Assembly (NCBI RefSeq): GCF_003260975.1
Contig: NZ_CP030041.1
Location: 6,017,501-6,081,500, forward strand
DNA from: Echinicola strongylocentroti
GTDB lineage: Bacteria; Bacteroidota; Bacteroidia; Cytophagales; Cyclobacteriaceae
Direction: 5' to 3'
DNA length: 64,000 nt
In this document: piece after piece, positions 1 through 64,000 of the stretch
Layout: the number at the start of each line of letters is the position of its first letter
Numbering within the stretch: the stretch's first letter is position 1
Made by a program: the position numbers and the translations under genes
Notes under the pieces: model-generated
Told to the model about the DNA's origin: nothing
Seen by the model: only the letters and a program-made list of their open reading frames with translations
Databases searched by the model: none

Positions 1-462
1 AAAGGATGGTCAATGAGTGGGCTGTTTCAAGGCACAGGAGATCGGTACTTGGCTTTTGATAACTTCATGATCGTGGAGGCTAAGCGAAGGACGTATGAAT
101 TTCAGCAAGATTACTGGACACCTGATAATCCAAATGCACTGTTTCCAAGGGTATCTCATTTAGAGCAAATCAATGGTGGAAATAACAGTAACGACACCTA
201 TCCTTCTGATTTTTACCTTAAAAATGCCAAATATTTCCGCTTGAGAAACCTGCAGATAGGCTACGACTTGAAGCACTCCCTACTGGATGGAGCAGACTGG
301 ATATCCAATTGTCGGGTATTTGTGAATGGAACGAACTTATTTACGGTATCGCCCGTGATGGACTATTTTGATCCTGAACAGGCCGAGACGGGTAATGGTG
401 TACAGTCGTATGGGTACCCGGTTCAGCGGACCTTTGCCATTGGAGTAAATGTAGGGCTATAA
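1..462 (+). CDS. SusC/RagA-type TonB-linked outer membrane protein, C-terminal end (partial)
   Basis: The frame is open from base 1, so this is only the last ~153 residues of a larger protein whose start lies outside the window. What is seen is the typical end of a SusC beta-barrel: the segment YFRLRNLQIGYDL, then FVNGTNLFT, and a final strand ending FAIGVNVGL just before the stop. SusC proteins are outer-membrane TonB-dependent channels that import oligosaccharides with a SusD lid. The SusD gene starts 5 bases after this stop, which supports the pairing. Substrate specificity cannot be read from this fragment; the downstream sulfatases and carrageenase suggest a sulfated galactan. Confidence 0.9.
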   Translation, partial: KGWSMSGLFQGTGDRYLAFDNFMIVEAKRRTYEFQQDYWTPDNPNALFPRVSHLEQINGGNNSNDTYPSDFYLKNAKYFRLRNLQIGYDLKHSLLDGADWISNCRVFVNGTNLFTVSPVMDYFDPEQAETGNGVQSYGYPVQRTFAIGVNVGL

Positions 463-467
463 TAAAC

Positions 468-2270
468 ATGATAGAAATGAAAAGCTATATAATAATACTG
501 ATGATATCTGTAATATGCCTAGGGGCATGTAACGATGTTTTGGACACTAAACCTTTAGATAAGTATACGGAACTTGACGTGTGGAATGATCCCAACCTAG
601 CGCAAGGATTTATTTACAATACCTATGCTTCTGTGATTCCTGAGTTATTGGTAAACCCGGGTGATCCCCAGTCTAGGTTTGGAGGTATTGGAAACGAGGA
701 TTTTACAGATAATGTACTTTCACGCCAATCCAATAATATCGCCTTGGATCTAATAGACCAATTTTATGATGCAGGATGGTCTACAAATAATTCCTACTAT
801 TTTTTTGGAAAGGCTCCTTTGGGAAATAATGCTCCGATCAAGCAAAATTCCTTCGAAGTGATCAGGGATTGCAATTTGATCATTGAAAAAGTGGAAGCCT
901 CTGAGGGAATACCGGAAAACCTGAAACCTGGACTGGTAGCTCAGGGGAAGATGTTGAGGGCCTTGATCTACTATTCAAAAGCCCGTCTTTTTGGGAAGTA
1001 CATTATAGTAGACCACGTCCTTACGCCAGAAGATGATTTAATGTTGCCCAGATCCGAAACGATAAAGGAAACCTATGATTTCATAATTGGTGATCTGCAA
1101 GATGCTGCCGAAAACTTGCCTTTGGCAGGAACAGTGGACAGAGGTCACTTGACCAAAGGAGCTGCTTATGCCATGCTTGCGGAGATAGCTCTCCATGGAG
1201 CTGCGTATGTAGAATCAGGAAAAGACGCCTACTACCAGTTGTCAAAGCAGGCAAGTGAAGAGTTGTTTGGCTTAGGGTATTCATTGGACACAGATTATGC
1301 CAGTATGTTCAATGATTATGACCATGCTTTTTCTTCCGAGGAGATTATTCTGGGGCAATTTAAAAACACCAATGCCACTTGGTGCCAGCAGACCTTGATG
1401 CAAGGGCTGGTCCCAAACATGGAAGTGTCGGCCACCACGGGTTCCCCAGGGCTAAAAGAGTCTTTCCTTGGGTGGACAGAAGCTTGGCCAACGCATGACT
1501 TGATCGCCGATTATTTGGTAGAAGACGTGGACGGAATGGCCAAAAGATGGGATCAAACTAGCTTTTTTAATGACTTTCAGGCAAATGGAGGGTATTTATC
1601 AGATGCGATTTATAATGAATACCGGGATGATCGATTTGATGCCTCTATTTTGTATGATTCCACCTATTTGTTTTCCAATCTAGTAACTACCCGTATCGGC
1701 GGCAACCTGTATTATGCAGAAAGTACCAAAGGAACCAATAGGTCCACTCCTTCTGGATATTTTGTGAAAAAAGGCATTTATGACATTACAGGATATAAGG
1801 CAAACGTTCATTCTCCATATGCACAGGCGATGATGCGATTGGGACGGGCCTACTTAAACTATGCAGAAGTAATGTTGCGCCTTAACAATATCGCCGTCGC
1901 TGTCGAATACATCAATAAAACCCGGACAGTGCATGGGGGCTTGCCTGAGTTGTCCAATAGCTTATCTCTGGAAGAGACTTGGGAGTACTATAAAATAGAA
2001 AGAAGGGTAGAGTTGTTTTTTGAAAATGACAGGTACTGGTCGCTTCTGAGATGGGGCAAGGAAGATGGCGGGAATGTCATCCCAGAACTTAATGATAAGC
2101 AATACAAATTTTTTGAAATTTCCGCAGATGGTAAGTCCTACGATATCAGAAACGTATTCCTTAACCCTTCTGCCCATAAAAAGCGATTTTCTATTAAGCG
2201 GTATTTGTTTCCAGTACCCGAGAACGAGAGAGTATTAAATGAAAAATTGGACCAAAACCCAGGATGGTAA
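468..2270 (+). CDS. SusD/RagB family nutrient-binding outer membrane lipoprotein
   Basis: A 600-residue protein with a lipoprotein signal peptide (lipobox LGAC near residue 20), so it is probably anchored in the outer membrane facing out. The SusD architecture is clear: early DVLDTKPLDKYTE, TPR-like helices, the block YLNYAEVMLRLNN around residue 465, RRVELFFENDRYWSLLRWG around 515 and the closing LFPVPENE...LDQNPGW. It should cap the SusC upstream and bind the oligosaccharide. The annotated ATG is 5 bases after the SusC stop; the ATG three codons in (477) gives a cleaner signal peptide and may be the true start. Confidence 0.93.
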   Translation: MIEMKSYIIILMISVICLGACNDVLDTKPLDKYTELDVWNDPNLAQGFIYNTYASVIPELLVNPGDPQSRFGGIGNEDFTDNVLSRQSNNIALDLIDQFYDAGWSTNNSYYFFGKAPLGNNAPIKQNSFEVIRDCNLIIEKVEASEGIPENLKPGLVAQGKMLRALIYYSKARLFGKYIIVDHVLTPEDDLMLPRSETIKETYDFIIGDLQDAAENLPLAGTVDRGHLTKGAAYAMLAEIALHGAAYVESGKDAYYQLSKQASEELFGLGYSLDTDYASMFNDYDHAFSSEEIILGQFKNTNATWCQQTLMQGLVPNMEVSATTGSPGLKESFLGWTEAWPTHDLIADYLVEDVDGMAKRWDQTSFFNDFQANGGYLSDAIYNEYRDDRFDASILYDSTYLFSNLVTTRIGGNLYYAESTKGTNRSTPSGYFVKKGIYDITGYKANVHSPYAQAMMRLGRAYLNYAEVMLRLNNIAVAVEYINKTRTVHGGLPELSNSLSLEETWEYYKIERRVELFFENDRYWSLLRWGKEDGGNVIPELNDKQYKFFEISADGKSYDIRNVFLNPSAHKKRFSIKRYLFPVPENERVLNEKLDQNPGW

Positions 2271-2282
2271 ACCTACTTTATT

Positions 2283-2750
2283 ATGAATAGATTTATAAAA
2301 AACATATCAATTTGCTGTACTTCAGTTTTGCTTTTAAGTGCTTGCCTTCAATCAGGGCTGGAAGAGCTGCCGGCATTTGAAGAGGCCGATATTACCAACT
2401 TTAGGTTTGAGTATCGGTGGATAAATGAAGAAGGCAATTATCCCCAGTTAAATGTTCAAGGTCTTGAAACCCTGACAGAGGTGGATGCTACATCAGGTAC
2501 GGTTACCTGTGTAGTCAAAGTGCCCAATGCCAGTCAGGATTTTCCTGAAAGCATCCGGAGTCAAGTAGCGCTGTCAGAGCTGGTCGGTTTTGCAGATATA
2601 TCCAATGCCTCCACGATCCAACCGACCGACGGAGCCCCTGTCTTGGGCCAATTGGCGGATTTTTCCCAAGGGCCTTATGAATACGAAATCACAGCAGCCA
2701 ATGGAAACAAGAAAGTCTGGATATTGGAAATAGCTGGTTTTGAGAAATAA
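2283..2750 (+). CDS. Small PUL lipoprotein, DUF5018-like
   Basis: A 155-residue protein starting 12 bases after the SusD stop. It has a lipoprotein signal (LLSACLQS, Cys about residue 21) and one small beta-rich domain ending YEYEITAANGNKKVWILEI. Short lipoproteins of this kind, some classed as DUF5018-like, often follow SusD genes in Bacteroidota and are thought to be surface accessory proteins, possibly glycan-binding. That assignment rests on position and general appearance; no catalytic motif is visible. Tight spacing makes it the third gene of a SusCD operon. Confidence 0.75.
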   Translation: MNRFIKNISICCTSVLLLSACLQSGLEELPAFEEADITNFRFEYRWINEEGNYPQLNVQGLETLTEVDATSGTVTCVVKVPNASQDFPESIRSQVALSELVGFADISNASTIQPTDGAPVLGQLADFSQGPYEYEITAANGNKKVWILEIAGFEK

Positions 2751-2764
2751 CTATTTTGATGGCT

Positions 2765-2799
2765 CCGGTGCTGCTTCTCCATGTGGGAAGCAGCACCGG
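2765..2799 (+). promoter_or_regulatory. Strong intercistronic hairpin after the SusCD module
   Basis: A perfect 13-bp stem (CCGGTGCTGCTTC pairing with GAAGCAGCACCGG) and a 9-nt loop lie between the small lipoprotein and the FAD oxidoreductase. No run of T follows, so it is not a textbook intrinsic terminator. It may act as a 3' stabiliser or partial attenuator keeping SusCD mRNA more abundant than the downstream enzyme mRNA. Confidence 0.6.
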
Positions 2800-2844
2800 G
2801 GCATTGTCCACCCATTAACTATTCCTTTGTAGAATATTACTATC

Positions 2845-4769
2845 ATGAAAAGAAGAAAGTTTTTCAAACATACTGCCGGAGCAGGATTATTGACAGGTTT
2901 ACTGCCCATTTCGATAGTGGCAAAAGATGATCCTGAAAACCTCGGCAAGAGAACGAATGATCACTGGAAACAAATGGGCAAGGGAAAGGTGGGTATGCCC
3001 AAAAGACAAAAAAACCTCCAGTATGATGTAGCTGTTATTGGCGCAGGGATGGCTGGCATTAGTGCAGCAGTGGCGTCTGCGAGGAATGGCGCCAAAACCG
3101 TTTTGGTAAATGATCGCCCTGTTTTGGGCGGGAATGCCAGTAGTGAGATCAGGGTAACGGTCAATGGTGTACAGTCACTGAAAAACAAGCACCGTGTAGA
3201 AAGAGAAACAGGAATTATTGAAGAAATATTGATAGACAATTCGTTTTACAATCCTCAGGAAAGCTACCCTGTGTGGGACCATGTCGTGTATGATTATGTG
3301 ACCAAGGAACCAAACCTGGACGTGCTCCTCAATACGCAGGCTATAGACGCGGTAATGCATGATAGGAAAAACATAAAAAGTGCCATTTGTTGGCAATTGA
3401 CCACTGAAACAGCCATTACCATTAATGCGGATTACTTTATTGATTGTTCTGGAGATGGGCTGTTGGCAGCTACTGCAGGTGCTGAATACCGGACAGGTAG
3501 AGAGGCGAGAGCTGAATTTGACGAGTCATTTGCCCCCGAGATAGCGGATGGATGGCAAATGGGCGCAACATTGATGATGATAACCAAAGATATGGGCAGG
3601 CCTGTGCCATATTATCCACCTGCTTTTGTACTTCCATTTAAATCGGATAAAGCAAAAGAGCGAAACATAAAACAGCTCAAGGAAGGTTATTGGTGGGTAG
3701 AGTTGGGGAGTGATGAGGATATCATTGCCGATCAGGAGACCAATAGACATAAACTTATGGGGTATATGCACGGGGTATGGGATTATATAAAGAACTCAGG
3801 CAACTTTCCCGATGCAGATAATCTCGCATTGGACTGGGTAGGGTCTTTGCCCGGTAGGAGAGAATCTCGTCGGTTTATGGGGACTATATTCTGTCCCAAA
3901 AAGATATGGAAACCTACAAGCATTTTTATGACGCCGTATGTTATGGTGGATGGTCTTTGGATGAACATAACCCGGGGGGAATTGAAAACCTCAGTGAGCC
4001 GCCAAGTTACTTTCATGATCGGTTTGAAAAACCATATGAAATCCCTTTTAGGAGTTTATACAGTAAGAATATCACCAATTTATTGTTTGCTGGGCGAAAT
4101 GTGAGTGTTACACATATTGCCCTAAGTTCTACACGTATCCAAGGGACTTGTGCACTCATGGGGCAAGCAGTAGGAACGGCAGCAGCTTTATGTCATTCCC
4201 ACCAGCTATCTCCCCGGACACTGGCACAAGACCATATCGAGATGCTTCAAGAGCAATTGCTGAAGGATGATGTCTATATCCCCAACAGGCCAGCAAGGGA
4301 TGGCAACGACTTGGCCAAAACCTGTGAGGTGATTTTTGGAGACTCTACTGCATCTGGAGACGCCAAACTCCTCTTGGATGGAGTGTCAAGAGATGAGATC
4401 GATAACATCCATCACTGGGAATCGTCCGCTTGTCCAGCCAAACTACAACTGGAGTGGATATCCCCACAAGAGATCAGCCAGGTGCTGATTAAAGCTGATT
4501 CCAACCTCCAGCGCAAGATCATGATGCATAAAAATCCCGAAAAAAATGAAGGTCAGGTGCTGGCTGTTCCCCCAGAACTCGTGAAAGAGTTAACCTTGGA
4601 AGCGAGGATCGGAGGGAAATGGCAACCTGTGGCTCATCTAAAGGAAAATAGGAGGCGATTGATCAAGTTAGGTTTTGATCCCATAAAAACGAATGCAATT
4701 CGGGTAAACGTTGAGGCAACCTGGGGTGCAAATCACGTAAAGCTATTTGAAATAAGATGTTATTCCTGA
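2845..4769 (+). pseudogene. Tat-exported FAD-dependent oxidoreductase (FAD_oxidored/PF12831 type), broken by a -1 frameshift
   Basis: The protein begins MKRRKFFKHTAGAGLLTG, a twin-arginine signal, so it is probably exported folded with its FAD. A Rossmann dinucleotide-binding motif follows (VAVIGAGMAGISAA, about residues 64-77), then LGGNASSEIRV and a second FAD motif DYFIDCSGDGLLAATAGA, typical of PF12831. The reading frame is lost at the G-run 3879-3882. The frame starting at 2845 stops at 4104, while the conserved remainder (ILSQKDMETYKHFYDAV, then NLLFAGRNVSVTHIA and a C-terminal beta-domain) lies in the next frame to 4769. One extra G would restore a single protein of about 641 residues. 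Either the gene is inactivated or the base is a homopolymer sequencing error; the undecayed second half favours an error or a very recent mutation. The stop overlaps the start of the next gene. The substrate is unknown. Confidence 0.85.
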
Positions 4770-5872
4770 GAACAGTACTGTTTACGATTTTATCCCTGCT
4801 CCACTCAGTAGAAGCCTATAGTTACCAAAAAGATACCACGAGCAGGAAGATTGCGCTTACCGTTGACCATCCTGCTTTTATGGATGGTCCCAGAGAAGTT
4901 TCCTTGGTCCAGGTAGATGAAGAGCAAGCTGCTTCTTATTTCTACATGACAGTAGAGTCCGTATTATGTGCTGACCATATCTGTAAAGTGGTTCCTGTAA
5001 GGCTCTATTGGGATAGTTTTGGCAACTATATCAAGTACAGGCTGGAAGAGGGAGTCACCTTGGAAAAAGGAGACGGGCAGCCGTTTGATGAGGATGATTA
5101 TATAAAACTGGACGAGATATTGACCAATAAAAATGCTGCTTTACGGAGCCTCGCCTATTCGGATATTATCCAGACCAAAGTCCATGGTGAAGTGGATGCC
5201 ATGTCAGGCGCCACGGCTTTGATTCTTCCCGACGACGAATCAATAGAAGGTGCCACTTGGACATGCTATACCCTATGGCACTGGGTACATGGTGAAATGC
5301 ATCATAAGGTACGCGAGATATATGCCGCTACCTTGGACCAACAACAACTGGTCGCCATGCTAGGACTTAACGATAAGGAAAAGGTAAAGTTTGCCTATGA
5401 ATCGTTGGCCCGACTCAATGAACTGGATAATGGTACCAAAGCAATATTGTTGGAAAGTGCGCAAAGCTGGGATAAGGAAATTGCAGCCATAATTTGTCCA
5501 GCAATGCAAAATTGGCATGTAAGTTTCCAGACGGGATTGGCTCAAGAGCTCCTATCCAATCCCAGTTCTTCTGCCAGGCTACTGACGCTGGATGCAATAA
5601 GTGAAAATAAAGAACTGTCCTCTTTTCGGAGCCTTCTCCTAGGACATATTGGCTCGACGGACAGTTTTTTAGAGGTGGATAAGACTATAGAGATGATGGG
5701 GAGGTACGGGGAATTGTACGAAGGAGAGGTGGATGCCCTCCAAGAAGTGATGCTTCGGGAGAATTTCCTTATCGCCAGAAGACTGTTCTATTTTTTGAAA
5801 GATCAGTCCATGACCCGTGGTCAACAGGAAATAATGAAGGAGTTTGCCCATGAAAATACAGAGAGGTTATAA
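4757..5872 (+). CDS. Exported FMN-binding-like protein with covalent flavinylation motif
   Basis: A 371-residue protein with an N-terminal signal peptide (MLFLRTVLFTILSLLHSVEA). Residues 147-154 read VDAMSGAT, close to the ApbE flavinylation consensus D-x-x-SGAT found in NqrC/RnfG-type FMN-binding domains, where FMN is attached to the Thr (here Thr153). Cys71 and Cys76 (LCADHICK) precede it. The C-terminal ~190 residues are helical and HEAT-like with no motif I recognise. Its ATG lies inside the last 13 bases of the FAD oxidoreductase gene, so the two are probably translationally coupled. The motif is directly visible; the electron-carrier role is inferred. No ApbE gene is in the window. It could instead be a structural relative that binds no flavin. 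Confidence 0.65.
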   Translation: MLFLRTVLFTILSLLHSVEAYSYQKDTTSRKIALTVDHPAFMDGPREVSLVQVDEEQAASYFYMTVESVLCADHICKVVPVRLYWDSFGNYIKYRLEEGVTLEKGDGQPFDEDDYIKLDEILTNKNAALRSLAYSDIIQTKVHGEVDAMSGATALILPDDESIEGATWTCYTLWHWVHGEMHHKVREIYAATLDQQQLVAMLGLNDKEKVKFAYESLARLNELDNGTKAILLESAQSWDKEIAAIICPAMQNWHVSFQTGLAQELLSNPSSSARLLTLDAISENKELSSFRSLLLGHIGSTDSFLEVDKTIEMMGRYGELYEGEVDALQEVMLRENFLIARRLFYFLKDQSMTRGQQEIMKEFAHENTERL

Positions 5873-5904
5873 AACCTGATTGTTGTTAACTTAAAATATA
5901 ATAG

Positions 5905-7416
5905 ATGTTGAAAGTATCTTTCTTAAGATTAGGTGTTGTTTTTGCCTTCCTATGTTTGGGATGTGCCAAGAGTAAACCGGTCAAAAAGCCAAACATTATC
6001 TTTATACTAGTAGATGATCTTGGTTACGGAGATGTGGGATTTAATGGTTCTAAGTATTATGAAACGCCAAATATTGATAGGTTAGCGGGAGAGGGGCTAA
6101 TATTTGATCAATCCTACATGTATCCTACATGCTCGCCCTCGAGAACGGCTATTTTTACCGGAAAGCAAAGTTTCAGAACGGGAGTCTATACCGTTCCTGT
6201 TTTGGAAAAAGGAACCGCACAGGAAAATATCTTTAGCAGATGGACTGTTGGAAAGGAACATGAAATTTATGCCGAAGTATTGGCTCAGCAAGGATATAAA
6301 TCCATTCATCTTGGCAAATGGCATATAGTAGGGCCATATCCTGAGGCAGAATTGCGAATGGATTGGCCGATCCAACATAAGCTAACCCAGCCCGATCCAG
6401 GCGATTTCTCATGGCTTGAAGCACACCGTAAGCCATTCGTTCAGCAGTTTTATCCAACAGGAAGGGGATTTCTCAAGAATGTTGGGGGTACATTCAGGGG
6501 AGATCCGGCCTTGGAAAAAGGGGGCTATCACAGTTATACTGGAGGATATAGGGCGCCATTCAGCAATCCTTTTATTGCCCCAAAGCCAGATGATGAGTGG
6601 TTGACAGATAGGCTGACAGATGATGCCGTAGCTTTTATGAAAGAAAACCGGTCTGCTCCTTTCTTTGTCAACCTTCATTATTATACAGTACACCGGCCCA
6701 TAAAGTCCAGAAATGAAAAATTATTTAAGTACTACATGGATAAAAACGGCGATCCTGTTACTGGGCAAGGGATGGGTAAAAGAAAAGAAACGATGGCGGC
6801 ATATGCGACCATGATCAGCTCGCTAGATGAAAACGTGGGTAGGTTGGTGGATTTTCTTGACGAGCATGGATTACGTGAAAATACATTGATCGTCTTTTCA
6901 TCAGATAATGGCTACAATGGAGGACAGAGCAGTAACCACCACCTTAGAGGAGCAAAAGGGGAAATTTATGAAGGGGGAATAAAGGTGCCTACTTTTTTTA
7001 ACTGGCCAGGTGAGGTAAGGCCTGCAAGGACCGATAGACTCTTACATGCTGTCGATTATTTCCCTACATTTTTGGATTTGGCAGGGGTTCCATTGAACGA
7101 GAAAATAGACGGAAAATCGGTCAAACCACTTTTCCGCAGCGATACTTACGAATCGAGTGAGGAGGCACTTTATTGGCACTTGGCGAGCCAATACAAACAT
7201 GGTACTTGTTCGGCCATAAGGAAAGGAGACTATAAATTGATTCAATTTTTAAAAGATGGTGAGGTAGAACTGTATGATTTGGCCAATGATCCGCTGGAAA
7301 CAGAAAATGTTGCAGATCAGATGCATGGTAAACGTCAAGAGCTTGTGGATGAATTGGTAGAGTGGCGGAAAAGCAATAAGGTTCCCCTTCCTCCAAATTC
7401 CACTTTAGAATATTAA
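5905..7416 (+). CDS. S1 family sulfatase (lipoprotein)
   Basis: A 503-residue formylglycine-dependent sulfatase. The lipobox LCLGC suggests a membrane-anchored lipoprotein. The N-terminal metal-binding block is NIIFILVDDLGYGDVGF; the active-site motif CSPSR is at Cys76, which must be converted to formylglycine by a maturase encoded elsewhere. Also present are LGKWHI (about residue 135) and the metal-site segment SSDNGYNGG near residue 333. It should hydrolyse a sulfate ester from a carbohydrate; the S1 subfamily cannot be assigned by eye. It is the first of six sulfatases on this strand and follows the FMN-like gene by 32 bases. Confidence 0.93.
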   Translation: MLKVSFLRLGVVFAFLCLGCAKSKPVKKPNIIFILVDDLGYGDVGFNGSKYYETPNIDRLAGEGLIFDQSYMYPTCSPSRTAIFTGKQSFRTGVYTVPVLEKGTAQENIFSRWTVGKEHEIYAEVLAQQGYKSIHLGKWHIVGPYPEAELRMDWPIQHKLTQPDPGDFSWLEAHRKPFVQQFYPTGRGFLKNVGGTFRGDPALEKGGYHSYTGGYRAPFSNPFIAPKPDDEWLTDRLTDDAVAFMKENRSAPFFVNLHYYTVHRPIKSRNEKLFKYYMDKNGDPVTGQGMGKRKETMAAYATMISSLDENVGRLVDFLDEHGLRENTLIVFSSDNGYNGGQSSNHHLRGAKGEIYEGGIKVPTFFNWPGEVRPARTDRLLHAVDYFPTFLDLAGVPLNEKIDGKSVKPLFRSDTYESSEEALYWHLASQYKHGTCSAIRKGDYKLIQFLKDGEVELYDLANDPLETENVADQMHGKRQELVDELVEWRKSNKVPLPPNSTLEY

Positions 7417-7447
7417 TTAGGTAATGATCACAAACCATACATGGTAA

Positions 7448-8905
7448 ATGAATTCTAGAAGAAATTTCATAAAGTCTGCGGGGCTGAGCTCATTGTTACT
7501 AGGCACAAATACCGGACTCTCACTAGGCAACACTGTGGGAAAAAAAGTATCAGGCTCAGGAAGTGTACCTGGCCAAGCGATTTCTGTAAGGGAATTTATG
7601 GTGGAAGGGCCACTTTTTTGTCCATATCATAGCGTTGGTGCCGGTGTTCCTAAGGGAGGCTGTCAACAATACTACCATGATAGGCCTTTTGTGCACAATC
7701 CATTTACCCTGCCTGCTTCAGGAATGTCCGGCTCTCCGGTGATCATGGACGTTACTGGTAGGTTTTTCGGATTCAAAAACACCGTTGGTTTTCAAGCTTC
7801 AGAGTTTGAATTTGATGGAAGGAATACCCTTAAAGTACATATTCCGGCTGGACAGGAGTTGTTTGTGGACGAATCAGGTAACAGTGATTTGGCTTGGAAA
7901 GCGTATAATAAAGAAATGATGGAGCGACTTTCCTTTAGGTCTCCAGCCTTTATTCCTGGATTTTGGAAAGACTTGGAGTATTGTACATGGGTGGAGCAAA
8001 AATACCTGGCTCAAGAGCGAAAAGGTCAATTCCGTAACCTCAATGCTGATTTTGTAAAGAATTATCTAAAGAAAGTAAGAGAACTGGGCTACCCCACCGG
8101 TAAGTTTACCCTAGATCATGGCTGGGCCAGGTTTCCAGACGGCGATGTTGATTCCGGGTTTGGTAGTTGGCAGCCGGACAAAACGTTGTTTCCCGATTTT
8201 GAGCGCATCATTGACCATATCGCTTCAGCAGGATTTACCCCCGGTATCTGGGTAGGCTTCCCTAAAATCCAGATGAATAGTACTGCTGCAAAAATATACC
8301 CTAACTTATTGGGAAATTGGGGAGCCGAAAGCAGTAGCTATGATCCATCAGAGGTAAGGTACCTTAATCCGTACGCCAACATATACGATTATGCACATGA
8401 GGTTTTTGCTCCCTTGATCAAAACGGGTATAAGAAAACTGAAGATAGACATGTCTTATAATACCAAATCGGACATGTTATTGATCCATAGGGAGATGTAC
8501 CGGGCTATTAAGGACATTGACCAGACGGTGGAAGTAGAAACTCATGTGCCTGATATATTCTTTGCTCCATATACTGATGTGATTCGTACCAACGATATTT
8601 GGTTAGACGACCGTTACGATTGGCCATGCAGGGTGGAGACACATTATGAGGTAGCATTCAAATCTGCACCGTCAAAACTCATTAACTTGGATCATATCGG
8701 AGGCAATGACTCGGGGGTGATAACGGAGGAAAAATACCTGAAGCACCTGGCCATGTATGAAGGGAAGAGGGGTTACCCATTGGTATCCATCCTTCCGCAT
8801 CATATAAGTCAAAAATGTGCGGATAGGACGGGGGATTATTTATGGCAATATGCCCATGGGAAAAAACTGGTTACTTCTGATTTCTATTTGGATGAAAGAA
8901 AATAG
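7448..8905 (+). CDS. Exported TIM-barrel glycoside hydrolase, clan GH-D (GH36/GH27)-like, putative alpha-galactosidase
   Basis: A 485-residue protein with a twin-arginine-like leader (MNSRRNFIKSAGLSSLLLG). The core resembles clan GH-D barrels: KFTLDHGWARFPDG near residue 218, GSWQPDKTLFPDF, then GFTPGIWVGFP. KLKIDMSYN carries Asp334, positioned like the GH36/GH31 nucleophile, and VIRTNDIW carries Asp383, positioned like the acid/base. No large N-terminal beta-sandwich of classic GH36 is present, so it is short for that family. It starts 31 bases after one sulfatase and ends 8 bases before another, so it probably acts on a desulfated galactan fragment. An alpha-galactosidase is the best guess; related alpha-linked substrates, or an unclassified family, are possible. 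Confidence 0.6.
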   Translation: MNSRRNFIKSAGLSSLLLGTNTGLSLGNTVGKKVSGSGSVPGQAISVREFMVEGPLFCPYHSVGAGVPKGGCQQYYHDRPFVHNPFTLPASGMSGSPVIMDVTGRFFGFKNTVGFQASEFEFDGRNTLKVHIPAGQELFVDESGNSDLAWKAYNKEMMERLSFRSPAFIPGFWKDLEYCTWVEQKYLAQERKGQFRNLNADFVKNYLKKVRELGYPTGKFTLDHGWARFPDGDVDSGFGSWQPDKTLFPDFERIIDHIASAGFTPGIWVGFPKIQMNSTAAKIYPNLLGNWGAESSSYDPSEVRYLNPYANIYDYAHEVFAPLIKTGIRKLKIDMSYNTKSDMLLIHREMYRAIKDIDQTVEVETHVPDIFFAPYTDVIRTNDIWLDDRYDWPCRVETHYEVAFKSAPSKLINLDHIGGNDSGVITEEKYLKHLAMYEGKRGYPLVSILPHHISQKCADRTGDYLWQYAHGKKLVTSDFYLDERK

Positions 8906-8913
8906 GTAGACTT

Positions 8914-10359
8914 ATGAAAACGTTGAAATTGATTGTGGGATTATTGGGGATTTATCTACTCCCAGCTCTTGCAAGCGGACAGGAATATACTTCCCCGCCT
9001 AATGTGATCCTTATCGTCTCAGACGACCACGGAAAGGATGCACTGGGGGCTTATGGTAATTCCGTGGTAAAAACCCCGGCATTGGACCATCTGGCCGCAG
9101 AGGGAGTGAAATATACAAATGCCTACTGCACTAGTGCCAGTTGTGCAGCCAGTAGATCCGTGATCCTTACGGGGATGTACGGTCACGCTACTGGTTCATA
9201 TGGGCATACGCATGATTATCATCACTTCAGTACCTATGATTCGGTAAGGTCATTACCGGTGATTTTGCGAGATCATGGTTACAGAACAGCAAGAGTGGGA
9301 AAATATCATTTGGCCCCAGAGCAGGTATATGACTTTGACGTAGTGCTGGATGCCGATGAGAGGAGCACAGTGGAAATGGCCGAACAGAGCAAGGAGATTA
9401 TAGAAGGTGAAGCTCCCTTTTTTCTTTATTTCTGCCCGGGTGATCCCCATCGTGGTAGTCCGTTTAAACCAGAAAAATGGGATGATCCCAATAGCTTTGG
9501 AAATAGACCCGAAGGGTACCCCGGCGTTGAACCTATAGCCTATCAGCCGGAGAGGGTAAAGGTTCCGGATTTTTTGCCCGATACTAAAATAGTCAGGGAG
9601 GAATTGGCCGAGTATTATAAGAGCGTATCCCGTATGGACCAAGGAATCGGTAAGTTGATGGAATATCTAGAACAGTCTGGAAAAAAACAACAGACCATCG
9701 TCATTTATATTTCAGATAATGGGATCGCTTTTCCAGGTGCCAAGACCACATTATACCAAGCAGGGATACAGCTTCCGTGCATTGTGTATGCACCAGGTGT
9801 TTCAAAAAAGGAAACTACCAGCCGTTCTCCTATTTCGTGGGTCGATCTATGTCCTACCATATTGGATTTAGTGGGGATTTCCGTTGAGGAAGACCAGTTT
9901 CATGGCCGGTCATTTAAACAGACGATTAGTGATCCTCAGAAGTATATTGAAAAAAGTGTGTATGCCTCTCATACATTTCACGAAATCACTATGTACTATC
10001 CCATGAGATCAGTGATAGAAGGAGATATGAAACTTATATGGAACATTGCCTATCAACTGCCTTATCCCTTTGCCTCTGACCTATGGTGGTCTTCCAGTTG
10101 GCAGGAGGCCGAAAGGGGGAGTCAAATGACTTTTGGCCCTAGGCTTAGGGATAAATATATCCATAGGGATGAATTTGAACTCTATGATCTTAGCACAGAC
10201 CCCTTGGAATTAAATAATCTGGTGGATAAAGTAGGGTATCATGAAATACTCAAACAGCTGAAAAATAACATCAAGACTTTTCAATCACAGACAAGGGACC
10301 CTTGGATGATAATGTGGGATCACGGTACCGCTATTCAAGGTAGCGGGGTAGGGCTATGA
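8914..10359 (+). CDS. S1 family sulfatase with CAASR active site
   Basis: A 481-residue exported sulfatase (signal peptide ending near ALASGQ). Metal-binding block NVILIVSDDHGKDALG; active-site motif SCAASR with Cys77. The third position is Ala rather than the usual Pro, which still fits the C-x-(A/P)-x-R rule for formylglycine formation. Further blocks are VGKYHLAPE and IYISDNG. The general layout recalls heparan N-sulfatase-like members of S1, but the context argues for a sulfated galactan. Eight bases separate it from the preceding hydrolase gene, so they are co-transcribed. Confidence 0.9.
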   Translation: MKTLKLIVGLLGIYLLPALASGQEYTSPPNVILIVSDDHGKDALGAYGNSVVKTPALDHLAAEGVKYTNAYCTSASCAASRSVILTGMYGHATGSYGHTHDYHHFSTYDSVRSLPVILRDHGYRTARVGKYHLAPEQVYDFDVVLDADERSTVEMAEQSKEIIEGEAPFFLYFCPGDPHRGSPFKPEKWDDPNSFGNRPEGYPGVEPIAYQPERVKVPDFLPDTKIVREELAEYYKSVSRMDQGIGKLMEYLEQSGKKQQTIVIYISDNGIAFPGAKTTLYQAGIQLPCIVYAPGVSKKETTSRSPISWVDLCPTILDLVGISVEEDQFHGRSFKQTISDPQKYIEKSVYASHTFHEITMYYPMRSVIEGDMKLIWNIAYQLPYPFASDLWWSSSWQEAERGSQMTFGPRLRDKYIHRDEFELYDLSTDPLELNNLVDKVGYHEILKQLKNNIKTFQSQTRDPWMIMWDHGTAIQGSGVGL

Positions 10360-10488
10360 ATTCACTATCAAGAAAAGTCAAGGTGGTTAATTGTTATGTA
10401 CTATTAGGAACATAAAATAAACGTGGAGAAACACCCTAAGGCCTTTGATTGTAGAACTTTGGTCTATTAAACTCAAAATAATAGTAAA

Positions 10489-11925
10489 ATGATCAAGAAA
10501 ATACAGCCTCTTCTAGTGGCCTTGTTTATGGTGGCCTTATCAGTAAATGGCCAGCAAGACAAAACTCCCAAAAAACCCAACATCATTTATATCCTTGCAG
10601 ACGATTTGGGTTATGGGGATTTAGGGTGTTATGGACAAGACAAGATACTCACTCCCAACTTGGATGACATGGCGGCATCAGGAGTCAAGTTTACCCAACA
10701 TTATGCTGGACAAACCGTGTGTTCCCCGTCACGGTGTTCTCTGATGACAGGCAAGCACATGGGGAATGCTTCCGTAAAACGGAATGGGCAACTAATGGAT
10801 TCCAATGATGTGACCGTAGCAGAACTCCTAAAGGAAGCTGGCTATACCACCGGGGCGATTGGAAAATGGGGGCTCTCCAATGGGCCATTACAAACCAATA
10901 GTGCCAACCAAAAGGGATTTGACCACTGGTTTGGCTATGATAATCAAGGGTTTGCCCATTTTTATTATCCAGAATATATGTGGCGGAACCATACCAAAGT
11001 CAACTATCCCGAAAACGTATCTATAAGAGATGCATCAGGAGCGTACCTACAAGGTAGAGGGACCTATTCCCATGATGAATTTACGAAAGAGGCGCTTTGG
11101 TTTATTGAAGAAAACAAAGACAATCCCTTTTTCCTCTATTTGCCATATACTATTCCTCATGCTGAATTGACGGTTCCCGAGGATTCCTTAGAGCCATATT
11201 CATCTCTTGGATGGCCTGAGCGCAAGAAAAAAGAAGGTGGAGGAGGGGGGACTCCTGGCGATGAAGGCTATGGCAGCCAATATGACGGCGGCTATTGTGC
11301 CCAAGACAATCCCAATGCCACCTATGCGGCCATGATTTCAAGAATGGATCGAGATATTGGAAAAATCAGAGCGCTGATATCCCAGTTGGGATTGGACGAG
11401 AATACCATTATCATGTTTGCCAGCGACAATGGCCCTGATGAAGCGGGAGGCAACGACCTAGATTTTTTTAACAGTACGGCTGGACTTCGAGGACGCAAAA
11501 GAGATATTTATGAGGGAGGAATACGGTCTCCATTTATAGTGGAGTGGAAAGGAAGCATCCCATCTGGGACCGTTAACAATATGCCATCTGCTTTTTGGGA
11601 TTTTTTACCCACTGCTTGTGATTTAGCAGGAGTCACTATTCCGGAATATACAGATGGGGTTAGTTTATTACCGACACTTTTGGGAAAGAAAAAACAGCAA
11701 AAAAAGCACGATTACCTTTATTGGGAATGGGGAACGGTCCAAGCGGTCAGGGTGGACAATTGGAAGCTTCATTATATCAATTCAACCAAAAATGACAGTA
11801 AACCTATTTATGAGCTATACGATCTGGATAAGGATCCTTTCGAAATCAATAATGTCGCCCAATCACATCCCCAATTGATCAATAAGCTCAAGAAATATTT
11901 TGCCGATGCTACCCAAACAAGATAA
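10489..11925 (+). CDS. S1 family arylsulfatase-type enzyme
   Basis: A 478-residue protein with a signal peptide (ending SVNGQQ). Classic arylsulfatase A-like order: NIIYILADDLGYGDLGCYG, active-site CSPSR with Cys78, GAIGKWGLS, IPHAEL, MFASDNGPDE around residue 313 and the C-terminal YELYDLDKDPFEINN. Exported, and dependent on formylglycine maturation. A glycine-rich loop (KKEGGGGGTPGDEG, near residue 255) is an unusual low-complexity insert. A 129-base gap precedes the gene with no clear terminator; the GH2 gene follows after one base. Confidence 0.93.
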   Translation: MIKKIQPLLVALFMVALSVNGQQDKTPKKPNIIYILADDLGYGDLGCYGQDKILTPNLDDMAASGVKFTQHYAGQTVCSPSRCSLMTGKHMGNASVKRNGQLMDSNDVTVAELLKEAGYTTGAIGKWGLSNGPLQTNSANQKGFDHWFGYDNQGFAHFYYPEYMWRNHTKVNYPENVSIRDASGAYLQGRGTYSHDEFTKEALWFIEENKDNPFFLYLPYTIPHAELTVPEDSLEPYSSLGWPERKKKEGGGGGTPGDEGYGSQYDGGYCAQDNPNATYAAMISRMDRDIGKIRALISQLGLDENTIIMFASDNGPDEAGGNDLDFFNSTAGLRGRKRDIYEGGIRSPFIVEWKGSIPSGTVNNMPSAFWDFLPTACDLAGVTIPEYTDGVSLLPTLLGKKKQQKKHDYLYWEWGTVQAVRVDNWKLHYINSTKNDSKPIYELYDLDKDPFEINNVAQSHPQLINKLKKYFADATQTR

Positions 11926-11926
11926 A

Positions 11927-14900
11927 ATGAACAGGGTAGCCATTAACGGTTTCCTACTGCTATATGCCTTTTTTTTGGTAGCTACTACCAATGGCCAATC
12001 AAGAATTTCAATCAATAACGACTGGAAATTCAAGCTTGGCGATCATCCTGAGGTACTTGAAAGAGATTTTAGGCCTGCTGGATGGAGGACATTGGACGTA
12101 CCTCATGACTGGAGCATAGAGGGAGAGTATGATAAGGATGCACCCATGGGCGGAAGAGGAGGATACCTTCCCTCGGGAATAGGCTGGTATTATAAAGAGA
12201 TTCCAGTTGCTGCCTCATGGAAAGGTAAAATGGTGAGCATCGAATTTGACGGTGTGTTTATGAACAGCACTGTATGGGTAAATGGAGACAGTTTAGGTAC
12301 CAGACCATATGGATGGATTTCTTTTGATTATGATGTAAGTGGGAAGGTGGTCCAGGATTCTGTGTTGAGAGTAGCTGTGAGGGTGGATAATACTCCCCAG
12401 CCTGCAGCACGATGGTATACAGGAAGTGGGATTTATGCCAATACTTGGTTAAGGGTGACCGACCTCATTCATACGGAGGAAAGGGAGACTTTTGTCCGTA
12501 CGGAAGACAACATCGTCAAGACCAGTGGTACAATCAGGAATGCAGGTTCATCTTCGGAAGGGCTTACTGCGACAATGGCTATTTTGGACAAGGAAGGAAA
12601 AACAGTTTCCAGTATAGGTAAAAAATATCACTTACCTGCTGGTGGGGAAGTGGCGTTCAATGAAGAAATAGAAGTGCCTGAGGTAAAAAAATGGTCACCG
12701 GGAGCCCCGTACCTTTACCGCCAAGTCATTACACTTGCCAAAGGTAAAAAAGTGTATCATCAAGATACTGTAACGTTTGGGTTTAGAGAAGTGGAATGGA
12801 AGCCCAAATCTGGTGTTTGGATCAATGGAGAACATATTAAATTACGGGGTGTCTGTAACCATCAAGATGCGGGAGCTTTCGGAGCCGCTGTACCCGACAA
12901 GATCCTTCGCTATAGAATTCAGCAGTTAAAAGATATGGGGGTAAATGCCATTAGGACAGCCCATAACCCCCAGACTCCCCAATTTTATGAAATGTGTGAT
13001 GAAATGGGGATGTTGGTAATGGACGAGATTTTTGATGGATGGGAGCAAAAAGCCGATAATGATTATGGCGCCAGGTTTTTTGACGATTGGTGGGAACGTG
13101 ATCTTACGGATTGGGTAAAGCGAGACCGCAACCATCCCAGTATTATCCTATATAGCATAGGTAATGAGACTCACGGGGATATCGCCAAGAGCATGGTAAG
13201 CAAATGTCATCAGCTGGATCCCAGCCGACCAGTAACGTCAGGCCATTCTGCATCCGAGTATATGGATGTTTTTGGAGTCAATGGAGCCAGTGAAAAAAAA
13301 GGATGGTTGCAATCGATGCCTACAGACCGGGTGTTTGTCGGGACAGAAAACACCCATACCTGGCAGGTGAGAGGCTTTTACCGAACCAAGACTTGGTATA
13401 GGGATGGATACCCCAACCAACGTCAACAACCCTACTATTATCCTGATCTGACAGAAAATGAGTTGTTTACCTATGATTGGGCTGATGCTTCGGCCAAGAC
13501 CCATTACAAACAGGTGTTCAATTCCAGCTATGATAATGCCATGGTACGATTGACTTCTAGGCAGAGTATTGAATTGTTACGGGATACTCCCCATTACGCA
13601 GGCACTTTTAGGTGGACTGGGCATGATTATATTGGAGAAGCGACTTATGTCCATGGAGGGTGGCCGTTCAGGGCCTTTATGGGAGGAGCAATAGACTTGG
13701 CCAATTTCGAAAAAGATCTCTATTATCTTTATAAAAGCCAATGGACTACGGATCCAATGGTCCATATCCTTCCCCATTGGACACACCCTACACTGAAAAG
13801 AGGAGCACTGGTACCGGTTTGGGTGTATTCCAATTGTGATGAGGTAGAGTTAGTGGTAAATGGTAAGTCTTTGGGTAAGAAATCACCGGGAGAAAGCTGG
13901 GATAAGATGCAATGTGAATGGATGGTGCCTTATGAACCGGGAACTATCCAGGCCATAGGTTATATGGCAGGAAAAGAGACAGTGAATGAAGTGATTGCTT
14001 CTGCTGATCCTCCATCACAAATATCACTGAGCGTAGACGGCAAAGCCTTACAATCCAAAAAGGGTGACATCGCCCAAGTTCGCGTGAGCAGTGAGGATAG
14101 AAATGGAGAATTTTATCCGTATGGTGAAAACAGGACCTACTTCACCGTCCTCGGGCCAGGAAGGATCAAAGCGCTGGACAATGGCAGCCCAGTGGACACG
14201 GAAAGCCATGTAGGTACAGATAACCGCACAGCCTTTTTTGGTTTGACGCGGGCCTACATAGCATCCACATCTGCTTATGGGGATATTTCCTTGGTAGCTG
14301 CTTCGATATTAGGAGAGAAACAACAAATAACTTCCAGGGAAGTCAGTATTGATGTGGCTATTTTGGGACTAAGAGGTGAAGTCCATGCTCCAGAGGTGAA
14401 GGTATACTATACCACAGATGGCAGGGAGCCTAACCTAGGAAGTAGTGCATATGACAATCCTTTTGAAGTAGCCCCTGGCACTATTGTGCGGGCATTGGTT
14501 ACGCTGGATGGTATCCCTGCCCAAAGGCTGGAAGAAGAATTTGGTACTGGAGCAGGGATGGTCTGGGATGCGAAGACTTCAGCCAAAAAACTAGCTGGAG
14601 ACCAAGCTGAAGACGCCAGTTACGTACAGGCAATCGTCTCCAGCGATGGACAAGGTTATAATGGCAAAGGCTATGTGGATTTTGGAAGAAATGCGGGTGG
14701 CTATGTGGAGTGGTACCAGGAAAACGATGGAAGTGATGGCGAGTTTGTACTAGAGTTAAGGTACAGTGCTTCCCCTAAGGTCAGGGATCAATACAGAGTG
14801 AGGCTGATGATCAATGGAAAAGAGCAAAACATCATCCTGCCTGCCACGAAAAACTATCGGAAAGATTGGGTAGTGAAAAATATCCGTGTAGATCTAAAAG

Positions 14901-14974
14901 CAGGAGCCAATAACATCCGCATAATGCCCATGGATGATGATGGATTTGCTATTGATCAACTTAAAATAAACTAA
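11927..14974 (+). CDS. GH2 family glycoside hydrolase, probable beta-galactosidase, multidomain
   Basis: About 1015 residues from the ATG at 11927, chosen because it gives a signal peptide (MNRVAINGFLLLYAFFLVATTNGQ) one base after the sulfatase stop; an upstream in-frame ATG at 11900 lies inside the sulfatase gene. Domains in order: GH2 sugar-binding (WRTLDVPHDWSIEGEY), Ig-like, TIM barrel with acid/base Glu414 (YSIGNETHG) and likely nucleophile Glu474 (FVGTENTH), a DUF4982-like domain, a chitobiase-C-terminal-like segment (VKVYYTTDGREPN) and a C-terminal CBM6/35-like beta-sandwich ending FAIDQLKIN. It should release beta-linked galactose from desulfated oligomers after export. Beta-glucuronidase or mannosidase activity cannot be fully excluded, but the galactan context favours galactose. 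Confidence 0.88.
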   Translation: MNRVAINGFLLLYAFFLVATTNGQSRISINNDWKFKLGDHPEVLERDFRPAGWRTLDVPHDWSIEGEYDKDAPMGGRGGYLPSGIGWYYKEIPVAASWKGKMVSIEFDGVFMNSTVWVNGDSLGTRPYGWISFDYDVSGKVVQDSVLRVAVRVDNTPQPAARWYTGSGIYANTWLRVTDLIHTEERETFVRTEDNIVKTSGTIRNAGSSSEGLTATMAILDKEGKTVSSIGKKYHLPAGGEVAFNEEIEVPEVKKWSPGAPYLYRQVITLAKGKKVYHQDTVTFGFREVEWKPKSGVWINGEHIKLRGVCNHQDAGAFGAAVPDKILRYRIQQLKDMGVNAIRTAHNPQTPQFYEMCDEMGMLVMDEIFDGWEQKADNDYGARFFDDWWERDLTDWVKRDRNHPSIILYSIGNETHGDIAKSMVSKCHQLDPSRPVTSGHSASEYMDVFGVNGASEKKGWLQSMPTDRVFVGTENTHTWQVRGFYRTKTWYRDGYPNQRQQPYYYPDLTENELFTYDWADASAKTHYKQVFNSSYDNAMVRLTSRQSIELLRDTPHYAGTFRWTGHDYIGEATYVHGGWPFRAFMGGAIDLANFEKDLYYLYKSQWTTDPMVHILPHWTHPTLKRGALVPVWVYSNCDEVELVVNGKSLGKKSPGESWDKMQCEWMVPYEPGTIQAIGYMAGKETVNEVIASADPPSQISLSVDGKALQSKKGDIAQVRVSSEDRNGEFYPYGENRTYFTVLGPGRIKALDNGSPVDTESHVGTDNRTAFFGLTRAYIASTSAYGDISLVAASILGEKQQITSREVSIDVAILGLRGEVHAPEVKVYYTTDGREPNLGSSAYDNPFEVAPGTIVRALVTLDGIPAQRLEEEFGTGAGMVWDAKTSAKKLAGDQAEDASYVQAIVSSDGQGYNGKGYVDFGRNAGGYVEWYQENDGSDGEFVLELRYSASPKVRDQYRVRLMINGKEQNIILPATKNYRKDWVVKNIRVDLKAGANNIRIMPMDDDGFAIDQLKIN

Positions 14975-14986
14975 ATAAAGAGTTCC

Positions 14987-15129
14987 TTAAACCTGAATTA
15001 TGCATTAGCTTAATTGACTATCCGTGATAGTACACGTGATGAAACCATTATTAAAGGATGGTTACCTGCAAAATTCAGGAGACTCATTTTACTTATCTAT
15101 TACGATTCCTAATGCATAAACCGTGTTAA
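14987..15129. repeat. MITE-like element with terminal inverted repeats, complete copy (143 bp)
   Basis: Left end TTAAACCTGAATTATGCATT... (14987-15008) is mirrored by the right end CTAATGCATAAACCGTGTTA... (15109-15129) in inverted orientation, about 16 of 21 positions pairing. It fills nearly all of the 167-base gap between the GH2 gene and the next sulfatase. A second full copy is at 28550-28725 and a right-end copy at 20150-20233. It is too short to code for a transposase. Confidence 0.65.
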
Positions 15130-15141
15130 AATCATGAGCAG

Positions 15142-16668
15142 ATGAAAAAAGTACTATTGATTTGGGCGTTTGGTCTAGCTGGATTGGCGGGCTGTTCTTC
15201 CTCTACTACGCAAGATAAAACAGATCGAAAGCCAAATATATTGTGGATTTTTGTAGAGGATCTATCTCCATTTTTAGGGTGTTATGGCGATACGATTAAT
15301 GATGGTCATACACCTATTATCGATGGTTTGACTTCGAATGGTGTGCTTTTCGAACGGGCCTATGCTACTGCCCCCGTATGTTCAGCTAGCCGTTCAGCTG
15401 TAATTACAGGGAAAATGCAGACCACCTTGGGAGTGCACCATCATCGGTCCAGCCGTACAGATGAAGGAAATGTGGTACCGGATAGTTTGAGGATTTACCT
15501 ACCGGAAGAGGTAGAGACCATTCCTGAAATGATGAAGGAGGCAGGTTACTTTACCTTTAACAGCGGCAAAGATGACTATAATTTCCATTACGATCGCCTG
15601 GATTTGTATGATGTAGGAACGGCCTCAGATTATATCACCGGAATGAACGGGTGGCAGGGAAATAAGGCTGAGCATGCCCTGTCCATTACCAAGGATACTT
15701 GGACTGCCAGAAGTTCAAAGGAACAACCTTGGTTTGGGCAGATTGAATTGAAAGGAGGAAAGGCCGGAAATCAGTATGTAAGAGAAGGCGAACTACTTGC
15801 AGATGACGAGCTGCCCTTACCTCCTTACTTTCCGGATGTCCCTTCCCACAGAGAGGCTTGGACCACTCACTTTAATGCAAATCGTGGCACCGATGTCAGA
15901 GTAGAAGAGATACTCAAACAGCTGAAAGAGGATGGAGAATTGGAGCATACAGTAATCTTTTTCTTTTCGGACCACGGAAGCAATACTTCACTGAGGCATA
16001 AACAATTTTGCTACGAGGGGGGGATGAAAGTGCCATTGATCATCAGTGGGGACCATCCCTTCATTCAAAAGGGAACTAGAAACAGTGACTTGGTTTCCCT
16101 ATTGGATGTGGCAGCGACCACACTGGAAATGGGAGGAGTTGAACGTCCTGAATATTTTGATGGACAGTCGCTCTTTTCGGAGGATTATCATGCTAGGGAT
16201 TATGTGATTGGGGCGAGAGACCGATGTGATTTTACTATAGATAGGATCAGGACGGTTCGCACGGAGGACTTCCGGTACATTAGGAATTTTTTTCCGGAAA
16301 GATCCATGATGCAGCCAGGGTATAGGGACAATAAGCCCGTTGTCAAGGATTTGAAAGCATTGCACAAAGAAGGGAAGCTAACACCTTACCAAGACCAATT
16401 TTGGTTTGGGGATAGGCCCAAGGAGGAATTATACCTATTGAAAGATGATCCCCACCAAATCAACAACTTGGCCGGAGATCCCCAATACCAACAGGTATTG
16501 GAAGAGCATCGAGAGATACTGGAAAATTGGATAAAAGATACCAACGACCAAGGGCAATATCCTGAGGATCCTCGTCAACTGAAAGCTGTGTATGACTTAT
16601 GGAAAGATCGTCCCCAATTTAAAGGACAAGACGTCAATCCCGAGTACAGACAGTTTTTAGGGAAATAA
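15142..16668 (+). CDS. S1 family sulfatase (lipoprotein)
   Basis: A 508-residue lipoprotein (lipobox LAGC near residue 18). N-terminal block NILWIFVEDLSPFLGCYG, active-site CSASR at Cys80, and metal-site segment FFFSDHGSN near residue 275. The central region is shorter and different from the arylsulfatase-like members, with YNFHYDRLDLYD, resembling the heparan-sulfatase-like branch of S1. It shares an N-terminal style (W-[IL]-[FM]-x-E-D) with the sulfatase at 18052, suggesting those two are closer to each other than to the rest. The upstream gap carries a MITE-like repeat that may have separated it from the GH2 gene or supplied promoter DNA. Confidence 0.92.
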   Translation: MKKVLLIWAFGLAGLAGCSSSTTQDKTDRKPNILWIFVEDLSPFLGCYGDTINDGHTPIIDGLTSNGVLFERAYATAPVCSASRSAVITGKMQTTLGVHHHRSSRTDEGNVVPDSLRIYLPEEVETIPEMMKEAGYFTFNSGKDDYNFHYDRLDLYDVGTASDYITGMNGWQGNKAEHALSITKDTWTARSSKEQPWFGQIELKGGKAGNQYVREGELLADDELPLPPYFPDVPSHREAWTTHFNANRGTDVRVEEILKQLKEDGELEHTVIFFFSDHGSNTSLRHKQFCYEGGMKVPLIISGDHPFIQKGTRNSDLVSLLDVAATTLEMGGVERPEYFDGQSLFSEDYHARDYVIGARDRCDFTIDRIRTVRTEDFRYIRNFFPERSMMQPGYRDNKPVVKDLKALHKEGKLTPYQDQFWFGDRPKEELYLLKDDPHQINNLAGDPQYQQVLEEHREILENWIKDTNDQGQYPEDPRQLKAVYDLWKDRPQFKGQDVNPEYRQFLGK

Positions 16669-16709
16669 GATCGATGTTTTCCATATATGGTTATTTAAAT
16701 GATTAGAAC

Positions 16710-18044
16710 ATGAAATATTTACTATTTACTTCATTACTTCTTTGGTATATGACCTGTAGCGCAGGTGCCAAAGAAAAGCAACCCAATATTATCATTCTTT
16801 TTGTCGATGATTATGGCTGGTCCCATGTAGGGTACCGAAATGCCACTTACCATACCCCGAACCTTGCCCAACTTAAACGTGAGGGAATGGAATTTACAAG
16901 AGCCTATGTGCCCACTCCCACATGTAGCCCCAGTAGAGCTTCCTTACTTACTGGAAAGGAAGCTATTAGGATGGAGATGCCCCGTCATATTCCCCATGAA
17001 CATCCTGACGGATCCAATTCTTCCAAATACAGTTATTGGGAAACCGACCCATCTCATACTCCTTCGATAAACTGGTTGCCATTGGAAGAAGTTACCTATG
17101 CTGAAAGCCTGGCGAACGGTGGGTATACCAATTATTTTATTGGTAAGTGGCATTTGGGACACGAACCATACCATCCCATTCACCAGGGATTTGATGACCA
17201 GTTCGGTACAAGTAACTTTGGCCATCCCAGAAGTTATTATCCGCCTTATTTTAACAACTCCGATGTTCTGAAAGATACGCCATCCGATAAATACCTAACT
17301 GATAACCTGACTGATAGGGCAGTCGAATTTTTGGAAAATTACGATAAGACGAAGCCCTTCCAACTTTCGTTCTGGTACTATAACGTACATGGACCACATG
17401 AAGGGCCCAAGGAGTTGGTAGGCAAGTACCTTGATAGAGGGATGCCCAAGGCGGAAGCCAATTATGCGGCTATGGTCGAGGCCATGGATACCTCTGTGGG
17501 AAGAATCAAAGAAGCTGTCGAAAAAAACGGGTTGGCCGAAAATACGATCATCTTTCTGATATCTGATCAGGGAGGGCTTTTTTCCAATGCCCCCCTGAGC
17601 GGAGGAAAACGTGGCGGAAACACCTTGGGTGAAGGCGGTGCCCGGGTTCCTTTTATCGTGTGGTATCCCGAAATGATCGAAGCCGGCTCTGTTTTTACTG
17701 ATCCGATTCAGACGATAGATGTGTATCCTACGCTTATGGATATAGCTGGACTTAAGGGCAATGACAACAAAGATATCAACGGCATTAGCCTTTTACCTGC
17801 TTTGAAGGGAGAGTCCCTTCCCAAGAGGAACTTGTATTTTTATAGGGCCTATGAAGATCAATATGCTGCGATTATAAGGGGACCATGGAAACTAAAAAAA
17901 TACCGTAGCGGAAAGGTAGAGCTGTATAATATCGATGAAGATATTAGCGAGACCCATGATCTGGTGGAATCAGAAAAGAAAATGACCAGAGCACTGGCAA
18001 ATAGCCTAGCTGAATGGGAAAAAGAAGCGGTTCCTTTCAAATGA
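16710..18044 (+). CDS. S1 family sulfatase
   Basis: A 444-residue exported sulfatase; the N-terminus has a hydrophobic signal sequence ending near CSAGA. Blocks seen: NIIILFVDDYGWSHVGYRN, CSPSR with Cys72, FIGKWHLGHEPYHP around residue 145, and LISDQGGLFS near residue 285, in which the usual DNG is DQG, an atypical metal-site variant. It lies 41 bases after one sulfatase and 7 bases before the next, so it is in the same operon. The target is probably a galactan sulfate ester; position on the sugar is unknown. Confidence 0.92.
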   Translation: MKYLLFTSLLLWYMTCSAGAKEKQPNIIILFVDDYGWSHVGYRNATYHTPNLAQLKREGMEFTRAYVPTPTCSPSRASLLTGKEAIRMEMPRHIPHEHPDGSNSSKYSYWETDPSHTPSINWLPLEEVTYAESLANGGYTNYFIGKWHLGHEPYHPIHQGFDDQFGTSNFGHPRSYYPPYFNNSDVLKDTPSDKYLTDNLTDRAVEFLENYDKTKPFQLSFWYYNVHGPHEGPKELVGKYLDRGMPKAEANYAAMVEAMDTSVGRIKEAVEKNGLAENTIIFLISDQGGLFSNAPLSGGKRGGNTLGEGGARVPFIVWYPEMIEAGSVFTDPIQTIDVYPTLMDIAGLKGNDNKDINGISLLPALKGESLPKRNLYFYRAYEDQYAAIIRGPWKLKKYRSGKVELYNIDEDISETHDLVESEKKMTRALANSLAEWEKEAVPFK

Positions 18045-18051
18045 TAGCACA

Positions 18052-19560
18052 ATGAAAACTTTCCAGAATACTTTCCTAAGGCTGGGGTTGGTAATAGGTA
18101 CTGGTCTCATAGTGGCTTCCTGTTCTTCATCCAAGGAAAGTGAACAAGATCCCCGTCCCAATATCATTTGGCTTATGGCCGAAGATATCAGCACCGATTT
18201 AGAATGCTATGGCACCGCAGGAGTCCAAACACCCCATTTAAATTGGCTAGCCGAAAATGGTACCAAATTTGAAAATGCGTACGTGACCAATTCGATATGT
18301 TCACCCAGTAGATCTGCGATGATGGTGGGTGTACACCAAAATCAGACCAATACCCAGCACCACAGGAGCAATCGTAATATTCCACTGGATACTGCTTATA
18401 AGCCATTTACGTATTGGCTGCGAAAGGCAGGTTATACCACCGTTTTAGGGCATCATGGAGTGATGGATAAGGGGCGCAAGACCGATGTGAACTTTAAACA
18501 TACACCTACTGGTGAGTGGGATGGTACGGAGGATTTTGGATTATTTGATAATCTAGATACGATTCGTTCAAGTGAGCAGCCATTTTTTGCCCAAATTCAA
18601 TTGAAGGCAACCCACAGGGGGGATTGGTGGGACGATGTGAGAGAAAGATCTTCTGACCCTGTGGATCCAGAAAAGGTAGAGTTGCCCCCATATATGGCCG
18701 ATGACCCGGTGATCCGTTTGGACTGGGCCAAGTACTTGGATCAAATGGAATATATCGATAACGAAGTGGGGATGATCATGGAAGAGTTGGAACAAAAAGG
18801 CCTGGCAGATAATACCATCATTATCTTTATCGGTGATAATGGAAGGTGTAACATACGCGGAAAAGGGTATTTATTCGAAGCAGGGGTACATATTCCGTTG
18901 ATTATTTATGACCCCAGAAAGAAAGGCCAAAAAGTAAACCATCAATTGGTAAGTGCGACGGATATCACGGCTACTGTTTTGGAATATGCAGGGGCCAATC
19001 TTCCTGAATACCTGACGGGTACGCCGATTTTTAAGGAGGGGAGTGGTCGCTCCCAAGTTTATTCATCGCGTGATTTGTGGGATGAGGTGATGGAAAAATC
19101 CCGCGCTGTAACCACCGATCGATGGAAATATATACGACATGACAAGCCTGAGCTGCCTTATGAAGTGGGACAGGCTTATCTGGAATTTTATCGGCCAGCA
19201 GTACACGTGATGAGGCGACTTTATGACCATGATTCACTGTCTCCTTCCCAAGCCTATTTCTTTGGGGATGCTAAACCGACAGAGGAATTGTATGATTTGA
19301 AAAATGATCCTTTAGAGCTAAATAACCTTGCCTTAAGCCCCGAGTACAGGACGATAAAAAAACAGCTGCGGGAGGAATTGAATACTATTGAAAAGCGGTT
19401 TTCTACGACGGGGCCGCTAGAAATAGAACATCCAGGAGCTGTGGATGTATTAAAATGGCTTAAAGAAGAAAAACCATCTGTGTATAAACAGATACAAGAA
19501 GGAAAGGAAGTAGGTTATAAAAAATACGCTGCCCAATATAAGAAACACCTGAATGAATAG
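18052..19560 (+). CDS. S1 family sulfatase (lipoprotein), last of the cluster
   Basis: A 502-residue lipoprotein (lipobox VASC, Cys about residue 24). Blocks: NIIWLMAEDISTDLECYG, CSPSR with Cys83, FIGDNGRCNIRGKGYLFEAG around residue 261 and the C-terminal ELYDLKNDPLELNN. It starts 7 bases after the previous sulfatase stop. It is the sixth sulfatase on this strand; all six keep the formylglycine cysteine and arginine and so look active. No terminator is obvious right after the stop. Confidence 0.92.
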   Translation: MKTFQNTFLRLGLVIGTGLIVASCSSSKESEQDPRPNIIWLMAEDISTDLECYGTAGVQTPHLNWLAENGTKFENAYVTNSICSPSRSAMMVGVHQNQTNTQHHRSNRNIPLDTAYKPFTYWLRKAGYTTVLGHHGVMDKGRKTDVNFKHTPTGEWDGTEDFGLFDNLDTIRSSEQPFFAQIQLKATHRGDWWDDVRERSSDPVDPEKVELPPYMADDPVIRLDWAKYLDQMEYIDNEVGMIMEELEQKGLADNTIIIFIGDNGRCNIRGKGYLFEAGVHIPLIIYDPRKKGQKVNHQLVSATDITATVLEYAGANLPEYLTGTPIFKEGSGRSQVYSSRDLWDEVMEKSRAVTTDRWKYIRHDKPELPYEVGQAYLEFYRPAVHVMRRLYDHDSLSPSQAYFFGDAKPTEELYDLKNDPLELNNLALSPEYRTIKKQLREELNTIEKRFSTTGPLEIEHPGAVDVLKWLKEEKPSVYKQIQEGKEVGYKKYAAQYKKHLNE

Positions 19561-19695
19561 GGGGGAAATTGAACCAGGGTTAAATGCTGTTTGGTTAAGG
19601 GGATTTCTGCCACTGGAGGAAAGGATATGGTTACTCTTTGTCCTGCACCAAAAAAGTAACAAAGATAAAGGGGGAGAACTGTAGGAAATTGCCCC

Positions 19696-19780
19696 GGATA
19701 CCAAGACATCGGAAAAAGTAAGGTAAAGTAGCTAACTTATTTGATAACTACATTAGGTACATAAGGCACAATAGGGAAAG
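19696..19780 (+). repeat. Dispersed ~85-bp intergenic repeat, copy A
   Basis: Shares blocks such as AAGACATCG, GTAGCTAACTTATTTGA and CATTAGG-ACATA with copy B (21818-21900), and AGTAAGGTA, CAACTTATT-like and TACAATAG-like blocks with copy C (30236-30320). A further shared block, GCCATACCAAAT..CACGATATA, lies at 19838-19860 and again at 30376-30399, so A and C are related over roughly 165 bp. All copies point the same way. Confidence 0.7.
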
Positions 19781-20149
19781 TGTCCAAAAAACATTGCCCT
19801 CACCCAGGCTGAAAGCCTAGTTCAACACCTCCATCTAGCCATACCAAATCCCACGATATATAAACCTCAGTTCGATTATAAAACCGTTTCCGTACAGTGG
19901 TCGGAACATGCACTGCGAGGCTTAGGGGGAGATTTGAGGGGTGGAAGCCGTGGCAGTCTTCTGCCACACCCTTTTCCAACCCACATCCTCCTAAAAAGGG
20001 CCTGCCTGGGCAGACAGGTTCGCAATGACGCTTTTAATTCTAAAAATAAGTCGAGCTCAGGTTGATAGATTGTATGAACTGGGTAAGACTGACGGCTATG
20101 GGCCGCTAGACAGGTTCACTATCCGCCGCGGTGGATGCTTCTATCTCCA

Positions 20150-20233
20150 AACAACCTGATTTTCTTGCAGTTTCAAACCTTCCCGATAGCTGGGAACAGG
20201 CGATAACGATTCCTATTGCATAAATCGTGATAA
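20150..20233. repeat. Partial terminal-inverted-repeat element (right half)
   Basis: Contains ACCTGATTTTCTTGCAGTTT, close to ACTGATTTTCTTGCAATTT in the complete copy at 28550-28725, and ends in CTATTGCATAAATCGTGATAA, matching that family's right end. No left end was found upstream, so it looks truncated. Confidence 0.55.
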
Positions 20234-20266
20234 AAGGCGGAGGAAATCATTTTCCACCGCCTTTTT
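20232..20266 (-). terminator. Intrinsic terminator downstream of the GH82 gene
   Basis: Near-perfect stem: AAAAGGCGGAGGAAA pairs with TTTCCACCGCCTTTT with one A-A mismatch and a 4-nt loop. Read on the minus strand it ends in a run of T, and it sits just after the stop of the minus-strand carrageenase gene. The A/T tails on both sides could let it work in both directions. Confidence 0.8.
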
Positions 20267-20288
20267 ACTCGGATGATATTTATTGGGA

Positions 20289-21554
20289 TTAGATGTCCTC
20301 TGGGCAATCTGGAATAGCGTCTTCCCTTCGTAATTCCCAATTGTCTAACAAATCAAACCCTTCCGCAGTGATGTTTTTGACATCTATCTTGAAATCTCCA
20401 TCAGCAGGGTTTTCGCCATAAGCGGAATTGAGGACAGGGCAAATGGAAGGCCCCGTATGGATGGGCTTGCTTTCGTAAGGCATTTCTACGAGTGAAACTT
20501 GATCTCTCAGTTCGCAGGGCATGAACTCGAAATGCTTTGACTTCAACTGGGTGGTTTCTCCATATACGGCATGTACGTTCTCGATGGTACTAGTGCTATC
20601 GAATGTTCCGGGTTCTATGTCCAGATGTAATTGGCTTTTGGCCACATAGCCAGCACCTAGCCTAATACCGATCCCACAATTTACCGCAGTTACATTTTTA
20701 ATATCAAATCGGCCATTCTTAATGGAATGTGGGGAAATCATTACTGCAGCATTGCCATTTTCACAGGTGATGTTTTTTCCTTCTATGTCAAATAGACCGC
20801 CGATTTGAAGTTCGTTCATCAATTTATATCCCGTTTCGAGACGTAAGGTCACCCCACCATCTCCATAGATGTTCTTGAATTTTATGTTTTGGCCAGCCTG
20901 CATTTGGACCAGTCCATAACCATAGGCAGAATTGAAAGTGCTACCGTTCTTTACCATGCCATTTTTTGGGTAAAAATAATTTCCTTCATAATCCGCAAAC
21001 CCAAAAGTGACAGCACTGAATTTGGTTAGATTGTCAAGTACATCGAAGTTGGCAAGGTAAAATTGGTCGACATTGTTAAATTGAAAGCCTCTAATATTCC
21101 CATTAGTTACAGCTCTCATGTCGATGGTAAACCTGCCGTTTACGCCAACTATACTGACATTTTCTACTACTGGCGAGTTACTTCCCATATAAAAAACCGA
21201 GTAATTTTTATCATCTGGTCGTTCTACGGGAATAATGACGGTTTCTCCCTCAATTTCAATATGGATATTGGAAGCCAAATGGACTTGGCCGAGGTGAAAT
21301 GTGCCTTCCGGAATATAGATAGTTCCTCCGTCATGATCGGATGAGAGCTCAGCAATGGCTTGTGTAAGAAAGGGAGTGTCATCTTCTTCATCACTTCCGT
21401 TTGCTCCATAATCATCTACCAAGTTTACCCGAATTCCTACGTCACGATTGACATATTCATCAATTTCACTCATTCCTGTGGGAGTGTCTACAATACAACT
21501 GCCCAAAATAAGACTGGACAATACACATGGAATTAAATTTTTTAACTTTAGCAT
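20289..21554 (-). CDS. cgiA: GH82 iota-carrageenase (beta-helix lipoprotein)
   Basis: A 421-residue lipoprotein (LGSC, Cys20) with a right-handed beta-helix. It aligns by eye, from memory, with the GH82 iota-carrageenase of Alteromonas fortis: VDDYGANGSDEEDD, GYGLVQMQAG, VTLRLETGYKLM, GNAAVMISPHSIKNG and the later IEPGTF. Spacing of key residues is the same: Gln217, Glu240 and His276 fall at the positions of Gln222, Glu245 (proposed acid) and His281 of that enzyme. The proposed base Asp247 is Gly242 here. GH82 enzymes are endo-acting and cut beta-1,4 bonds of iota-carrageenan with inversion. The lipobox suggests surface or periplasmic anchoring. It is the only minus-strand gene in the locus, with its own terminator. 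Confidence 0.85.
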   Translation of the reverse strand: MLKLKNLIPCVLSSLILGSCIVDTPTGMSEIDEYVNRDVGIRVNLVDDYGANGSDEEDDTPFLTQAIAELSSDHDGGTIYIPEGTFHLGQVHLASNIHIEIEGETVIIPVERPDDKNYSVFYMGSNSPVVENVSIVGVNGRFTIDMRAVTNGNIRGFQFNNVDQFYLANFDVLDNLTKFSAVTFGFADYEGNYFYPKNGMVKNGSTFNSAYGYGLVQMQAGQNIKFKNIYGDGGVTLRLETGYKLMNELQIGGLFDIEGKNITCENGNAAVMISPHSIKNGRFDIKNVTAVNCGIGIRLGAGYVAKSQLHLDIEPGTFDSTSTIENVHAVYGETTQLKSKHFEFMPCELRDQVSLVEMPYESKPIHTGPSICPVLNSAYGENPADGDFKIDVKNITAEGFDLLDNWELRREDAIPDCPEDI

Positions 21555-21817
21555 ACAAACTTTAGGGTTATGTTAATTGATTTATTTATGTTGGAAAGTT
21601 GATGATACTTCGTTTGTATGTTGTTTTTTGTAGTTATTTTATTGTATTCTTTGGTAAATATGTTGGGTATCAAAGGATTTTAATGGTCAATAGTGAGGTG
21701 ATTCTTTCTGACTTATATAGAAACTTATTGGATTTACCAATTGACACCAAACTGATGATGCCTATGTGAATACTAATGGGTGAGATGCTTGTGTGCTACT
21801 AGGGTTGTTTGAACCCT

Positions 21818-21900
21818 GATGCTAAGACATCGAAAAAGAATTATGTATAGTAGCTAACTTATTTGAAAACGACATTAGGCACATAGGAGGGCCAGGGAAA
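21818..21900 (+). repeat. Dispersed ~85-bp intergenic repeat, copy B
   Basis: Begins GATGCTAAGACATCGAAAAA, a block also present (one change) at 28524-28543, and continues TAGTAGCTAACTTATTTGA and GACATTAGGCACATAGG, matching copies A and C. Its right end runs straight into the hairpin-forming element at 21892. Confidence 0.7.
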
Positions 21901-22056
21901 TCGCTTTTAACCCTATGAAGTTATTTGATTCAGGCAAAAAGAGTCAGACCGAGCGGAGTCGAGGTCCAACGTCTAGCCTTAGACTCTACCTGGAGGATAG
22001 ACAGGTCCGCTCAGGCTGACACCTCTTTACTAATAGTTTAAAAGCGATTTCCCTGG
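21892..22056. repeat. Hairpin-forming element with perfect 19-bp terminal inverted repeats (165 bp)
   Basis: The ends CCAGGGAAATCGCTTTTAA (21892-21910) and TTAAAAGCGATTTCCCTGG (22038-22056) are exact inverse complements. Inside, GTCAGACCGAGCGGAGTCGA (from 21944) is imperfectly mirrored by GGTCCGCTCAGGCTGACACC (from about 22004), so the whole can fold into one long stem. It is non-coding and could be a MITE or a structured RNA. Confidence 0.65.
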
Positions 22057-22092
22057 TGTTAATTACTTTGGATGGTCCACGTCTGTTTGGGT

Positions 22093-22114
22093 AATAGACT
22101 GGTAATAGTCTATT
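22093..22114. promoter_or_regulatory. Inverted repeat, possible operator upstream of GH110
   Basis: AATAGACT and AGTCTATT form an 8-bp inverted repeat with a 6-nt spacer, about 95 bases before the GH110 start codon. Size and place suit a dimeric regulator such as the AraC-type domain of the nearby hybrid sensor, but this is a guess from one site. Confidence 0.3.
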
Positions 22115-22209
22115 TACAGTGGAATTTACGTTTAGGTACATGTAATTTATTATGACATACAGCTTAAAAAGTTTAGAAGGCCAATTTTGCATGAAATAAC
22201 CTTGTAATT

Positions 22210-24105
22210 ATGTGTATGAAATTTCAGAGATCTATTATTGGCCTATTGATAACTACCTTGATGTTTGGGCTGAACTTCACGGGGCAAGCGACATCTTTCG
22301 GTGTTGAAAACATTATAAATTTTGATACTAGTATTGCTGATGATGCCACACCGACGGTTTTGGAGCAGGTTCTTAATAACCAAGCTGCGGATGAGATTAA
22401 ATTTGAACCTGGTACCTACCATTTTTATCCAGATAAAGGGTTGGAGAAGTTCTGCAGGATCAGTAATCATAATGACGTGTTTGTGGCAACGGCATTTCCT
22501 ATAATAGATCGCAAAGACTTGGTGATTGACGGTCAAGGAGCCACGTTTATTTTTCATGGTAAAATGATTCCCTTTATTATTGAAGGTAGCAAAAACATCC
22601 AAATCAAAAACGTAACGATAGACTGGGCCATGCCCTTTCACAGTGAGGGGACGGTAATAGCCAATGATACTGAAGCAGGGACATTTGATCTTCACATATC
22701 CGCTGAATATCCTTATGAGATTAGAAACAAGCAATTGGTCTTCATCAAGGAATATTATGAGCATACCATTGGCCAGTCCATTCTCTATGATCGCGATCGC
22801 AAGGCGATCATGTTCGACACGGAGTCTTATACCCCCGTGACAACTAAAAAGAAGAATGCCCAACTATATGCTGTAGACAATATCCACTATAGGTATACAA
22901 TGGACAAAAGGGCTCCAGGTATCAGGGACATAGGCGTGGAGAGCCGTGTTTGGGTGGAGCAGTTGAAGCCAGGGGTAGTAAGGGTTCATGATCATGGCAA
23001 AAAGATGCCACCTGTAGGGATGGTTTTGGCCATGAAGGGTGAGCAAGGAGAAAACCGAATCGCACCTGCAATTCGACTGTTGGATAGCGAAAATCTCCAA
23101 CTTGCAGATGTAACCGTCCATCATGCTGGAGGAATGGGGCTAATCGCTGAGAACAGTGAGAACATTGACATAACCCGAATGGTAGTTAGCCCATCAGGAA
23201 ACAGGGTGGTATCCACGACCGCAGATGCTACCCATTTTGTGGGCTGTCGAGGATTGATAAAACTATCCGATTGCACCTTTGAAGGGCAGCTGGATGATGC
23301 TGCAAATATCCATGGCACTTATCAGGAGGTGGTAGAAAAGATCGGTGAGAGCAAGCTGGGCGTGAGAATGGGACATTATCAGCAGCAAGGCTTTGTTATT
23401 GGAAAACCAGGCGACAGAATAGGGCTTGTACGGCTTTCGGAATCTTTTTTTCCTACCAATTATGTGACGCTAAAAAAAGTTGAGATCCGAAATGGAAGGT
23501 ATCAAATTTTAACATTTGAGGAAGCATTGCCCGATGAAATTATTCCTGGTGACCTTATCGAAAACAGTGATGCTTATCCGGAATTGATAGTAGAGCACTC
23601 TACCATCCGAGGAAATAGGGCAAGAGGGTTGTTGCTATCTACACCTAAGCCTATCAAGGTCATCGATAATTATTTCCACACTGAAATGGAAGCCTTGTTG
23701 GTTCCTGTGGAAAGTGGCCATTGGTATGAGGCGGGTAGTGCCAGGGACTTATTGATAAAAAACAACGTGTTTGAAAACTGTGTTCATAGTGGACAAAATA
23801 GGGGGGTAATTCGTTTTATTATTGACGATGATGAGAAACATACCGCTTTTGAAAACATCCGCATTATTGGAAATACTTTTGAGCAGTTTGATAACTTGAT
23901 TTTGGAAATCAACAATGTAGATGGATTGGAGTTCATGGACAATGAAATTACCCATTCAAGTGAATTTCCAATGCTGTTTCCTGAAAATCCCGCTGTAAAA
24001 ATAAACAGCTCGAAGAACATAAGGTTTTTTGATAATACCTATAATGGAAAAGCCAAGCAATTGATCAAAAACACAGATGCCTCGCAGGATATCCTGTTCA
24101 AATAG
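22210..24105 (+). CDS. GH110 alpha-1,3-galactosidase
   Basis: A 631-residue exported parallel beta-helix enzyme. The diagnostic GH110 stretch is present: TTADATHFVGCRG followed by CTFEGQLDDAANIHGTY. Three acidic residues, Asp339, Asp362 and Asp363, have the arrangement of the GH110 catalytic aspartates. GH110 enzymes cleave alpha-1,3-linked galactose with inversion; members are known on blood-group B antigen and, in marine bacteria, on unsulfated fragments of lambda-carrageenan type. That second role fits here, next to GH82 and six sulfatases. The start at 22210 or the ATG two codons later (22216) are both possible. Its own terminator follows, so it is probably monocistronic. Confidence 0.88.
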   Translation: MCMKFQRSIIGLLITTLMFGLNFTGQATSFGVENIINFDTSIADDATPTVLEQVLNNQAADEIKFEPGTYHFYPDKGLEKFCRISNHNDVFVATAFPIIDRKDLVIDGQGATFIFHGKMIPFIIEGSKNIQIKNVTIDWAMPFHSEGTVIANDTEAGTFDLHISAEYPYEIRNKQLVFIKEYYEHTIGQSILYDRDRKAIMFDTESYTPVTTKKKNAQLYAVDNIHYRYTMDKRAPGIRDIGVESRVWVEQLKPGVVRVHDHGKKMPPVGMVLAMKGEQGENRIAPAIRLLDSENLQLADVTVHHAGGMGLIAENSENIDITRMVVSPSGNRVVSTTADATHFVGCRGLIKLSDCTFEGQLDDAANIHGTYQEVVEKIGESKLGVRMGHYQQQGFVIGKPGDRIGLVRLSESFFPTNYVTLKKVEIRNGRYQILTFEEALPDEIIPGDLIENSDAYPELIVEHSTIRGNRARGLLLSTPKPIKVIDNYFHTEMEALLVPVESGHWYEAGSARDLLIKNNVFENCVHSGQNRGVIRFIIDDDEKHTAFENIRIIGNTFEQFDNLILEINNVDGLEFMDNEITHSSEFPMLFPENPAVKINSSKNIRFFDNTYNGKAKQLIKNTDASQDILFK

Positions 24106-24144
24106 ACTAAAAGAATTAATAATCCCTATTTCCTATTGTTGTTT

Positions 24145-24187
24145 ATCCTCAATGTTCCCTTTTGGGTTCATTGAGGATTATTTTTTA
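24145..24187 (+). terminator. Intrinsic terminator after GH110
   Basis: A perfect 10-bp stem (ATCCTCAATG with CATTGAGGAT), extended inside by CCC/GGG, is followed by TATTTTTTTT. It lies about 40 bases after the GH110 stop. Confidence 0.85.
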
Positions 24188-24343
24188 AAAACGCTTTAAC
24201 GATGAGAATCTGAAGATTAATATACCTAGAGATACAAAGTTTTTACGAAAAAAGACAGCTGGTTTTAAAAGAAATGCTGAATTTTAGATTCTGCCATCTT
24301 GGCGACTAATAGAACTTATTTACACCCAAAATAATCTACTATC

Positions 24344-27300
24344 ATGATGTTCCATCTAATGGAAAGGAAATATTGCTGCCTAAAGTGCCTCTATGGGATT
24401 ATATTTTTTTCTTTTTTGGTGGGAAGTGTCAGGGCTAATAATTCTTCAATTTATCCCAGAGAACGGATAACTATAGCCAACGGACTTGCTCATAATGGAG
24501 TGACTTCTTTGTTACAGGATAAGTTTGGGTATTATTGGATCGGTACATACGATGGGTTGAACAGGTATGATGGAGCCGGTTTTAAAACCTATAGGAATAC
24601 CTCAGAGCGGAGTTATTTGTTGAGCAATAGAATTCGGACATTGGAAGAGGATGATGAGGGGCGTATATGGATTGGGACTGACGAAGGGATTGCTATATAC
24701 GATCAAGAGAAGCAATTGTTTTCCACCTTATACAGCCACCAAAACAACAGCAATCATCATAAAGGCCCGATAATCCGAGATTTGTTAGTGGATAAGAATA
24801 ACAAACGGATCATTGCGGCAACAGAGGAATTTGGGGTCTTGTTGTTTGATGCGGATTTATCTTTCTTAGGTGAATTTACTCCAGATAATTTAAAAGATAT
24901 TGACGGGTTCATTATTTACAATGTCGTAAAATACCACGACGACAAGTACTTGATAGCTACTACCGAAGGGGTGTATACTTTTCATGGTTCATCTGGGGAG
25001 TTTGTAAAGATCTCTTTGCCTCTTATCGATGCTGCTACCTATATTCTCCAACTTTCTGAAGGAAGGTTTGCAATAACTACCAGCACAGGAGTTAGAGTAA
25101 TTGAAAATCGTAAGGAAAATTGGGAATTGGTAGCTTCATTTTTAGCCTCCGAAAATTTCAATTGCGTCGAAATTGATAAAAGAGGCCGAATGTGGTTAGG
25201 TACCGTAAACCAGGGGATCCGCCGGGTAGACAACCTACAGGAAGTTTTGGAAGGAGAAGAGCCGGCAGTCGTGTCAGAAGAGGGAGAGCAGGGATTTATT
25301 CGGACCAGTGGAATTTACAATACCAAAAATAATGGGATTTGGGTGACGACCTTTAATCATGGTTTATTAAGATTTGACTTGTATCCAAATTCATTTCACC
25401 AGGTTCCCAGACAACATAATTCCGTCGAACGGCTGCATACGAATGAAGTGCCTAATATCGCACCTTTAAGTCCCAACAGTGCATTTATGACTGCGCATCA
25501 TGGAGGAAAGATATTATTTGATTTTAGCCAGCAACAATTTAGGGAACTGCCAGCCACAATGCCAGCGTCTATTCAGGATGATATTACGGGAGTATACAGT
25601 GATGAGCATGGTGCCGTTTGGTTCAAGAATAGGAATAATGAAATTACTGTGTTACGGGCAGATGGTACTTATGATCCTGCTCCGGTAATAGAGGAGATGC
25701 CAAGAGGCTTACGATTGGTAACTATGTGTGAAGATGGGGATGGGAATATATGGGTAGCGAATACAAAGGATTTTTACCGACTACAGTTGGATGGGGAAAG
25801 AAAGATCAAAGCTGTTCACAAGGTTACGGATCATTCTTTCTTTAAAAGCAAACCTATATATAAAATCAGGACACTGTATTATGACTCGGTCTATGATTAT
25901 ATGTGGGTAGGGACCGATACTGATGGGCTTTTCCGCATGAAGTTAGGTACATCCGAAGATCTTGACAGTGTGCAGGTGGACCAGTTTGTAAGTGATCCAA
26001 GTGATTTATTATCATTGCCCAGTAATTTTGTTTCAGCGATAGTTCGTCTTCCCAATGGAGAACTTTTTTTGGGAACCGAACGGGGAGGGATATGCAAAGT
26101 AAGAAATAGTGAAAAAGATAGCGTACAGTTCATCAATTATTCGGAGAAAAATGGGCTTTCGAATAATGTGGTAAAGAACATCTTATATGATGATGACTAT
26201 AACCTTTGGATTTCAACCAATATAGGTCTAAATCGCTTTGATCCAAAAAGTCAGAATTTCAGGGTCTATAAGCGTTCAGACGGACTGCCATTTGAGGATT
26301 TTAGTTATGCAGCAGAAAAAATGTCTGATGGAACTATGGTTTTTTCGGGAATAAAGGGTATTTGTTATTTTCATCCAGATGATCTTAGTGATGAAGAACC
26401 TGTACCGCTGTTTCAGTTCGATAATTTGACAATATCAGGGCGATCCATCCTTCCTGGGGACAGTTTGAACGGTAGGGTTTTATTAGAGAAATCACTCTCT
26501 TCCACCGATAGGATAGATTTGGAATATGATGAAAACGTTTTTTCGATTGATGTGAATGCACTACATTATGGAAGTCCAGAAAACCATTATATAAAATACC
26601 AACTAAAGCCGATCAATGACCAATGGATACAGGTGAAGTCACATCAAAAAACCATCCACTTCAGTGGGCTGCAACCTGGAGAATACACTTTGCACACGAT
26701 GGTGAGCAATTCCCTCAATGAATGGGGAAATCCGCGGACAATTACAATTGTGATCCATCCACCGTTTTGGAAAACACCGATTGCTTATTTGATCTATTCC
26801 TTATTACTGGGCTTGGTGATTTTGGGTATTATTTATATCATTATCCGATTTCAGAAGCTCCATCATAATATTGAAATCCATCGATTGGAAAAAGAGACGG
26901 AAGTCAAGCTCAATAATGCCAAGCTCCGTTTTTTCTCCAATATTTCCCATGAAATCAAAACACCATTGACCTTGTTACAAGGTCCAATAGAATTTTTAAG
27001 CCACCGATTTAAGTATGATATCGATGTGGTAGACAAATTGAATTTGGTCCAACGACAAGCTCATAAAATTTCGCTACTGGTAGATCAGGTGCATGATTTC
27101 CAGAGAGCGGAAGCGAATGTTTTGAAAATGCACTTGGATCAATTTAATTTTGATCATTTTTTATTAAAGATTTATCAGGATTACCATTTTATCACTGAGC
27201 AAGGTGATAAAAAAATACAAGTGATAGGCGGTGATGATCCCATAAATGTCAAGGCTGATACCGATAAATTGGAGAAAGTGATTAACAACCTTCTTTCGAA

Positions 27301-28486
27301 TGCCATAAAATTCACCAATAAAGGAGATACCATAACGATTAAGTACCACAAAGAAGGAGAAAATCTAGCGGTATCGGTTTCAGACACAGGAACGGGAATA
27401 CCCGACGTGGATCAAAGCAGTGTCTTTGATCGTTTTTTTCAAAGTACCTATAACAATTCCAGCACCATAGGTGGTTCGGGGATCGGTCTGGCGTTCACCA
27501 AAAGACTTGTGGAGATGCATTATGGTAGAATCTGGCTGGAAAGTAAAATCGGTGAGGGTACTACTTTTTATATAACCCTCCCCATCATCGATGACTCGGT
27601 ATCGGACATAAACGACCGACATTACCATCAAAGTGAGTTTTTAAAAAGCGAAATGGAAGCCGAAACCACCAATCGATCCACTGTATTCGACTCTAGTCCG
27701 ACGCCCTTCAGTACATCTTACGAAGGAGCCACGCTTTTTGTGGTAGAGGACAATACAGAAATGCAACAGTATCTTGAAGGCTTCTTGGGGCAGCAGTTCA
27801 ATGTCAAGTGCTTTAACGACGGAAAAGAATGCCTGGATGCATTAGAGCATGAATGGCCTGATATAGTGATCAGTGATGTAATGATGCCCAATGTTAATGG
27901 TTTTGAACTCACCCATCAGATAAAGTCCAATATCAAGACCAGTCACGTACCCGTATTGTTGCTTACTGCTAGCCAAGCAGATCATGACAAGCTCCGGGGA
28001 TATGAAGGAGGAGCAGATGCTTATCTCAAAAAACCCTTCGAGAGACAACATCTTTTGGTCAGAATTGAATCTCTGTTGCTTTCTAGGCATCAGATCAGGA
28101 AGAGATTTGAAATAGACCTGCCACTGACCATTACCAAGGAAGAAAGTAATGATCACGCCTTCTTGGACAAGTTATATTTCTTGATTGACCAGAACTTGGA
28201 CAATCAAGACCTCGATTTGGATTCCTTTTCAAGGGAGTTGTATTTAAACAGAACGCATTTTTACCAAAAGGTGAAAGCCATAACTGGACAGACTCCTTAT
28301 GAGCTACTTAAAAACTACAGGTTAAAGAAAGCTGCTCAAATTCTTTATGAAGGAAAGCACACGGTAAATGAGGTGTATATGATGACAGGGTTCAAAAGCC
28401 GAACGCATTTCGCCAAGATCTTTAAAGAGAAATACGGTAGCACTCCTGGGAAATATGCTCAAAAGATAGAAGAGACCATCAAATGA
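24344..28486 (+). CDS. Hybrid two-component system sensor/AraC regulator (HTCS)
   Basis: A 1380-residue one-protein signalling system. Order: signal or membrane segment; periplasmic two-component propeller repeats (for example YYWIGTYDGLNRYDG and RIWIGTDEGIAIYD); a Y_Y_Y domain; a membrane helix at about 811-835 (IAYLIYSLLLGLVILGIIYI); histidine kinase with His869 in SNISHEIKTP; HATPase boxes (NNLLSNAIKF, DTGTGIP, GGSGIGLAF); a receiver with phospho-acceptor Asp1178 in VISDVMMP; and a C-terminal AraC-type helix-turn-helix (ELYLNRTHFYQKVKAITG). HTCS proteins sense oligosaccharides in the periplasm and switch on the neighbouring locus, so this one probably controls the carrageenan genes. An internal ATG at 24359 is an alternative start. 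Confidence 0.95.
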   Translation: MMFHLMERKYCCLKCLYGIIFFSFLVGSVRANNSSIYPRERITIANGLAHNGVTSLLQDKFGYYWIGTYDGLNRYDGAGFKTYRNTSERSYLLSNRIRTLEEDDEGRIWIGTDEGIAIYDQEKQLFSTLYSHQNNSNHHKGPIIRDLLVDKNNKRIIAATEEFGVLLFDADLSFLGEFTPDNLKDIDGFIIYNVVKYHDDKYLIATTEGVYTFHGSSGEFVKISLPLIDAATYILQLSEGRFAITTSTGVRVIENRKENWELVASFLASENFNCVEIDKRGRMWLGTVNQGIRRVDNLQEVLEGEEPAVVSEEGEQGFIRTSGIYNTKNNGIWVTTFNHGLLRFDLYPNSFHQVPRQHNSVERLHTNEVPNIAPLSPNSAFMTAHHGGKILFDFSQQQFRELPATMPASIQDDITGVYSDEHGAVWFKNRNNEITVLRADGTYDPAPVIEEMPRGLRLVTMCEDGDGNIWVANTKDFYRLQLDGERKIKAVHKVTDHSFFKSKPIYKIRTLYYDSVYDYMWVGTDTDGLFRMKLGTSEDLDSVQVDQFVSDPSDLLSLPSNFVSAIVRLPNGELFLGTERGGICKVRNSEKDSVQFINYSEKNGLSNNVVKNILYDDDYNLWISTNIGLNRFDPKSQNFRVYKRSDGLPFEDFSYAAEKMSDGTMVFSGIKGICYFHPDDLSDEEPVPLFQFDNLTISGRSILPGDSLNGRVLLEKSLSSTDRIDLEYDENVFSIDVNALHYGSPENHYIKYQLKPINDQWIQVKSHQKTIHFSGLQPGEYTLHTMVSNSLNEWGNPRTITIVIHPPFWKTPIAYLIYSLLLGLVILGIIYIIIRFQKLHHNIEIHRLEKETEVKLNNAKLRFFSNISHEIKTPLTLLQGPIEFLSHRFKYDIDVVDKLNLVQRQAHKISLLVDQVHDFQRAEANVLKMHLDQFNFDHFLLKIYQDYHFITEQGDKKIQVIGGDDPINVKADTDKLEKVINNLLSNAIKFTNKGDTITIKYHKEGENLAVSVSDTGTGIPDVDQSSVFDRFFQSTYNNSSTIGGSGIGLAFTKRLVEMHYGRIWLESKIGEGTTFYITLPIIDDSVSDINDRHYHQSEFLKSEMEAETTNRSTVFDSSPTPFSTSYEGATLFVVEDNTEMQQYLEGFLGQQFNVKCFNDGKECLDALEHEWPDIVISDVMMPNVNGFELTHQIKSNIKTSHVPVLLLTASQADHDKLRGYEGGADAYLKKPFERQHLLVRIESLLLSRHQIRKRFEIDLPLTITKEESNDHAFLDKLYFLIDQNLDNQDLDLDSFSRELYLNRTHFYQKVKAITGQTPYELLKNYRLKKAAQILYEGKHTVNEVYMMTGFKSRTHFAKIFKEKYGSTPGKYAQKIEETIK

Positions 28487-28549
28487 GGAATGTACAGGGA
28501 GGCTTGACTAATTAAAGCCAGAGGATGCTAAGACATAGAAAAAGTAACG

Positions 28550-28725
28550 TTAAACCCGGAATATGCATTAGCCTATCTGTTGCGACCTGAAACTGCTTCA
28601 AAATCAGTCGTTTCACTTTAGTTTTCGGCATAACCGTAGCGGTGCTACGCTAATGCCTCCAAACTAACTGATTTTCTTGCAATTTCAGCTCTCACTACGA
28701 TTCCTAACGCATAATCCGGGTTTAA
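28550..28725. repeat. MITE-like element with terminal inverted repeats, complete copy (176 bp)
   Basis: The left end TTAAACCCGGAATATGCATT (28550 onward) and right end CTAACGCATAATCCGGGTTT (28704-28725) are inverse complements at about 20 of 22 positions. The middle includes ACTGATTTTCTTGCAATTT, shared with 20150-20233. The same ends occur at 14987-15129, and a lone left-end-like block (GGGAAATATGCATTCGCTTA) at about 30420. Confidence 0.75.
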
Positions 28726-28778
28726 GCGTTGACTTGACCCTAGGCTACTGCGGTTTCCAATGTGCAAATCGGGGCAAA

Positions 28779-28868
28779 GTGCCAGCGGCACGATAAATTT
28801 AGTAACCTGCGGATTCATCCGCAGGAGCTTAAGCTCTCCTCAACCTCCCGAAGGAGTGCCATCGGCAC
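28779..28868. repeat. Cluster of short perfect palindromes (REP-like)
   Basis: Within 90 bases lie GTGCCAGCGGCAC (28779-28791), CCTGCGGATTCATCCGCAGG (28806-28825), GAGCTTAAGCTC (28825-28836), CTCCCGAAGGAG and GTGCCATCGGCAC (28856-28868). The first and last differ only in the loop. REP-like sequences of this type are often linked to Y1 (RAYT) transposases, but no such gene is nearby. Confidence 0.6.
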
Positions 28869-29057
28869 GGATGATAGCTATGCCTACACGAAAAGGGTTT
28901 CCCTTCAAAACACTAAGCGCGTTTGCCCTGCGGATTTTCTTGTTTTGTGGTAGAAAATGGTAACCTTGATTAGTTGGGGGAAGGTGCGACGGTGTCCATT
29001 TGGAAGTATTTTTCCATAAGAAAAAGGTTTCATGAAAACATAGGCTGTGCTTGCTGA

Positions 29058-30209
29058 GATGTTCCCTTGTTGACCAATACCTTGAATGTAGACGAGGCTG
29101 CGGAGCTAACCAGAACCCCGGTTGATCAAATTTGGGACTTTGTTTACGCAGAGTTAACAGACATAGAGGATGTTCTTCCACCCGATTATTCGGATCCAAA
29201 TGACAAAGGAAGGGTAACCTTGGGGGCAGCCCTAGCATTAAAGGCAAGAGCCATGCTTTATGCCGGAAGACATACTGAAGCAGCTGCGGCGGCTAAGCAG
29301 GTCATGGATCTTAATGTTTATTCATTACATCCAAGCTATGCAGATTTATTTAGTTATGGAGGTCAGGGTAATAGTGAGGTGATTTTTGACCATCAGTATT
29401 CCAAGGATATTTTCAGTTACCCATTTTATCAGCAGAACGGTCCACTGGGGATTAATGCTCAAGGTAATATGGCAGTGACCAGAAATTTGGTGGATGCTTA
29501 CCCAACAGCAAATGGCCTACCCATAACTATGGATAATGCGTATAATGAATTTGACCCATACAGAAATAGGGATCCAAGATTAGCTGCCACTGTTTACCTG
29601 CCAGCATTCTCTGACGCTATTCCAGGAGACATGTTAGATGATGGTTCCGAAGATTTTGATCCAAGACCAGGATCGGGTACTGCTGATGAAATCAATGTGG
29701 ATTACCAAAGAACAAAAACAGGATTTGGAGTTAGGAAATACTTGCAAGAAGAAGATTATACTGACCGTACCAATTGTGGAACTAACTTTATATTAATTCG
29801 ATACGCTGATGTCCTGTTGATGTATGCTGAAGCCATGCTAGAATCCAATCAAGTAGATGCAAGTGTATATGACGCTTTGGACGAGGTGAGGGCTAGAGTA
29901 GGGTTTCCGGCATTGACTAGAGGTCAATCGATGGATGACTTACGGGAGATCATCAGGAATGAAAGAATGGCGGAGTTTGGACTGGAAGGTTTACGTCTTT
30001 TTGATATCAGGAGATGGAGGATAGCCGAAGATGTCATGACCGGAACAATTCCCGGTTTTAGATATATTGAGCCGGGAGAGTCCGACATTGTAGAATATGA
30101 TTATCCAGGGGTAGTTCGTGTGTTTGATCCTGCCAGGGATTACCTATGGCCAATACCATTTTCGGAAACCACATTAAATTCGAACCTATCCCAAAATGAC
30201 GGATACTAA
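29058..30209 (+). pseudogene. SusD/RagB family protein lacking its N-terminus (remnant)
   Basis: The sequence is clearly SusD: DVPLLTNTLNVDEAAELTRT at the start, KARAMLYAGRHTEAA, YADVLLMYAEAMLESNQ, MAEFGLEGLRLFDIRRWR and the closing YLWPIPFSETTLNSN. Homology begins abruptly at GAT GTT CCC (29058), preceded in frame by TGA, so roughly 150-180 residues, including the lipoprotein signal, are missing. The nearest start, TTG at 29067, would give 380 residues with no export signal. No SusC precedes it. This looks like the remainder of a deleted SusCD pair, with the breakpoint at about 29057. The rest of the frame has no stops, so the loss is probably recent. Confidence 0.8.
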
Positions 30210-30699
30210 TCCTAATATTTATAAAATTTAACCCGGATTCAAAGGCGTTGAGAAAGTAAGGTAAGGTAGCCAACTTATTAAAGAACCACACTAGATACAT
30301 AGGGTACAATAGTGAAAATGCGGTAATTAATAAACCCGAGGTAAGTCCTTGGGAATGTGAAAAAAACTCCTATTTCGCCATACCAAATTCAACGATATAG
30401 AAGCCTTCCGGAGTTAGAGGGAAATATGCATTCGCTTATCAATTAAAAAAAAATCAAGGTGTTGATGAAAAGTCAATAAACGGATATTCGATTATGCGCT
30501 TTCTTGCCAGTAGATTTTATGTCTCACAGAACGCACAGAATACTCAGAATGAAATAAGGCCTTTCTGAGAATTCAGCGGTTTATGTGAGCAACTATTTAC
30601 TATTTCTGTGATTACTAGTGTCATTGCGGATTTACATAGACGAATATTAGTTGTATCAAAATGTGTATTGGTATTTTGGAGGGGAGTAGTTGAATAGGG
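30210..30699. other. Gene-free gap after the SusD remnant
   Basis: It contains repeat copy C (30236-30320), its extension block at 30376-30399, and a lone left-end-like block of the terminal-inverted-repeat family near 30420. The remainder is AT-rich with nothing I can name. Confidence 0.6.
30236..30320 (+). repeat. Dispersed ~85-bp intergenic repeat, copy C
   Basis: Matches copy A through GAGAAAGTAAGGTAAGGTAG, CAACTTATT, ACTAGATACATAGGGTACAA and AGTGAAAATG, with scattered differences. Together with A, B and the fragment at 28518 this gives four copies within 11 kb. Confidence 0.65.
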
Positions 30700-30703
30700 C
30701 AAA

Positions 30704-30740
30704 ACCGGAAAGTTGCATTTATGAAAAACAACTTTCCGGT
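30704..30740 (-). terminator. Intrinsic terminator of the phosphatase operon
   Basis: A perfect 12-bp stem (ACCGGAAAGTTG with CAACTTTCCGGT) and 13-nt loop; on the minus strand it ends in TTTT. It lies 34 bases beyond the stop of the minus-strand phosphatase. Confidence 0.85.
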
Positions 30741-30773
30741 GTTAAGGGGTTTAAGCATTAACAAGGGGTTCTC

Positions 30774-32135
30774 CTACTGTTGTTTGGGATACACCTTTTC
30801 ATATTCTTCCAGTTCAGCTGGAGTTTTCTCTTTTAGCTTGCGGGGAGGAAGGTCAGTACGCTGCTCAATGGCAGAGGCTGCTTCATCGGTAAACGAATTG
30901 TTTCCCTGATTATCCTTGACAAGATAAAAGGCATCATAAAGCTTTCCGGTGGCCGTATGGGCACGGTAGGTCAACTTATTGTCCTTGATGGTGATGAACT
31001 GGTAGAGTTGGGTTTCCGAAGCGGCCCGGTCCATCCATTTATCGGTGGTCAGCTCGTACATTTTTGGACCACTGACAGAGACTACGTATACTGGGCCCTT
31101 TCCCTTACCGGGTTTGCCGGAGACTCCCGTAGACAGGTTGTGTCCCCGACCATAGGTATGGTCATGGCCCTGCAATACCAAATCCACACCGTAAGCTTCG
31201 AACAAGGGTTGGAAGGTTTCCCGGAATTCCTCGTTGTCCCTTCCTGAGCTGGATGAGTAAATGGGATGGTGGAAGGTAATGATCGTCCAGTCCTGGGTGT
31301 TTTCCTGAAGGATCCTTTCCAGCCATTCCTTTTGCCTGTGACGTGAGCTGTCGTTCAGTACGATTTCCTGTGAATTGAGCGAAATGATCCTGGCATTGCC
31401 ATAGTCGGTATAGTAGACCGTTTCCTCAAAACCCGTTGGGCCGTTGAGTGGAAGGTTGAACTGCTTTCTCCAATGGATATCGAGCACTAGTTCCCCATTC
31501 TCGTTCCGGTCATATTCGTGGTTACCGGGAGTAGGTATACTGGGGATCATGGCATGGACGAAGCCACCGGCATGGTTCCATTCGCCCCATTCCGTATCGG
31601 CATGTGTTCGGTTGATCAGGTCACCGGCATGGAGCATAAATGCGGCATCGGACATGGAGCTGTAGGCCTGCCTGATCACCCTGGACCAACGGGATTTGAG
31701 GTCGTTTTGGGCGTCTCCAAAATAGATAAAGGAAAATCCCCCTGGTTCTTCTGGTGCAGTTTTGAAGTGGAACCACTCGCTCCAGTGGTTCTCAAAACCC
31801 ACCCGGTAGGCATATAGCGTTCCGGGTGTCAGGTTATCGAAGGAAACGGTATGGTAAAGCGAGCTATCACCCTCCTGAACCAGCAACTCCGCTGTAGAAG
31901 GATAGCTTTTTGCAGACTCTTCGAGATGGGGAGAGTCGGGAGCTACCGTAATCTCGGCAGTCCCCTGTGGAACCTGTGTGTTGGTCCTCCAGGAAACCGC
32001 CTGGCTGTGGCGAGGGTCGCCGTTCCAGGTCAGTACGATCCGGTCCGGAAAAGGGCTGGGGGCAAAATCCTGGGCAGTTAATTGCCCAAGGCCCATTAAA
32101 AGGGCAAGGATGGTTAGGAGTGAAATTGACTTCAT
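30774..32135 (-). CDS. Purple acid phosphatase-like metallophosphoesterase
   Basis: A 453-residue exported protein (signal MKSISLLTILALLMGLGQLTAQ). An N-terminal fibronectin-like PAP domain (LTWNGDPRHSQAVSWRT ... YRVGFENHWSEWFHFKT) precedes a calcineurin-like metallophosphoesterase core with all expected metal ligands: FGDAQND, LHAGDLINR, PGNHEYD, FHHPIYSS and GHDHTYGR. Such enzymes hydrolyse phosphate esters outside the cytoplasm. It ends the operon whose TonB receptor starts 21 bases upstream of it in transcription order, so it may free phosphate or an organic phosphate that the receptor imports. The C-terminal tail is charged and coil-like (TPAELEEYEKVYPKQQ). Confidence 0.92.
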   Translation of the reverse strand: MKSISLLTILALLMGLGQLTAQDFAPSPFPDRIVLTWNGDPRHSQAVSWRTNTQVPQGTAEITVAPDSPHLEESAKSYPSTAELLVQEGDSSLYHTVSFDNLTPGTLYAYRVGFENHWSEWFHFKTAPEEPGGFSFIYFGDAQNDLKSRWSRVIRQAYSSMSDAAFMLHAGDLINRTHADTEWGEWNHAGGFVHAMIPSIPTPGNHEYDRNENGELVLDIHWRKQFNLPLNGPTGFEETVYYTDYGNARIISLNSQEIVLNDSSRHRQKEWLERILQENTQDWTIITFHHPIYSSSSGRDNEEFRETFQPLFEAYGVDLVLQGHDHTYGRGHNLSTGVSGKPGKGKGPVYVVSVSGPKMYELTTDKWMDRAASETQLYQFITIKDNKLTYRAHTATGKLYDAFYLVKDNQGNNSFTDEAASAIEQRTDLPPRKLKEKTPAELEEYEKVYPKQQ

Positions 32136-32156
32136 GTTGTTTTATTCAATTATTGA

Positions 32157-35100
32157 TCAGTAGGTTTTAAATCTCAGACCCACCTGTCCCCATCTACCGT
32201 AAACGGCGTCGTTTTGGGGACGCCCGTCCCGATAGATGTCTGAAATGGGTTCGTTGGTAAGGTTATTGACCCCTACAAAAAGGCTCAACCGTTCGGTAAG
32301 CTGCTGGGAGGCAGAGAAATCCAGTTGGTTTCTGCCCTTCTCCTGAAGGTCGTTATCAGGGTTTTCAGCCAGTTCGGAATTGAAGGTGCCGTAAAAGTAC
32401 ATGGAAATCCTGCCAGAAAAACCGAATTTTTCATAGGAGACGGATACATTGCCTACATGGGGACGCATTTCAGGAAGCTTAACGGTTCTTGTAGATTGTG
32501 CCCCGGGGATTTCAAACTCACTGTTTACATAAGTGTAGTTGGCATAGATGCCCAACCCATTCCAGACACCAGGGAGGAAGGTAAGTTGCTGCTGCCAAGC
32601 TAGCTCAAATCCCCTTGCAATGGCATTGGCACCGTTGACCGTCTGGTTGATCGTATAACCGTCATATGTGCCGTCTTCTTGGATGTAGGAGCTTTCGTAG
32701 ATATAGTCGTTGATGTTTTTTATAAATACGCCCCCTGACAGGATGCCCACCGATTTGAAATAATGTTCAAAAAGGATATCGTAATTGACGGCAGTGGATT
32801 GGATCAGGTCTGGATTGCCCATTTTGACACGGCTTCTTCGGGTTTCCACTTCTTCCCAAGGGACTAGGTCGTAATAACTAGGCCGGGAAAGGGACCTTGT
32901 TACCGCGCCCCTGATATTGGTCCTGCTGCCAATGGCATAACGGAGGTTGATCGATGGAAACCATCCGTCGAAGGTCCGGTCGGTCGATGCAGGAGAAGTG
33001 CTTACATAATTGCCCTGGTCATCAAAGTTCACGCGGTTACCCTCATAGTCAAAGCCTGTCTTTTCATAACGTATCCCTGTAATCACTTGAAGATCATTGA
33101 TATTGAGCTCGGTCATGGCATAGGCGGCGGCAAGGTACTCGGTTCCCTCGAAGGAATCCGGATCTGTATTTTGGCGGGTATAGGTCTCGTTGTCACTGAA
33201 CAGCTCGGGGTGCTCGTTGTAATATTCCTCCATGGCCTCTGCCTCCGGAAAACGCCCCATATTATAGGCGCCTTCATAATGGTCCTCCTTGCTATATCCA
33301 GAAAGATAGTCGCTCAGGACAAAATTTCCTTCGTCCAGGTCATGGAGAAAATAGTTTCTGGACCGGTCGTTGTACTTGAGTTTCCCGCGTCCACCAAATT
33401 TCACATTTCCTTTGTGCTTTCCCAATTGATAGGGTTTGCTGATGTTCAGGGTCAGCTGGCCATCTCGGTCAAGGGATTTGTCATGGCGGTTGATATACCT
33501 GCTCGTGGTGAATTCATCTGTATCATAGGGATCTGCTTCGCTGAATTCAAATTGCGGGGTGACGGGATCTTGCAGGTTCAGGCCCGCAGAGAGACCGTTG
33601 CGTTCAAAAGCAGCACTGTAATAGATCGGTTGGTCGTATTTTCCTTGTGAAAGAGTAAGGTCATACTCCACCTTCATGTCACCGAAATAGCTTTTTCCTC
33701 CCAATGATGCCTGCAAAAGATTCTTGTGGTAATCCCTCCAGTTGCCCGATTGGGTGATGCGAAGATCCTGTACTTGGTCAGCACTGGTGTATTCGCCGAT
33801 ATTGAAGATGCGCTCCAAGCGGTTTTGGATTTCATAGTACAGGTTATAGGAACCTCGGAGATAAAGCTCTGACCTGTCATTCGGGTAATATTTGAACTCA
33901 CCGTTGATGGCCAGGTTGTCCCGTTTGATCTCATAGCCGTCAAGGTCGAGGTTGCTCAGGTAAGTGGATTCGGTACCGTTTACGGTATAGGTGTCGTAAT
34001 CCTTTTCTACACGGTCTTCTCCCCGCCAGTTGCGGGCATAACTTGCACCAATGATGTAGCTGGTCTTGCCCTTTCGCTCACCAAAGGTCAGGCCAGCATC
34101 ATAAGTGGCCTTGTTTACCAGGCCGTTGTATCCTCCGGCCAGTTTTGCATCGAATAGCTTTTCGTCCTTGGCGGGGGACTTGGTGATGATGTTTACCGCG
34201 CCACCTGTGCCATCTGCATCCCTGTCTGGGGTCAAGGTCTTGATGACCTCAATGCTCTCAATGGAATTGGCAAGAATGCCGTTCAGGTCGGTGTCCCTTC
34301 CTCCCGCACCGGTGGATGGCAGACGTGTGCCATTAAGGGTCATTGAACTAAGGTCCTGGCTCAGTCCCCGGATGATGATGTCTCGCGGGATGCCATAGCT
34401 GTAGCCTACCGCCACGCCGGGAACCCGTTGGAGGGACTCACTGACGGTAAGGTCGGGAAAGCGTTCGATCTGCTCCTGCGACATGACATATTTGATGTTC
34501 TCGGCATTTTTCATGCTGTTGAGTGCCTTTACTTCTCCACGCCTGATACCGGTAATGGTGACACCATCCAATTCGCTGACAGTGGAATTCAACTGGACCT
34601 TGATTTCAGCGGTCTCCTCGGGGAAGATGGATACATTTTTTTCTGCAGGTTCATATCCCATGTAGCTGATCAGCAGGGTTTGGGTGCCGGTGGGGACTTC
34701 AGGAAAATAGAACTTGCCCTGCTCATTGGTCAAGGTATATTTATCGGATCCCTTGAAATGGACCGTGGCGTAGGGAAGGGGCATGTGGTCGGGAAGTCCC
34801 GTGACGGTTCCCTTTAGGCTTCCCGTAGCAGGGAGGGATTTGCTGTGCCGAACCACGGCAATCTGATCGGAAACTACCTTGTAGTCAAGCCCATTGGGCA
34901 GGAGCACCCTGTCAAGTACCTGGGACAGGGGAGTGGTCGATACCGAAAGGGAGATATGCTTTTCAAGGCCCGGCAATTGATTGTTGTAAATAAAGCCGAT
35001 CTGGTAATCCTTATCGATTTGATCCAGAACGGCTCGCAAGGGTTGGTCAGCAACTGAAACGGAGACTTCCTTGTTCAAAAGGCCAATAGCCCCTGCTTGG

Positions 35101-35177
35101 GAGGTAAAAGGATGGCTCAGGAACAAAAACATTGCTCCAACTATCATGGCAATGCTCTTTTTTGTAATTAATTTCAT
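32157..35177 (-). CDS. TonB-dependent receptor with STN signalling domain
   Basis: A 1006-residue outer-membrane receptor with signal peptide (ending SQAGA). An N-terminal STN domain (about 36-110: VSVADQPLRAVLDQIDKDYQ) contacts FecR in the periplasm. Then come a carboxypeptidase-regulatory-like beta domain (GTVTGLPDHMPLPYATVHFK), a plug with IIRGLSQDLSSMTLNGTRLP and DADGTGGAVNIITKSP, and a 22-strand-type barrel ending GRWGQVGLRFKTY. It is of the 'TonB-dependent receptor' type rather than SusC, as no SusD is nearby. Upstream FecR and sigma genes make a complete cell-surface signalling set; the downstream phosphatase hints at an organophosphate substrate. Confidence 0.9.
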   Translation of the reverse strand: MKLITKKSIAMIVGAMFLFLSHPFTSQAGAIGLLNKEVSVSVADQPLRAVLDQIDKDYQIGFIYNNQLPGLEKHISLSVSTTPLSQVLDRVLLPNGLDYKVVSDQIAVVRHSKSLPATGSLKGTVTGLPDHMPLPYATVHFKGSDKYTLTNEQGKFYFPEVPTGTQTLLISYMGYEPAEKNVSIFPEETAEIKVQLNSTVSELDGVTITGIRRGEVKALNSMKNAENIKYVMSQEQIERFPDLTVSESLQRVPGVAVGYSYGIPRDIIIRGLSQDLSSMTLNGTRLPSTGAGGRDTDLNGILANSIESIEVIKTLTPDRDADGTGGAVNIITKSPAKDEKLFDAKLAGGYNGLVNKATYDAGLTFGERKGKTSYIIGASYARNWRGEDRVEKDYDTYTVNGTESTYLSNLDLDGYEIKRDNLAINGEFKYYPNDRSELYLRGSYNLYYEIQNRLERIFNIGEYTSADQVQDLRITQSGNWRDYHKNLLQASLGGKSYFGDMKVEYDLTLSQGKYDQPIYYSAAFERNGLSAGLNLQDPVTPQFEFSEADPYDTDEFTTSRYINRHDKSLDRDGQLTLNISKPYQLGKHKGNVKFGGRGKLKYNDRSRNYFLHDLDEGNFVLSDYLSGYSKEDHYEGAYNMGRFPEAEAMEEYYNEHPELFSDNETYTRQNTDPDSFEGTEYLAAAYAMTELNINDLQVITGIRYEKTGFDYEGNRVNFDDQGNYVSTSPASTDRTFDGWFPSINLRYAIGSRTNIRGAVTRSLSRPSYYDLVPWEEVETRRSRVKMGNPDLIQSTAVNYDILFEHYFKSVGILSGGVFIKNINDYIYESSYIQEDGTYDGYTINQTVNGANAIARGFELAWQQQLTFLPGVWNGLGIYANYTYVNSEFEIPGAQSTRTVKLPEMRPHVGNVSVSYEKFGFSGRISMYFYGTFNSELAENPDNDLQEKGRNQLDFSASQQLTERLSLFVGVNNLTNEPISDIYRDGRPQNDAVYGRWGQVGLRFKTY

Positions 35178-35303
35178 AATTTTGACAAAGTTTTAAATTG
35201 GAATGATTTGAAACGGATGCTTTGTACAAAGCGAGGTGCTGGATGTGGTGCAAACACGTCCGGCACTCTTTTTTTTGGTGTTACATAGGCGTTGTTTTTT
35301 GGA

Positions 35304-36275
35304 TCAGCAATTATGGCCATACAGGTGTACTTTTTTACCCTCTATTTTATATTCTATGGCCAGGGTGGTGGCCAGTAGTTCCATCAATGCGGACAGGGAC
35401 TGTTTTTTGACCCTTCCCGACAATTGGCAGTTCTTGAGCTGTTCGTCATGGAAGATGAACCTGACACCGAACCTCCTTTCCAATGTCCCGGCAAGCGTCC
35501 CCATGGTCATCTGATCCAAAAAGTACTCCTCGTTTCTCCAGGAACTGTACCTTTCGGCATTTACGGATGCTTTGGCCATGGGGGAGTCGCTGTCTTCTAG
35601 GATCGCCTGTTCGTTTGGATAAAGGATCATTTCCTTCTTGGTTTGGGAGGAGGAAGCAGCAGTGGTTTGTTGTACCAGTACCTTGCCCGTGGAAACCGTT
35701 ATGGCGGTAGGGTCCCTGTGATAAGCAGCAATATTAAATGAAGTGCCCAGCACAGTGGTCGTCATCATTGGGGTACTGACCACAAAAGGACGTGAAGCAT
35801 CGGGCTGGACCTCGAAAAAGGCTTCCCCGAGCAAGGTAACCTGCCGTGATCCGGAAGGGAAATGTTTGGGGTAGCTTACCGTACTTCCTGCATTAAGCCA
35901 AATGATGGAGCCGTCTTCCAACTGGATCGTGGAAGTCTGTCCAAATGAGGTGGTTTTCTCGACCATCTCCAAGGCAGGGCTTTTGTGTAGGGAAGCATAC
36001 AAAATATAGGAAACGGCCAAAGCCAGCAACAGTGACGCGGCGATATTGACCAATGGTAAACGACGGGTGGTTTTGCTGGAGATAGGCCGAGGTTTTATGC
36101 GGTTTTTGACCTCCTCTTTTTTGCCCATAAGATGCGTGTCCCACTGGGTGGTCCGTTGGGATTCCATTTCATAGAATTCCTCTACCAGTTTTTTCCGGTT
36201 TTCAGGTAACGTTCCCTTCAGGTAATTTTCTAATAATTGCTGTTCTTTGCTCTTCATGGTGCTTGCCCTGTTCAC
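35304..36275 (-). CDS. FecR family anti-sigma factor
   Basis: A 323-residue inner-membrane protein. The cytoplasmic N-terminus (LLENYLKGTLPENRKKLVEEFYEM) should bind the sigma factor; one membrane helix lies at about 71-90 (VNIAASLLLALAVSYILY). The periplasmic FecR domain has TIQLEDGSIIWLNAGSTVSYP, VTLLGEAFFEVQPD and VLGTSFNIAAY, and a C-terminal segment (MTMGTLAGTLERRFGVRF) typical of the STN-like end of Bacteroidota FecR. It passes the receptor signal to the ECF factor encoded 79 bases upstream. Confidence 0.93.
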   Translation of the reverse strand: MNRASTMKSKEQQLLENYLKGTLPENRKKLVEEFYEMESQRTTQWDTHLMGKKEEVKNRIKPRPISSKTTRRLPLVNIAASLLLALAVSYILYASLHKSPALEMVEKTTSFGQTSTIQLEDGSIIWLNAGSTVSYPKHFPSGSRQVTLLGEAFFEVQPDASRPFVVSTPMMTTTVLGTSFNIAAYHRDPTAITVSTGKVLVQQTTAASSSQTKKEMILYPNEQAILEDSDSPMAKASVNAERYSSWRNEEYFLDQMTMGTLAGTLERRFGVRFIFHDEQLKNCQLSGRVKKQSLSALMELLATTLAIEYKIEGKKVHLYGHNC

Positions 36276-36354
36276 CTATATAGACCGGCTTGGCAGGCAA
36301 TGCACTCATGGGAAAAAGCGGATTTAACCATTGTTTAACCTAGGTAACCTTTCC

Positions 36355-36924
36355 TTAATACCAGCCATTGGAAATATGCCAGCACAATAGATAGGGAAGG
36401 ACTTCACGGAGGTGTTTGATGGCGCGGTACAATTGGTTCTCCACGGTCCGGTTGCTGAGCATGAGTTTTTTGGCGATTTCGCTGTTGGACATGTTGTTGA
36501 ACCTACTGAGGATAAAAATTTCCCTGCACCTTTCGGGAAGGTGCTCCAAGGAGTCCAACACCTGGCTTTCCAGCTCCTTTGCATCCATCTCGTCTTCTGC
36601 ATGGTAGAGTAGTTCCAATGTCGAAATGGTATTGAGATGGCGTGTCTCCAGCTTTTGTTTGGCAAGAATCTTAAAGGCACCGTTGCGGGCGCTTGTCTGG
36701 AGGTAGCTGTTGAAATGGTTGATCTGGATGGTATCCCTGTTTTGCCATATTTTCAAAAAAACATCCTGGACAATATCCTCGCTGGTGGCAGGGTCACGAA
36801 GCAGGCTGAAAGACTTTAGGTACAGCGTTTCCCAATGCCTGTTGAACAGCTCGTCAAAAGCAAAGGTGTTTCCCTCTTTTATAAGGACTAGCAGTTCCTG
36901 GTCTGAATAATGGTCAAAGGGCAT
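36355..36924 (-). CDS. ECF sigma-70 factor (RpoE-like)
   Basis: A 189-residue sigma factor with region 2 (AFDELFNRHWETLYLKSFSLLRDP, then SEDIVQDVFLKIWQN) and region 4 (LEHLPERCREIFILSRFNNMSNSEIAKKLMLSNRTVENQLYRAIKHLRE). It belongs to the Bacteroidota ECF group that works with FecR. It is the first gene of the sigma-FecR-receptor-phosphatase operon and probably drives that operon when the receptor is occupied. Confidence 0.93.
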   Translation of the reverse strand: MPFDHYSDQELLVLIKEGNTFAFDELFNRHWETLYLKSFSLLRDPATSEDIVQDVFLKIWQNRDTIQINHFNSYLQTSARNGAFKILAKQKLETRHLNTISTLELLYHAEDEMDAKELESQVLDSLEHLPERCREIFILSRFNNMSNSEIAKKLMLSNRTVENQLYRAIKHLREVLPYLLCWHISNGWY

Positions 36925-37335
36925 GGGTGGGTGCTTTATTCCACCAAATAAAGCATATAGTTTTCACACAAATTGCTTTTGACCAGTTAAGGTTTTATTA
37001 AAGATTTATTTTTTTGGTGTAAGGGGGGAATCATAAAACATTAAAATTATCTGCTTTTTTTAAAGGTCATATAAGAATAAATATTCGAAATAGAATAGTT
37101 TATTGTTATGTAATATCAGCATGTTATGTAATTAAATGTCTCTATACTGATATTATTTTTGCTTATATATTGCTTTTGTTTACAGTTAAATATAAAATAT
37201 GTTTCGTTAACTTATTATTAAATTTTCAATTTATATATTACCGATAACGATTACTACAATAAAGTTTGCGGATTTTAAGAGTATTCAACCAGTTGCCCGA
37301 TCTTAAAATCAATCTAACCATAAATTTTAATTGGC
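36925..37335. other. AT-rich divergent intergenic region between two ECF operons
   Basis: No gene. Both sigma genes are transcribed away from it, so it holds two promoters. The stretch 37010-37320 is strongly AT-rich. A Bacteroidota -7-like TATTTTTG occurs near 37153, but with no convincing -33 TTG, so no promoter is called. Confidence 0.5.
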
Positions 37336-37989
37336 ATGTCTACTCAGAAATTGTCGGAACATGACTGTGTTAAATGGTCGGAATCTTCACGTGAAGATGA
37401 TAGTAATAAGTACGGTCATATGACCGATGCGGAACTCTGGGAAATCTTTAGGAGTGGGGATGAAAGTGCCTTTGTACATATATACAATATGTATTTTGAG
37501 GAGCTATGTCATTATGGGGTACAATATGTCCAGCTCCCAATTGTAGAGGATTGTGTCCAAGACTTATTTGTAGACCTAAGAAGGAAAAGAGGGAAACTTC
37601 CCGCCATTAAAAAGACAATAAGGCTATTTCTATTTCAGGCGTTGAAGCATAGGATATTTAATGTATTGAAAAAGAATTCGCCGGAATATCGTTCTGAGAT
37701 GACAGGTTGCAAATTTGGTGTAACTGTCTCCCACGAGTCACTTTTGATCATGAACCAGCAGCAAAAAGAAACCCTCCAAAAATTGGAAAAAGCTCTTTCC
37801 AGTCTCAGTGAAAAGCACCGAGAAGTAATCTACCATTATTTTTATAAAGGAATTGGGTACGAAGAGCTAAAAGAAATTATGGGATATGACCATGTTAAAT
37901 CAGCCAGAAATATGGTTTATAAAATCGTCACTGTACTGAAAAGGGTGATTACTCTAACCAGTACGGCAATGATTATATTTTTATCATAA
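37336..37989 (+). CDS. ECF sigma-70 factor of a SusCD locus
   Basis: A 217-residue sigma factor. Region 2 is FRSGDESAFVHIYNMYFEELCHYG with VEDCVQDLFVDLRRKRG; region 4 is LSSLSEKHREVIYHYFYKGIGYEELKEIMGYDHVKSARNMVYKIV. The DLRRKR variant is shared with the sigma factor at 47235, so the two are paralogues. The ~30-residue N-terminal extension and a hydrophobic C-terminal end (LTSTAMIIFLS) are unusual for so short a factor. FecR and a SusC with an STN domain follow, giving a full signalling relay. Confidence 0.9.
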   Translation: MSTQKLSEHDCVKWSESSREDDSNKYGHMTDAELWEIFRSGDESAFVHIYNMYFEELCHYGVQYVQLPIVEDCVQDLFVDLRRKRGKLPAIKKTIRLFLFQALKHRIFNVLKKNSPEYRSEMTGCKFGVTVSHESLLIMNQQQKETLQKLEKALSSLSEKHREVIYHYFYKGIGYEELKEIMGYDHVKSARNMVYKIVTVLKRVITLTSTAMIIFLS

Positions 37990-38072
37990 GGAAAAATAAA
38001 TTTATTTTTTTCATATCAATGTGATGTCATTCTTAAGTTCTACTTGTCTATAGGTTAAAAGGACAAGTAACG

Positions 38073-39128
38073 GTGAAGAAAAGTAAATACGACATCAGCT
38101 ATTTTTTATCGAATCAATATTTTGTTGATTGGGTAAGGCACCCACGACAAGAAAGTGAAGAGTTTTGGGACAATTGGCTTAGAAATCACCCTGAAAGCCA
38201 ATCCTCATTTCAACTGGCAAAAGGCATTTTGGAGAAGATGGAATTTGGCGGTGATCCAGATATTGGTAAAAGAAAAGAAGATATTTTGGGTCAAGTCTTA
38301 AAGGATCAGCCCAGTGCCTATTTCAATGAGGGGCAAGGTAAGCAGTGGGGGTTTTCAAGAGTTTTGCCATGGGGCTTTCGATTGATAGCTGCAAGTGTCC
38401 TAGTAATACTAGCGGCAACTTTTATCCTATCCTCCTTTCCAGTCACGAGCTTATACCAAGAATCCACTCCCATTGCTTTCGTAGTAAAGAAAAATCCCAA
38501 AGGACAAAAATCGGCATTTTACCTTCCTGATAAAACCCAGGTGGTGCTTAATGCTGGCAGTAAGATCAGCTACCCTGAGTCATTTGGAAAGAAAAATAGG
38601 GAAGTGTTTTTGGAAGGGGAAGCTTATTTTGATGTTACCCATGATCAAGATAAGAAATTCTTAGTGCATGCCGGTGAAGTGGTAACCCAAGTACATGGTA
38701 CTTCTTTTATCGTATCAGCTTATAACAACGAGCAGGTAAATATTGCATTGGAAAGAGGATTGGTGTCCGTCTATCCATTGGACACGAAAGAGCCTGTTAT
38801 TCCGCAATACATAAAGCCCGGGGAGATGATTGCTGTTCGTCAGGAATTTGAGCATTCGGTCAAGAGTACATATGATTACGAGCAACAGTTCGGCTGGAAA
38901 GAAGGCAAGCTAGTTTTCAGAGGAACAAATATGCCCACCTTGGTAAAAACCCTAGAGCGCTGGTATGGAGTTGAAATTACAGTTGTCGGCAAGCCATCAG
39001 AAGACTGGAAAGTCAGCGGTGTTTTCCATAACGAAAGCTTAAAAAATGTGCTGGAAGGCGTGAAATACGCACGAAACATCTCCTATCAAATCCATGGACA
39101 TAACGTCATCATCAATATACAACCATAA
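38073..39128 (+). CDS. FecR family anti-sigma factor
   Basis: A 351-residue membrane protein starting at GTG. The N-terminal part (YFVDWVRHPRQESEEFWDNWLRNHPE) is the anti-sigma region; a membrane helix follows at about 107-126 (LIAASVLVILAATFILSSF). The periplasmic FecR domain shows SAFYLPDKTQVVLNAGSKISYP, VFLEGEAYFDVTHD and VHGTSFIVSAY, and a DUF4974-like end (MPTLVKTLERWYGVEI). Probably inhibits the sigma factor encoded just upstream until the following SusC binds its ligand. Confidence 0.92.
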   Translation: MKKSKYDISYFLSNQYFVDWVRHPRQESEEFWDNWLRNHPESQSSFQLAKGILEKMEFGGDPDIGKRKEDILGQVLKDQPSAYFNEGQGKQWGFSRVLPWGFRLIAASVLVILAATFILSSFPVTSLYQESTPIAFVVKKNPKGQKSAFYLPDKTQVVLNAGSKISYPESFGKKNREVFLEGEAYFDVTHDQDKKFLVHAGEVVTQVHGTSFIVSAYNNEQVNIALERGLVSVYPLDTKEPVIPQYIKPGEMIAVRQEFEHSVKSTYDYEQQFGWKEGKLVFRGTNMPTLVKTLERWYGVEITVVGKPSEDWKVSGVFHNESLKNVLEGVKYARNISYQIHGHNVIINIQP

Positions 39129-39167
39129 AACAGTAAGTTAATTTTCACCTTTAATCCTACTAATACT

Positions 39168-42100
39168 ATGAGAAAAAATGTACCTAAGGCCTATGGCGAT
39201 TTTTGGAGGAATCTGGCAGGTCTCTTTCTGCTACTTACCTTCGCCTGTTGTCATGTGGCGAAAGCAGCAGAAAACCTACAGGGAGATCTTGACATGGATA
39301 ATGTTTTTATTTCCTTACATGAACAAAATAGCACTTTACGAAAGGTGTTTTCTTCCATTGAATCAAAAACTTCATTTAGTTTTTTTTACGATGAGGATAT
39401 CATACAAGTAGACAGGAAATTATCCTTGGATAAAGAAAACATTTCATTAACCGATATCCTTAAGGATATTTCAGGTGTGGCCAATTTAAAATTTAGGCAA
39501 ATCAACCATGTCATTAATGTAAACAAACTTAATTCAACCAAGGATACTTCTGTGATCAGTGTGGTCAAGACCGTTACAGGACAGGTTACTTCTGAGAATG
39601 AACCCATGGGAATTCCGGGCGTAACCATTCGTGTCAAAGGAGGAAATACCGGGACGGTGACAGATATTGATGGAAAATTCAGTATTGAGGTAGCCGATGG
39701 AAGTGTGGTGCTAGTCTTTAGTTCCATTGGGTATAAAACTCTAGAACTCCCTGTAGGAAGTCAGACGGTTTTCAACGTACAGCTGGAAGAAGATACCAAA
39801 GCATTGGATGAAGTAGTTGTCGTGGGGTATGGTACCCAGAAAAAAGTGAACCTTACAGGTGCCGTAAGCCAAGTGTCTTCAGAAATGCTGGAAAACCGTC
39901 CGGTAGCAAATGTAGGCCAAGCGCTACAGGGAACCATTGCTAACCTCAATGTTGGTATTTCTAACGGTTCTCCCAATACTAGTCCCTCTTTTAATATTCG
40001 TGGTGGGACTTCTTTTTCAGGAGGTTCTTTTCAAACAGGTAGCCCGCTAATCTTGGTAGATGGTGTGGAGATGGATATCAACCAGCTCAATCCGGAGGAT
40101 ATAGAAAGTGTATCAGTATTGAAAGATGCAGCTTCTGCGGCCATTTATGGGTCGCGTGCGGCTTATGGAGTGGTCTTGGTAACCACAAAAAAAGGAGCTA
40201 AAGGTGAAAGGACTAAAATAAGTTATTCCAATAGTTTTCAGTGGAACAAGCCTTCTTCCGTGCCGGATTTATTGGATGCATATACCATTCAAGAAGCGGC
40301 GATCAAAGCCGAAGAACTACAGAATAGGACACCCTCTTCGGATATGCAATTGAAGTTGGAAAACATCCAGCGGTACATGGATAATCCCGAATCAGAGCTT
40401 CCTTACTTTATGGATGCAGGTGACAATATTATTTGGGTAGGGAACACGCAGCCCTACGAAGCGGCATTAAGAAATTACAGCCCCATGCAAAAGCATAACC
40501 TGAACCTGTCAGGTGGAAGTGATAAAAGTTCCTATTATGCCTCTTTGGGCTATCAAGGCCAAGATGGTCTATATAAGATCAATACTGACATGTTCAAGCG
40601 ATACAACATGATGCTGAATGTCAATAACGAGGTTACAGATTGGTTCAGTGTAGAATTCCGCACTTCTTATAGTCAGTCCAATTACTCCGAACCTGTAAGT
40701 CCCTCAGGAAAAGGAGGATGGTGGACAGCCATGTCACAGGAGCCAAGTCGGAACATTAATATGCCGATCATGACACCGATGACATCTCCGGTGGGGGAAA
40801 TGTATACTGATAATATTTTGTCTTTCATGGATTATGGATCTAGAAATGACGAGACAAAGGAGAATATCCTTTTGGCCATTGCTCCCACAATTCACGTAAT
40901 GAAAGGCTGGGACGTAAAAGCGAATATTTCTTATAAATCGTATGATTTTAGGAGAAAACAGGTTATTCCTGAACTGGAACGAATCGAGAACAGATGGGAT
41001 GCGCCCACTACAGTGCACACTAATCCAAGTTCGGTGCAAAGATGGAACCAACACTCAGATCAGTTTACCATCAACGTTTTTACTGACTACTCCCTGACAG
41101 TTGATGACCATGAGTTTTATGTACTCGGTGGGTTTAACCAAGAATCCTACAAGTACACTTATTTGGGGGGAAGGGGAGAACAAATATTGACACCCTATGT
41201 ACCTGTGATTAGTCAAACTTTGGGAAATGAATATGCTTATGACAATGAATCCGAATGGGCGCTTCGGGGGGCTTTTTACCGATTTACCTATAATTATGAT
41301 AATCGTTATCTGATAGAGTCCAATGGACGCTATGATGGTACCTCCAGGTTTCCTTCTGATCGGAGGTTTAAATTCTTCCCTTCCCTTTCGGGCGCTTGGA
41401 GAATCAGTGAAGAAAGTTGGGCAGAAGGATTACGGCCAGTAGTGAATGAACTGAAATTAAGGGCTTCTTATGGTAGCCTTGGCAATCAAAATGTAAGTAA
41501 CTACATCTATATCCCTTCCTATGGGACCACCGCACAAATCAGTTATCTTTTTGATGGTGTCAGACCCGTAGGGATTACTCCTCCAGGATTGGTAAATGCA
41601 GATTTGACCTGGGAAACGGCTACCACGATTGATGTAGGGTTTGATGTGGCGATTTTTGATAAGCTTGACTTGAGCTTTGATTGGTATGAGCGAACGACCA
41701 AGGATATTTTGGTAGCTGGTGATAAGTATCCGGCTGTTTTGGGAACCTCTTCTCCGACCAAGAACTCAGGAGAAATGACGACGACTGGTTGGGAAGTGAC
41801 AGCCAAATGGCGAGACGTATTGGACAACGGCGTTCGGTATGACCTGTCTCTAAACCTGTCTGATTACCAATCTGAGATCACTGAATTTAATGGCAACCCC
41901 AATAAATTGCTTAGCTCCCTGTATACTGGACAAGTGATGGGGGAAATTTGGGGCTATGAAACGGCAGGTCTCTTCCAGAACCAAGAGCAAATCGATAACG
42001 CTCCAAGTCAAGAGCTGATCAATTCAGGGCTATGGTTTCCCGGAGATGTGCAGTATCACGACTTGGATGGTGATGGAGAAGTTGGTCCAGGAGAAAGTAC

Positions 42101-42605
42101 TGCTGAAAATTCCGGGGATCGGAAAATTATCGGCAATAGCACACCTAGGTACCAGTTTGGTCTGAACATGAACGTGTTTTGGAAAGGCTTCGATCTTAAT
42201 ATTTTCTTTCAGGGGGTAGGCAAAAGAGATGTTTGGATTGGTAGTAATCTATTTTGGGGAGGCATAGCTGGTGGCACGGGTACCTATGAAGTGTATGAAA
42301 ATTCGTGGACGCCTGAAAGGACCGATGCCTACTTTCCAGGATACCGTTCCAGTGGAGCCAACCGTCAAACACAAACAAGGTACTTGCAGAATGCCGCTTA
42401 TTTAAGGTTAAAAAATATTTCGCTGGGCTATACTCTTCCGAAGACTCTTACCGAACGTATCCGTTTAGACAGGGTCCGTGTGTACACCTCAGCCTACAAT
42501 ATATGGGAAGCTACGAGTGTGCCGGATACTTTTGATCCAGAAGTGCTGAGCGGAAGTTATCCCATGTTGAGGTCTCTAGCTGCTGGTATGCAAATCACAT
42601 TCTAA
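39168..42605 (+). CDS. SusC/RagA TonB-linked outer membrane protein with STN domain
   Basis: A 1145-residue protein. Signal sequence, then an STN domain at about 45-118 (ISLHEQNSTLRKVFSSIESK), a carboxypeptidase-regulatory-like domain (GVTIRVKGGNTGTVTDIDG), the SusC signature DEVVVVGYGTQKKVNLTGAV, plug (LVDGVEMDINQLNPEDIESV, then GSRAAYGVVLVTTKKGA) and barrel. The STN domain fits regulation by the FecR gene 39 bases upstream. It should import an oligosaccharide with the SusD that follows; the fucosidase downstream points to a fucose-containing glycan. Confidence 0.95.
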   Translation: MRKNVPKAYGDFWRNLAGLFLLLTFACCHVAKAAENLQGDLDMDNVFISLHEQNSTLRKVFSSIESKTSFSFFYDEDIIQVDRKLSLDKENISLTDILKDISGVANLKFRQINHVINVNKLNSTKDTSVISVVKTVTGQVTSENEPMGIPGVTIRVKGGNTGTVTDIDGKFSIEVADGSVVLVFSSIGYKTLELPVGSQTVFNVQLEEDTKALDEVVVVGYGTQKKVNLTGAVSQVSSEMLENRPVANVGQALQGTIANLNVGISNGSPNTSPSFNIRGGTSFSGGSFQTGSPLILVDGVEMDINQLNPEDIESVSVLKDAASAAIYGSRAAYGVVLVTTKKGAKGERTKISYSNSFQWNKPSSVPDLLDAYTIQEAAIKAEELQNRTPSSDMQLKLENIQRYMDNPESELPYFMDAGDNIIWVGNTQPYEAALRNYSPMQKHNLNLSGGSDKSSYYASLGYQGQDGLYKINTDMFKRYNMMLNVNNEVTDWFSVEFRTSYSQSNYSEPVSPSGKGGWWTAMSQEPSRNINMPIMTPMTSPVGEMYTDNILSFMDYGSRNDETKENILLAIAPTIHVMKGWDVKANISYKSYDFRRKQVIPELERIENRWDAPTTVHTNPSSVQRWNQHSDQFTINVFTDYSLTVDDHEFYVLGGFNQESYKYTYLGGRGEQILTPYVPVISQTLGNEYAYDNESEWALRGAFYRFTYNYDNRYLIESNGRYDGTSRFPSDRRFKFFPSLSGAWRISEESWAEGLRPVVNELKLRASYGSLGNQNVSNYIYIPSYGTTAQISYLFDGVRPVGITPPGLVNADLTWETATTIDVGFDVAIFDKLDLSFDWYERTTKDILVAGDKYPAVLGTSSPTKNSGEMTTTGWEVTAKWRDVLDNGVRYDLSLNLSDYQSEITEFNGNPNKLLSSLYTGQVMGEIWGYETAGLFQNQEQIDNAPSQELINSGLWFPGDVQYHDLDGDGEVGPGESTAENSGDRKIIGNSTPRYQFGLNMNVFWKGFDLNIFFQGVGKRDVWIGSNLFWGGIAGGTGTYEVYENSWTPERTDAYFPGYRSSGANRQTQTRYLQNAAYLRLKNISLGYTLPKTLTERIRLDRVRVYTSAYNIWEATSVPDTFDPEVLSGSYPMLRSLAAGMQITF

Positions 42606-42625
42606 TTCCTAAAACTGACACAATC

Positions 42626-44407
42626 ATGAAAAAAATATATATCACACTAACTTGTCTTGTGGGACTTCTTACCAGTTGCAATGACGAATTTATGGATCGT
42701 TACCCACTAGATGAGATTACCGATGAGAATTTCTGGAAAACTGAACAAGACCTGGAACTGTACTGTAACAGTTTTTATACGGAGTATATTACTGGCTTTG
42801 GCACCGGGTGGGGGACGAGCACGGTCGCTCCATATGGGTACAATGAGGCCATTGCCTATGGGGATGTCATTACTGATAATGCAGCTCCCGAAGCGTATTC
42901 CAAAGTGGCTGCTGACCAATACAATACCTATGTTGGTGGTGGTAGTGGTAGTAGTGGATGGAGCTGGGAAAATATCCGTGATCTCAATTATTTCTTAGGT
43001 AATTACCAACGAGGGGATGTGGCAGAGGAAGTTAGAAATATTTATCTAGGAGAGGTGTTGTTTTTCAAAGCATGGGATTATTTCAAGAAAGTAAAAACTT
43101 TCGGGGATGTGCCATGGATCACTCATGCATTGGAAACAAACTCTCCCGAGCTTTACGCTCCCCGAGATTCCAGGGAAGTGGTGATGGATTCGGTAATGCG
43201 CATATTAAACCAGTCCATTGAACTCCTTCCTACAAAGGGCGAAGAAAAAGCCGACAGGTTAAATAAGGATATTGCCTTGCACCTTAAGTCCAGAATAGGT
43301 CTCTATGAGGGGACATATCGAAAATACCATCCAGAACTTGGGCTGGACGGGACAGCGTTTTTAACCGCATCGGTTGAAGCAGCAGAACAGTTGATGACTG
43401 GTGGGTATAGCCTATACAGTACAGGAAATCCTTCTACAGATTATAATGATCTCTTCGCTACTTATAGTTATGATGGTAATCCAGAGGTGATTTTATGGAG
43501 GGAGTATTCGGCAGATCTTACGTATGGAGTGGCATTTAGTAGATACTACGCCCAAAACCTGCGCCATCGTCACGGTGCCACCCGTAACCTTGTCGATGAA
43601 TACCTTTGTGAAGATGGCCTGCCCCTTTCCCAAAGTCCACTATTTATGGGTAAAGATTCCATCCAATCAGAAATGATGAACAGAGACCCAAGACTTCCTC
43701 AGACAGTGGCAAATTTCGGAACCTATAACTTGCAAGATGGTGTACAGGGGGCAAATAATGCCCCATTTCCCAATATTCCTGGATTGACGGGTAATAAGTG
43801 TCCAACAGGATATCGAGTGGCAAAGTGGTTTTTGAATGATCCCGCAGATTGGGACCGTGTGACCAATGGAATGCAAGCTGCTCTGGTGTTTCGATATGCA
43901 GAGGTGTTGTTAAATTATGCTGAGGCCAAGTATGAACTAGGGGGAATGGACCAAGCTGTGCTGGACAATTCTGTTAACATTATTCGGGCAAGGGTGGATA
44001 TGCCGCCTTTGATGTTGGGCAGCATTCCTTCAGATCCAATGCTGGATGGTAATTATGCTACTTACTGTGATTATGTCCCCGAAGCAGTGCTGAGGGAGAT
44101 TCGGCGGGAAAGGCGTGTTGAGCTGGCCTTTGAGAGTTTTAGGTGGGATGATCTTATGAGATGGAAAGCGGGTAAATTCCTGGAAATCCCCGTTGAGGGA
44201 ATCAAGTTTGTCCAAGAACAGTTTCCTAATGTCATCGTGGACAAAGACGTGTTTTTAAGTGAAGAAGGCTACCTCTTGCCTTATTATCAAACTCTTCCTG
44301 ACGGTAGGGCCTTTGATGAAGAGAAACAGTATCTATTTCCCATCCCGATTGAAGATTTGGTGCTTAACTCCAATTTGGAGCAAAACCCCGGGTGGGAATC
44401 CAACTAG
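42626..44407 (+). CDS. SusD/RagB family outer membrane lipoprotein
   Basis: A 593-residue lipoprotein (LLTSC, Cys18) with NDEFMDRYPLDEITDENFW, helices of the TPR-like core, FRYAEVLLNYAEAKYEL around 430, REIRRERRVELAFESFRWDDLMRWK and the closing YLFPIPIEDLVLN..LEQNPGW. It starts 20 bases after SusC and should form the lid of that transporter. A Gly/Ser run (GGGSGSSGW near residue 109) marks a flexible surface loop. Ligand unknown. Confidence 0.94.
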   Translation: MKKIYITLTCLVGLLTSCNDEFMDRYPLDEITDENFWKTEQDLELYCNSFYTEYITGFGTGWGTSTVAPYGYNEAIAYGDVITDNAAPEAYSKVAADQYNTYVGGGSGSSGWSWENIRDLNYFLGNYQRGDVAEEVRNIYLGEVLFFKAWDYFKKVKTFGDVPWITHALETNSPELYAPRDSREVVMDSVMRILNQSIELLPTKGEEKADRLNKDIALHLKSRIGLYEGTYRKYHPELGLDGTAFLTASVEAAEQLMTGGYSLYSTGNPSTDYNDLFATYSYDGNPEVILWREYSADLTYGVAFSRYYAQNLRHRHGATRNLVDEYLCEDGLPLSQSPLFMGKDSIQSEMMNRDPRLPQTVANFGTYNLQDGVQGANNAPFPNIPGLTGNKCPTGYRVAKWFLNDPADWDRVTNGMQAALVFRYAEVLLNYAEAKYELGGMDQAVLDNSVNIIRARVDMPPLMLGSIPSDPMLDGNYATYCDYVPEAVLREIRRERRVELAFESFRWDDLMRWKAGKFLEIPVEGIKFVQEQFPNVIVDKDVFLSEEGYLLPYYQTLPDGRAFDEEKQYLFPIPIEDLVLNSNLEQNPGWESN

Positions 44408-44460
44408 TGCTTTAGCTGGTATTGAGTTAAAAAGTTTTGTGCTGGTAATTGTAGATTAAG

Positions 44461-44483
44461 AAGAGGTCAAGTGGCCTCTTTCT
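44461..44483 (+). terminator. Possible terminator after SusD
   Basis: AAGAGG pairs with CCTCTT around an 8-nt loop, followed by TCTT. The stem is short; it may only partly stop transcription before the fucosidase gene. Confidence 0.45.
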
Positions 44484-44612
44484 TATCTACTGTTAGGTTT
44501 CAGCTGTTTTACCTAATACCGATAGCATGAATGACAAAAAAGAAAAGTTTTCGAAATAGAACCACAATCTAAGATGATTTGGGGTTTGATAGTGATAATT
44601 AAAATAAACAAA

Positions 44613-46067
44613 ATGAATAAGCTACTAATTAGGGTCGTATTGCCACTATTGCTAATAGGGGCAGTATGGGCACCACTAAAAGCACAAACGCCAGAAAATA
44701 CTCCCAGAAACTCTCTAACATTAAAACATGGGGCGCACCGATTGGGCAAGAGAACCGATCCAATGATGGAGCGTTGGCGGAATTATGGCCTCGGTCAGTT
44801 TATCCATTGGGGTCTTTATGCCATTCCTGGCGGTCACTGGAACGGAGCGTATTATGGTGGTGCCGCTGAGTGGATCCGAGCTTGGAAAGGAATGCCCAAT
44901 GAGCAATACGATAATCTGTATAAAGAATTTGATCCTGCGGAATTTGATCCTAAAGCCTGGGCGGAGCAAGCCAAGGACATGGGAGCAAAGTACATGATCA
45001 TTACCACAAAACATCATGATGGTTTTTGCCTTTGGCCAAGTGAATTTACAGATTATGACGTGACCAATACCCCGTATGGTAATGATATCATAGGCCCTTT
45101 GGTAGAGGCGTATGATGCCGTGGGCATTGATGTTTACCTCTATTTTTCGGTGATGGATTGGAACCATCCAGGTTACCGTAGTAAGCTGGAAACTATCAAT
45201 GATAAAGAGGCCTACGAAGAATTTAAAGAGTTTACCAGAAACCAGTTGCTGGAACTTTTGGAGCGGTATCCCACGACCAAAGGATTATGGTTTGATGGTA
45301 CTTGGGATGCAGCGTGGAAAGAACAGGCGGACTTTGCAGATAACTTGGCTACAGAGATGCGTGAAATGATCCCAGGCCTGATTATTGGAAGTCGCTTTAG
45401 GCCAGATGATTACGGCAATCGACATTTTGACAGTAATGGTGACCTGATGGGGGATTATGAGCAAGGCTGGGAACGAAAACTACCTGAAACATACGAAGAA
45501 ACCAAAGGGAATGACTGGGACTGTGTCATGACCGTGCCCGAAAACCAATGGGGATATCATTCTGACTGGAGGGGACATGTGAAGACTAGCTATGAATTGA
45601 TTGAGATGTTGGTAAAGTCGGTATCCTTGGATGGTAATTTTGTGATGAATTTTGGACCAAATGGTCAAGGTGAAATCCGTCAAGAAGAAACGCAGCTTGC
45701 TAAAGAAATTGGCGAATGGATGGACAAAAACAATGAGGCGATCTATGGTTGTGGCTACCTAGATTGGGAAAAGCAGGATTGGGGGTATTACACTAAAGAT
45801 AGACAAACGGGTAAAATCTACATGATCGTATTTAATAGGCCGTTAAACGGTGCTTTGAAAATTAAAACGCCAGATAAGGTTAGCCTAGACAAAGTCTATA
45901 GCTTAAAAGACTCAAGTCAATCATTTGTCCCTGAAGAAATCCACAAAAATGAGTTCTTTATTCATTATCCATTTAGTGAACATATAGACTCTCCAATTGT
46001 GATTGTAATCGAACCTTCATCTAATGAAATAGATCAAAATAATAGTTATCAAAAAGCTAAAACGTGA
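44613..46067 (+). CDS. GH29 alpha-L-fucosidase
   Basis: About 484 residues from the ATG at 44613, which gives a clean signal peptide (MNKLLIRVVLPLLLIGAVWAPLKAQ); an earlier in-frame ATG (44574) adds 13 residues before it. GH29 hallmarks: RWRNYGLGQFIHWGLYAIPGG, KYMIITTKHHDGFCLWPS, and the nucleophile Asp228 in GLWFDGTWD; later NFGPNGQGEI. Retaining exo-enzymes of this family release alpha-L-fucose. Placed after a SusCD pair, it suggests a fucosylated glycan or fucoidan fragment as the locus substrate. A C-terminal beta-domain is present. Confidence 0.93.
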   Translation: MNKLLIRVVLPLLLIGAVWAPLKAQTPENTPRNSLTLKHGAHRLGKRTDPMMERWRNYGLGQFIHWGLYAIPGGHWNGAYYGGAAEWIRAWKGMPNEQYDNLYKEFDPAEFDPKAWAEQAKDMGAKYMIITTKHHDGFCLWPSEFTDYDVTNTPYGNDIIGPLVEAYDAVGIDVYLYFSVMDWNHPGYRSKLETINDKEAYEEFKEFTRNQLLELLERYPTTKGLWFDGTWDAAWKEQADFADNLATEMREMIPGLIIGSRFRPDDYGNRHFDSNGDLMGDYEQGWERKLPETYEETKGNDWDCVMTVPENQWGYHSDWRGHVKTSYELIEMLVKSVSLDGNFVMNFGPNGQGEIRQEETQLAKEIGEWMDKNNEAIYGCGYLDWEKQDWGYYTKDRQTGKIYMIVFNRPLNGALKIKTPDKVSLDKVYSLKDSSQSFVPEEIHKNEFFIHYPFSEHIDSPIVIVIEPSSNEIDQNNSYQKAKT

Positions 46068-46089
46068 TGAGTGATCGTTGATTCGTCTA

Positions 46090-46137
46090 AAAAGTGCTCG
46101 AAACAGTTTTTAATTGGTTTTGAGCACTTTTCTATTT
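46090..46137 (+). terminator. Intrinsic terminator after the fucosidase
   Basis: A perfect 10-bp stem (AAAAGTGCTC with GAGCACTTTT), extended by GAAAC/GTTTT pairs, is followed by CTATTTTT. It sits 22 bases after the stop codon. Confidence 0.82.
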
Positions 46138-47234
46138 TTAGGTTAAATTTTCAAAAATCCCGTAGCTGTATTCCACTTTGGGTCAAACAGAAAAGTTGAG
46201 GGATTGAGGATGGTTCGGATAGAACACTGATTTACCTCGGCGTGACAGATCCATTTTAAGGATCTTATTTTTAATTCTAGGGACTTCTAAATTGCTTTTG
46301 TCATTCCATTAAAAGATTTTAGATAATGTCTAGTCACTTTGAAGTGTTTCTCCAAACCCATCTTCAGGAAAAACCACCCTGTCTTTTTTGTAAAAATAGT
46401 AAGGATATAAGATCCTTTTTTGGTAATCAATTTTAATTGATCGCTTGTTTTTTTATCAAAGGTAGCACGGAGCTTCCGGCAAGGAATTGTTAGTTGTCAT
46501 GGGATGATTTTTAGTTAGGGAAAAGTTAAAAATTCACAGGGGGGCAAGTTTAAGCAAGCCTCGTTTTAAATGGCCTAGTGCCATCATATGATGGTATTAA
46601 CACCAAGGGAGCCATGTGATTGTAATAGTTATTTTGTGTTTAACTAATTGGTAATCAGTTATTTCACTTAAGCGAAATGGTGGTTTTGATATAAGGGCCC
46701 GTAAAGGTGTATAGCTTACAAATCAGTAATTTTTTATCCATTTTGTTTTACTGGAAATAAACGCAATGATTTTGTTAAGTAGTTGTAAATCAGTTATTTG
46801 AATATGAGGGGCTTAGTTTATTTTATTAAGGTTAGGGTGTAAATTAACATTATTAATTAACTAAAACCCACAACCGAACATGAAGAATCATTTACACACC
46901 AATTATTTTCTCCTTCCTTTTATACCATATGTACTGGACAGTCAGCAAAGGAAAAATTCGTTAGGGCCACGGGCCACATCCTTTCAACTGCTATCCTCAT
47001 AGGAAAAATTTTTCCGAAGTCCAGCACCACCCAAACCCTAGGAAAATAGGATAATTAACCAATACGGATTTTTAGTTACGTAACAATAGCAGCTACGTGT
47101 ATTATTCTGTTGAGTATATCGGTAGTTTCCTTCTTTATAATAGGTAATAAGGTTTTTTAAGGGTGTATGGTTTTGTGAAAATAAATAATTAAAAAATTTT
47201 GAGGTTGTTTTTACAACCCCTCTTCTCTTTATAA
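46138..47234. other. Long non-coding gap before the third ECF operon
   Basis: Nearly 1.1 kb without a convincing gene. Notable content: a perfect palindrome CCATCATATGATGG (46581-46594); three direct copies of AATCAGT(T/A)ATTT at about 46653, 46720 and 46788, spaced 67-68 bases; and a 40-codon frame at 46880-47002 (MKNHLHTNYFLLPF...) preceded by AACTAAAACCCACAACCGAA, a leader of the kind often seen before SusC genes, which may be the stub of a lost one. The promoter for the sigma gene should be in the last ~200 bases. Confidence 0.55.
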
Positions 47235-47918
47235 GTGAAGAGTCAAAAAGTTGACTGCTCCATCATGAAAAAGACCCAAAATACAAACAGTGACTATAAA
47301 GCTGAATTTCCTATGCTCCTAATGAAGCACAGCAAGATCATGATTGTTTACGCTGATAAAAGTGATTTTGAGGTGTGGAGCTCGTTCAAAAACGGTGATG
47401 AAACTGCCTTTAACTATATATACCGGAAGCATGCTGCAGAGTTATACAATTACGGCATGCAGGTATGCCAACAAAATGAATGGGTGTTGGATTGTTTGCA
47501 GGCCATGTTTGTGGACGTAAGAAGAAAGCGAATGCGGTTGGGGGATGTCCATAGTATTAAGGGGTACCTGTTTACCGTCTTTCATCGGGAGCTGTTCAAA
47601 CTTATCAGGAAAAAAAGAAAAGATGAGTTTGTGTCTCTTGAAAACAGCACTGATCAGTTCTTGATAGAGGCTTCCCACGAGACCAAATTAATCGATCAGG
47701 AACTGGTAGGTGAAAGAAAAAAGGAACTGGAGGAAGCCCTCAACCAATTGACCAAAAGGGAAAGACAGGCAATTCTCCTGTTATATCAGGAAGAGCTGAG
47801 TTACCGGGAAATTGCCGACTTGATGGCTTTTAAGGAAGTAAAAACTGCCAGATCATTGGTTTATAAGGCCATGGCAAAACTGAAAGAAATAGTTAATGTC
47901 AACGGATGCTTGAAATGA
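47235..47918 (+). CDS. ECF sigma-70 factor of the xylan locus
   Basis: A sigma factor of up to 227 residues. Region 2 (FKNGDETAFNYIYRKHAAELYNYG, VLDCLQAMFVDVRRKRMR) and region 4 (LNQLTKRERQAILLLYQEELSYREIADLMAFKEVKTARSLVYKAMAKLKE) are clear. The start is uncertain: GTG at 47235 is the longest frame, while ATG at 47265 or 47313 would give proteins nearer the usual ECF length. Its end overlaps the FecR frame by 13 bases, implying coupled translation. Confidence 0.9.
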   Translation: MKSQKVDCSIMKKTQNTNSDYKAEFPMLLMKHSKIMIVYADKSDFEVWSSFKNGDETAFNYIYRKHAAELYNYGMQVCQQNEWVLDCLQAMFVDVRRKRMRLGDVHSIKGYLFTVFHRELFKLIRKKRKDEFVSLENSTDQFLIEASHETKLIDQELVGERKKELEEALNQLTKRERQAILLLYQEELSYREIADLMAFKEVKTARSLVYKAMAKLKEIVNVNGCLK

Positions 47919-48964
47919 GCAAATCCTTACAAGTGTATATGAAGTACAGCCAATTCGATATTGAGGATTTTCTGAATGATGAGTTTTTTATCAGGTGGGT
48001 CAAAAAACCTAGCGATGAAACTGATCATTTTTGGTTAAAATGGATTGCTGAGCATCCTGACAAAATTCACCTTATCCAAAAAGCAAGGGAGGTGATACTT
48101 TTTGTGGATTATAAGGACAGCTATTGCCTTTCCGATAAGACGTATACAGATCTTTATGAAAGTATTATTTCGGAAACACCACCTAAAAGTTCAAAACCCA
48201 CCTTGCACATTAGGTGGAGAGGATGGCATAAAGTGGCAGCTATACTACTGGTGACTTTTTCCAGTGTCTATTGTTTTAAATTCTACTTAGAAGACCGAGA
48301 GGCTACTTCATTGTCCCAAGATGAAGTGGTGGTCAAGTATAATCCCGCAGGTCAAAAATCCAGTTTTAGGTTGCCAGATGGTACGGTGGTCTATCTTAAT
48401 GCCAAAAGTAAGTTGTCCTATCCGGTGACCTTTTCGGGTGATGTAAGAAAGGTGACGATGGAGGGAGAGGCTTATTTTGAGGTGAAAAAAGATAATGCCA
48501 GGCCATTTGTTGTCGATCTGGGGGAAGAAAAGGTCAGGGTGACGGGAACATCCTTCAACCTCTGCAGTTTTAAAGGATTTTTGTCCGTGGCCCTGGTAGA
48601 AGGTGGCGTCACTTATGTCTCCCAAAAAGGTGATATGGAGCAGCTGCAACCTAATGAAATGTTGACCAAAGTGCCTCATGGCGCCGTATCCAAGAGGCAA
48701 TTTGACCCACTGGAAATATGCGGCTGGAAAGATAACTACCTCATCTTTAAAGATGATCCTTTCGATAAGGTGGTCATGAAACTGGAGCGATGGTACGGGG
48801 TCAAGATTAGCTCCAAACTTACACTAAATGCAGACTGGTCCTACTCGGGAACCTACCACGACAAATCATTGGAATATGTCCTTGAAGGAATTGGCATAGC
48901 ATCAGAGTTTGCCTATGCCATAGAAGGAAAAAACGTCACAATTTATAACCCAAAACAACAATAA
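47906..48964 (+). CDS. FecR family anti-sigma factor
   Basis: Up to 352 residues. Anti-sigma region FFIRWVKKPSDETDHFWLKWIAEHPD; membrane helix at about 111-128 (VAAILLVTFSSVYCFKFYL); FecR domain with SSFRLPDGTVVYLNAKSKLSYP, VTMEGEAYFEVKKD and VTGTSFNLCSF; and a DUF4974-like end (VVMKLERWYGVKI). The true start may be the internal ATG at 47915 or 47939 (MKYSQFDIEDFLND). It should hold the overlapping sigma factor inactive until the SusC at 49106 signals. Confidence 0.92.
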   Translation: MLEMSKSLQVYMKYSQFDIEDFLNDEFFIRWVKKPSDETDHFWLKWIAEHPDKIHLIQKAREVILFVDYKDSYCLSDKTYTDLYESIISETPPKSSKPTLHIRWRGWHKVAAILLVTFSSVYCFKFYLEDREATSLSQDEVVVKYNPAGQKSSFRLPDGTVVYLNAKSKLSYPVTFSGDVRKVTMEGEAYFEVKKDNARPFVVDLGEEKVRVTGTSFNLCSFKGFLSVALVEGGVTYVSQKGDMEQLQPNEMLTKVPHGAVSKRQFDPLEICGWKDNYLIFKDDPFDKVVMKLERWYGVKISSKLTLNADWSYSGTYHDKSLEYVLEGIGIASEFAYAIEGKNVTIYNPKQQ

Positions 48965-49001
48965 CCTATGAAAAAACAGTACAGGAATACCAGCTGAAAG
49001 A

Positions 49002-49029
49002 AGGGCAGAAAAGGTCACTTTTCTGCCCT
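49002..49029 (+). promoter_or_regulatory. Strong hairpin between FecR and SusC
   Basis: A perfect 12-bp stem (AGGGCAGAAAAG with CTTTTCTGCCCT) and a 4-nt loop, 38 bases after FecR and 77 before SusC. No T-run follows. It may separate regulator mRNA from the much stronger SusCD mRNA. Confidence 0.6.
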
Positions 49030-49105
49030 AGGGGCCTTTGATCCAATCGCCAAACCAGACAAAGGCCAATCTCAAGTTTTATGCACTTAAAATCCTAAAC
49101 AAAGT

Positions 49106-52100
49106 ATGGAAAAAACAATACTAAGGCAAATCATTATGCTTTCCAGATATTTTGTGGGTGCTTTTATCTTTCAGTTGTTCTTTACGGCTGTATTGATGGC
49201 AAACACAGGGAATGCCCAGTTCAAGCGGTTGGATGAGGTAGAGGTGACCATTCAGGTGGAATCCACAGGCCTTGCCCAGATCATAACCGAACTGGAAGAG
49301 CAGACTGGCTTTCAGTTTAGCTATAACAAGGGGAAAGTCTCCTTTAAGGATGTACAATTGGATATTGACCGAAAAGGGGCGCCTCTAGTCGATGTCCTTA
49401 AGGAAATTAGCCAAAAAACAACACTCAAATTTGTGAGAGTGGATAATGCGATCCATATCACCAGAAAAAGGTCCGGTGATATGGCCGTTGAGGAAGTAGC
49501 GCTATCCAAGGAAGTCGTGAAAATTACGGGAAAAGTAGTCTCCGACACCGATGGTATGCCTATTCCAGGCGTGACAGTCCGCATAGAAGGGACTACCCGC
49601 GGTACCGTGACCAATGTGGATGGAGAATATACCATTGATGTCAACGAAGGAGAAACCCTCGTATTTAGCTTTGTGGGGTTTGTCGAACAGACCATAACTG
49701 TTGGTTCCCAAAATACCATTGATATTTCTTTGGAAGAAGACCTTCAATCCTTGGACGAGGTGGTCGTAGTGGGCTATGCCGAGCAGAAAAAGGAAACCAT
49801 AGTAGGTGCGGTAACCCAAACCGATGGAGAGGTGCTCAAGCGCACTGGTGGGGTGTCCAATGTAGGACAGGCCCTGACTGGTAATTTGCCTGGGGTGATC
49901 ACTACTTCCAGTGTGGGTACACCGGGAGAGGAAATGCCCCAGATCGTCATTCGGGGCCAAAACAGCTGGAATGGAAATTCCCCTTTGATTCTGGTGGACG
50001 GAGTGGAGCGTCCGGAGTTCTTTGCCAATATGGACATCAATTCCGTGGAATCTATCTCTGTACTGAAAGATGCCTCGGCTACAGCAGTATTTGGATCCAG
50101 GGGTGCCAACGGCGTGATCATCGTAACCACCAAACGGGGTCGCGTAGGCAAGGCGGAAATCACTGCCAATATCAGCACCACCATGAAGTCGGTTTCCAAA
50201 TTGCCCGGAAAGCTGGATTCCTATGACGCGATAGGCGTAAGAAATCAGGCCATCGAACGTGAACTCTCCCTGAGTCCAAACAGCTGGGATGAGATGATCC
50301 CACAGGCCATGCGGGAGAAGTACCGGTTTCCTGCCAACCTGGAGGAAATGGAGCGATATCCAAACGTGGATTGGCAGGATGTGGTCTTCAAGGACCAAGC
50401 CATGGCCTATAATGCCAATGTGGGCGTAAGAGGAGGAACGGATTTCGTCAAATATTTTACCAGTATCGATTACCAGTACGAAGGTGATCTGTTTCGGAAA
50501 TTTGAAACTGGAAGGGGCTACCAGGCTGGATTTAACTTCAACAGGATCAATTTTAGGAGTAACCTTGATTTTCAGTTGACACCAACTACCAAATTGGGAG
50601 TTAACCTCGGCGGGACTTATGGCGTTCGCCAATCTCCTTGGGCCTATGATTTTCCAGAAAGTTACTGGAATTCGGCCTATAGAAGTCCTCCCGATGTTTT
50701 TTTACCCCGGTACGCTGATGGGGCATATGGGACTTATATTCCTGATGATTATGCGGTCACCAACTCCTTGTTGAATTTGGCTATCAGTGGTATCAATTAT
50801 ATTACCACGACAAGGCTTTCTACCAATTTTGTGCTCCAACAAGACCTGGATATGATCACTGAAGGGCTAAACTTTAAAGGAACCCTGGCGGTAGATAATT
50901 CTTTTCAGGAAGCCAATAAGGGGATAAATGACCTTTATAACAGCCCCAATACTAAGTGGATCAATCCTTTTACGGGAGAAACTACTTTCACAAATATACT
51001 GGATCCCAATACCCGTTTTGATTATGCGGAGGCGATTACATGGCAGGACCAAGCTGGGGAAGTGGACAATAATGCATCTCAAAGAAGGCTTTTCTATCAA
51101 CTACAATTGAACTATGCGAAAAGCATTGAAGGAAACCATAATTTCTCCCTGATGGGACTGCTGAACAGGCAGGAGGATGCCAGCGGAAGTGTCATTCCTA
51201 GTTACCGGGAAGATTGGGTGTTCAGGACCACTTATGATTATAAAAATAAGTACATGATCGAGTATAACGGTGCTTACAACGGCTCTGAGAAGTTCTCTCC
51301 CGAAAATCGTTTTGCCTTTTTCTCCTCTGGGGGATTGGGTTGGAATATTTCCGAAGAGAACTTTATGAAAAACCTGACCTTTGTAGACCGGTTAAAGTTA
51401 CGGGCTTCTTATGGAGAAGTAGGGGATGACAATATCGGTGGACGCTTCCTATTTATGGATCAGTGGGCCTACGGGAGCACTTCCCAAATGGGGGTGATTG
51501 GTCAAGCGGGAGAAGACAGCCCCTATACTTGGTTCAGACAGAACGCAGTAGGTAACCCCAATGTGCATTGGGAGACGGTTTATAAATACAATGCAGGGTT
51601 GGAGTTTGGATTTTTGAATGGACTGATCAGCGGTAGCGTGGATTGGTTCAGGGACAATAGGGTGGATATCTTAATGGGTAGCGGACGTTCGGTACCCAGT
51701 TATTATGGTGCCACGGCCCCAGCGGCCAATTTGGGAAGAGTGGAAACCGAAGGGTATGAACTGACCATCGGTCTTAACCATACCTTTGGCAGTGGAATTC
51801 GACTTTGGGGAGATTTTTCCATGACCCATGCCATCGACCAAGTCCTTGATCGGGATGATCCCGAACTACGTCCTGATTATCAGAAGAATGCAGGTTATCA
51901 ATTAGGGCAATATAGGAACCATATCAGTGCGGGCTATTACAATACTTGGGACGAACTATATGGCAGTCCCCAGCACAACACCAATGATATGGCCAAATTG
52001 CCGGGGAACTATTATATCGTAGATTTTAACGGTGATGGTGTTGTAGATTCTTTTGATGCTGCTCCCTATGGCTTTTCTGGCGTTCCCCAAAACACGTATA

Positions 52101-52552
52101 GCACCAACTTGGGGATAGAATGGAAAGGCCTGAGCCTGTACGTACAGTTTTACGGCGTGAACAACGTGACGCGGGACGTCTCACTCAGCAGTTTGGGCGG
52201 AGGCTTGAACCTGGTTTATGACGAGGGGACCTATTGGTCCAAGGAGAATACGTCCGCTGATTCACCTCTACCGCGATGGAGGTCACAGCCTGCCAGTTAT
52301 AATTATGGCCCAAGGTACCTCTACGATGGTTCTTATCTCCGGCTAAAGAATGCTGAAATCGCTTATAATTTCCAGTCGGACTGGGTGAGAAATATGGGAA
52401 TGAGCAATATGCGACTATACATCAATGGCAACAACCTCTTGCTGTGGACCGACATGCCCGATGACAGGGAATCCAACTTTGGAGGGCCATCTTGGCAAGG
52501 AGCCTATCCGACAGTAAGAAGGATCAACTTGGGTCTTAATGTTACATTCTAA
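49106..52552 (+). CDS. SusC/RagA TonB-linked outer membrane protein with STN domain (xylan locus)
   Basis: A 1148-residue transporter. After the signal sequence comes an STN domain (about 47-120: VTIQVESTGLAQIITELEEQ), a carboxypeptidase-regulatory-like domain (GVTVRIEGTTRGTVTNVDG), DEVVVVGYAEQKKETIVGAV, the plug (LVDGVERPEFFANMDINSV, GSRGANGVIIVTTKRG) and a barrel ending RRINLGLNVTF. The sigma/FecR pair upstream matches the STN domain. Downstream GH10 genes indicate xylo-oligosaccharide import. Confidence 0.95.
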   Translation: MEKTILRQIIMLSRYFVGAFIFQLFFTAVLMANTGNAQFKRLDEVEVTIQVESTGLAQIITELEEQTGFQFSYNKGKVSFKDVQLDIDRKGAPLVDVLKEISQKTTLKFVRVDNAIHITRKRSGDMAVEEVALSKEVVKITGKVVSDTDGMPIPGVTVRIEGTTRGTVTNVDGEYTIDVNEGETLVFSFVGFVEQTITVGSQNTIDISLEEDLQSLDEVVVVGYAEQKKETIVGAVTQTDGEVLKRTGGVSNVGQALTGNLPGVITTSSVGTPGEEMPQIVIRGQNSWNGNSPLILVDGVERPEFFANMDINSVESISVLKDASATAVFGSRGANGVIIVTTKRGRVGKAEITANISTTMKSVSKLPGKLDSYDAIGVRNQAIERELSLSPNSWDEMIPQAMREKYRFPANLEEMERYPNVDWQDVVFKDQAMAYNANVGVRGGTDFVKYFTSIDYQYEGDLFRKFETGRGYQAGFNFNRINFRSNLDFQLTPTTKLGVNLGGTYGVRQSPWAYDFPESYWNSAYRSPPDVFLPRYADGAYGTYIPDDYAVTNSLLNLAISGINYITTTRLSTNFVLQQDLDMITEGLNFKGTLAVDNSFQEANKGINDLYNSPNTKWINPFTGETTFTNILDPNTRFDYAEAITWQDQAGEVDNNASQRRLFYQLQLNYAKSIEGNHNFSLMGLLNRQEDASGSVIPSYREDWVFRTTYDYKNKYMIEYNGAYNGSEKFSPENRFAFFSSGGLGWNISEENFMKNLTFVDRLKLRASYGEVGDDNIGGRFLFMDQWAYGSTSQMGVIGQAGEDSPYTWFRQNAVGNPNVHWETVYKYNAGLEFGFLNGLISGSVDWFRDNRVDILMGSGRSVPSYYGATAPAANLGRVETEGYELTIGLNHTFGSGIRLWGDFSMTHAIDQVLDRDDPELRPDYQKNAGYQLGQYRNHISAGYYNTWDELYGSPQHNTNDMAKLPGNYYIVDFNGDGVVDSFDAAPYGFSGVPQNTYSTNLGIEWKGLSLYVQFYGVNNVTRDVSLSSLGGGLNLVYDEGTYWSKENTSADSPLPRWRSQPASYNYGPRYLYDGSYLRLKNAEIAYNFQSDWVRNMGMSNMRLYINGNNLLLWTDMPDDRESNFGGPSWQGAYPTVRRINLGLNVTF

Positions 52553-52565
52553 ACGAGCCAATCCA

Positions 52566-54464
52566 ATGAACAATTATATAAAATCACTATTGAGGGCAAC
52601 CATTTGGGTAGCGATGTTTTTTGTCGTATCTGCTTGTGAGGACTACCTAGAGAGAGCTCCGGAATCCATTATTTCCGAGGAGCAGGCCTTCCAGAATTTC
52701 ACTAATTTTCAGGGATATGTAGAAGAGTTGTACCATTGCGTGCCCAATTTTACTTTGTCTAATTGGGTAAGTTCCTGGAACTGGGGAGAGGATGAAATAG
52801 AATCCACAGCGGGTACGTTTACCTTTTCCTATAACGTAGACCGAGGCAATTTTTGGGCGTGGCAAGTAGAAAATGGCGCTGGAAACAATGGCTGGCTGGA
52901 TGCAAACGGAACCAATACGAACAGGGACCATAAAAACAAGGGGCTCTGGCCACTTGCCTGGTATGCCATCCGCAAAGCCAATATGGGGCTGGAAAACCTT
53001 TCCCTGATGAAGGATGCTACCGAGGAAGAGCGGCAATTGATCGAAGGACAGTTGTTGTTTTTCAGGGCTTGGTTCCATTTTTCGTTGATCCAGTATTTTG
53101 GGGGAATGCCTTATGTAGACCAAGTATTGCCCAGTGATGAACAATTGACCTTGCCACGCTTAAGTTATCATGAGTGTGCCGATAGGGTGGCTCAGGACTT
53201 GGAAAGAGCAGTAGACTTACTGCCGATCGACTGGGATGATACCACGACCGGAAGAAGGACTTTGGGCAAAAACCAGCTGCGGATCAATAAGATCATGGCC
53301 TTGGGCTATTTGGGTAAAAATTACCTATGGGCGGGGAGCCCGTTGATGAATTCGGTCTCTACAGGAAGCCAAACTTATCACGCGGAATACTGTAAGAAGG
53401 CTGCAGATACTTTTGGAGAACTACTACAACTTGTGGAAAGCGGGGAAACCCAATATGCCTTGCTGCCTTTTGAACAGTATAATGATAATTTCTATACAAT
53501 GGGGCAAAACTGGGCATTGGCCGGGGGAACAGAGGCTATTTTCAGGTCCACTTATTACTCAGCCAATGATACCCACTGGCGGATTTCAAAACAGTATAAG
53601 CCTACTTTCATGGATGAAGGTGATCCGACAAATTTCTACCCTACGGCCAATTATGTCCATGACAACTTTGGGATGGCCAATGGCTTACCGCTACCGGATG
53701 ACATTACACAGGCTGACCCAGCATCAGGATATGATCCAAACTACCCTTGGAAAGATCGAGACCCACGGTTTTACAAGACCATCGTGTATGACGGTGTAAA
53801 AGTGGTTCAGGGCGCCATCCCAGATGCTAATCAGGAAATCAATCGATATGCAAACCTCCATACCGGAGGGAGTTATCGAGAAGTGGTAACAGGAAGCTTA
53901 TCGGGATATGCTTCGCGTAAATTCTCCCCGCTGGCAGCCAATAAATACGATAGGGCCTATGACTGGGGGAGCGCCCTGCATATCAATGTGCCCTATATGC
54001 GGCTGGCAGACATTTATTTAATGTATGCGGAGGCCACATTGATGGGGTACAATAGTTTAGGTGCCCCTTCCAATACCTTTTCTAAGACGCCTTTGGAGGC
54101 AGTTAACTTGATCCGTGAGCGCGCGGGGATACCTGGTGTTCAGGACAGGTTTTTGGGGTCTGTAGGTGATTTTCTTTCTGAACTTAGAAGGGAAAGGGCC
54201 GTGGAGCTGGCTTTTGAACGGCATCGTTTCAATGACCTTCGCCGGTGGATGCTCCTGACAGAAGAGCCCTATACCACCAAGACCTCCTTTGAGTTTGACC
54301 GGGCTGGAGAGTTCAATACCGATGATCCTACAGAGAACCGGATTGTGAACATGAGAGAGGAAGTGATCATCGAACGGAATTTCACTTCCAAACATTATTG
54401 GCTACCGCTAAAGCTGGCCGATGTAAGCCTTTATCCGGATTTTTATCAAAATCCTGGATGGTAA
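52566..54464 (+). CDS. SusD/RagB family outer membrane lipoprotein (xylan locus, first copy)
   Basis: About 632 residues from ATG 52566, which places the lipobox (VVSAC) at residue ~24; an earlier in-frame ATG at 52539 overlaps the SusC stop. SusD blocks: DYLERAPESIISEEQAFQNF, GQLLFFRAWFHFSLIQYFGGMPYV, YMRLADIYLMYAEATLMGYN, RRERAVELAFERHRFNDLRRWML and a closing YWLPLKLADVSLYPDFYQNP. It should form a lid with the preceding SusC. It is longer than the second SusD at 57544, so the two tandem pairs are not simple duplicates. Confidence 0.94.
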   Translation: MNNYIKSLLRATIWVAMFFVVSACEDYLERAPESIISEEQAFQNFTNFQGYVEELYHCVPNFTLSNWVSSWNWGEDEIESTAGTFTFSYNVDRGNFWAWQVENGAGNNGWLDANGTNTNRDHKNKGLWPLAWYAIRKANMGLENLSLMKDATEEERQLIEGQLLFFRAWFHFSLIQYFGGMPYVDQVLPSDEQLTLPRLSYHECADRVAQDLERAVDLLPIDWDDTTTGRRTLGKNQLRINKIMALGYLGKNYLWAGSPLMNSVSTGSQTYHAEYCKKAADTFGELLQLVESGETQYALLPFEQYNDNFYTMGQNWALAGGTEAIFRSTYYSANDTHWRISKQYKPTFMDEGDPTNFYPTANYVHDNFGMANGLPLPDDITQADPASGYDPNYPWKDRDPRFYKTIVYDGVKVVQGAIPDANQEINRYANLHTGGSYREVVTGSLSGYASRKFSPLAANKYDRAYDWGSALHINVPYMRLADIYLMYAEATLMGYNSLGAPSNTFSKTPLEAVNLIRERAGIPGVQDRFLGSVGDFLSELRRERAVELAFERHRFNDLRRWMLLTEEPYTTKTSFEFDRAGEFNTDDPTENRIVNMREEVIIERNFTSKHYWLPLKLADVSLYPDFYQNPGW

Positions 54465-54504
54465 GTTGGATTACTTTTTCAATGGTAAAACTTAATGAAT
54501 TTAA

Positions 54505-57500
54505 ATGATGAGATATATAAAATTTATTTCGGTATGCTGTGTCTTTCTGGTGCTATTTCCATTGCACTTGACAGCACAAGGTACCATGAAGATAAACATT
54601 GAACCTATGGTCAAGGCCAGCTCAGGGAATCCTATCCGTGGGGCCATTGTGACCAGTGATCAGGATGACTATTCGGCCGTATCCGATAGCTTGGGCTCCG
54701 TAAAGCTGGAAGTGAGCTCAGGGGCTTACCTAGGAGTGGAGGCTCCAGGCTATGAAACCAAAATCCTTCAGGCATATGCTGGGTTGGAAGAAATAGTAAT
54801 GTATCCCTACCTCGAAGGAGAGGAAGTCTTAGTGGCTTTTCAATCGAAAGATAAAAGAGATATCATGGGCGGTGTATCGTATGTCAATATGCCCAATATT
54901 TTGAATGAAAACTACATTACCTATCCCTTGGATGGGATGGAAGCATATGTGGGAGGCTATAACGGAAACCTATGGGGTAATAACAGCTACCTCACGTTGG
55001 TGGACGGAGTACCCCGTGACCTTGGCAGTGTGATGCCTACGGAAATTGCACAAATAACGTTTCTGAAAGGTGTTAACGCAATTGCACTCTACGGAAGTCG
55101 AGGTGCTAAGGGGGTGTTATTGGTGACCACCAAAAGGGGGGTGGCCAATACCCAGACCATTGAGGTACGTACGAATGCCGGAGTCAATATGCCCAAAAGC
55201 TATCCCAAATACCTAGGGTCCGGTGAGTACATGAGCCTCTACAATGAAGCGCGATCCAATGATGGGCTTAGTCCTTTATATTCCGAAGAAGATATCTATA
55301 ATCATTCCTCCGGAGACAACCCCTATCGCTATCCTAATGTCGACTATTATTCAGAGGACTATTTACAGAAAGCCTATACCCGTTATGATGCCACCATGGA
55401 GATTTCCGGTGGTAATGAGCGGGCACGGTATTATACCAACCTTGGTTTTTGGACGGAGGGGTCTGTGCTGGATTTTGGGCAGGCTGCCGAAAACGGCAAT
55501 GAGCGGTTCAATGTGCGTGGAAATGTGGATATCAACCTGAACGACTACATCTCTGCAAAAGTGGATGCAGCAGCCATTTTTTATAATGGTAAGGGCATCA
55601 ATGCAGACTATTGGGGAGGATCTACCACCTTGAGGCCATACCGCTATGCGCCGCTGGTGCCGATCGATATGCTGTCTCCTGATGATGAGGTTTCGCAGAG
55701 TTACGTACAGAGCAGCCAGCACCTGATCGATGGCAAGTACCTGCTTGGCGGTACCCAGCTGGACCAGACCAACCCTATTGCGGGCAGCTATGCCGGAGGA
55801 TCGTCCAAATATACCAGCAGGCAGTTTCAGTTCAATGCTGGGGTGGATGCAGATTTGAGTAATGTCTTGGAAGGGTTAAGCTTTAACTCCCTATTTGGAT
55901 TGGATTATGCTACTTCCTATAACCTGTCTTTTAACAATGAATATGCGGTGTACCAACCCAGTTGGACAAATTTCAACGGGATGGATGAAATCGCCAGCCT
56001 TACCAAGTATGGTCAGGATGCCAGTTCCAAAACCCAAAATATCGGTGGAAGCTGGTTCAGGCAGACCCTGTCTTTTTCCGGACAGTTGAACTATCGGAAA
56101 AATATTGACAATCGACACCACATTTCGGGCATGCTGATTGCCAATGGTTTCCAGACATCCGAATCCGGACTTTACCACAAGACCAGTAACGCAAATTTAG
56201 GGCTTTATGGAAGTTATAACTATAAGGAAAAATACTACTTGGACTTTAGCGGTGCCATTGTTCATAGTGCCAAGTTGGCACCAGGCAATCGGAATGCTTT
56301 TTCTCCGACCGTGTCCCTTGGGTGGAGGCTCAGTGAAGAGGGTTTCTTAGCTTCTTCCAGTGTAGTGGACGACCTTAGGCTTTCCGTATCGGGTGGTATC
56401 CTCCATACCGATCTGGACATTGAGGAATATTACCTGTATGAAGGGATTTATACTGATGAAGGTTCTTGGTACGAGTGGAAAGATGGCCTTAACAACACGG
56501 CCACGGATGTAAGAAGAGGCGAAAACTTGGATTTGGCCATGCCAAAGCGGGAAGAGATCAGTGTAGAGCTGGATGCTTCCCTATATGATAAATTCATTAC
56601 CCTGAATGGTTCCTTTTTTACCAGTAAAATGACCGGTTTGTTTGTTCAAAACAATAATATCTATCCGAATTATTTCAGCACGGGATGGCCAATATCCTCC
56701 TGGATTCCCTATATCAACTACAACAACGACCAACGAATGGGAGCAGACTTCCAACTGAACTTGAACAAGCGGATTGGACAGGTAGATTGGAGTCTCGGGT
56801 TCTCGGGTATTTACTACACGACCAAGGCCAGCAGGAGATCAGAAAATTTCGAGTTTGATTACCAAAGTCGGGTAGGAAAGCCGTTGGACGGCCTTTGGGG
56901 CTTGGAGAGTCTGGGCTTTTTTACTGGTGTCGATGATATCGAAAATAGTCCCCAGCAGGCATTTGGTGAAGTCATGCCTGGTGATATCAAATATAAAGAC
57001 CAAAATGGGGATGGTATTATCAACGCACAGGATGAGGTCTATCTCGGCCGTGGCGGTTGGTCCGGGGCTCCCTTGACCATGGGCATAAACATCACGGCCA
57101 ACTATAAAAACTTCACCTTCTTTGCCTTGGGTACCGCCCGTACAGGAGCTTATGCCATGAAGACCAATAATTATTTCTGGGTAAACGGTGATGACAAATA
57201 TTCCGAAGTGGTCAGGGGACGTTGGACAGAGTCTACCAAGAACATGGCCACTTATCCAAGACTTACCACCTTGAACGGAGCCAATAATTTCCGCAATTCA
57301 GATTTCTGGATGTACAGCACCAACAGGTTTGACCTTTCTCGGGTCCAGCTTTCCTATACCTTCCCAAGCAGCATGTTTGGTGAGCGCTTCCTAAAAGGGC
57401 TGGACATTTACGCCAATGGTGCCAACCTGCTGACCATTTCTCCTAATAGAGAGATCCTCGAGATGAATATTGGTAGTGCCCCACAGACCCGGTTTTATAA

Positions 57501-57525
57501 TGTGGGGATCAAAGCGAAGTTTTAA
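54505..57525 (+). CDS. SusC/RagA TonB-linked outer membrane protein, no STN domain (xylan locus, second copy)
   Basis: A 1006-residue transporter. The signal peptide (ending HLTAQ) is followed directly by a regulatory-like beta domain (GNPIRGAIVTSDQDDYSAVS), with no STN segment. The plug is shortened and divergent (LVDGVPRDLGSVMPTEIAQI, GSRGAKGVLLVTTKRG), and the usual DEVVVVGYG signature is replaced by EEVLVAFQSKDKRDIMGGVS. The barrel ends TRFYNVGIKAKF. It therefore probably transports but does not signal. Tandem SusCD pairs of this sort are known from Bacteroides xylan loci. Confidence 0.93.
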   Translation: MMRYIKFISVCCVFLVLFPLHLTAQGTMKINIEPMVKASSGNPIRGAIVTSDQDDYSAVSDSLGSVKLEVSSGAYLGVEAPGYETKILQAYAGLEEIVMYPYLEGEEVLVAFQSKDKRDIMGGVSYVNMPNILNENYITYPLDGMEAYVGGYNGNLWGNNSYLTLVDGVPRDLGSVMPTEIAQITFLKGVNAIALYGSRGAKGVLLVTTKRGVANTQTIEVRTNAGVNMPKSYPKYLGSGEYMSLYNEARSNDGLSPLYSEEDIYNHSSGDNPYRYPNVDYYSEDYLQKAYTRYDATMEISGGNERARYYTNLGFWTEGSVLDFGQAAENGNERFNVRGNVDINLNDYISAKVDAAAIFYNGKGINADYWGGSTTLRPYRYAPLVPIDMLSPDDEVSQSYVQSSQHLIDGKYLLGGTQLDQTNPIAGSYAGGSSKYTSRQFQFNAGVDADLSNVLEGLSFNSLFGLDYATSYNLSFNNEYAVYQPSWTNFNGMDEIASLTKYGQDASSKTQNIGGSWFRQTLSFSGQLNYRKNIDNRHHISGMLIANGFQTSESGLYHKTSNANLGLYGSYNYKEKYYLDFSGAIVHSAKLAPGNRNAFSPTVSLGWRLSEEGFLASSSVVDDLRLSVSGGILHTDLDIEEYYLYEGIYTDEGSWYEWKDGLNNTATDVRRGENLDLAMPKREEISVELDASLYDKFITLNGSFFTSKMTGLFVQNNNIYPNYFSTGWPISSWIPYINYNNDQRMGADFQLNLNKRIGQVDWSLGFSGIYYTTKASRRSENFEFDYQSRVGKPLDGLWGLESLGFFTGVDDIENSPQQAFGEVMPGDIKYKDQNGDGIINAQDEVYLGRGGWSGAPLTMGINITANYKNFTFFALGTARTGAYAMKTNNYFWVNGDDKYSEVVRGRWTESTKNMATYPRLTTLNGANNFRNSDFWMYSTNRFDLSRVQLSYTFPSSMFGERFLKGLDIYANGANLLTISPNREILEMNIGSAPQTRFYNVGIKAKF

Positions 57526-57543
57526 CAAGACCCGAAAATAACC

Positions 57544-59319
57544 ATGAAGATAAAGATGAACATAAAACTCGTCATTATGGCCTTGGTGTTGACCACCAGT
57601 TGTAGTGACCTTATTGATCCCGCGGTGGAAAATATCCAGCGCAAGGACCTTATCCGTGAAAGACCTAGTATGGTACAGGGATTGTTGTTGAATGCTTATT
57701 TAAGGATTCCCACCAATGGCTACAATTTTAGCGAAATGGCCACGGATGATGCGGTCAGCAATGACCTTGACAATGGCTTCCTGAACATGGCCACTGGACA
57801 ATGGGCGTCCAATTTCAACCCTGTGGATAGATGGAATGCTGCCAATTCCGCCATCCAATACCTCAATGAGATGCTGACCGAAGTGGGCAATACCGAGTAT
57901 GCCTCCAATCCACAAGTAAATCAAATGTTTTTGGACCGATTGACGGGCGAAACCCATGCATTGAGGGCCCTTTTTATGTATTACCTGTTACAGGCGCATG
58001 GTGGGGTAGCCGGAGGAGAGCTTTTGGGTGTCCCCATATTTTTGGAGCCCCAATCAGTGGATTCCGATTTTAATATGCCCAGAGCCACTTTTGATGACTG
58101 TATGGCGCAGCTGTATTCGGACCTAAATACTGCGATGGATTTACTTCCCATGGATTATAACAATATCGGGGATGAATCGATGATCCCTTCCAAGTACCGT
58201 GAAGGCGGGACTGGAGTAAATGATTACAACAGGGTGTTTGGGGATGATGCCAAGCAATTGGTTTCTGGAAGGGTCGCACGGGCAATACGGGCACAGGCTG
58301 CATTGTTGGCAGCCAGTCCTTCTTTTAACCTAGATAACGACCAAGCCAAATGGGGGGATGCTGCGACCTATGCAGGTGAATTACTAAACGATATCGGAGG
58401 TATAAGTGGTCTTGATCCCAATGGCGTGACCTGGTACAGTAATGCCTCGGTGATCGATGGATTGGGTGCTGGAAACAATCCGCCAGAAATCCTTTGGAGG
58501 GGATCCATCGGAGGTCCTACGAACGATCTGGAAACGCAGAATTTCCCGCCAACACTGTACGGGGAAGGATTGGTCAATCCTACCCAGAATTTAGTGGATG
58601 CCTTTCCCATGGCCAATGGCTATCCTATCAACGATCCTGCCGCTGGATATTCGGCAGAGTCACCTTATGCGGAGAGGGATCCAAGGTTGGCCCAGTTCAT
58701 TTTGATCAATGGGAGCACAGCCGGCTCAACAGGAAGTACCATCAATACGGCCTTGGACTCGGATACTAATGATGGCCTGAACAAGGTGGAAACTTCTACG
58801 CGTACGGGGTATTACATGCGCAAACTTCTTCGTCAGGACGTAAACCTAGACCCAGTGGCCTCCACTGGACAGCGACACTTACAGCCGAGAATGCGCTATA
58901 CCGAGTTCTTTTTGATCTATGCCGAAGCAGCCAATGAGGCCTGGGGGCCTTTGGCCAGTGGGAGCTTTTCCTTCTCGGCCTATGATGTGATCAAGGCCAT
59001 CCGTCAGCGGGCAGGAATAGGATTGGACAATAATGATCCTTATTTGGAATCCATTAAAGGCGATCAGGATGCCATGCGCCAACTGATCAGGAACGAAAGA
59101 CGGCTGGAGCTGAGCTTTGAAGGGTTCCGATTTTGGGACCTGAGAAGATGGGGTGCAGACCTGACCGAAACGGCTCAAGGTATGCGGATCCAAAATGAGG
59201 ACGATTATTCCATTATCGATGTAGAAAACCGTGTTTATCAGGATTATATGATCTACGGCCCTGTTCCTTATAGTGAGCTATTGAAGTTCAGTGCACTCCA
59301 GCAAAATACAGGCTGGTGA
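57544..59319 (+). CDS. SusD/RagB family outer membrane lipoprotein (xylan locus, second copy)
   Basis: A 591-residue lipoprotein (LTTSC, Cys about 21). Blocks: GETHALRALFMYYLLQAHGG, RYTEFFLIYAEAANEAWG, IRNERRLELSFEGFRFWDLRRWG and the end YGPVPYSELLKFSALQQNTG. It lies 18 bases after its SusC partner. The central region (GVTWYSNASVIDGLGAGNNP) is typical of SusD-like proteins in tandem xylan systems, though that is a loose impression. Confidence 0.93.
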   Translation: MKIKMNIKLVIMALVLTTSCSDLIDPAVENIQRKDLIRERPSMVQGLLLNAYLRIPTNGYNFSEMATDDAVSNDLDNGFLNMATGQWASNFNPVDRWNAANSAIQYLNEMLTEVGNTEYASNPQVNQMFLDRLTGETHALRALFMYYLLQAHGGVAGGELLGVPIFLEPQSVDSDFNMPRATFDDCMAQLYSDLNTAMDLLPMDYNNIGDESMIPSKYREGGTGVNDYNRVFGDDAKQLVSGRVARAIRAQAALLAASPSFNLDNDQAKWGDAATYAGELLNDIGGISGLDPNGVTWYSNASVIDGLGAGNNPPEILWRGSIGGPTNDLETQNFPPTLYGEGLVNPTQNLVDAFPMANGYPINDPAAGYSAESPYAERDPRLAQFILINGSTAGSTGSTINTALDSDTNDGLNKVETSTRTGYYMRKLLRQDVNLDPVASTGQRHLQPRMRYTEFFLIYAEAANEAWGPLASGSFSFSAYDVIKAIRQRAGIGLDNNDPYLESIKGDQDAMRQLIRNERRLELSFEGFRFWDLRRWGADLTETAQGMRIQNEDDYSIIDVENRVYQDYMIYGPVPYSELLKFSALQQNTGW

Positions 59320-59379
59320 TTTGGAAAATGGGGAATGAAGAATGGTAAATAAATGATCAATGAAATAACAAGCAATAAA

Positions 59380-60405
59380 ATGAAAAATAAAATATACTTA
59401 ATCTTAGTATTCTCATTGGTTTTCTGCGCTTGCGAAAACCAGGATTGGGAATTTCCCAATTATGAATACCAAACGGTTTATTTTGCTTACCAGTTTCCAG
59501 TGAGGACCATCACCTTTGGGGAGGACATCTTTGATACTTCTCTGGACAATGAAGGCAAATTCAAGTTAATGGTGACCACAGGAGGCGTTTATTCCTCTCC
59601 AACTGATGTGACCGTCCAGCTAGAAGTGGATGAATCCTTGGCCGAGGGACTTTTGTTCGAAGAGGGCGGGGAGGAAATACAAATACTTTCTTCGGAATTC
59701 TACCAGCTAAGTTCCGAAACCGTTACGATTCCCAAAGGTACGGTGGCCGGAGGGGTGGAAGTACAGCTTACCGGAGCCTTTTTTAACGATCCCCGTGCAG
59801 TGAACAGAACTTTTGTACTTCCTGTAAAAATTACAGAAGTGATGAATGCCGATTCGGTATTGTCCGGCACTCCCGTGGTAGAAAATCCCAAGAGGGCGAT
59901 AGCAGATGACTGGTTTCCTACACCCAAGGACTTTACGCTATATGCAGTAAAATACATCAATGAATGGCATGGCAATTATCTGCGTAGGGGCAGGGATATC
60001 ATCACTGGTAAAGACCCGGCAATTATCGATGAAACAGTGGTTCGCCATGAAGAAAACGTGGTGGATGATGAGATCAATGAACTGGTAACCCAATCCATGA
60101 CCGAGGTAGTGTTTCCGCTGACCTTGACGGGAGAAGGAGGAGTGAACGTCACTGCAGATCTTTTGCTCACTTTTAATGATGACGGAAACTGTACCGTTTC
60201 TGCTGCCCATGATGGATACACAGCTTCGGGAACAGGGACTTTTGTGAAGGATGGTGAGAAGTCCAGCTGGGGAAACCAAGATCGGGATGCGTTATACCTC
60301 GAATATGAGATCGATATGGACCAGATGCACGTGGCCACTGTGGATACTTTGGTGCTCAGGAACCGTGGTGTGGGGATGGAAACGTTTAGTCCTGTGCGCA
60401 AATAA
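59380..60405 (+). CDS. Surface lipoprotein, DUF1735/DUF5627-like (xylan locus accessory protein)
   Basis: About 341 residues from ATG 59380, giving a lipobox (VFCAC); the longer frame from 59353 adds nine residues. The N-terminal half is DUF1735-like (SETVTIPKGTVAGGVEVQL, then NRTFVLPVKITEV). The C-terminal half (YLRRGRDIITGKDP ... TVDTLVLRNRGVG) fits the DUF5627-like domains seen in SusE-position proteins. Such lipoproteins in xylan loci are thought to bind glycan at the surface. No enzyme motif is visible. It sits between the second SusD and GH10. Confidence 0.75.
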   Translation: MKNKIYLILVFSLVFCACENQDWEFPNYEYQTVYFAYQFPVRTITFGEDIFDTSLDNEGKFKLMVTTGGVYSSPTDVTVQLEVDESLAEGLLFEEGGEEIQILSSEFYQLSSETVTIPKGTVAGGVEVQLTGAFFNDPRAVNRTFVLPVKITEVMNADSVLSGTPVVENPKRAIADDWFPTPKDFTLYAVKYINEWHGNYLRRGRDIITGKDPAIIDETVVRHEENVVDDEINELVTQSMTEVVFPLTLTGEGGVNVTADLLLTFNDDGNCTVSAAHDGYTASGTGTFVKDGEKSSWGNQDRDALYLEYEIDMDQMHVATVDTLVLRNRGVGMETFSPVRK

Positions 60406-60502
60406 AACACATAGAGAGAAATGATGAATTAGTAGGCTCGAACGTATTCGTTCGATAGTGGATTGTGGACATTTCATCCGTAACCTAACAACTCAATAAC
60501 CA

Positions 60503-62647
60503 ATGAACATAAAAATAAGATATATCAATATACTGGGAATACTCGCTATAAGCCTCGGTACATCTTGTGTGGACTATGTGCCCACAGATGAATACCAAGT
60601 GGAAAAACCTGAAAGTATTGCCCTGCAGGAGGAATTGAATGCCTATCAGACCCTGAAATCCTATGTGGACAGCACTGCTCACCCCAATTTTATCCTGGGG
60701 GGCGCGGTGACCCAGTCCGAATATGCCGATAAAGGGGTGATGTACCGCTTGATTAACAGTAATTTCAATGAAATAACGGCGGGTTATGGGATGAAACATG
60801 GCGCGGTTGTACAATCCGATGGCAGCCTACTGCTGGATGGCGTGAACGCGATGTATGTAGCAGCAGCTTCGGCAGGAACCAGTATCTACGGTCATACCCT
60901 TTGCTGGCATGCCAACCAAAATGCAGGTTATTTGAATGGATTATTAGAGCCGCTTGTGGTCAATTCCCCTGCCTTTGCGAATGAGCTGGACCTTTCAGCA
61001 GCCATGGCCGGGGACCTAACCGAATGGGAGAGTCATGGTGATATGGTCTTGTCTGAAGGCGAAGGAATGGGCATGGGAACACCAGCCTTTAAGTTGACTG
61101 CTGGTGTCAGCGTTTCAGCTCCCGGAGACCTCCAATTGGTCACTCCCGAAATGGCCATTGTCCCTGGAAACGAATATGAGATCGTAGCCTATGTCAAATC
61201 CGATCGGCCAGCAGAAGGAAGGATCAGCTTTGAAGGGCTGGAGAACAATGAGCCGGAAATCGACTGGATGTCCACTGGTATGGCCTCGGCTACTTTCCAG
61301 ACTTCCATGTCTTGGAAAGAGGTACGGTTTAGGGTCAGAGATTTCCAAGGAGAGACTTTTAAGATCAAATTTGATATGGGCTATACCGAAGGAGCCACCT
61401 ACTACCTTGATATCAATAACCTGTACGTCTATAATCCCAATGGTGAGCCGATGACCAATAACCTCGTCGTGGACGGGGATTTTGAGGCCGGCACCGGTTG
61501 GGGAGGCTGGGGGAACAACTCTACCCGTGGCATTACCGAGGATGGGTTGGGTTTTGGTGGAGAAGGCAAGGCCTTCTTTGTGACCAATCCATCGGTAACG
61601 GGTGGATTTTGGGAAGTGCAGACCTCCTATGAGTTAGGCGAGCCCCTTAAAAATGGAGAAGCTTACAAATTGTCCTTTTGGGTAAAAGGTGATGCCCAGG
61701 GCATTATCCGACCCGAACTACAGAGCCCTGACTATTCCTCCAATGGATATGGTCAAGTAATGGTCACCCAGGAATGGCAGCAGGTAGAGCTTACCACCAC
61801 CGCCACTGCAGATGATAGAAGCCGGTTGATCGTCAGTTATGGGGAGTTTGCCGGAACCGTATATATCGACAATGTAGTCCTGAGCAGTGCCTCTCTTTCC
61901 GGTGGTTCTACCACCTTGGTACAAAAGACACCCGAAGAAAAAGAAGCGATTCTTTCAGGTGAACTTGAGCGCTGGATAGCCGAAATGGTGACCAACAGCA
62001 AAGAACATGTCAACGCCTGGGATGTAGTCAACGAACCCATGGATGATGGCAATCCCTACGAACTGAAAACGGGCATTGGTAAAACCGATATGGCGTCCGA
62101 TGAATTTTATTGGCAAGATTATATGGGCAAGGACTATGCTGTCAAGGCCTTTCAGTGGGCCAGGGAATACGGCAATCCAGATGACCTTCACTTTATCAAT
62201 GACTATAACCTGGAATATAACCTGGACAAGTGTCAGGGCATCATCGACTATGTCGCCTATCTGGAAAACAAAGGGGCCCAGGTGGACGGTATCGGTACGC
62301 AGATGCACATCGGCATTGATTCCAATAAGGAGAATATCGCCAAGATGTTTGAAATGCTGGCGGCCACAGGCAAGCTCATCAAGGTTTCTGAGTTGGATGT
62401 AAGGGTCAATACGCCCAGTCCCACTGCTGAAATACTCGAACAGCAAGCCGAAATGTACAAGTACGTGGTGGATATGTACCTGCAATATATTTCTGAATCG
62501 CAGCGGTATGGCATTACGGTCTGGGGCATTACGGACAGCCCTGATGATGCCAATTGGTTACCTGGAGAGCACCAAGGGCTTTGGAACCTTAACCTTAACA
62601 GGAAACCTGCATATGCCGGGTTTGTGGAAGGGCTAGAGGGAATGTAA
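60503..62647 (+). CDS. GH10 endo-beta-1,4-xylanase with inserted carbohydrate-binding modules
   Basis: A 714-residue lipoprotein (LGTSC, Cys22). The GH10 barrel is split. The first part (FILGGAVTQSEYAD to YGHTLCWHANQNAGYL, about 60-155) is followed by ~315 residues forming two CBM4/CBM22-like beta-sandwiches (each with an E-x-x-x-Y-V/W-V-K strand such as EIVAYVKSD and KLSFWVKGD). The barrel resumes with AWDVVNEPM, acid/base Glu511, and KVSELDVRV, nucleophile Glu630. This insertion pattern is known from surface xylanases of Bacteroides and Prevotella. It should cut xylan outside the cell for the tandem SusCD systems. Confidence 0.93.
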   Translation: MNIKIRYINILGILAISLGTSCVDYVPTDEYQVEKPESIALQEELNAYQTLKSYVDSTAHPNFILGGAVTQSEYADKGVMYRLINSNFNEITAGYGMKHGAVVQSDGSLLLDGVNAMYVAAASAGTSIYGHTLCWHANQNAGYLNGLLEPLVVNSPAFANELDLSAAMAGDLTEWESHGDMVLSEGEGMGMGTPAFKLTAGVSVSAPGDLQLVTPEMAIVPGNEYEIVAYVKSDRPAEGRISFEGLENNEPEIDWMSTGMASATFQTSMSWKEVRFRVRDFQGETFKIKFDMGYTEGATYYLDINNLYVYNPNGEPMTNNLVVDGDFEAGTGWGGWGNNSTRGITEDGLGFGGEGKAFFVTNPSVTGGFWEVQTSYELGEPLKNGEAYKLSFWVKGDAQGIIRPELQSPDYSSNGYGQVMVTQEWQQVELTTTATADDRSRLIVSYGEFAGTVYIDNVVLSSASLSGGSTTLVQKTPEEKEAILSGELERWIAEMVTNSKEHVNAWDVVNEPMDDGNPYELKTGIGKTDMASDEFYWQDYMGKDYAVKAFQWAREYGNPDDLHFINDYNLEYNLDKCQGIIDYVAYLENKGAQVDGIGTQMHIGIDSNKENIAKMFEMLAATGKLIKVSELDVRVNTPSPTAEILEQQAEMYKYVVDMYLQYISESQRYGITVWGITDSPDDANWLPGEHQGLWNLNLNRKPAYAGFVEGLEGM

Positions 62648-62694
62648 TAATTTCAAGGCCCATTAATTAAAAGAAATAATAAGCTATTTATTCT

Positions 62695-63855
62695 GTGATG
62701 ATGTTGATAATTAATTGTATAATAGGTACTTATCGTAGCGTTGGGAAGTGCCTATTGTTTGCGCTGATGATGGTATTTGTTGTCAAAGGAAATGCCCAAA
62801 CACTGGAGAGCCAAACACTAAAGCAGGCCCTCAAGGATAACTTTGCCATTGGCACGGCCATGAATGCTTGGCAAATTACAGGCAGAGATACAGCCGCTAC
62901 CAGAATCATTAAGGAGCAGTTCAACGCCATTGTGGCGGAAAACTGTATGAAAAGTGGCCGTTTACAGCCAGAGGAAGGAAAATTTACCTTCGAATTAGCG
63001 GATCAGTTTGTGGAATTCGGGGAACAAAACGATATCCTCATCAATGGCCATACTTTGATTTGGCACTCTCAGGCACCTAGGTGGTTTTTCACGGATGAAG
63101 AAGGGCAGGACGTCTCACGCGAAGTGCTGATCGAGCGGATGAAGAAGCATATCCATACCGTGGTCGGAAGGTACAAGGGCCGAGTGGCTACCTGGGATGT
63201 GGTCAACGAGGCCATTTTGGACGATGGCAGCTATCGGGAAAGTAAGTTCTACCAGATTATCGGAGAGGATTTTATCAAGCTGGCCTTCCTGTTTGCCCAT
63301 GAAGCTGATCCCGAAGCCGAGCTGTATTATAATGACTATTCCATGGCCGAGCCCGGGAAAAGGGAAGGGGTCGTGCGCATGGTCAAAAAGCTCCAAGCTG
63401 AAGGCGTCAAGATCGATGGTATAGGCATGCAGGGGCATATTGGCCTGCACCATCCTGAAATCAGAGAATTTGAAAAAAGCATTGAGGCCTTTGCCGATTT
63501 GGGCGTGGAAGTGATGGTCACCGAGCTGGACCTTACCGTGCTTCCTTCCCCTTGGGATGACCAAGGTGCAGAGGTCAGCAAGAACTTTGATTACGAGGAT
63601 AAAATGAATCCTTTTCCAGACGGATTGCCGGATGAGGTAGTGGATGCTTTCAATGCGCGTTACCTTGAGTTTTTTGGCTTGTTTTTAAAACACCGGGACA
63701 AGATATCCAGGGTAACGCTCTGGGGAGTGGCCGACCAGCATTCTTGGAGGAATGGATGGCCCATCCGCGGAAGGACAGATTATCCATTACTGTTTGACCG
63801 GGACAACAAGGCCAAGGAAGTAGTTTCCCACATTATCCAATTGTCGAACCAATAA
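62695..63855 (+). CDS. GH10 endo-beta-1,4-xylanase
   Basis: A 386-residue exported enzyme with a plain signal peptide (ending VKGNAQ) and an uninterrupted GH10 barrel. Key parts: FNAIVAENCMKSGRLQPEEG, NGHTLIWHSQAPRWFF, WDVVNEAI with acid/base Glu172, GIGMQGHIGLHHP, and MVTELDLTV with nucleophile Glu277. As it lacks a lipobox it is probably periplasmic and trims imported xylo-oligosaccharides, while the preceding CBM-containing GH10 works at the surface. Confidence 0.95.
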   Translation: MMMLIINCIIGTYRSVGKCLLFALMMVFVVKGNAQTLESQTLKQALKDNFAIGTAMNAWQITGRDTAATRIIKEQFNAIVAENCMKSGRLQPEEGKFTFELADQFVEFGEQNDILINGHTLIWHSQAPRWFFTDEEGQDVSREVLIERMKKHIHTVVGRYKGRVATWDVVNEAILDDGSYRESKFYQIIGEDFIKLAFLFAHEADPEAELYYNDYSMAEPGKREGVVRMVKKLQAEGVKIDGIGMQGHIGLHHPEIREFEKSIEAFADLGVEVMVTELDLTVLPSPWDDQGAEVSKNFDYEDKMNPFPDGLPDEVVDAFNARYLEFFGLFLKHRDKISRVTLWGVADQHSWRNGWPIRGRTDYPLLFDRDNKAKEVVSHIIQLSNQ

Positions 63856-63868
63856 TAGATTTGTATCT

Positions 63869-64000
63869 ATGCGAAATTTTGCCCAGTCATTTTTGACATT
63901 CATCATGCTCTTCAGTTGGGGGCTTACCAGTTTAGCTCAGCAAAATGGTAAGCTGCGCAACCCGCTGATCCACGCCGATGTGCCCGACATGTCCATGGCC
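63869..64000 (+). CDS. GH43 family glycoside hydrolase, N-terminus only (partial)
   Basis: A frame open to the window end, starting ATG at 63869, 13 bases after the GH10 stop. It codes a signal peptide (MRNFAQSFLTFIMLFSWG..SLAQ) and then NPLIHADVPDMSMA. The NP-x-x-x-AD-x-PD start, with the Asp that serves as general base, is characteristic of GH43 beta-xylosidases and arabinofuranosidases. Its place after two GH10 genes fits removal of xylose or arabinose from xylo-oligosaccharides. Only 44 residues are visible, so the subfamily is open. Confidence 0.8.
   Translation, partial: MRNFAQSFLTFIMLFSWGLTSLAQQNGKLRNPLIHADVPDMSMA

Follow-up and report, generated by a model that had tools for sequence, protein, structure and literature searches.

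The window, a stretch of 64,000 nucleotides from Echinicola strongylocentroti, a marine degrader of algal sugars, carries a gene for an FAD-dependent oxidoreductase (FAD_oxidored) and, overlapping its end, a gene for a protein with the motif VDAMSGAT (the SGAT protein), and the locus raises the question of what this flavin pair does among genes for polysaccharide uptake and breakdown. The explanation that we favor, and consider probable, is that exported flavoenzymes have a dedicated electron carrier in the SGAT protein, a divergent FMN_bind-HEAT protein that is probably flavinylated, with FAD_oxidored as its partner and sugar oxidation as the likely reaction at this locus. Computation supports such a carrier well, through its fold, the conservation of the motif, the co-occurrence and correlated divergence of the pair, and ApbE linkage in two loci, and flavinylation of the SGAT protein is a likely prediction.

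The surroundings of the pair were defined by a Pfam scan, which took in 18 window proteins, and by comparison with solved structures. The terminal part of a SusC-like gene (13-462, + strand) and a SusD-like gene (468-2270, + strand) belong to the same locus as the pair; the SusC-like gene was visible whole in L141. Six sulfatase genes are present, the first directly 3' of the SGAT gene (5905-7416, + strand) and the others at 8914-10359, 10489-11925, 15142-16668, 16710-18044, and 18052-19560. The nearest solved structure to the first was the kappa-carrageenan sulfatase S1_16, and those to two others were a sulfoglucosamine sulfohydrolase and an arylsulfatase. A beta-galactosidase-like GH2 gene (11900-14974, + strand) and a GH110-like gene (22210-24105, + strand; Pfam GLAA-B domains; nearest solved structure GH110A, E value of 1.1e-91) complete the set, while a search of positions 1-20000 against Rfam gave no match. 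GH110, GH2, and S1 enzymes form the lambda-carrageenan cascade in the available text of PMC12549532, which gives the GH150 carrageenase as another mark of such loci; the genes named for kappa/iota-carrageenan loci in the available text of PMC5698469 are dagA (GH127), dauA, dauB, and dauD. Judged by the first three families, which occur together in the window as they do in a lambda-carrageenan-type locus, it is plausible from the gene content that the window locus is of the carrageenan type.

The first member of the pair was not encoded in a single frame. The open reading frame at 2845-4104 (+ strand; ORF a) begins MKRRKFFKHTAGAGLL, read by eye as a twin-arginine-type leader, and TatC is present in the genome; the FAD enzyme is putatively exported. 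The PF12831 profile was matched at full length but in two pieces and two frames: positions 1-298 at amino acids 61-347 of ORF a (E value of 3.2e-44) and positions 310-416 at amino acids 5-118 of ORF b (3906-4769, + strand; E value of 4.4e-33), which also contains a further C-terminal region. In contrast, the orthologue from E. pacifica (L003, 641 amino acids) was intact in one frame and matched PF12831 positions 1-416 with an E value of 6e-88. With this 641-residue protein as the tblastn query, residues 1-353 aligned in frame 2 (84% identity) and residues 346-641 in frame 1. Thus, the FAD gene switches frame within 3879-3903 (+ strand), and ORF a beyond approximately position 3903 is in the wrong frame. 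The sequence-only reading had described a Tat FAD oxidoreductase; the leader-type start and the PF12831 domain agree with that description, but the gene is split. A text pattern applied to the leaders of 33 FAD partners found RR only in 13, an EAESF-type start only in 16, both in 1, and neither in 3.

We rejected a programmed frameshift as a conserved feature, because the E. pacifica gene reads in one frame; among the 33 nearest FAD partners, two open reading frames were seen only in L062, and L041 was cut by a contig end. Compared with E. pacifica, dN was 0.09 before the frame change and 0.17 after it, with synonymous sites saturated. So few amino acid changes in both pieces indicate either a recent frame change, with the piece after it under constraint until then, or an assembly error. 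An old pseudogene is therefore unlikely. As the FAD partner is split, the window copy of the pair may be inactive, and a second, unbroken pair is found elsewhere in the same genome (L050). It is a real possibility, somewhat short of an even chance, that the window pair is decaying, with the FAD gene a pseudogene and the SGAT protein either a leftover or serving another enzyme. The single frame change is in keeping with decay, as is the lower conservation of the SGAT protein relative to its neighbors (53% identity to E. pacifica, versus 85% for the FAD piece before the change and 78% for the piece after it), whereas the low dN values favor a recent change or an assembly error. Decay of this copy would be compatible with the favored explanation, and both can hold together.

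The SGAT gene (4757-5872, + strand) encodes 371 amino acids. Its ATG lies within the 3' end of ORF b, with a 13-base overlap that is the same in E. pacifica; it had been placed inside the end of the FAD gene from the outset, and this was correct except that the overlapped frame is ORF b, not ORF a. The protein has a hydrophobic N terminus that by eye is a probable Sec-type signal (4757-4816, + strand), a CX4C pair formed by Cys71 and Cys76 (4967-4984, + strand), and VDAMSGAT at residues 146-153 (5192-5215, + strand; Thr153 codon at 5213-5215), within which DAMSGAT (residues 147-153) corresponds to the ApbE substrate motif D-x-x-[S/T]-G-A-[S/T] as given in the available text of PMC12052999. A protein search with the SGAT protein returned 42 proteins, itself included, and the named sources of its relatives included Echinicola sediminis, Reichenbachiella carrageenanivorans, Flammeovirga, Lutibacter, and a Puniceicoccaceae genome. 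Thirty-eight rows of this search and 35 proteins from genome loci gave 73 relatives, in all of which D147, T153, C71, and C76 were invariant. The strict motif Dxx[ST]GA[ST] was present in 63 of the 73, whereas shuffling these sequences gave it in 0.065 on average; its absence from the other 10 counts against the favored explanation. The expectation that SGAT would be conserved in homologues was thus borne out.

A second search was seeded with P0031, and among its best 120 of 223 proteins there were 62 new ones with the TLWH motif of the family. D147, Cys71, and Cys76 were again invariant in all 62, and residue 153 was Thr in 61, with Ser in the remaining one; over both sets, D147 is found in 135/135 relatives and Thr at residue 153 in 134, the other having Ser. 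The strict motif was present in 48 of these 62 and missing from 14, which likewise weighs against our explanation; nine of the 14 have DAVAGET and one has DAIAGET. It may be that relatives of the DAVAGET/DAIAGET type are left without covalent FMN or that ApbE accepts the altered motif.

Sequence profiles gave little guidance on the fold of the SGAT protein. Pfam yielded no match at E values up to 1, so the PF04205 cutoff was not reached, and the sole NCBIfam match (E value of 0.12) was under its cutoff. The PF04205 profile run against 38 relatives matched a single one, at an E value of 0.053. Profile alignment of the SGAT family to eight FMN_bind proteins gave a probability of 38%, and an alignment built from a smaller number of rows reached 36% across 12 columns. 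In a search of PDB sequences with the family profile, the FMN domain 8p2b had an E value of 0.13 and was second of six rows, outranked by a plant-pathogen effector whose similarity is to the repeat region. The sequence evidence is weak, and the case for the fold rests on a second-look structure alignment. The N-domain (residues 25-195; 4829-5341, + strand) modelled alone with AlphaFold2 had a pLDDT of 87.6 and a pTM of 0.84, and in the alignment ranks 1 to 13 were all RnfG or NqrC, with middling Z scores. Foldseek with the N-domain found nothing at E values up to 0.001 and placed RnfG second at an E value of 1.0. The motif loop was of low confidence in the models, which, like the lack of a significant Foldseek match and the weak profile similarity to FMN_bind, is a point against the favored explanation. 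The N-domain thus models as a divergent FMN_bind fold, in agreement with the FMN_bind fold anticipated around residue 153. Foldseek with the whole model listed HEAT/ARM proteins, and residues 189-371 (5321-5869, + strand) are, by the model and its structure matches, a HEAT/ARM-type helical repeat.

The two genes were found together well beyond the window. After removal of L003 (a duplicate of L052) and L049 (a weak match) from 37 rows, 35 distinct loci remained, and in 32 of them an FAD_oxidored gene lay within 100 bp of the SGAT gene on the same strand. In L043, the FAD_oxidored gene is in the cluster with ApbE in between; L034 and L037, the latter near a contig end, have an SGAT gene with no FAD_oxidored beside it and count against the favored explanation. 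Three extra loci contributed two more adjacent pairs and one further counterexample (L159). Outside the window, the genes are therefore adjacent by the same definition in 34 of 38 loci and in the same cluster in 35 of 38, as the prediction that the pair would co-occur elsewhere required. When neighbors within 7 kb were clustered, FAD_oxidored was found in 33 of the 35 loci, followed by SusC-like (12), sulfatase (12), SusD-like (10), and GH2 (5) genes. Neither a membrane cytochrome nor any other conserved third partner was conspicuous over the same 7 kb in these 35 loci, which also speaks against the favored explanation.

The association held in the reverse direction for one size class of the enzyme. 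A search of 118 relatives with the E. pacifica FAD protein gave 47 rows, and an SGAT gene lay within 1.5 kb in 19/20 homologues of 590 to 680 amino acids versus 1/23 of those of 750 to 820 amino acids and 2/4 of the short or split ones. The sole exception in the first class, G104, is full length and 59% identical, and no SGAT gene was found in 18 kb around it, which is evidence against the favored explanation. Evolutionary distances of the SGAT and FAD proteins were correlated (r of 0.76; 30/33 pairs), and none of 5,000 permutations gave a value as high, with shared species history contributing to the correlation.

The flavinylating enzyme that the sequence-only reading proposed to look for was found: the genome encodes one ApbE, along with one FMN_bind protein. 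ApbE was present in 25/25 other SGAT-positive genomes searched, and in the set of 118 relatives it occurred in 20/20 SGAT-positive members versus 83/98 others (P = 0.07; the weak case G050 was counted among the others). We rejected the mere presence of ApbE as strong evidence, because it is nearly universal among relatives (103/118) and so says little. Its position says more: in two of the 35 loci ApbE is within the cluster of the pair, between the FAD and SGAT genes in L043 and directly after the FAD gene in L068.

These observations bear on whether the SGAT protein carries covalent FMN at all. It might instead be an FMN_bind-like protein that binds flavin loosely, assists the folding or loading of the FAD enzyme, or acts as a purely structural partner, a reading that we regard as rather improbable. 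The further relatives that lack the strict motif, the middling Z scores of the fold match, and the 33 of 35 loci in which ApbE is not beside the pair all lend it some weight. However, the invariance of D147, the near-complete conservation of Thr at residue 153, the two occurrences of ApbE in the gene cluster, and the fusion of an SGAT domain to a nitroreductase argue against it. This fusion, P0031, is a single metagenome sequence in which the SGAT N-domain is followed by a nitroreductase domain (residues 219-388) in one protein. In addition, among the best 120 of 223 proteins, four SGAT relatives and SagB-type nitroreductases had longest contigs of equal size (595704, 13372, 49141, and 3082), which suggests that they share contigs; the first set of loci contained no nitroreductase of the SagB type that the search could find.

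SGAT relatives occurred in 21 of the 118 relatives (one weak) and in 10 of 395 genomes sampled across the phylum (two weak); a broader profile applied to the class sample also gave 10 of 395 genomes, one of them (G576) matched through the helical repeat only. No SGAT relative was found in viral contigs. A bolder reading, to which we give a chance only slightly below even, is that SGAT is a new family of covalent-FMN carriers missed by Pfam surveys that plugs into several exported flavoenzyme architectures, and that marine Bacteroidota thereby couple extracytosolic sugar redox during polysaccharide uptake directly to respiration. The architectures in that reading are PF12831 enzymes of about 460, 590 to 660, 800, and over 1,000 residues and SagB-type nitroreductases.

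As for the substrate, the whole 11 to 20 kb read per locus contained SusC-like genes in at least 17 of the 35 loci, SusD-like genes in at least 18, and sulfatases in at least 14, these being raw counts and lower bounds, since only genes of the window and of E. pacifica served as probes. At least one of the three was found in 26/35 loci and none in 9/35, and a sulfatase like the window's was found in none of 21/35 over the same range. In L042, the pair is preceded, by eye, by CoA-transferase-like and aldehyde dehydrogenase-like genes. The carrageenan locus proposed from the sequence therefore remains plausible in type for the window, with its GH110-like, GH2, and sulfatase genes, but the pair is not confined to such loci, and its proposed tie to sulfated galactans is not supported, given the loci in which no sulfatase, or none of the three gene types, was found. 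Thus, a module dedicated to the breakdown of carrageenan or another sulfated galactan is very improbable: the window and E. pacifica loci fit it, both having SusCD, sulfatase, and GH2 genes and the window a GH110-like gene as well, but the sulfatase count, the nine loci with none of the three, and the setting of L042 do not.

Under the favored explanation, the SGAT protein would be exported and act as an electron carrier, ApbE would attach one covalent FMN to Thr153 of its N-domain, and the HEAT/ARM-type repeat would probably be a docking surface for physical interaction. The exported FAD_oxidored would take electrons from, or give them to, an extracytosolic substrate, and the FMN would relay them to or from the membrane. 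At the window locus, we infer that a carrageenan-type galactan probably supplies this substrate, as a sugar or oligosaccharide, and that oxidation is the likelier direction, because the loci serve to take up and break down a carbon source. The same two parts could operate in reverse, with the FAD enzyme as an extracytosolic reductase fed by membrane electrons through the covalent FMN, which we consider unlikely but not negligible. Such a flow is described, in the available text of PMC8238504, for fumarate reductase-like enzymes with an FMN-binding domain of their own or one beside them, and the nucleotide-binding start of the FAD partner resembles flavocytochrome c fumarate reductases (E value of 2.7e-8 over about 40 residues). 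However, the likeness is limited to this FAD-binding start, the PF00890 match covering 38/414 positions, so that a full-length PF00890 domain is not present, and the carbon-source setting of 26/35 loci makes oxidation seem likelier.

If the favored explanation is true, a group of hypothetical proteins acquires a function, and the exported PF12831 enzymes of polysaccharide loci acquire a dedicated redox partner. It would also follow that part of the extracytosolic processing of sugars is oxidative or reductive, beyond hydrolysis. The pair hints at an undescribed link between extracellular chemistry and the electron supply of the cell. In the open-licence literature searched, we found no description of the SGAT/FAD_oxidored pair and nothing linking PF12831, or flavinylated proteins, to polysaccharide utilization loci, and the available text of PMC8238504 mentions neither PF12831 nor sulfatase. 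According to the accessible part of PMC11334425, surveys of extracytosolic flavinylation relied largely on known Pfam domains; as the SGAT family has no Pfam entry, such surveys could miss it.

Several known systems resemble the pair in part. Other ApbE substrates named in the available texts of PMC8238504 and PMC11334425 are DUF2271, DUF3570, Flavodoxin_4, FMN_red, and FMN-bind2, which have in common with the SGAT protein an ApbE-type motif on an extracytosolic protein but differ from it in their domains; FMN-bind2 has about 160 residues, and the SGAT family may be a subtype of it. An FR/SR gene described for carrageenan loci (PMC5698469, Fig. 9 legend) encodes a fumarate reductase/succinate dehydrogenase-type flavoprotein, another flavin enzyme in this setting. 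With the RnfG/NqrC FMN_bind domain (PF04205), the SGAT domain shares the modelled fold, Dxx[ST]GAT toward the C-terminal side of the domain, and a predicted extracytosolic place. However, it is not recognized by the Pfam profile, is followed by a HEAT/ARM-type repeat, has an invariant CX4C, and is paired with FAD_oxidored rather than being part of a membrane complex. Similarly, the fumarate reductase-like enzymes (PF00890) with FMN_bind domains, as described in the available text of PMC8238504, join an extracytosolic FAD enzyme to an FMN domain that bears an ApbE motif, whereas here the FAD enzyme belongs to PF12831, with PF00890 likeness over about 40 residues only, and the putative FMN carrier is a protein in its own right, from a different sequence family.

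The pairing of the SGAT gene, which encodes a predicted FMN_bind-like protein with the VDAMSGAT motif, with an FAD_oxidored (PF12831) gene occurred a second time in the strain's own genome, at C1:5787826-5790815 (7827-10816 of locus L050). There, SusC-like and SusD-like genes are followed by the SGAT gene and then by FAD_oxidored, and a GMC oxidoreductase and a sulfatase lie further downstream of the pair. A further FAD_oxidored of 570 amino acids is encoded at C1:6011330-6013042 (L141, 6331-8043), approximately 4.5 kb before the window, where it directly precedes the SusC-like gene extending into the window; the SGAT gene was absent from the L141 stretch around it. Among the relatives' genomes, the FAD_oxidored class of 750 to 820 amino acids was without an SGAT neighbor in 22 of 23 rows, and two genomes carrying this class (G094 and G109) gave neither an ApbE nor an SGAT match in the genome search. 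The setting of locus L042 (1222-9973) is of another kind: as judged by eye, the pair lies downstream of enoyl-CoA hydratase-, aldehyde dehydrogenase-, and two CoA-transferase-like genes, and none of the sugar-locus genes used as probes was found around it.

As assembled, the FAD_oxidored gene of the window is frame shifted within 3879-3903; its Echinicola pacifica ortholog is a single open frame. The FAD_oxidored partner in locus L062 (10047-12038) is likewise spread over two ORFs. Also in the window, a 485-amino-acid protein with a twin-arginine-type leader (7448-8905) gave only weak TIM-barrel matches, to alpha-galactosidase families, and is perhaps an undescribed glycoside hydrolase.

The SGAT N-domain was found fused to a nitroreductase in one protein (P0031), and, for rows P0074-P0079, SGAT relatives seem to be on the same contigs as SagB-type nitroreductases. 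In nine relatives among the matches listed (P0106, P0115-P0118, P0120, P0123, P0125, and P0127), several of them named as Cellulophaga or Aquimarina, DAVAGET replaces the ApbE motif. Two cysteines of the SGAT protein, Cys71 and Cys76 (CX4C; window 4967-4984), were, like the motif threonine, invariant in all 73 relatives aligned, and both were also kept in 62 of 62 further relatives among the matches listed. These residues may form a disulfide or a second redox site, and we know of no comparable cysteine pair in RnfG or NqrC.
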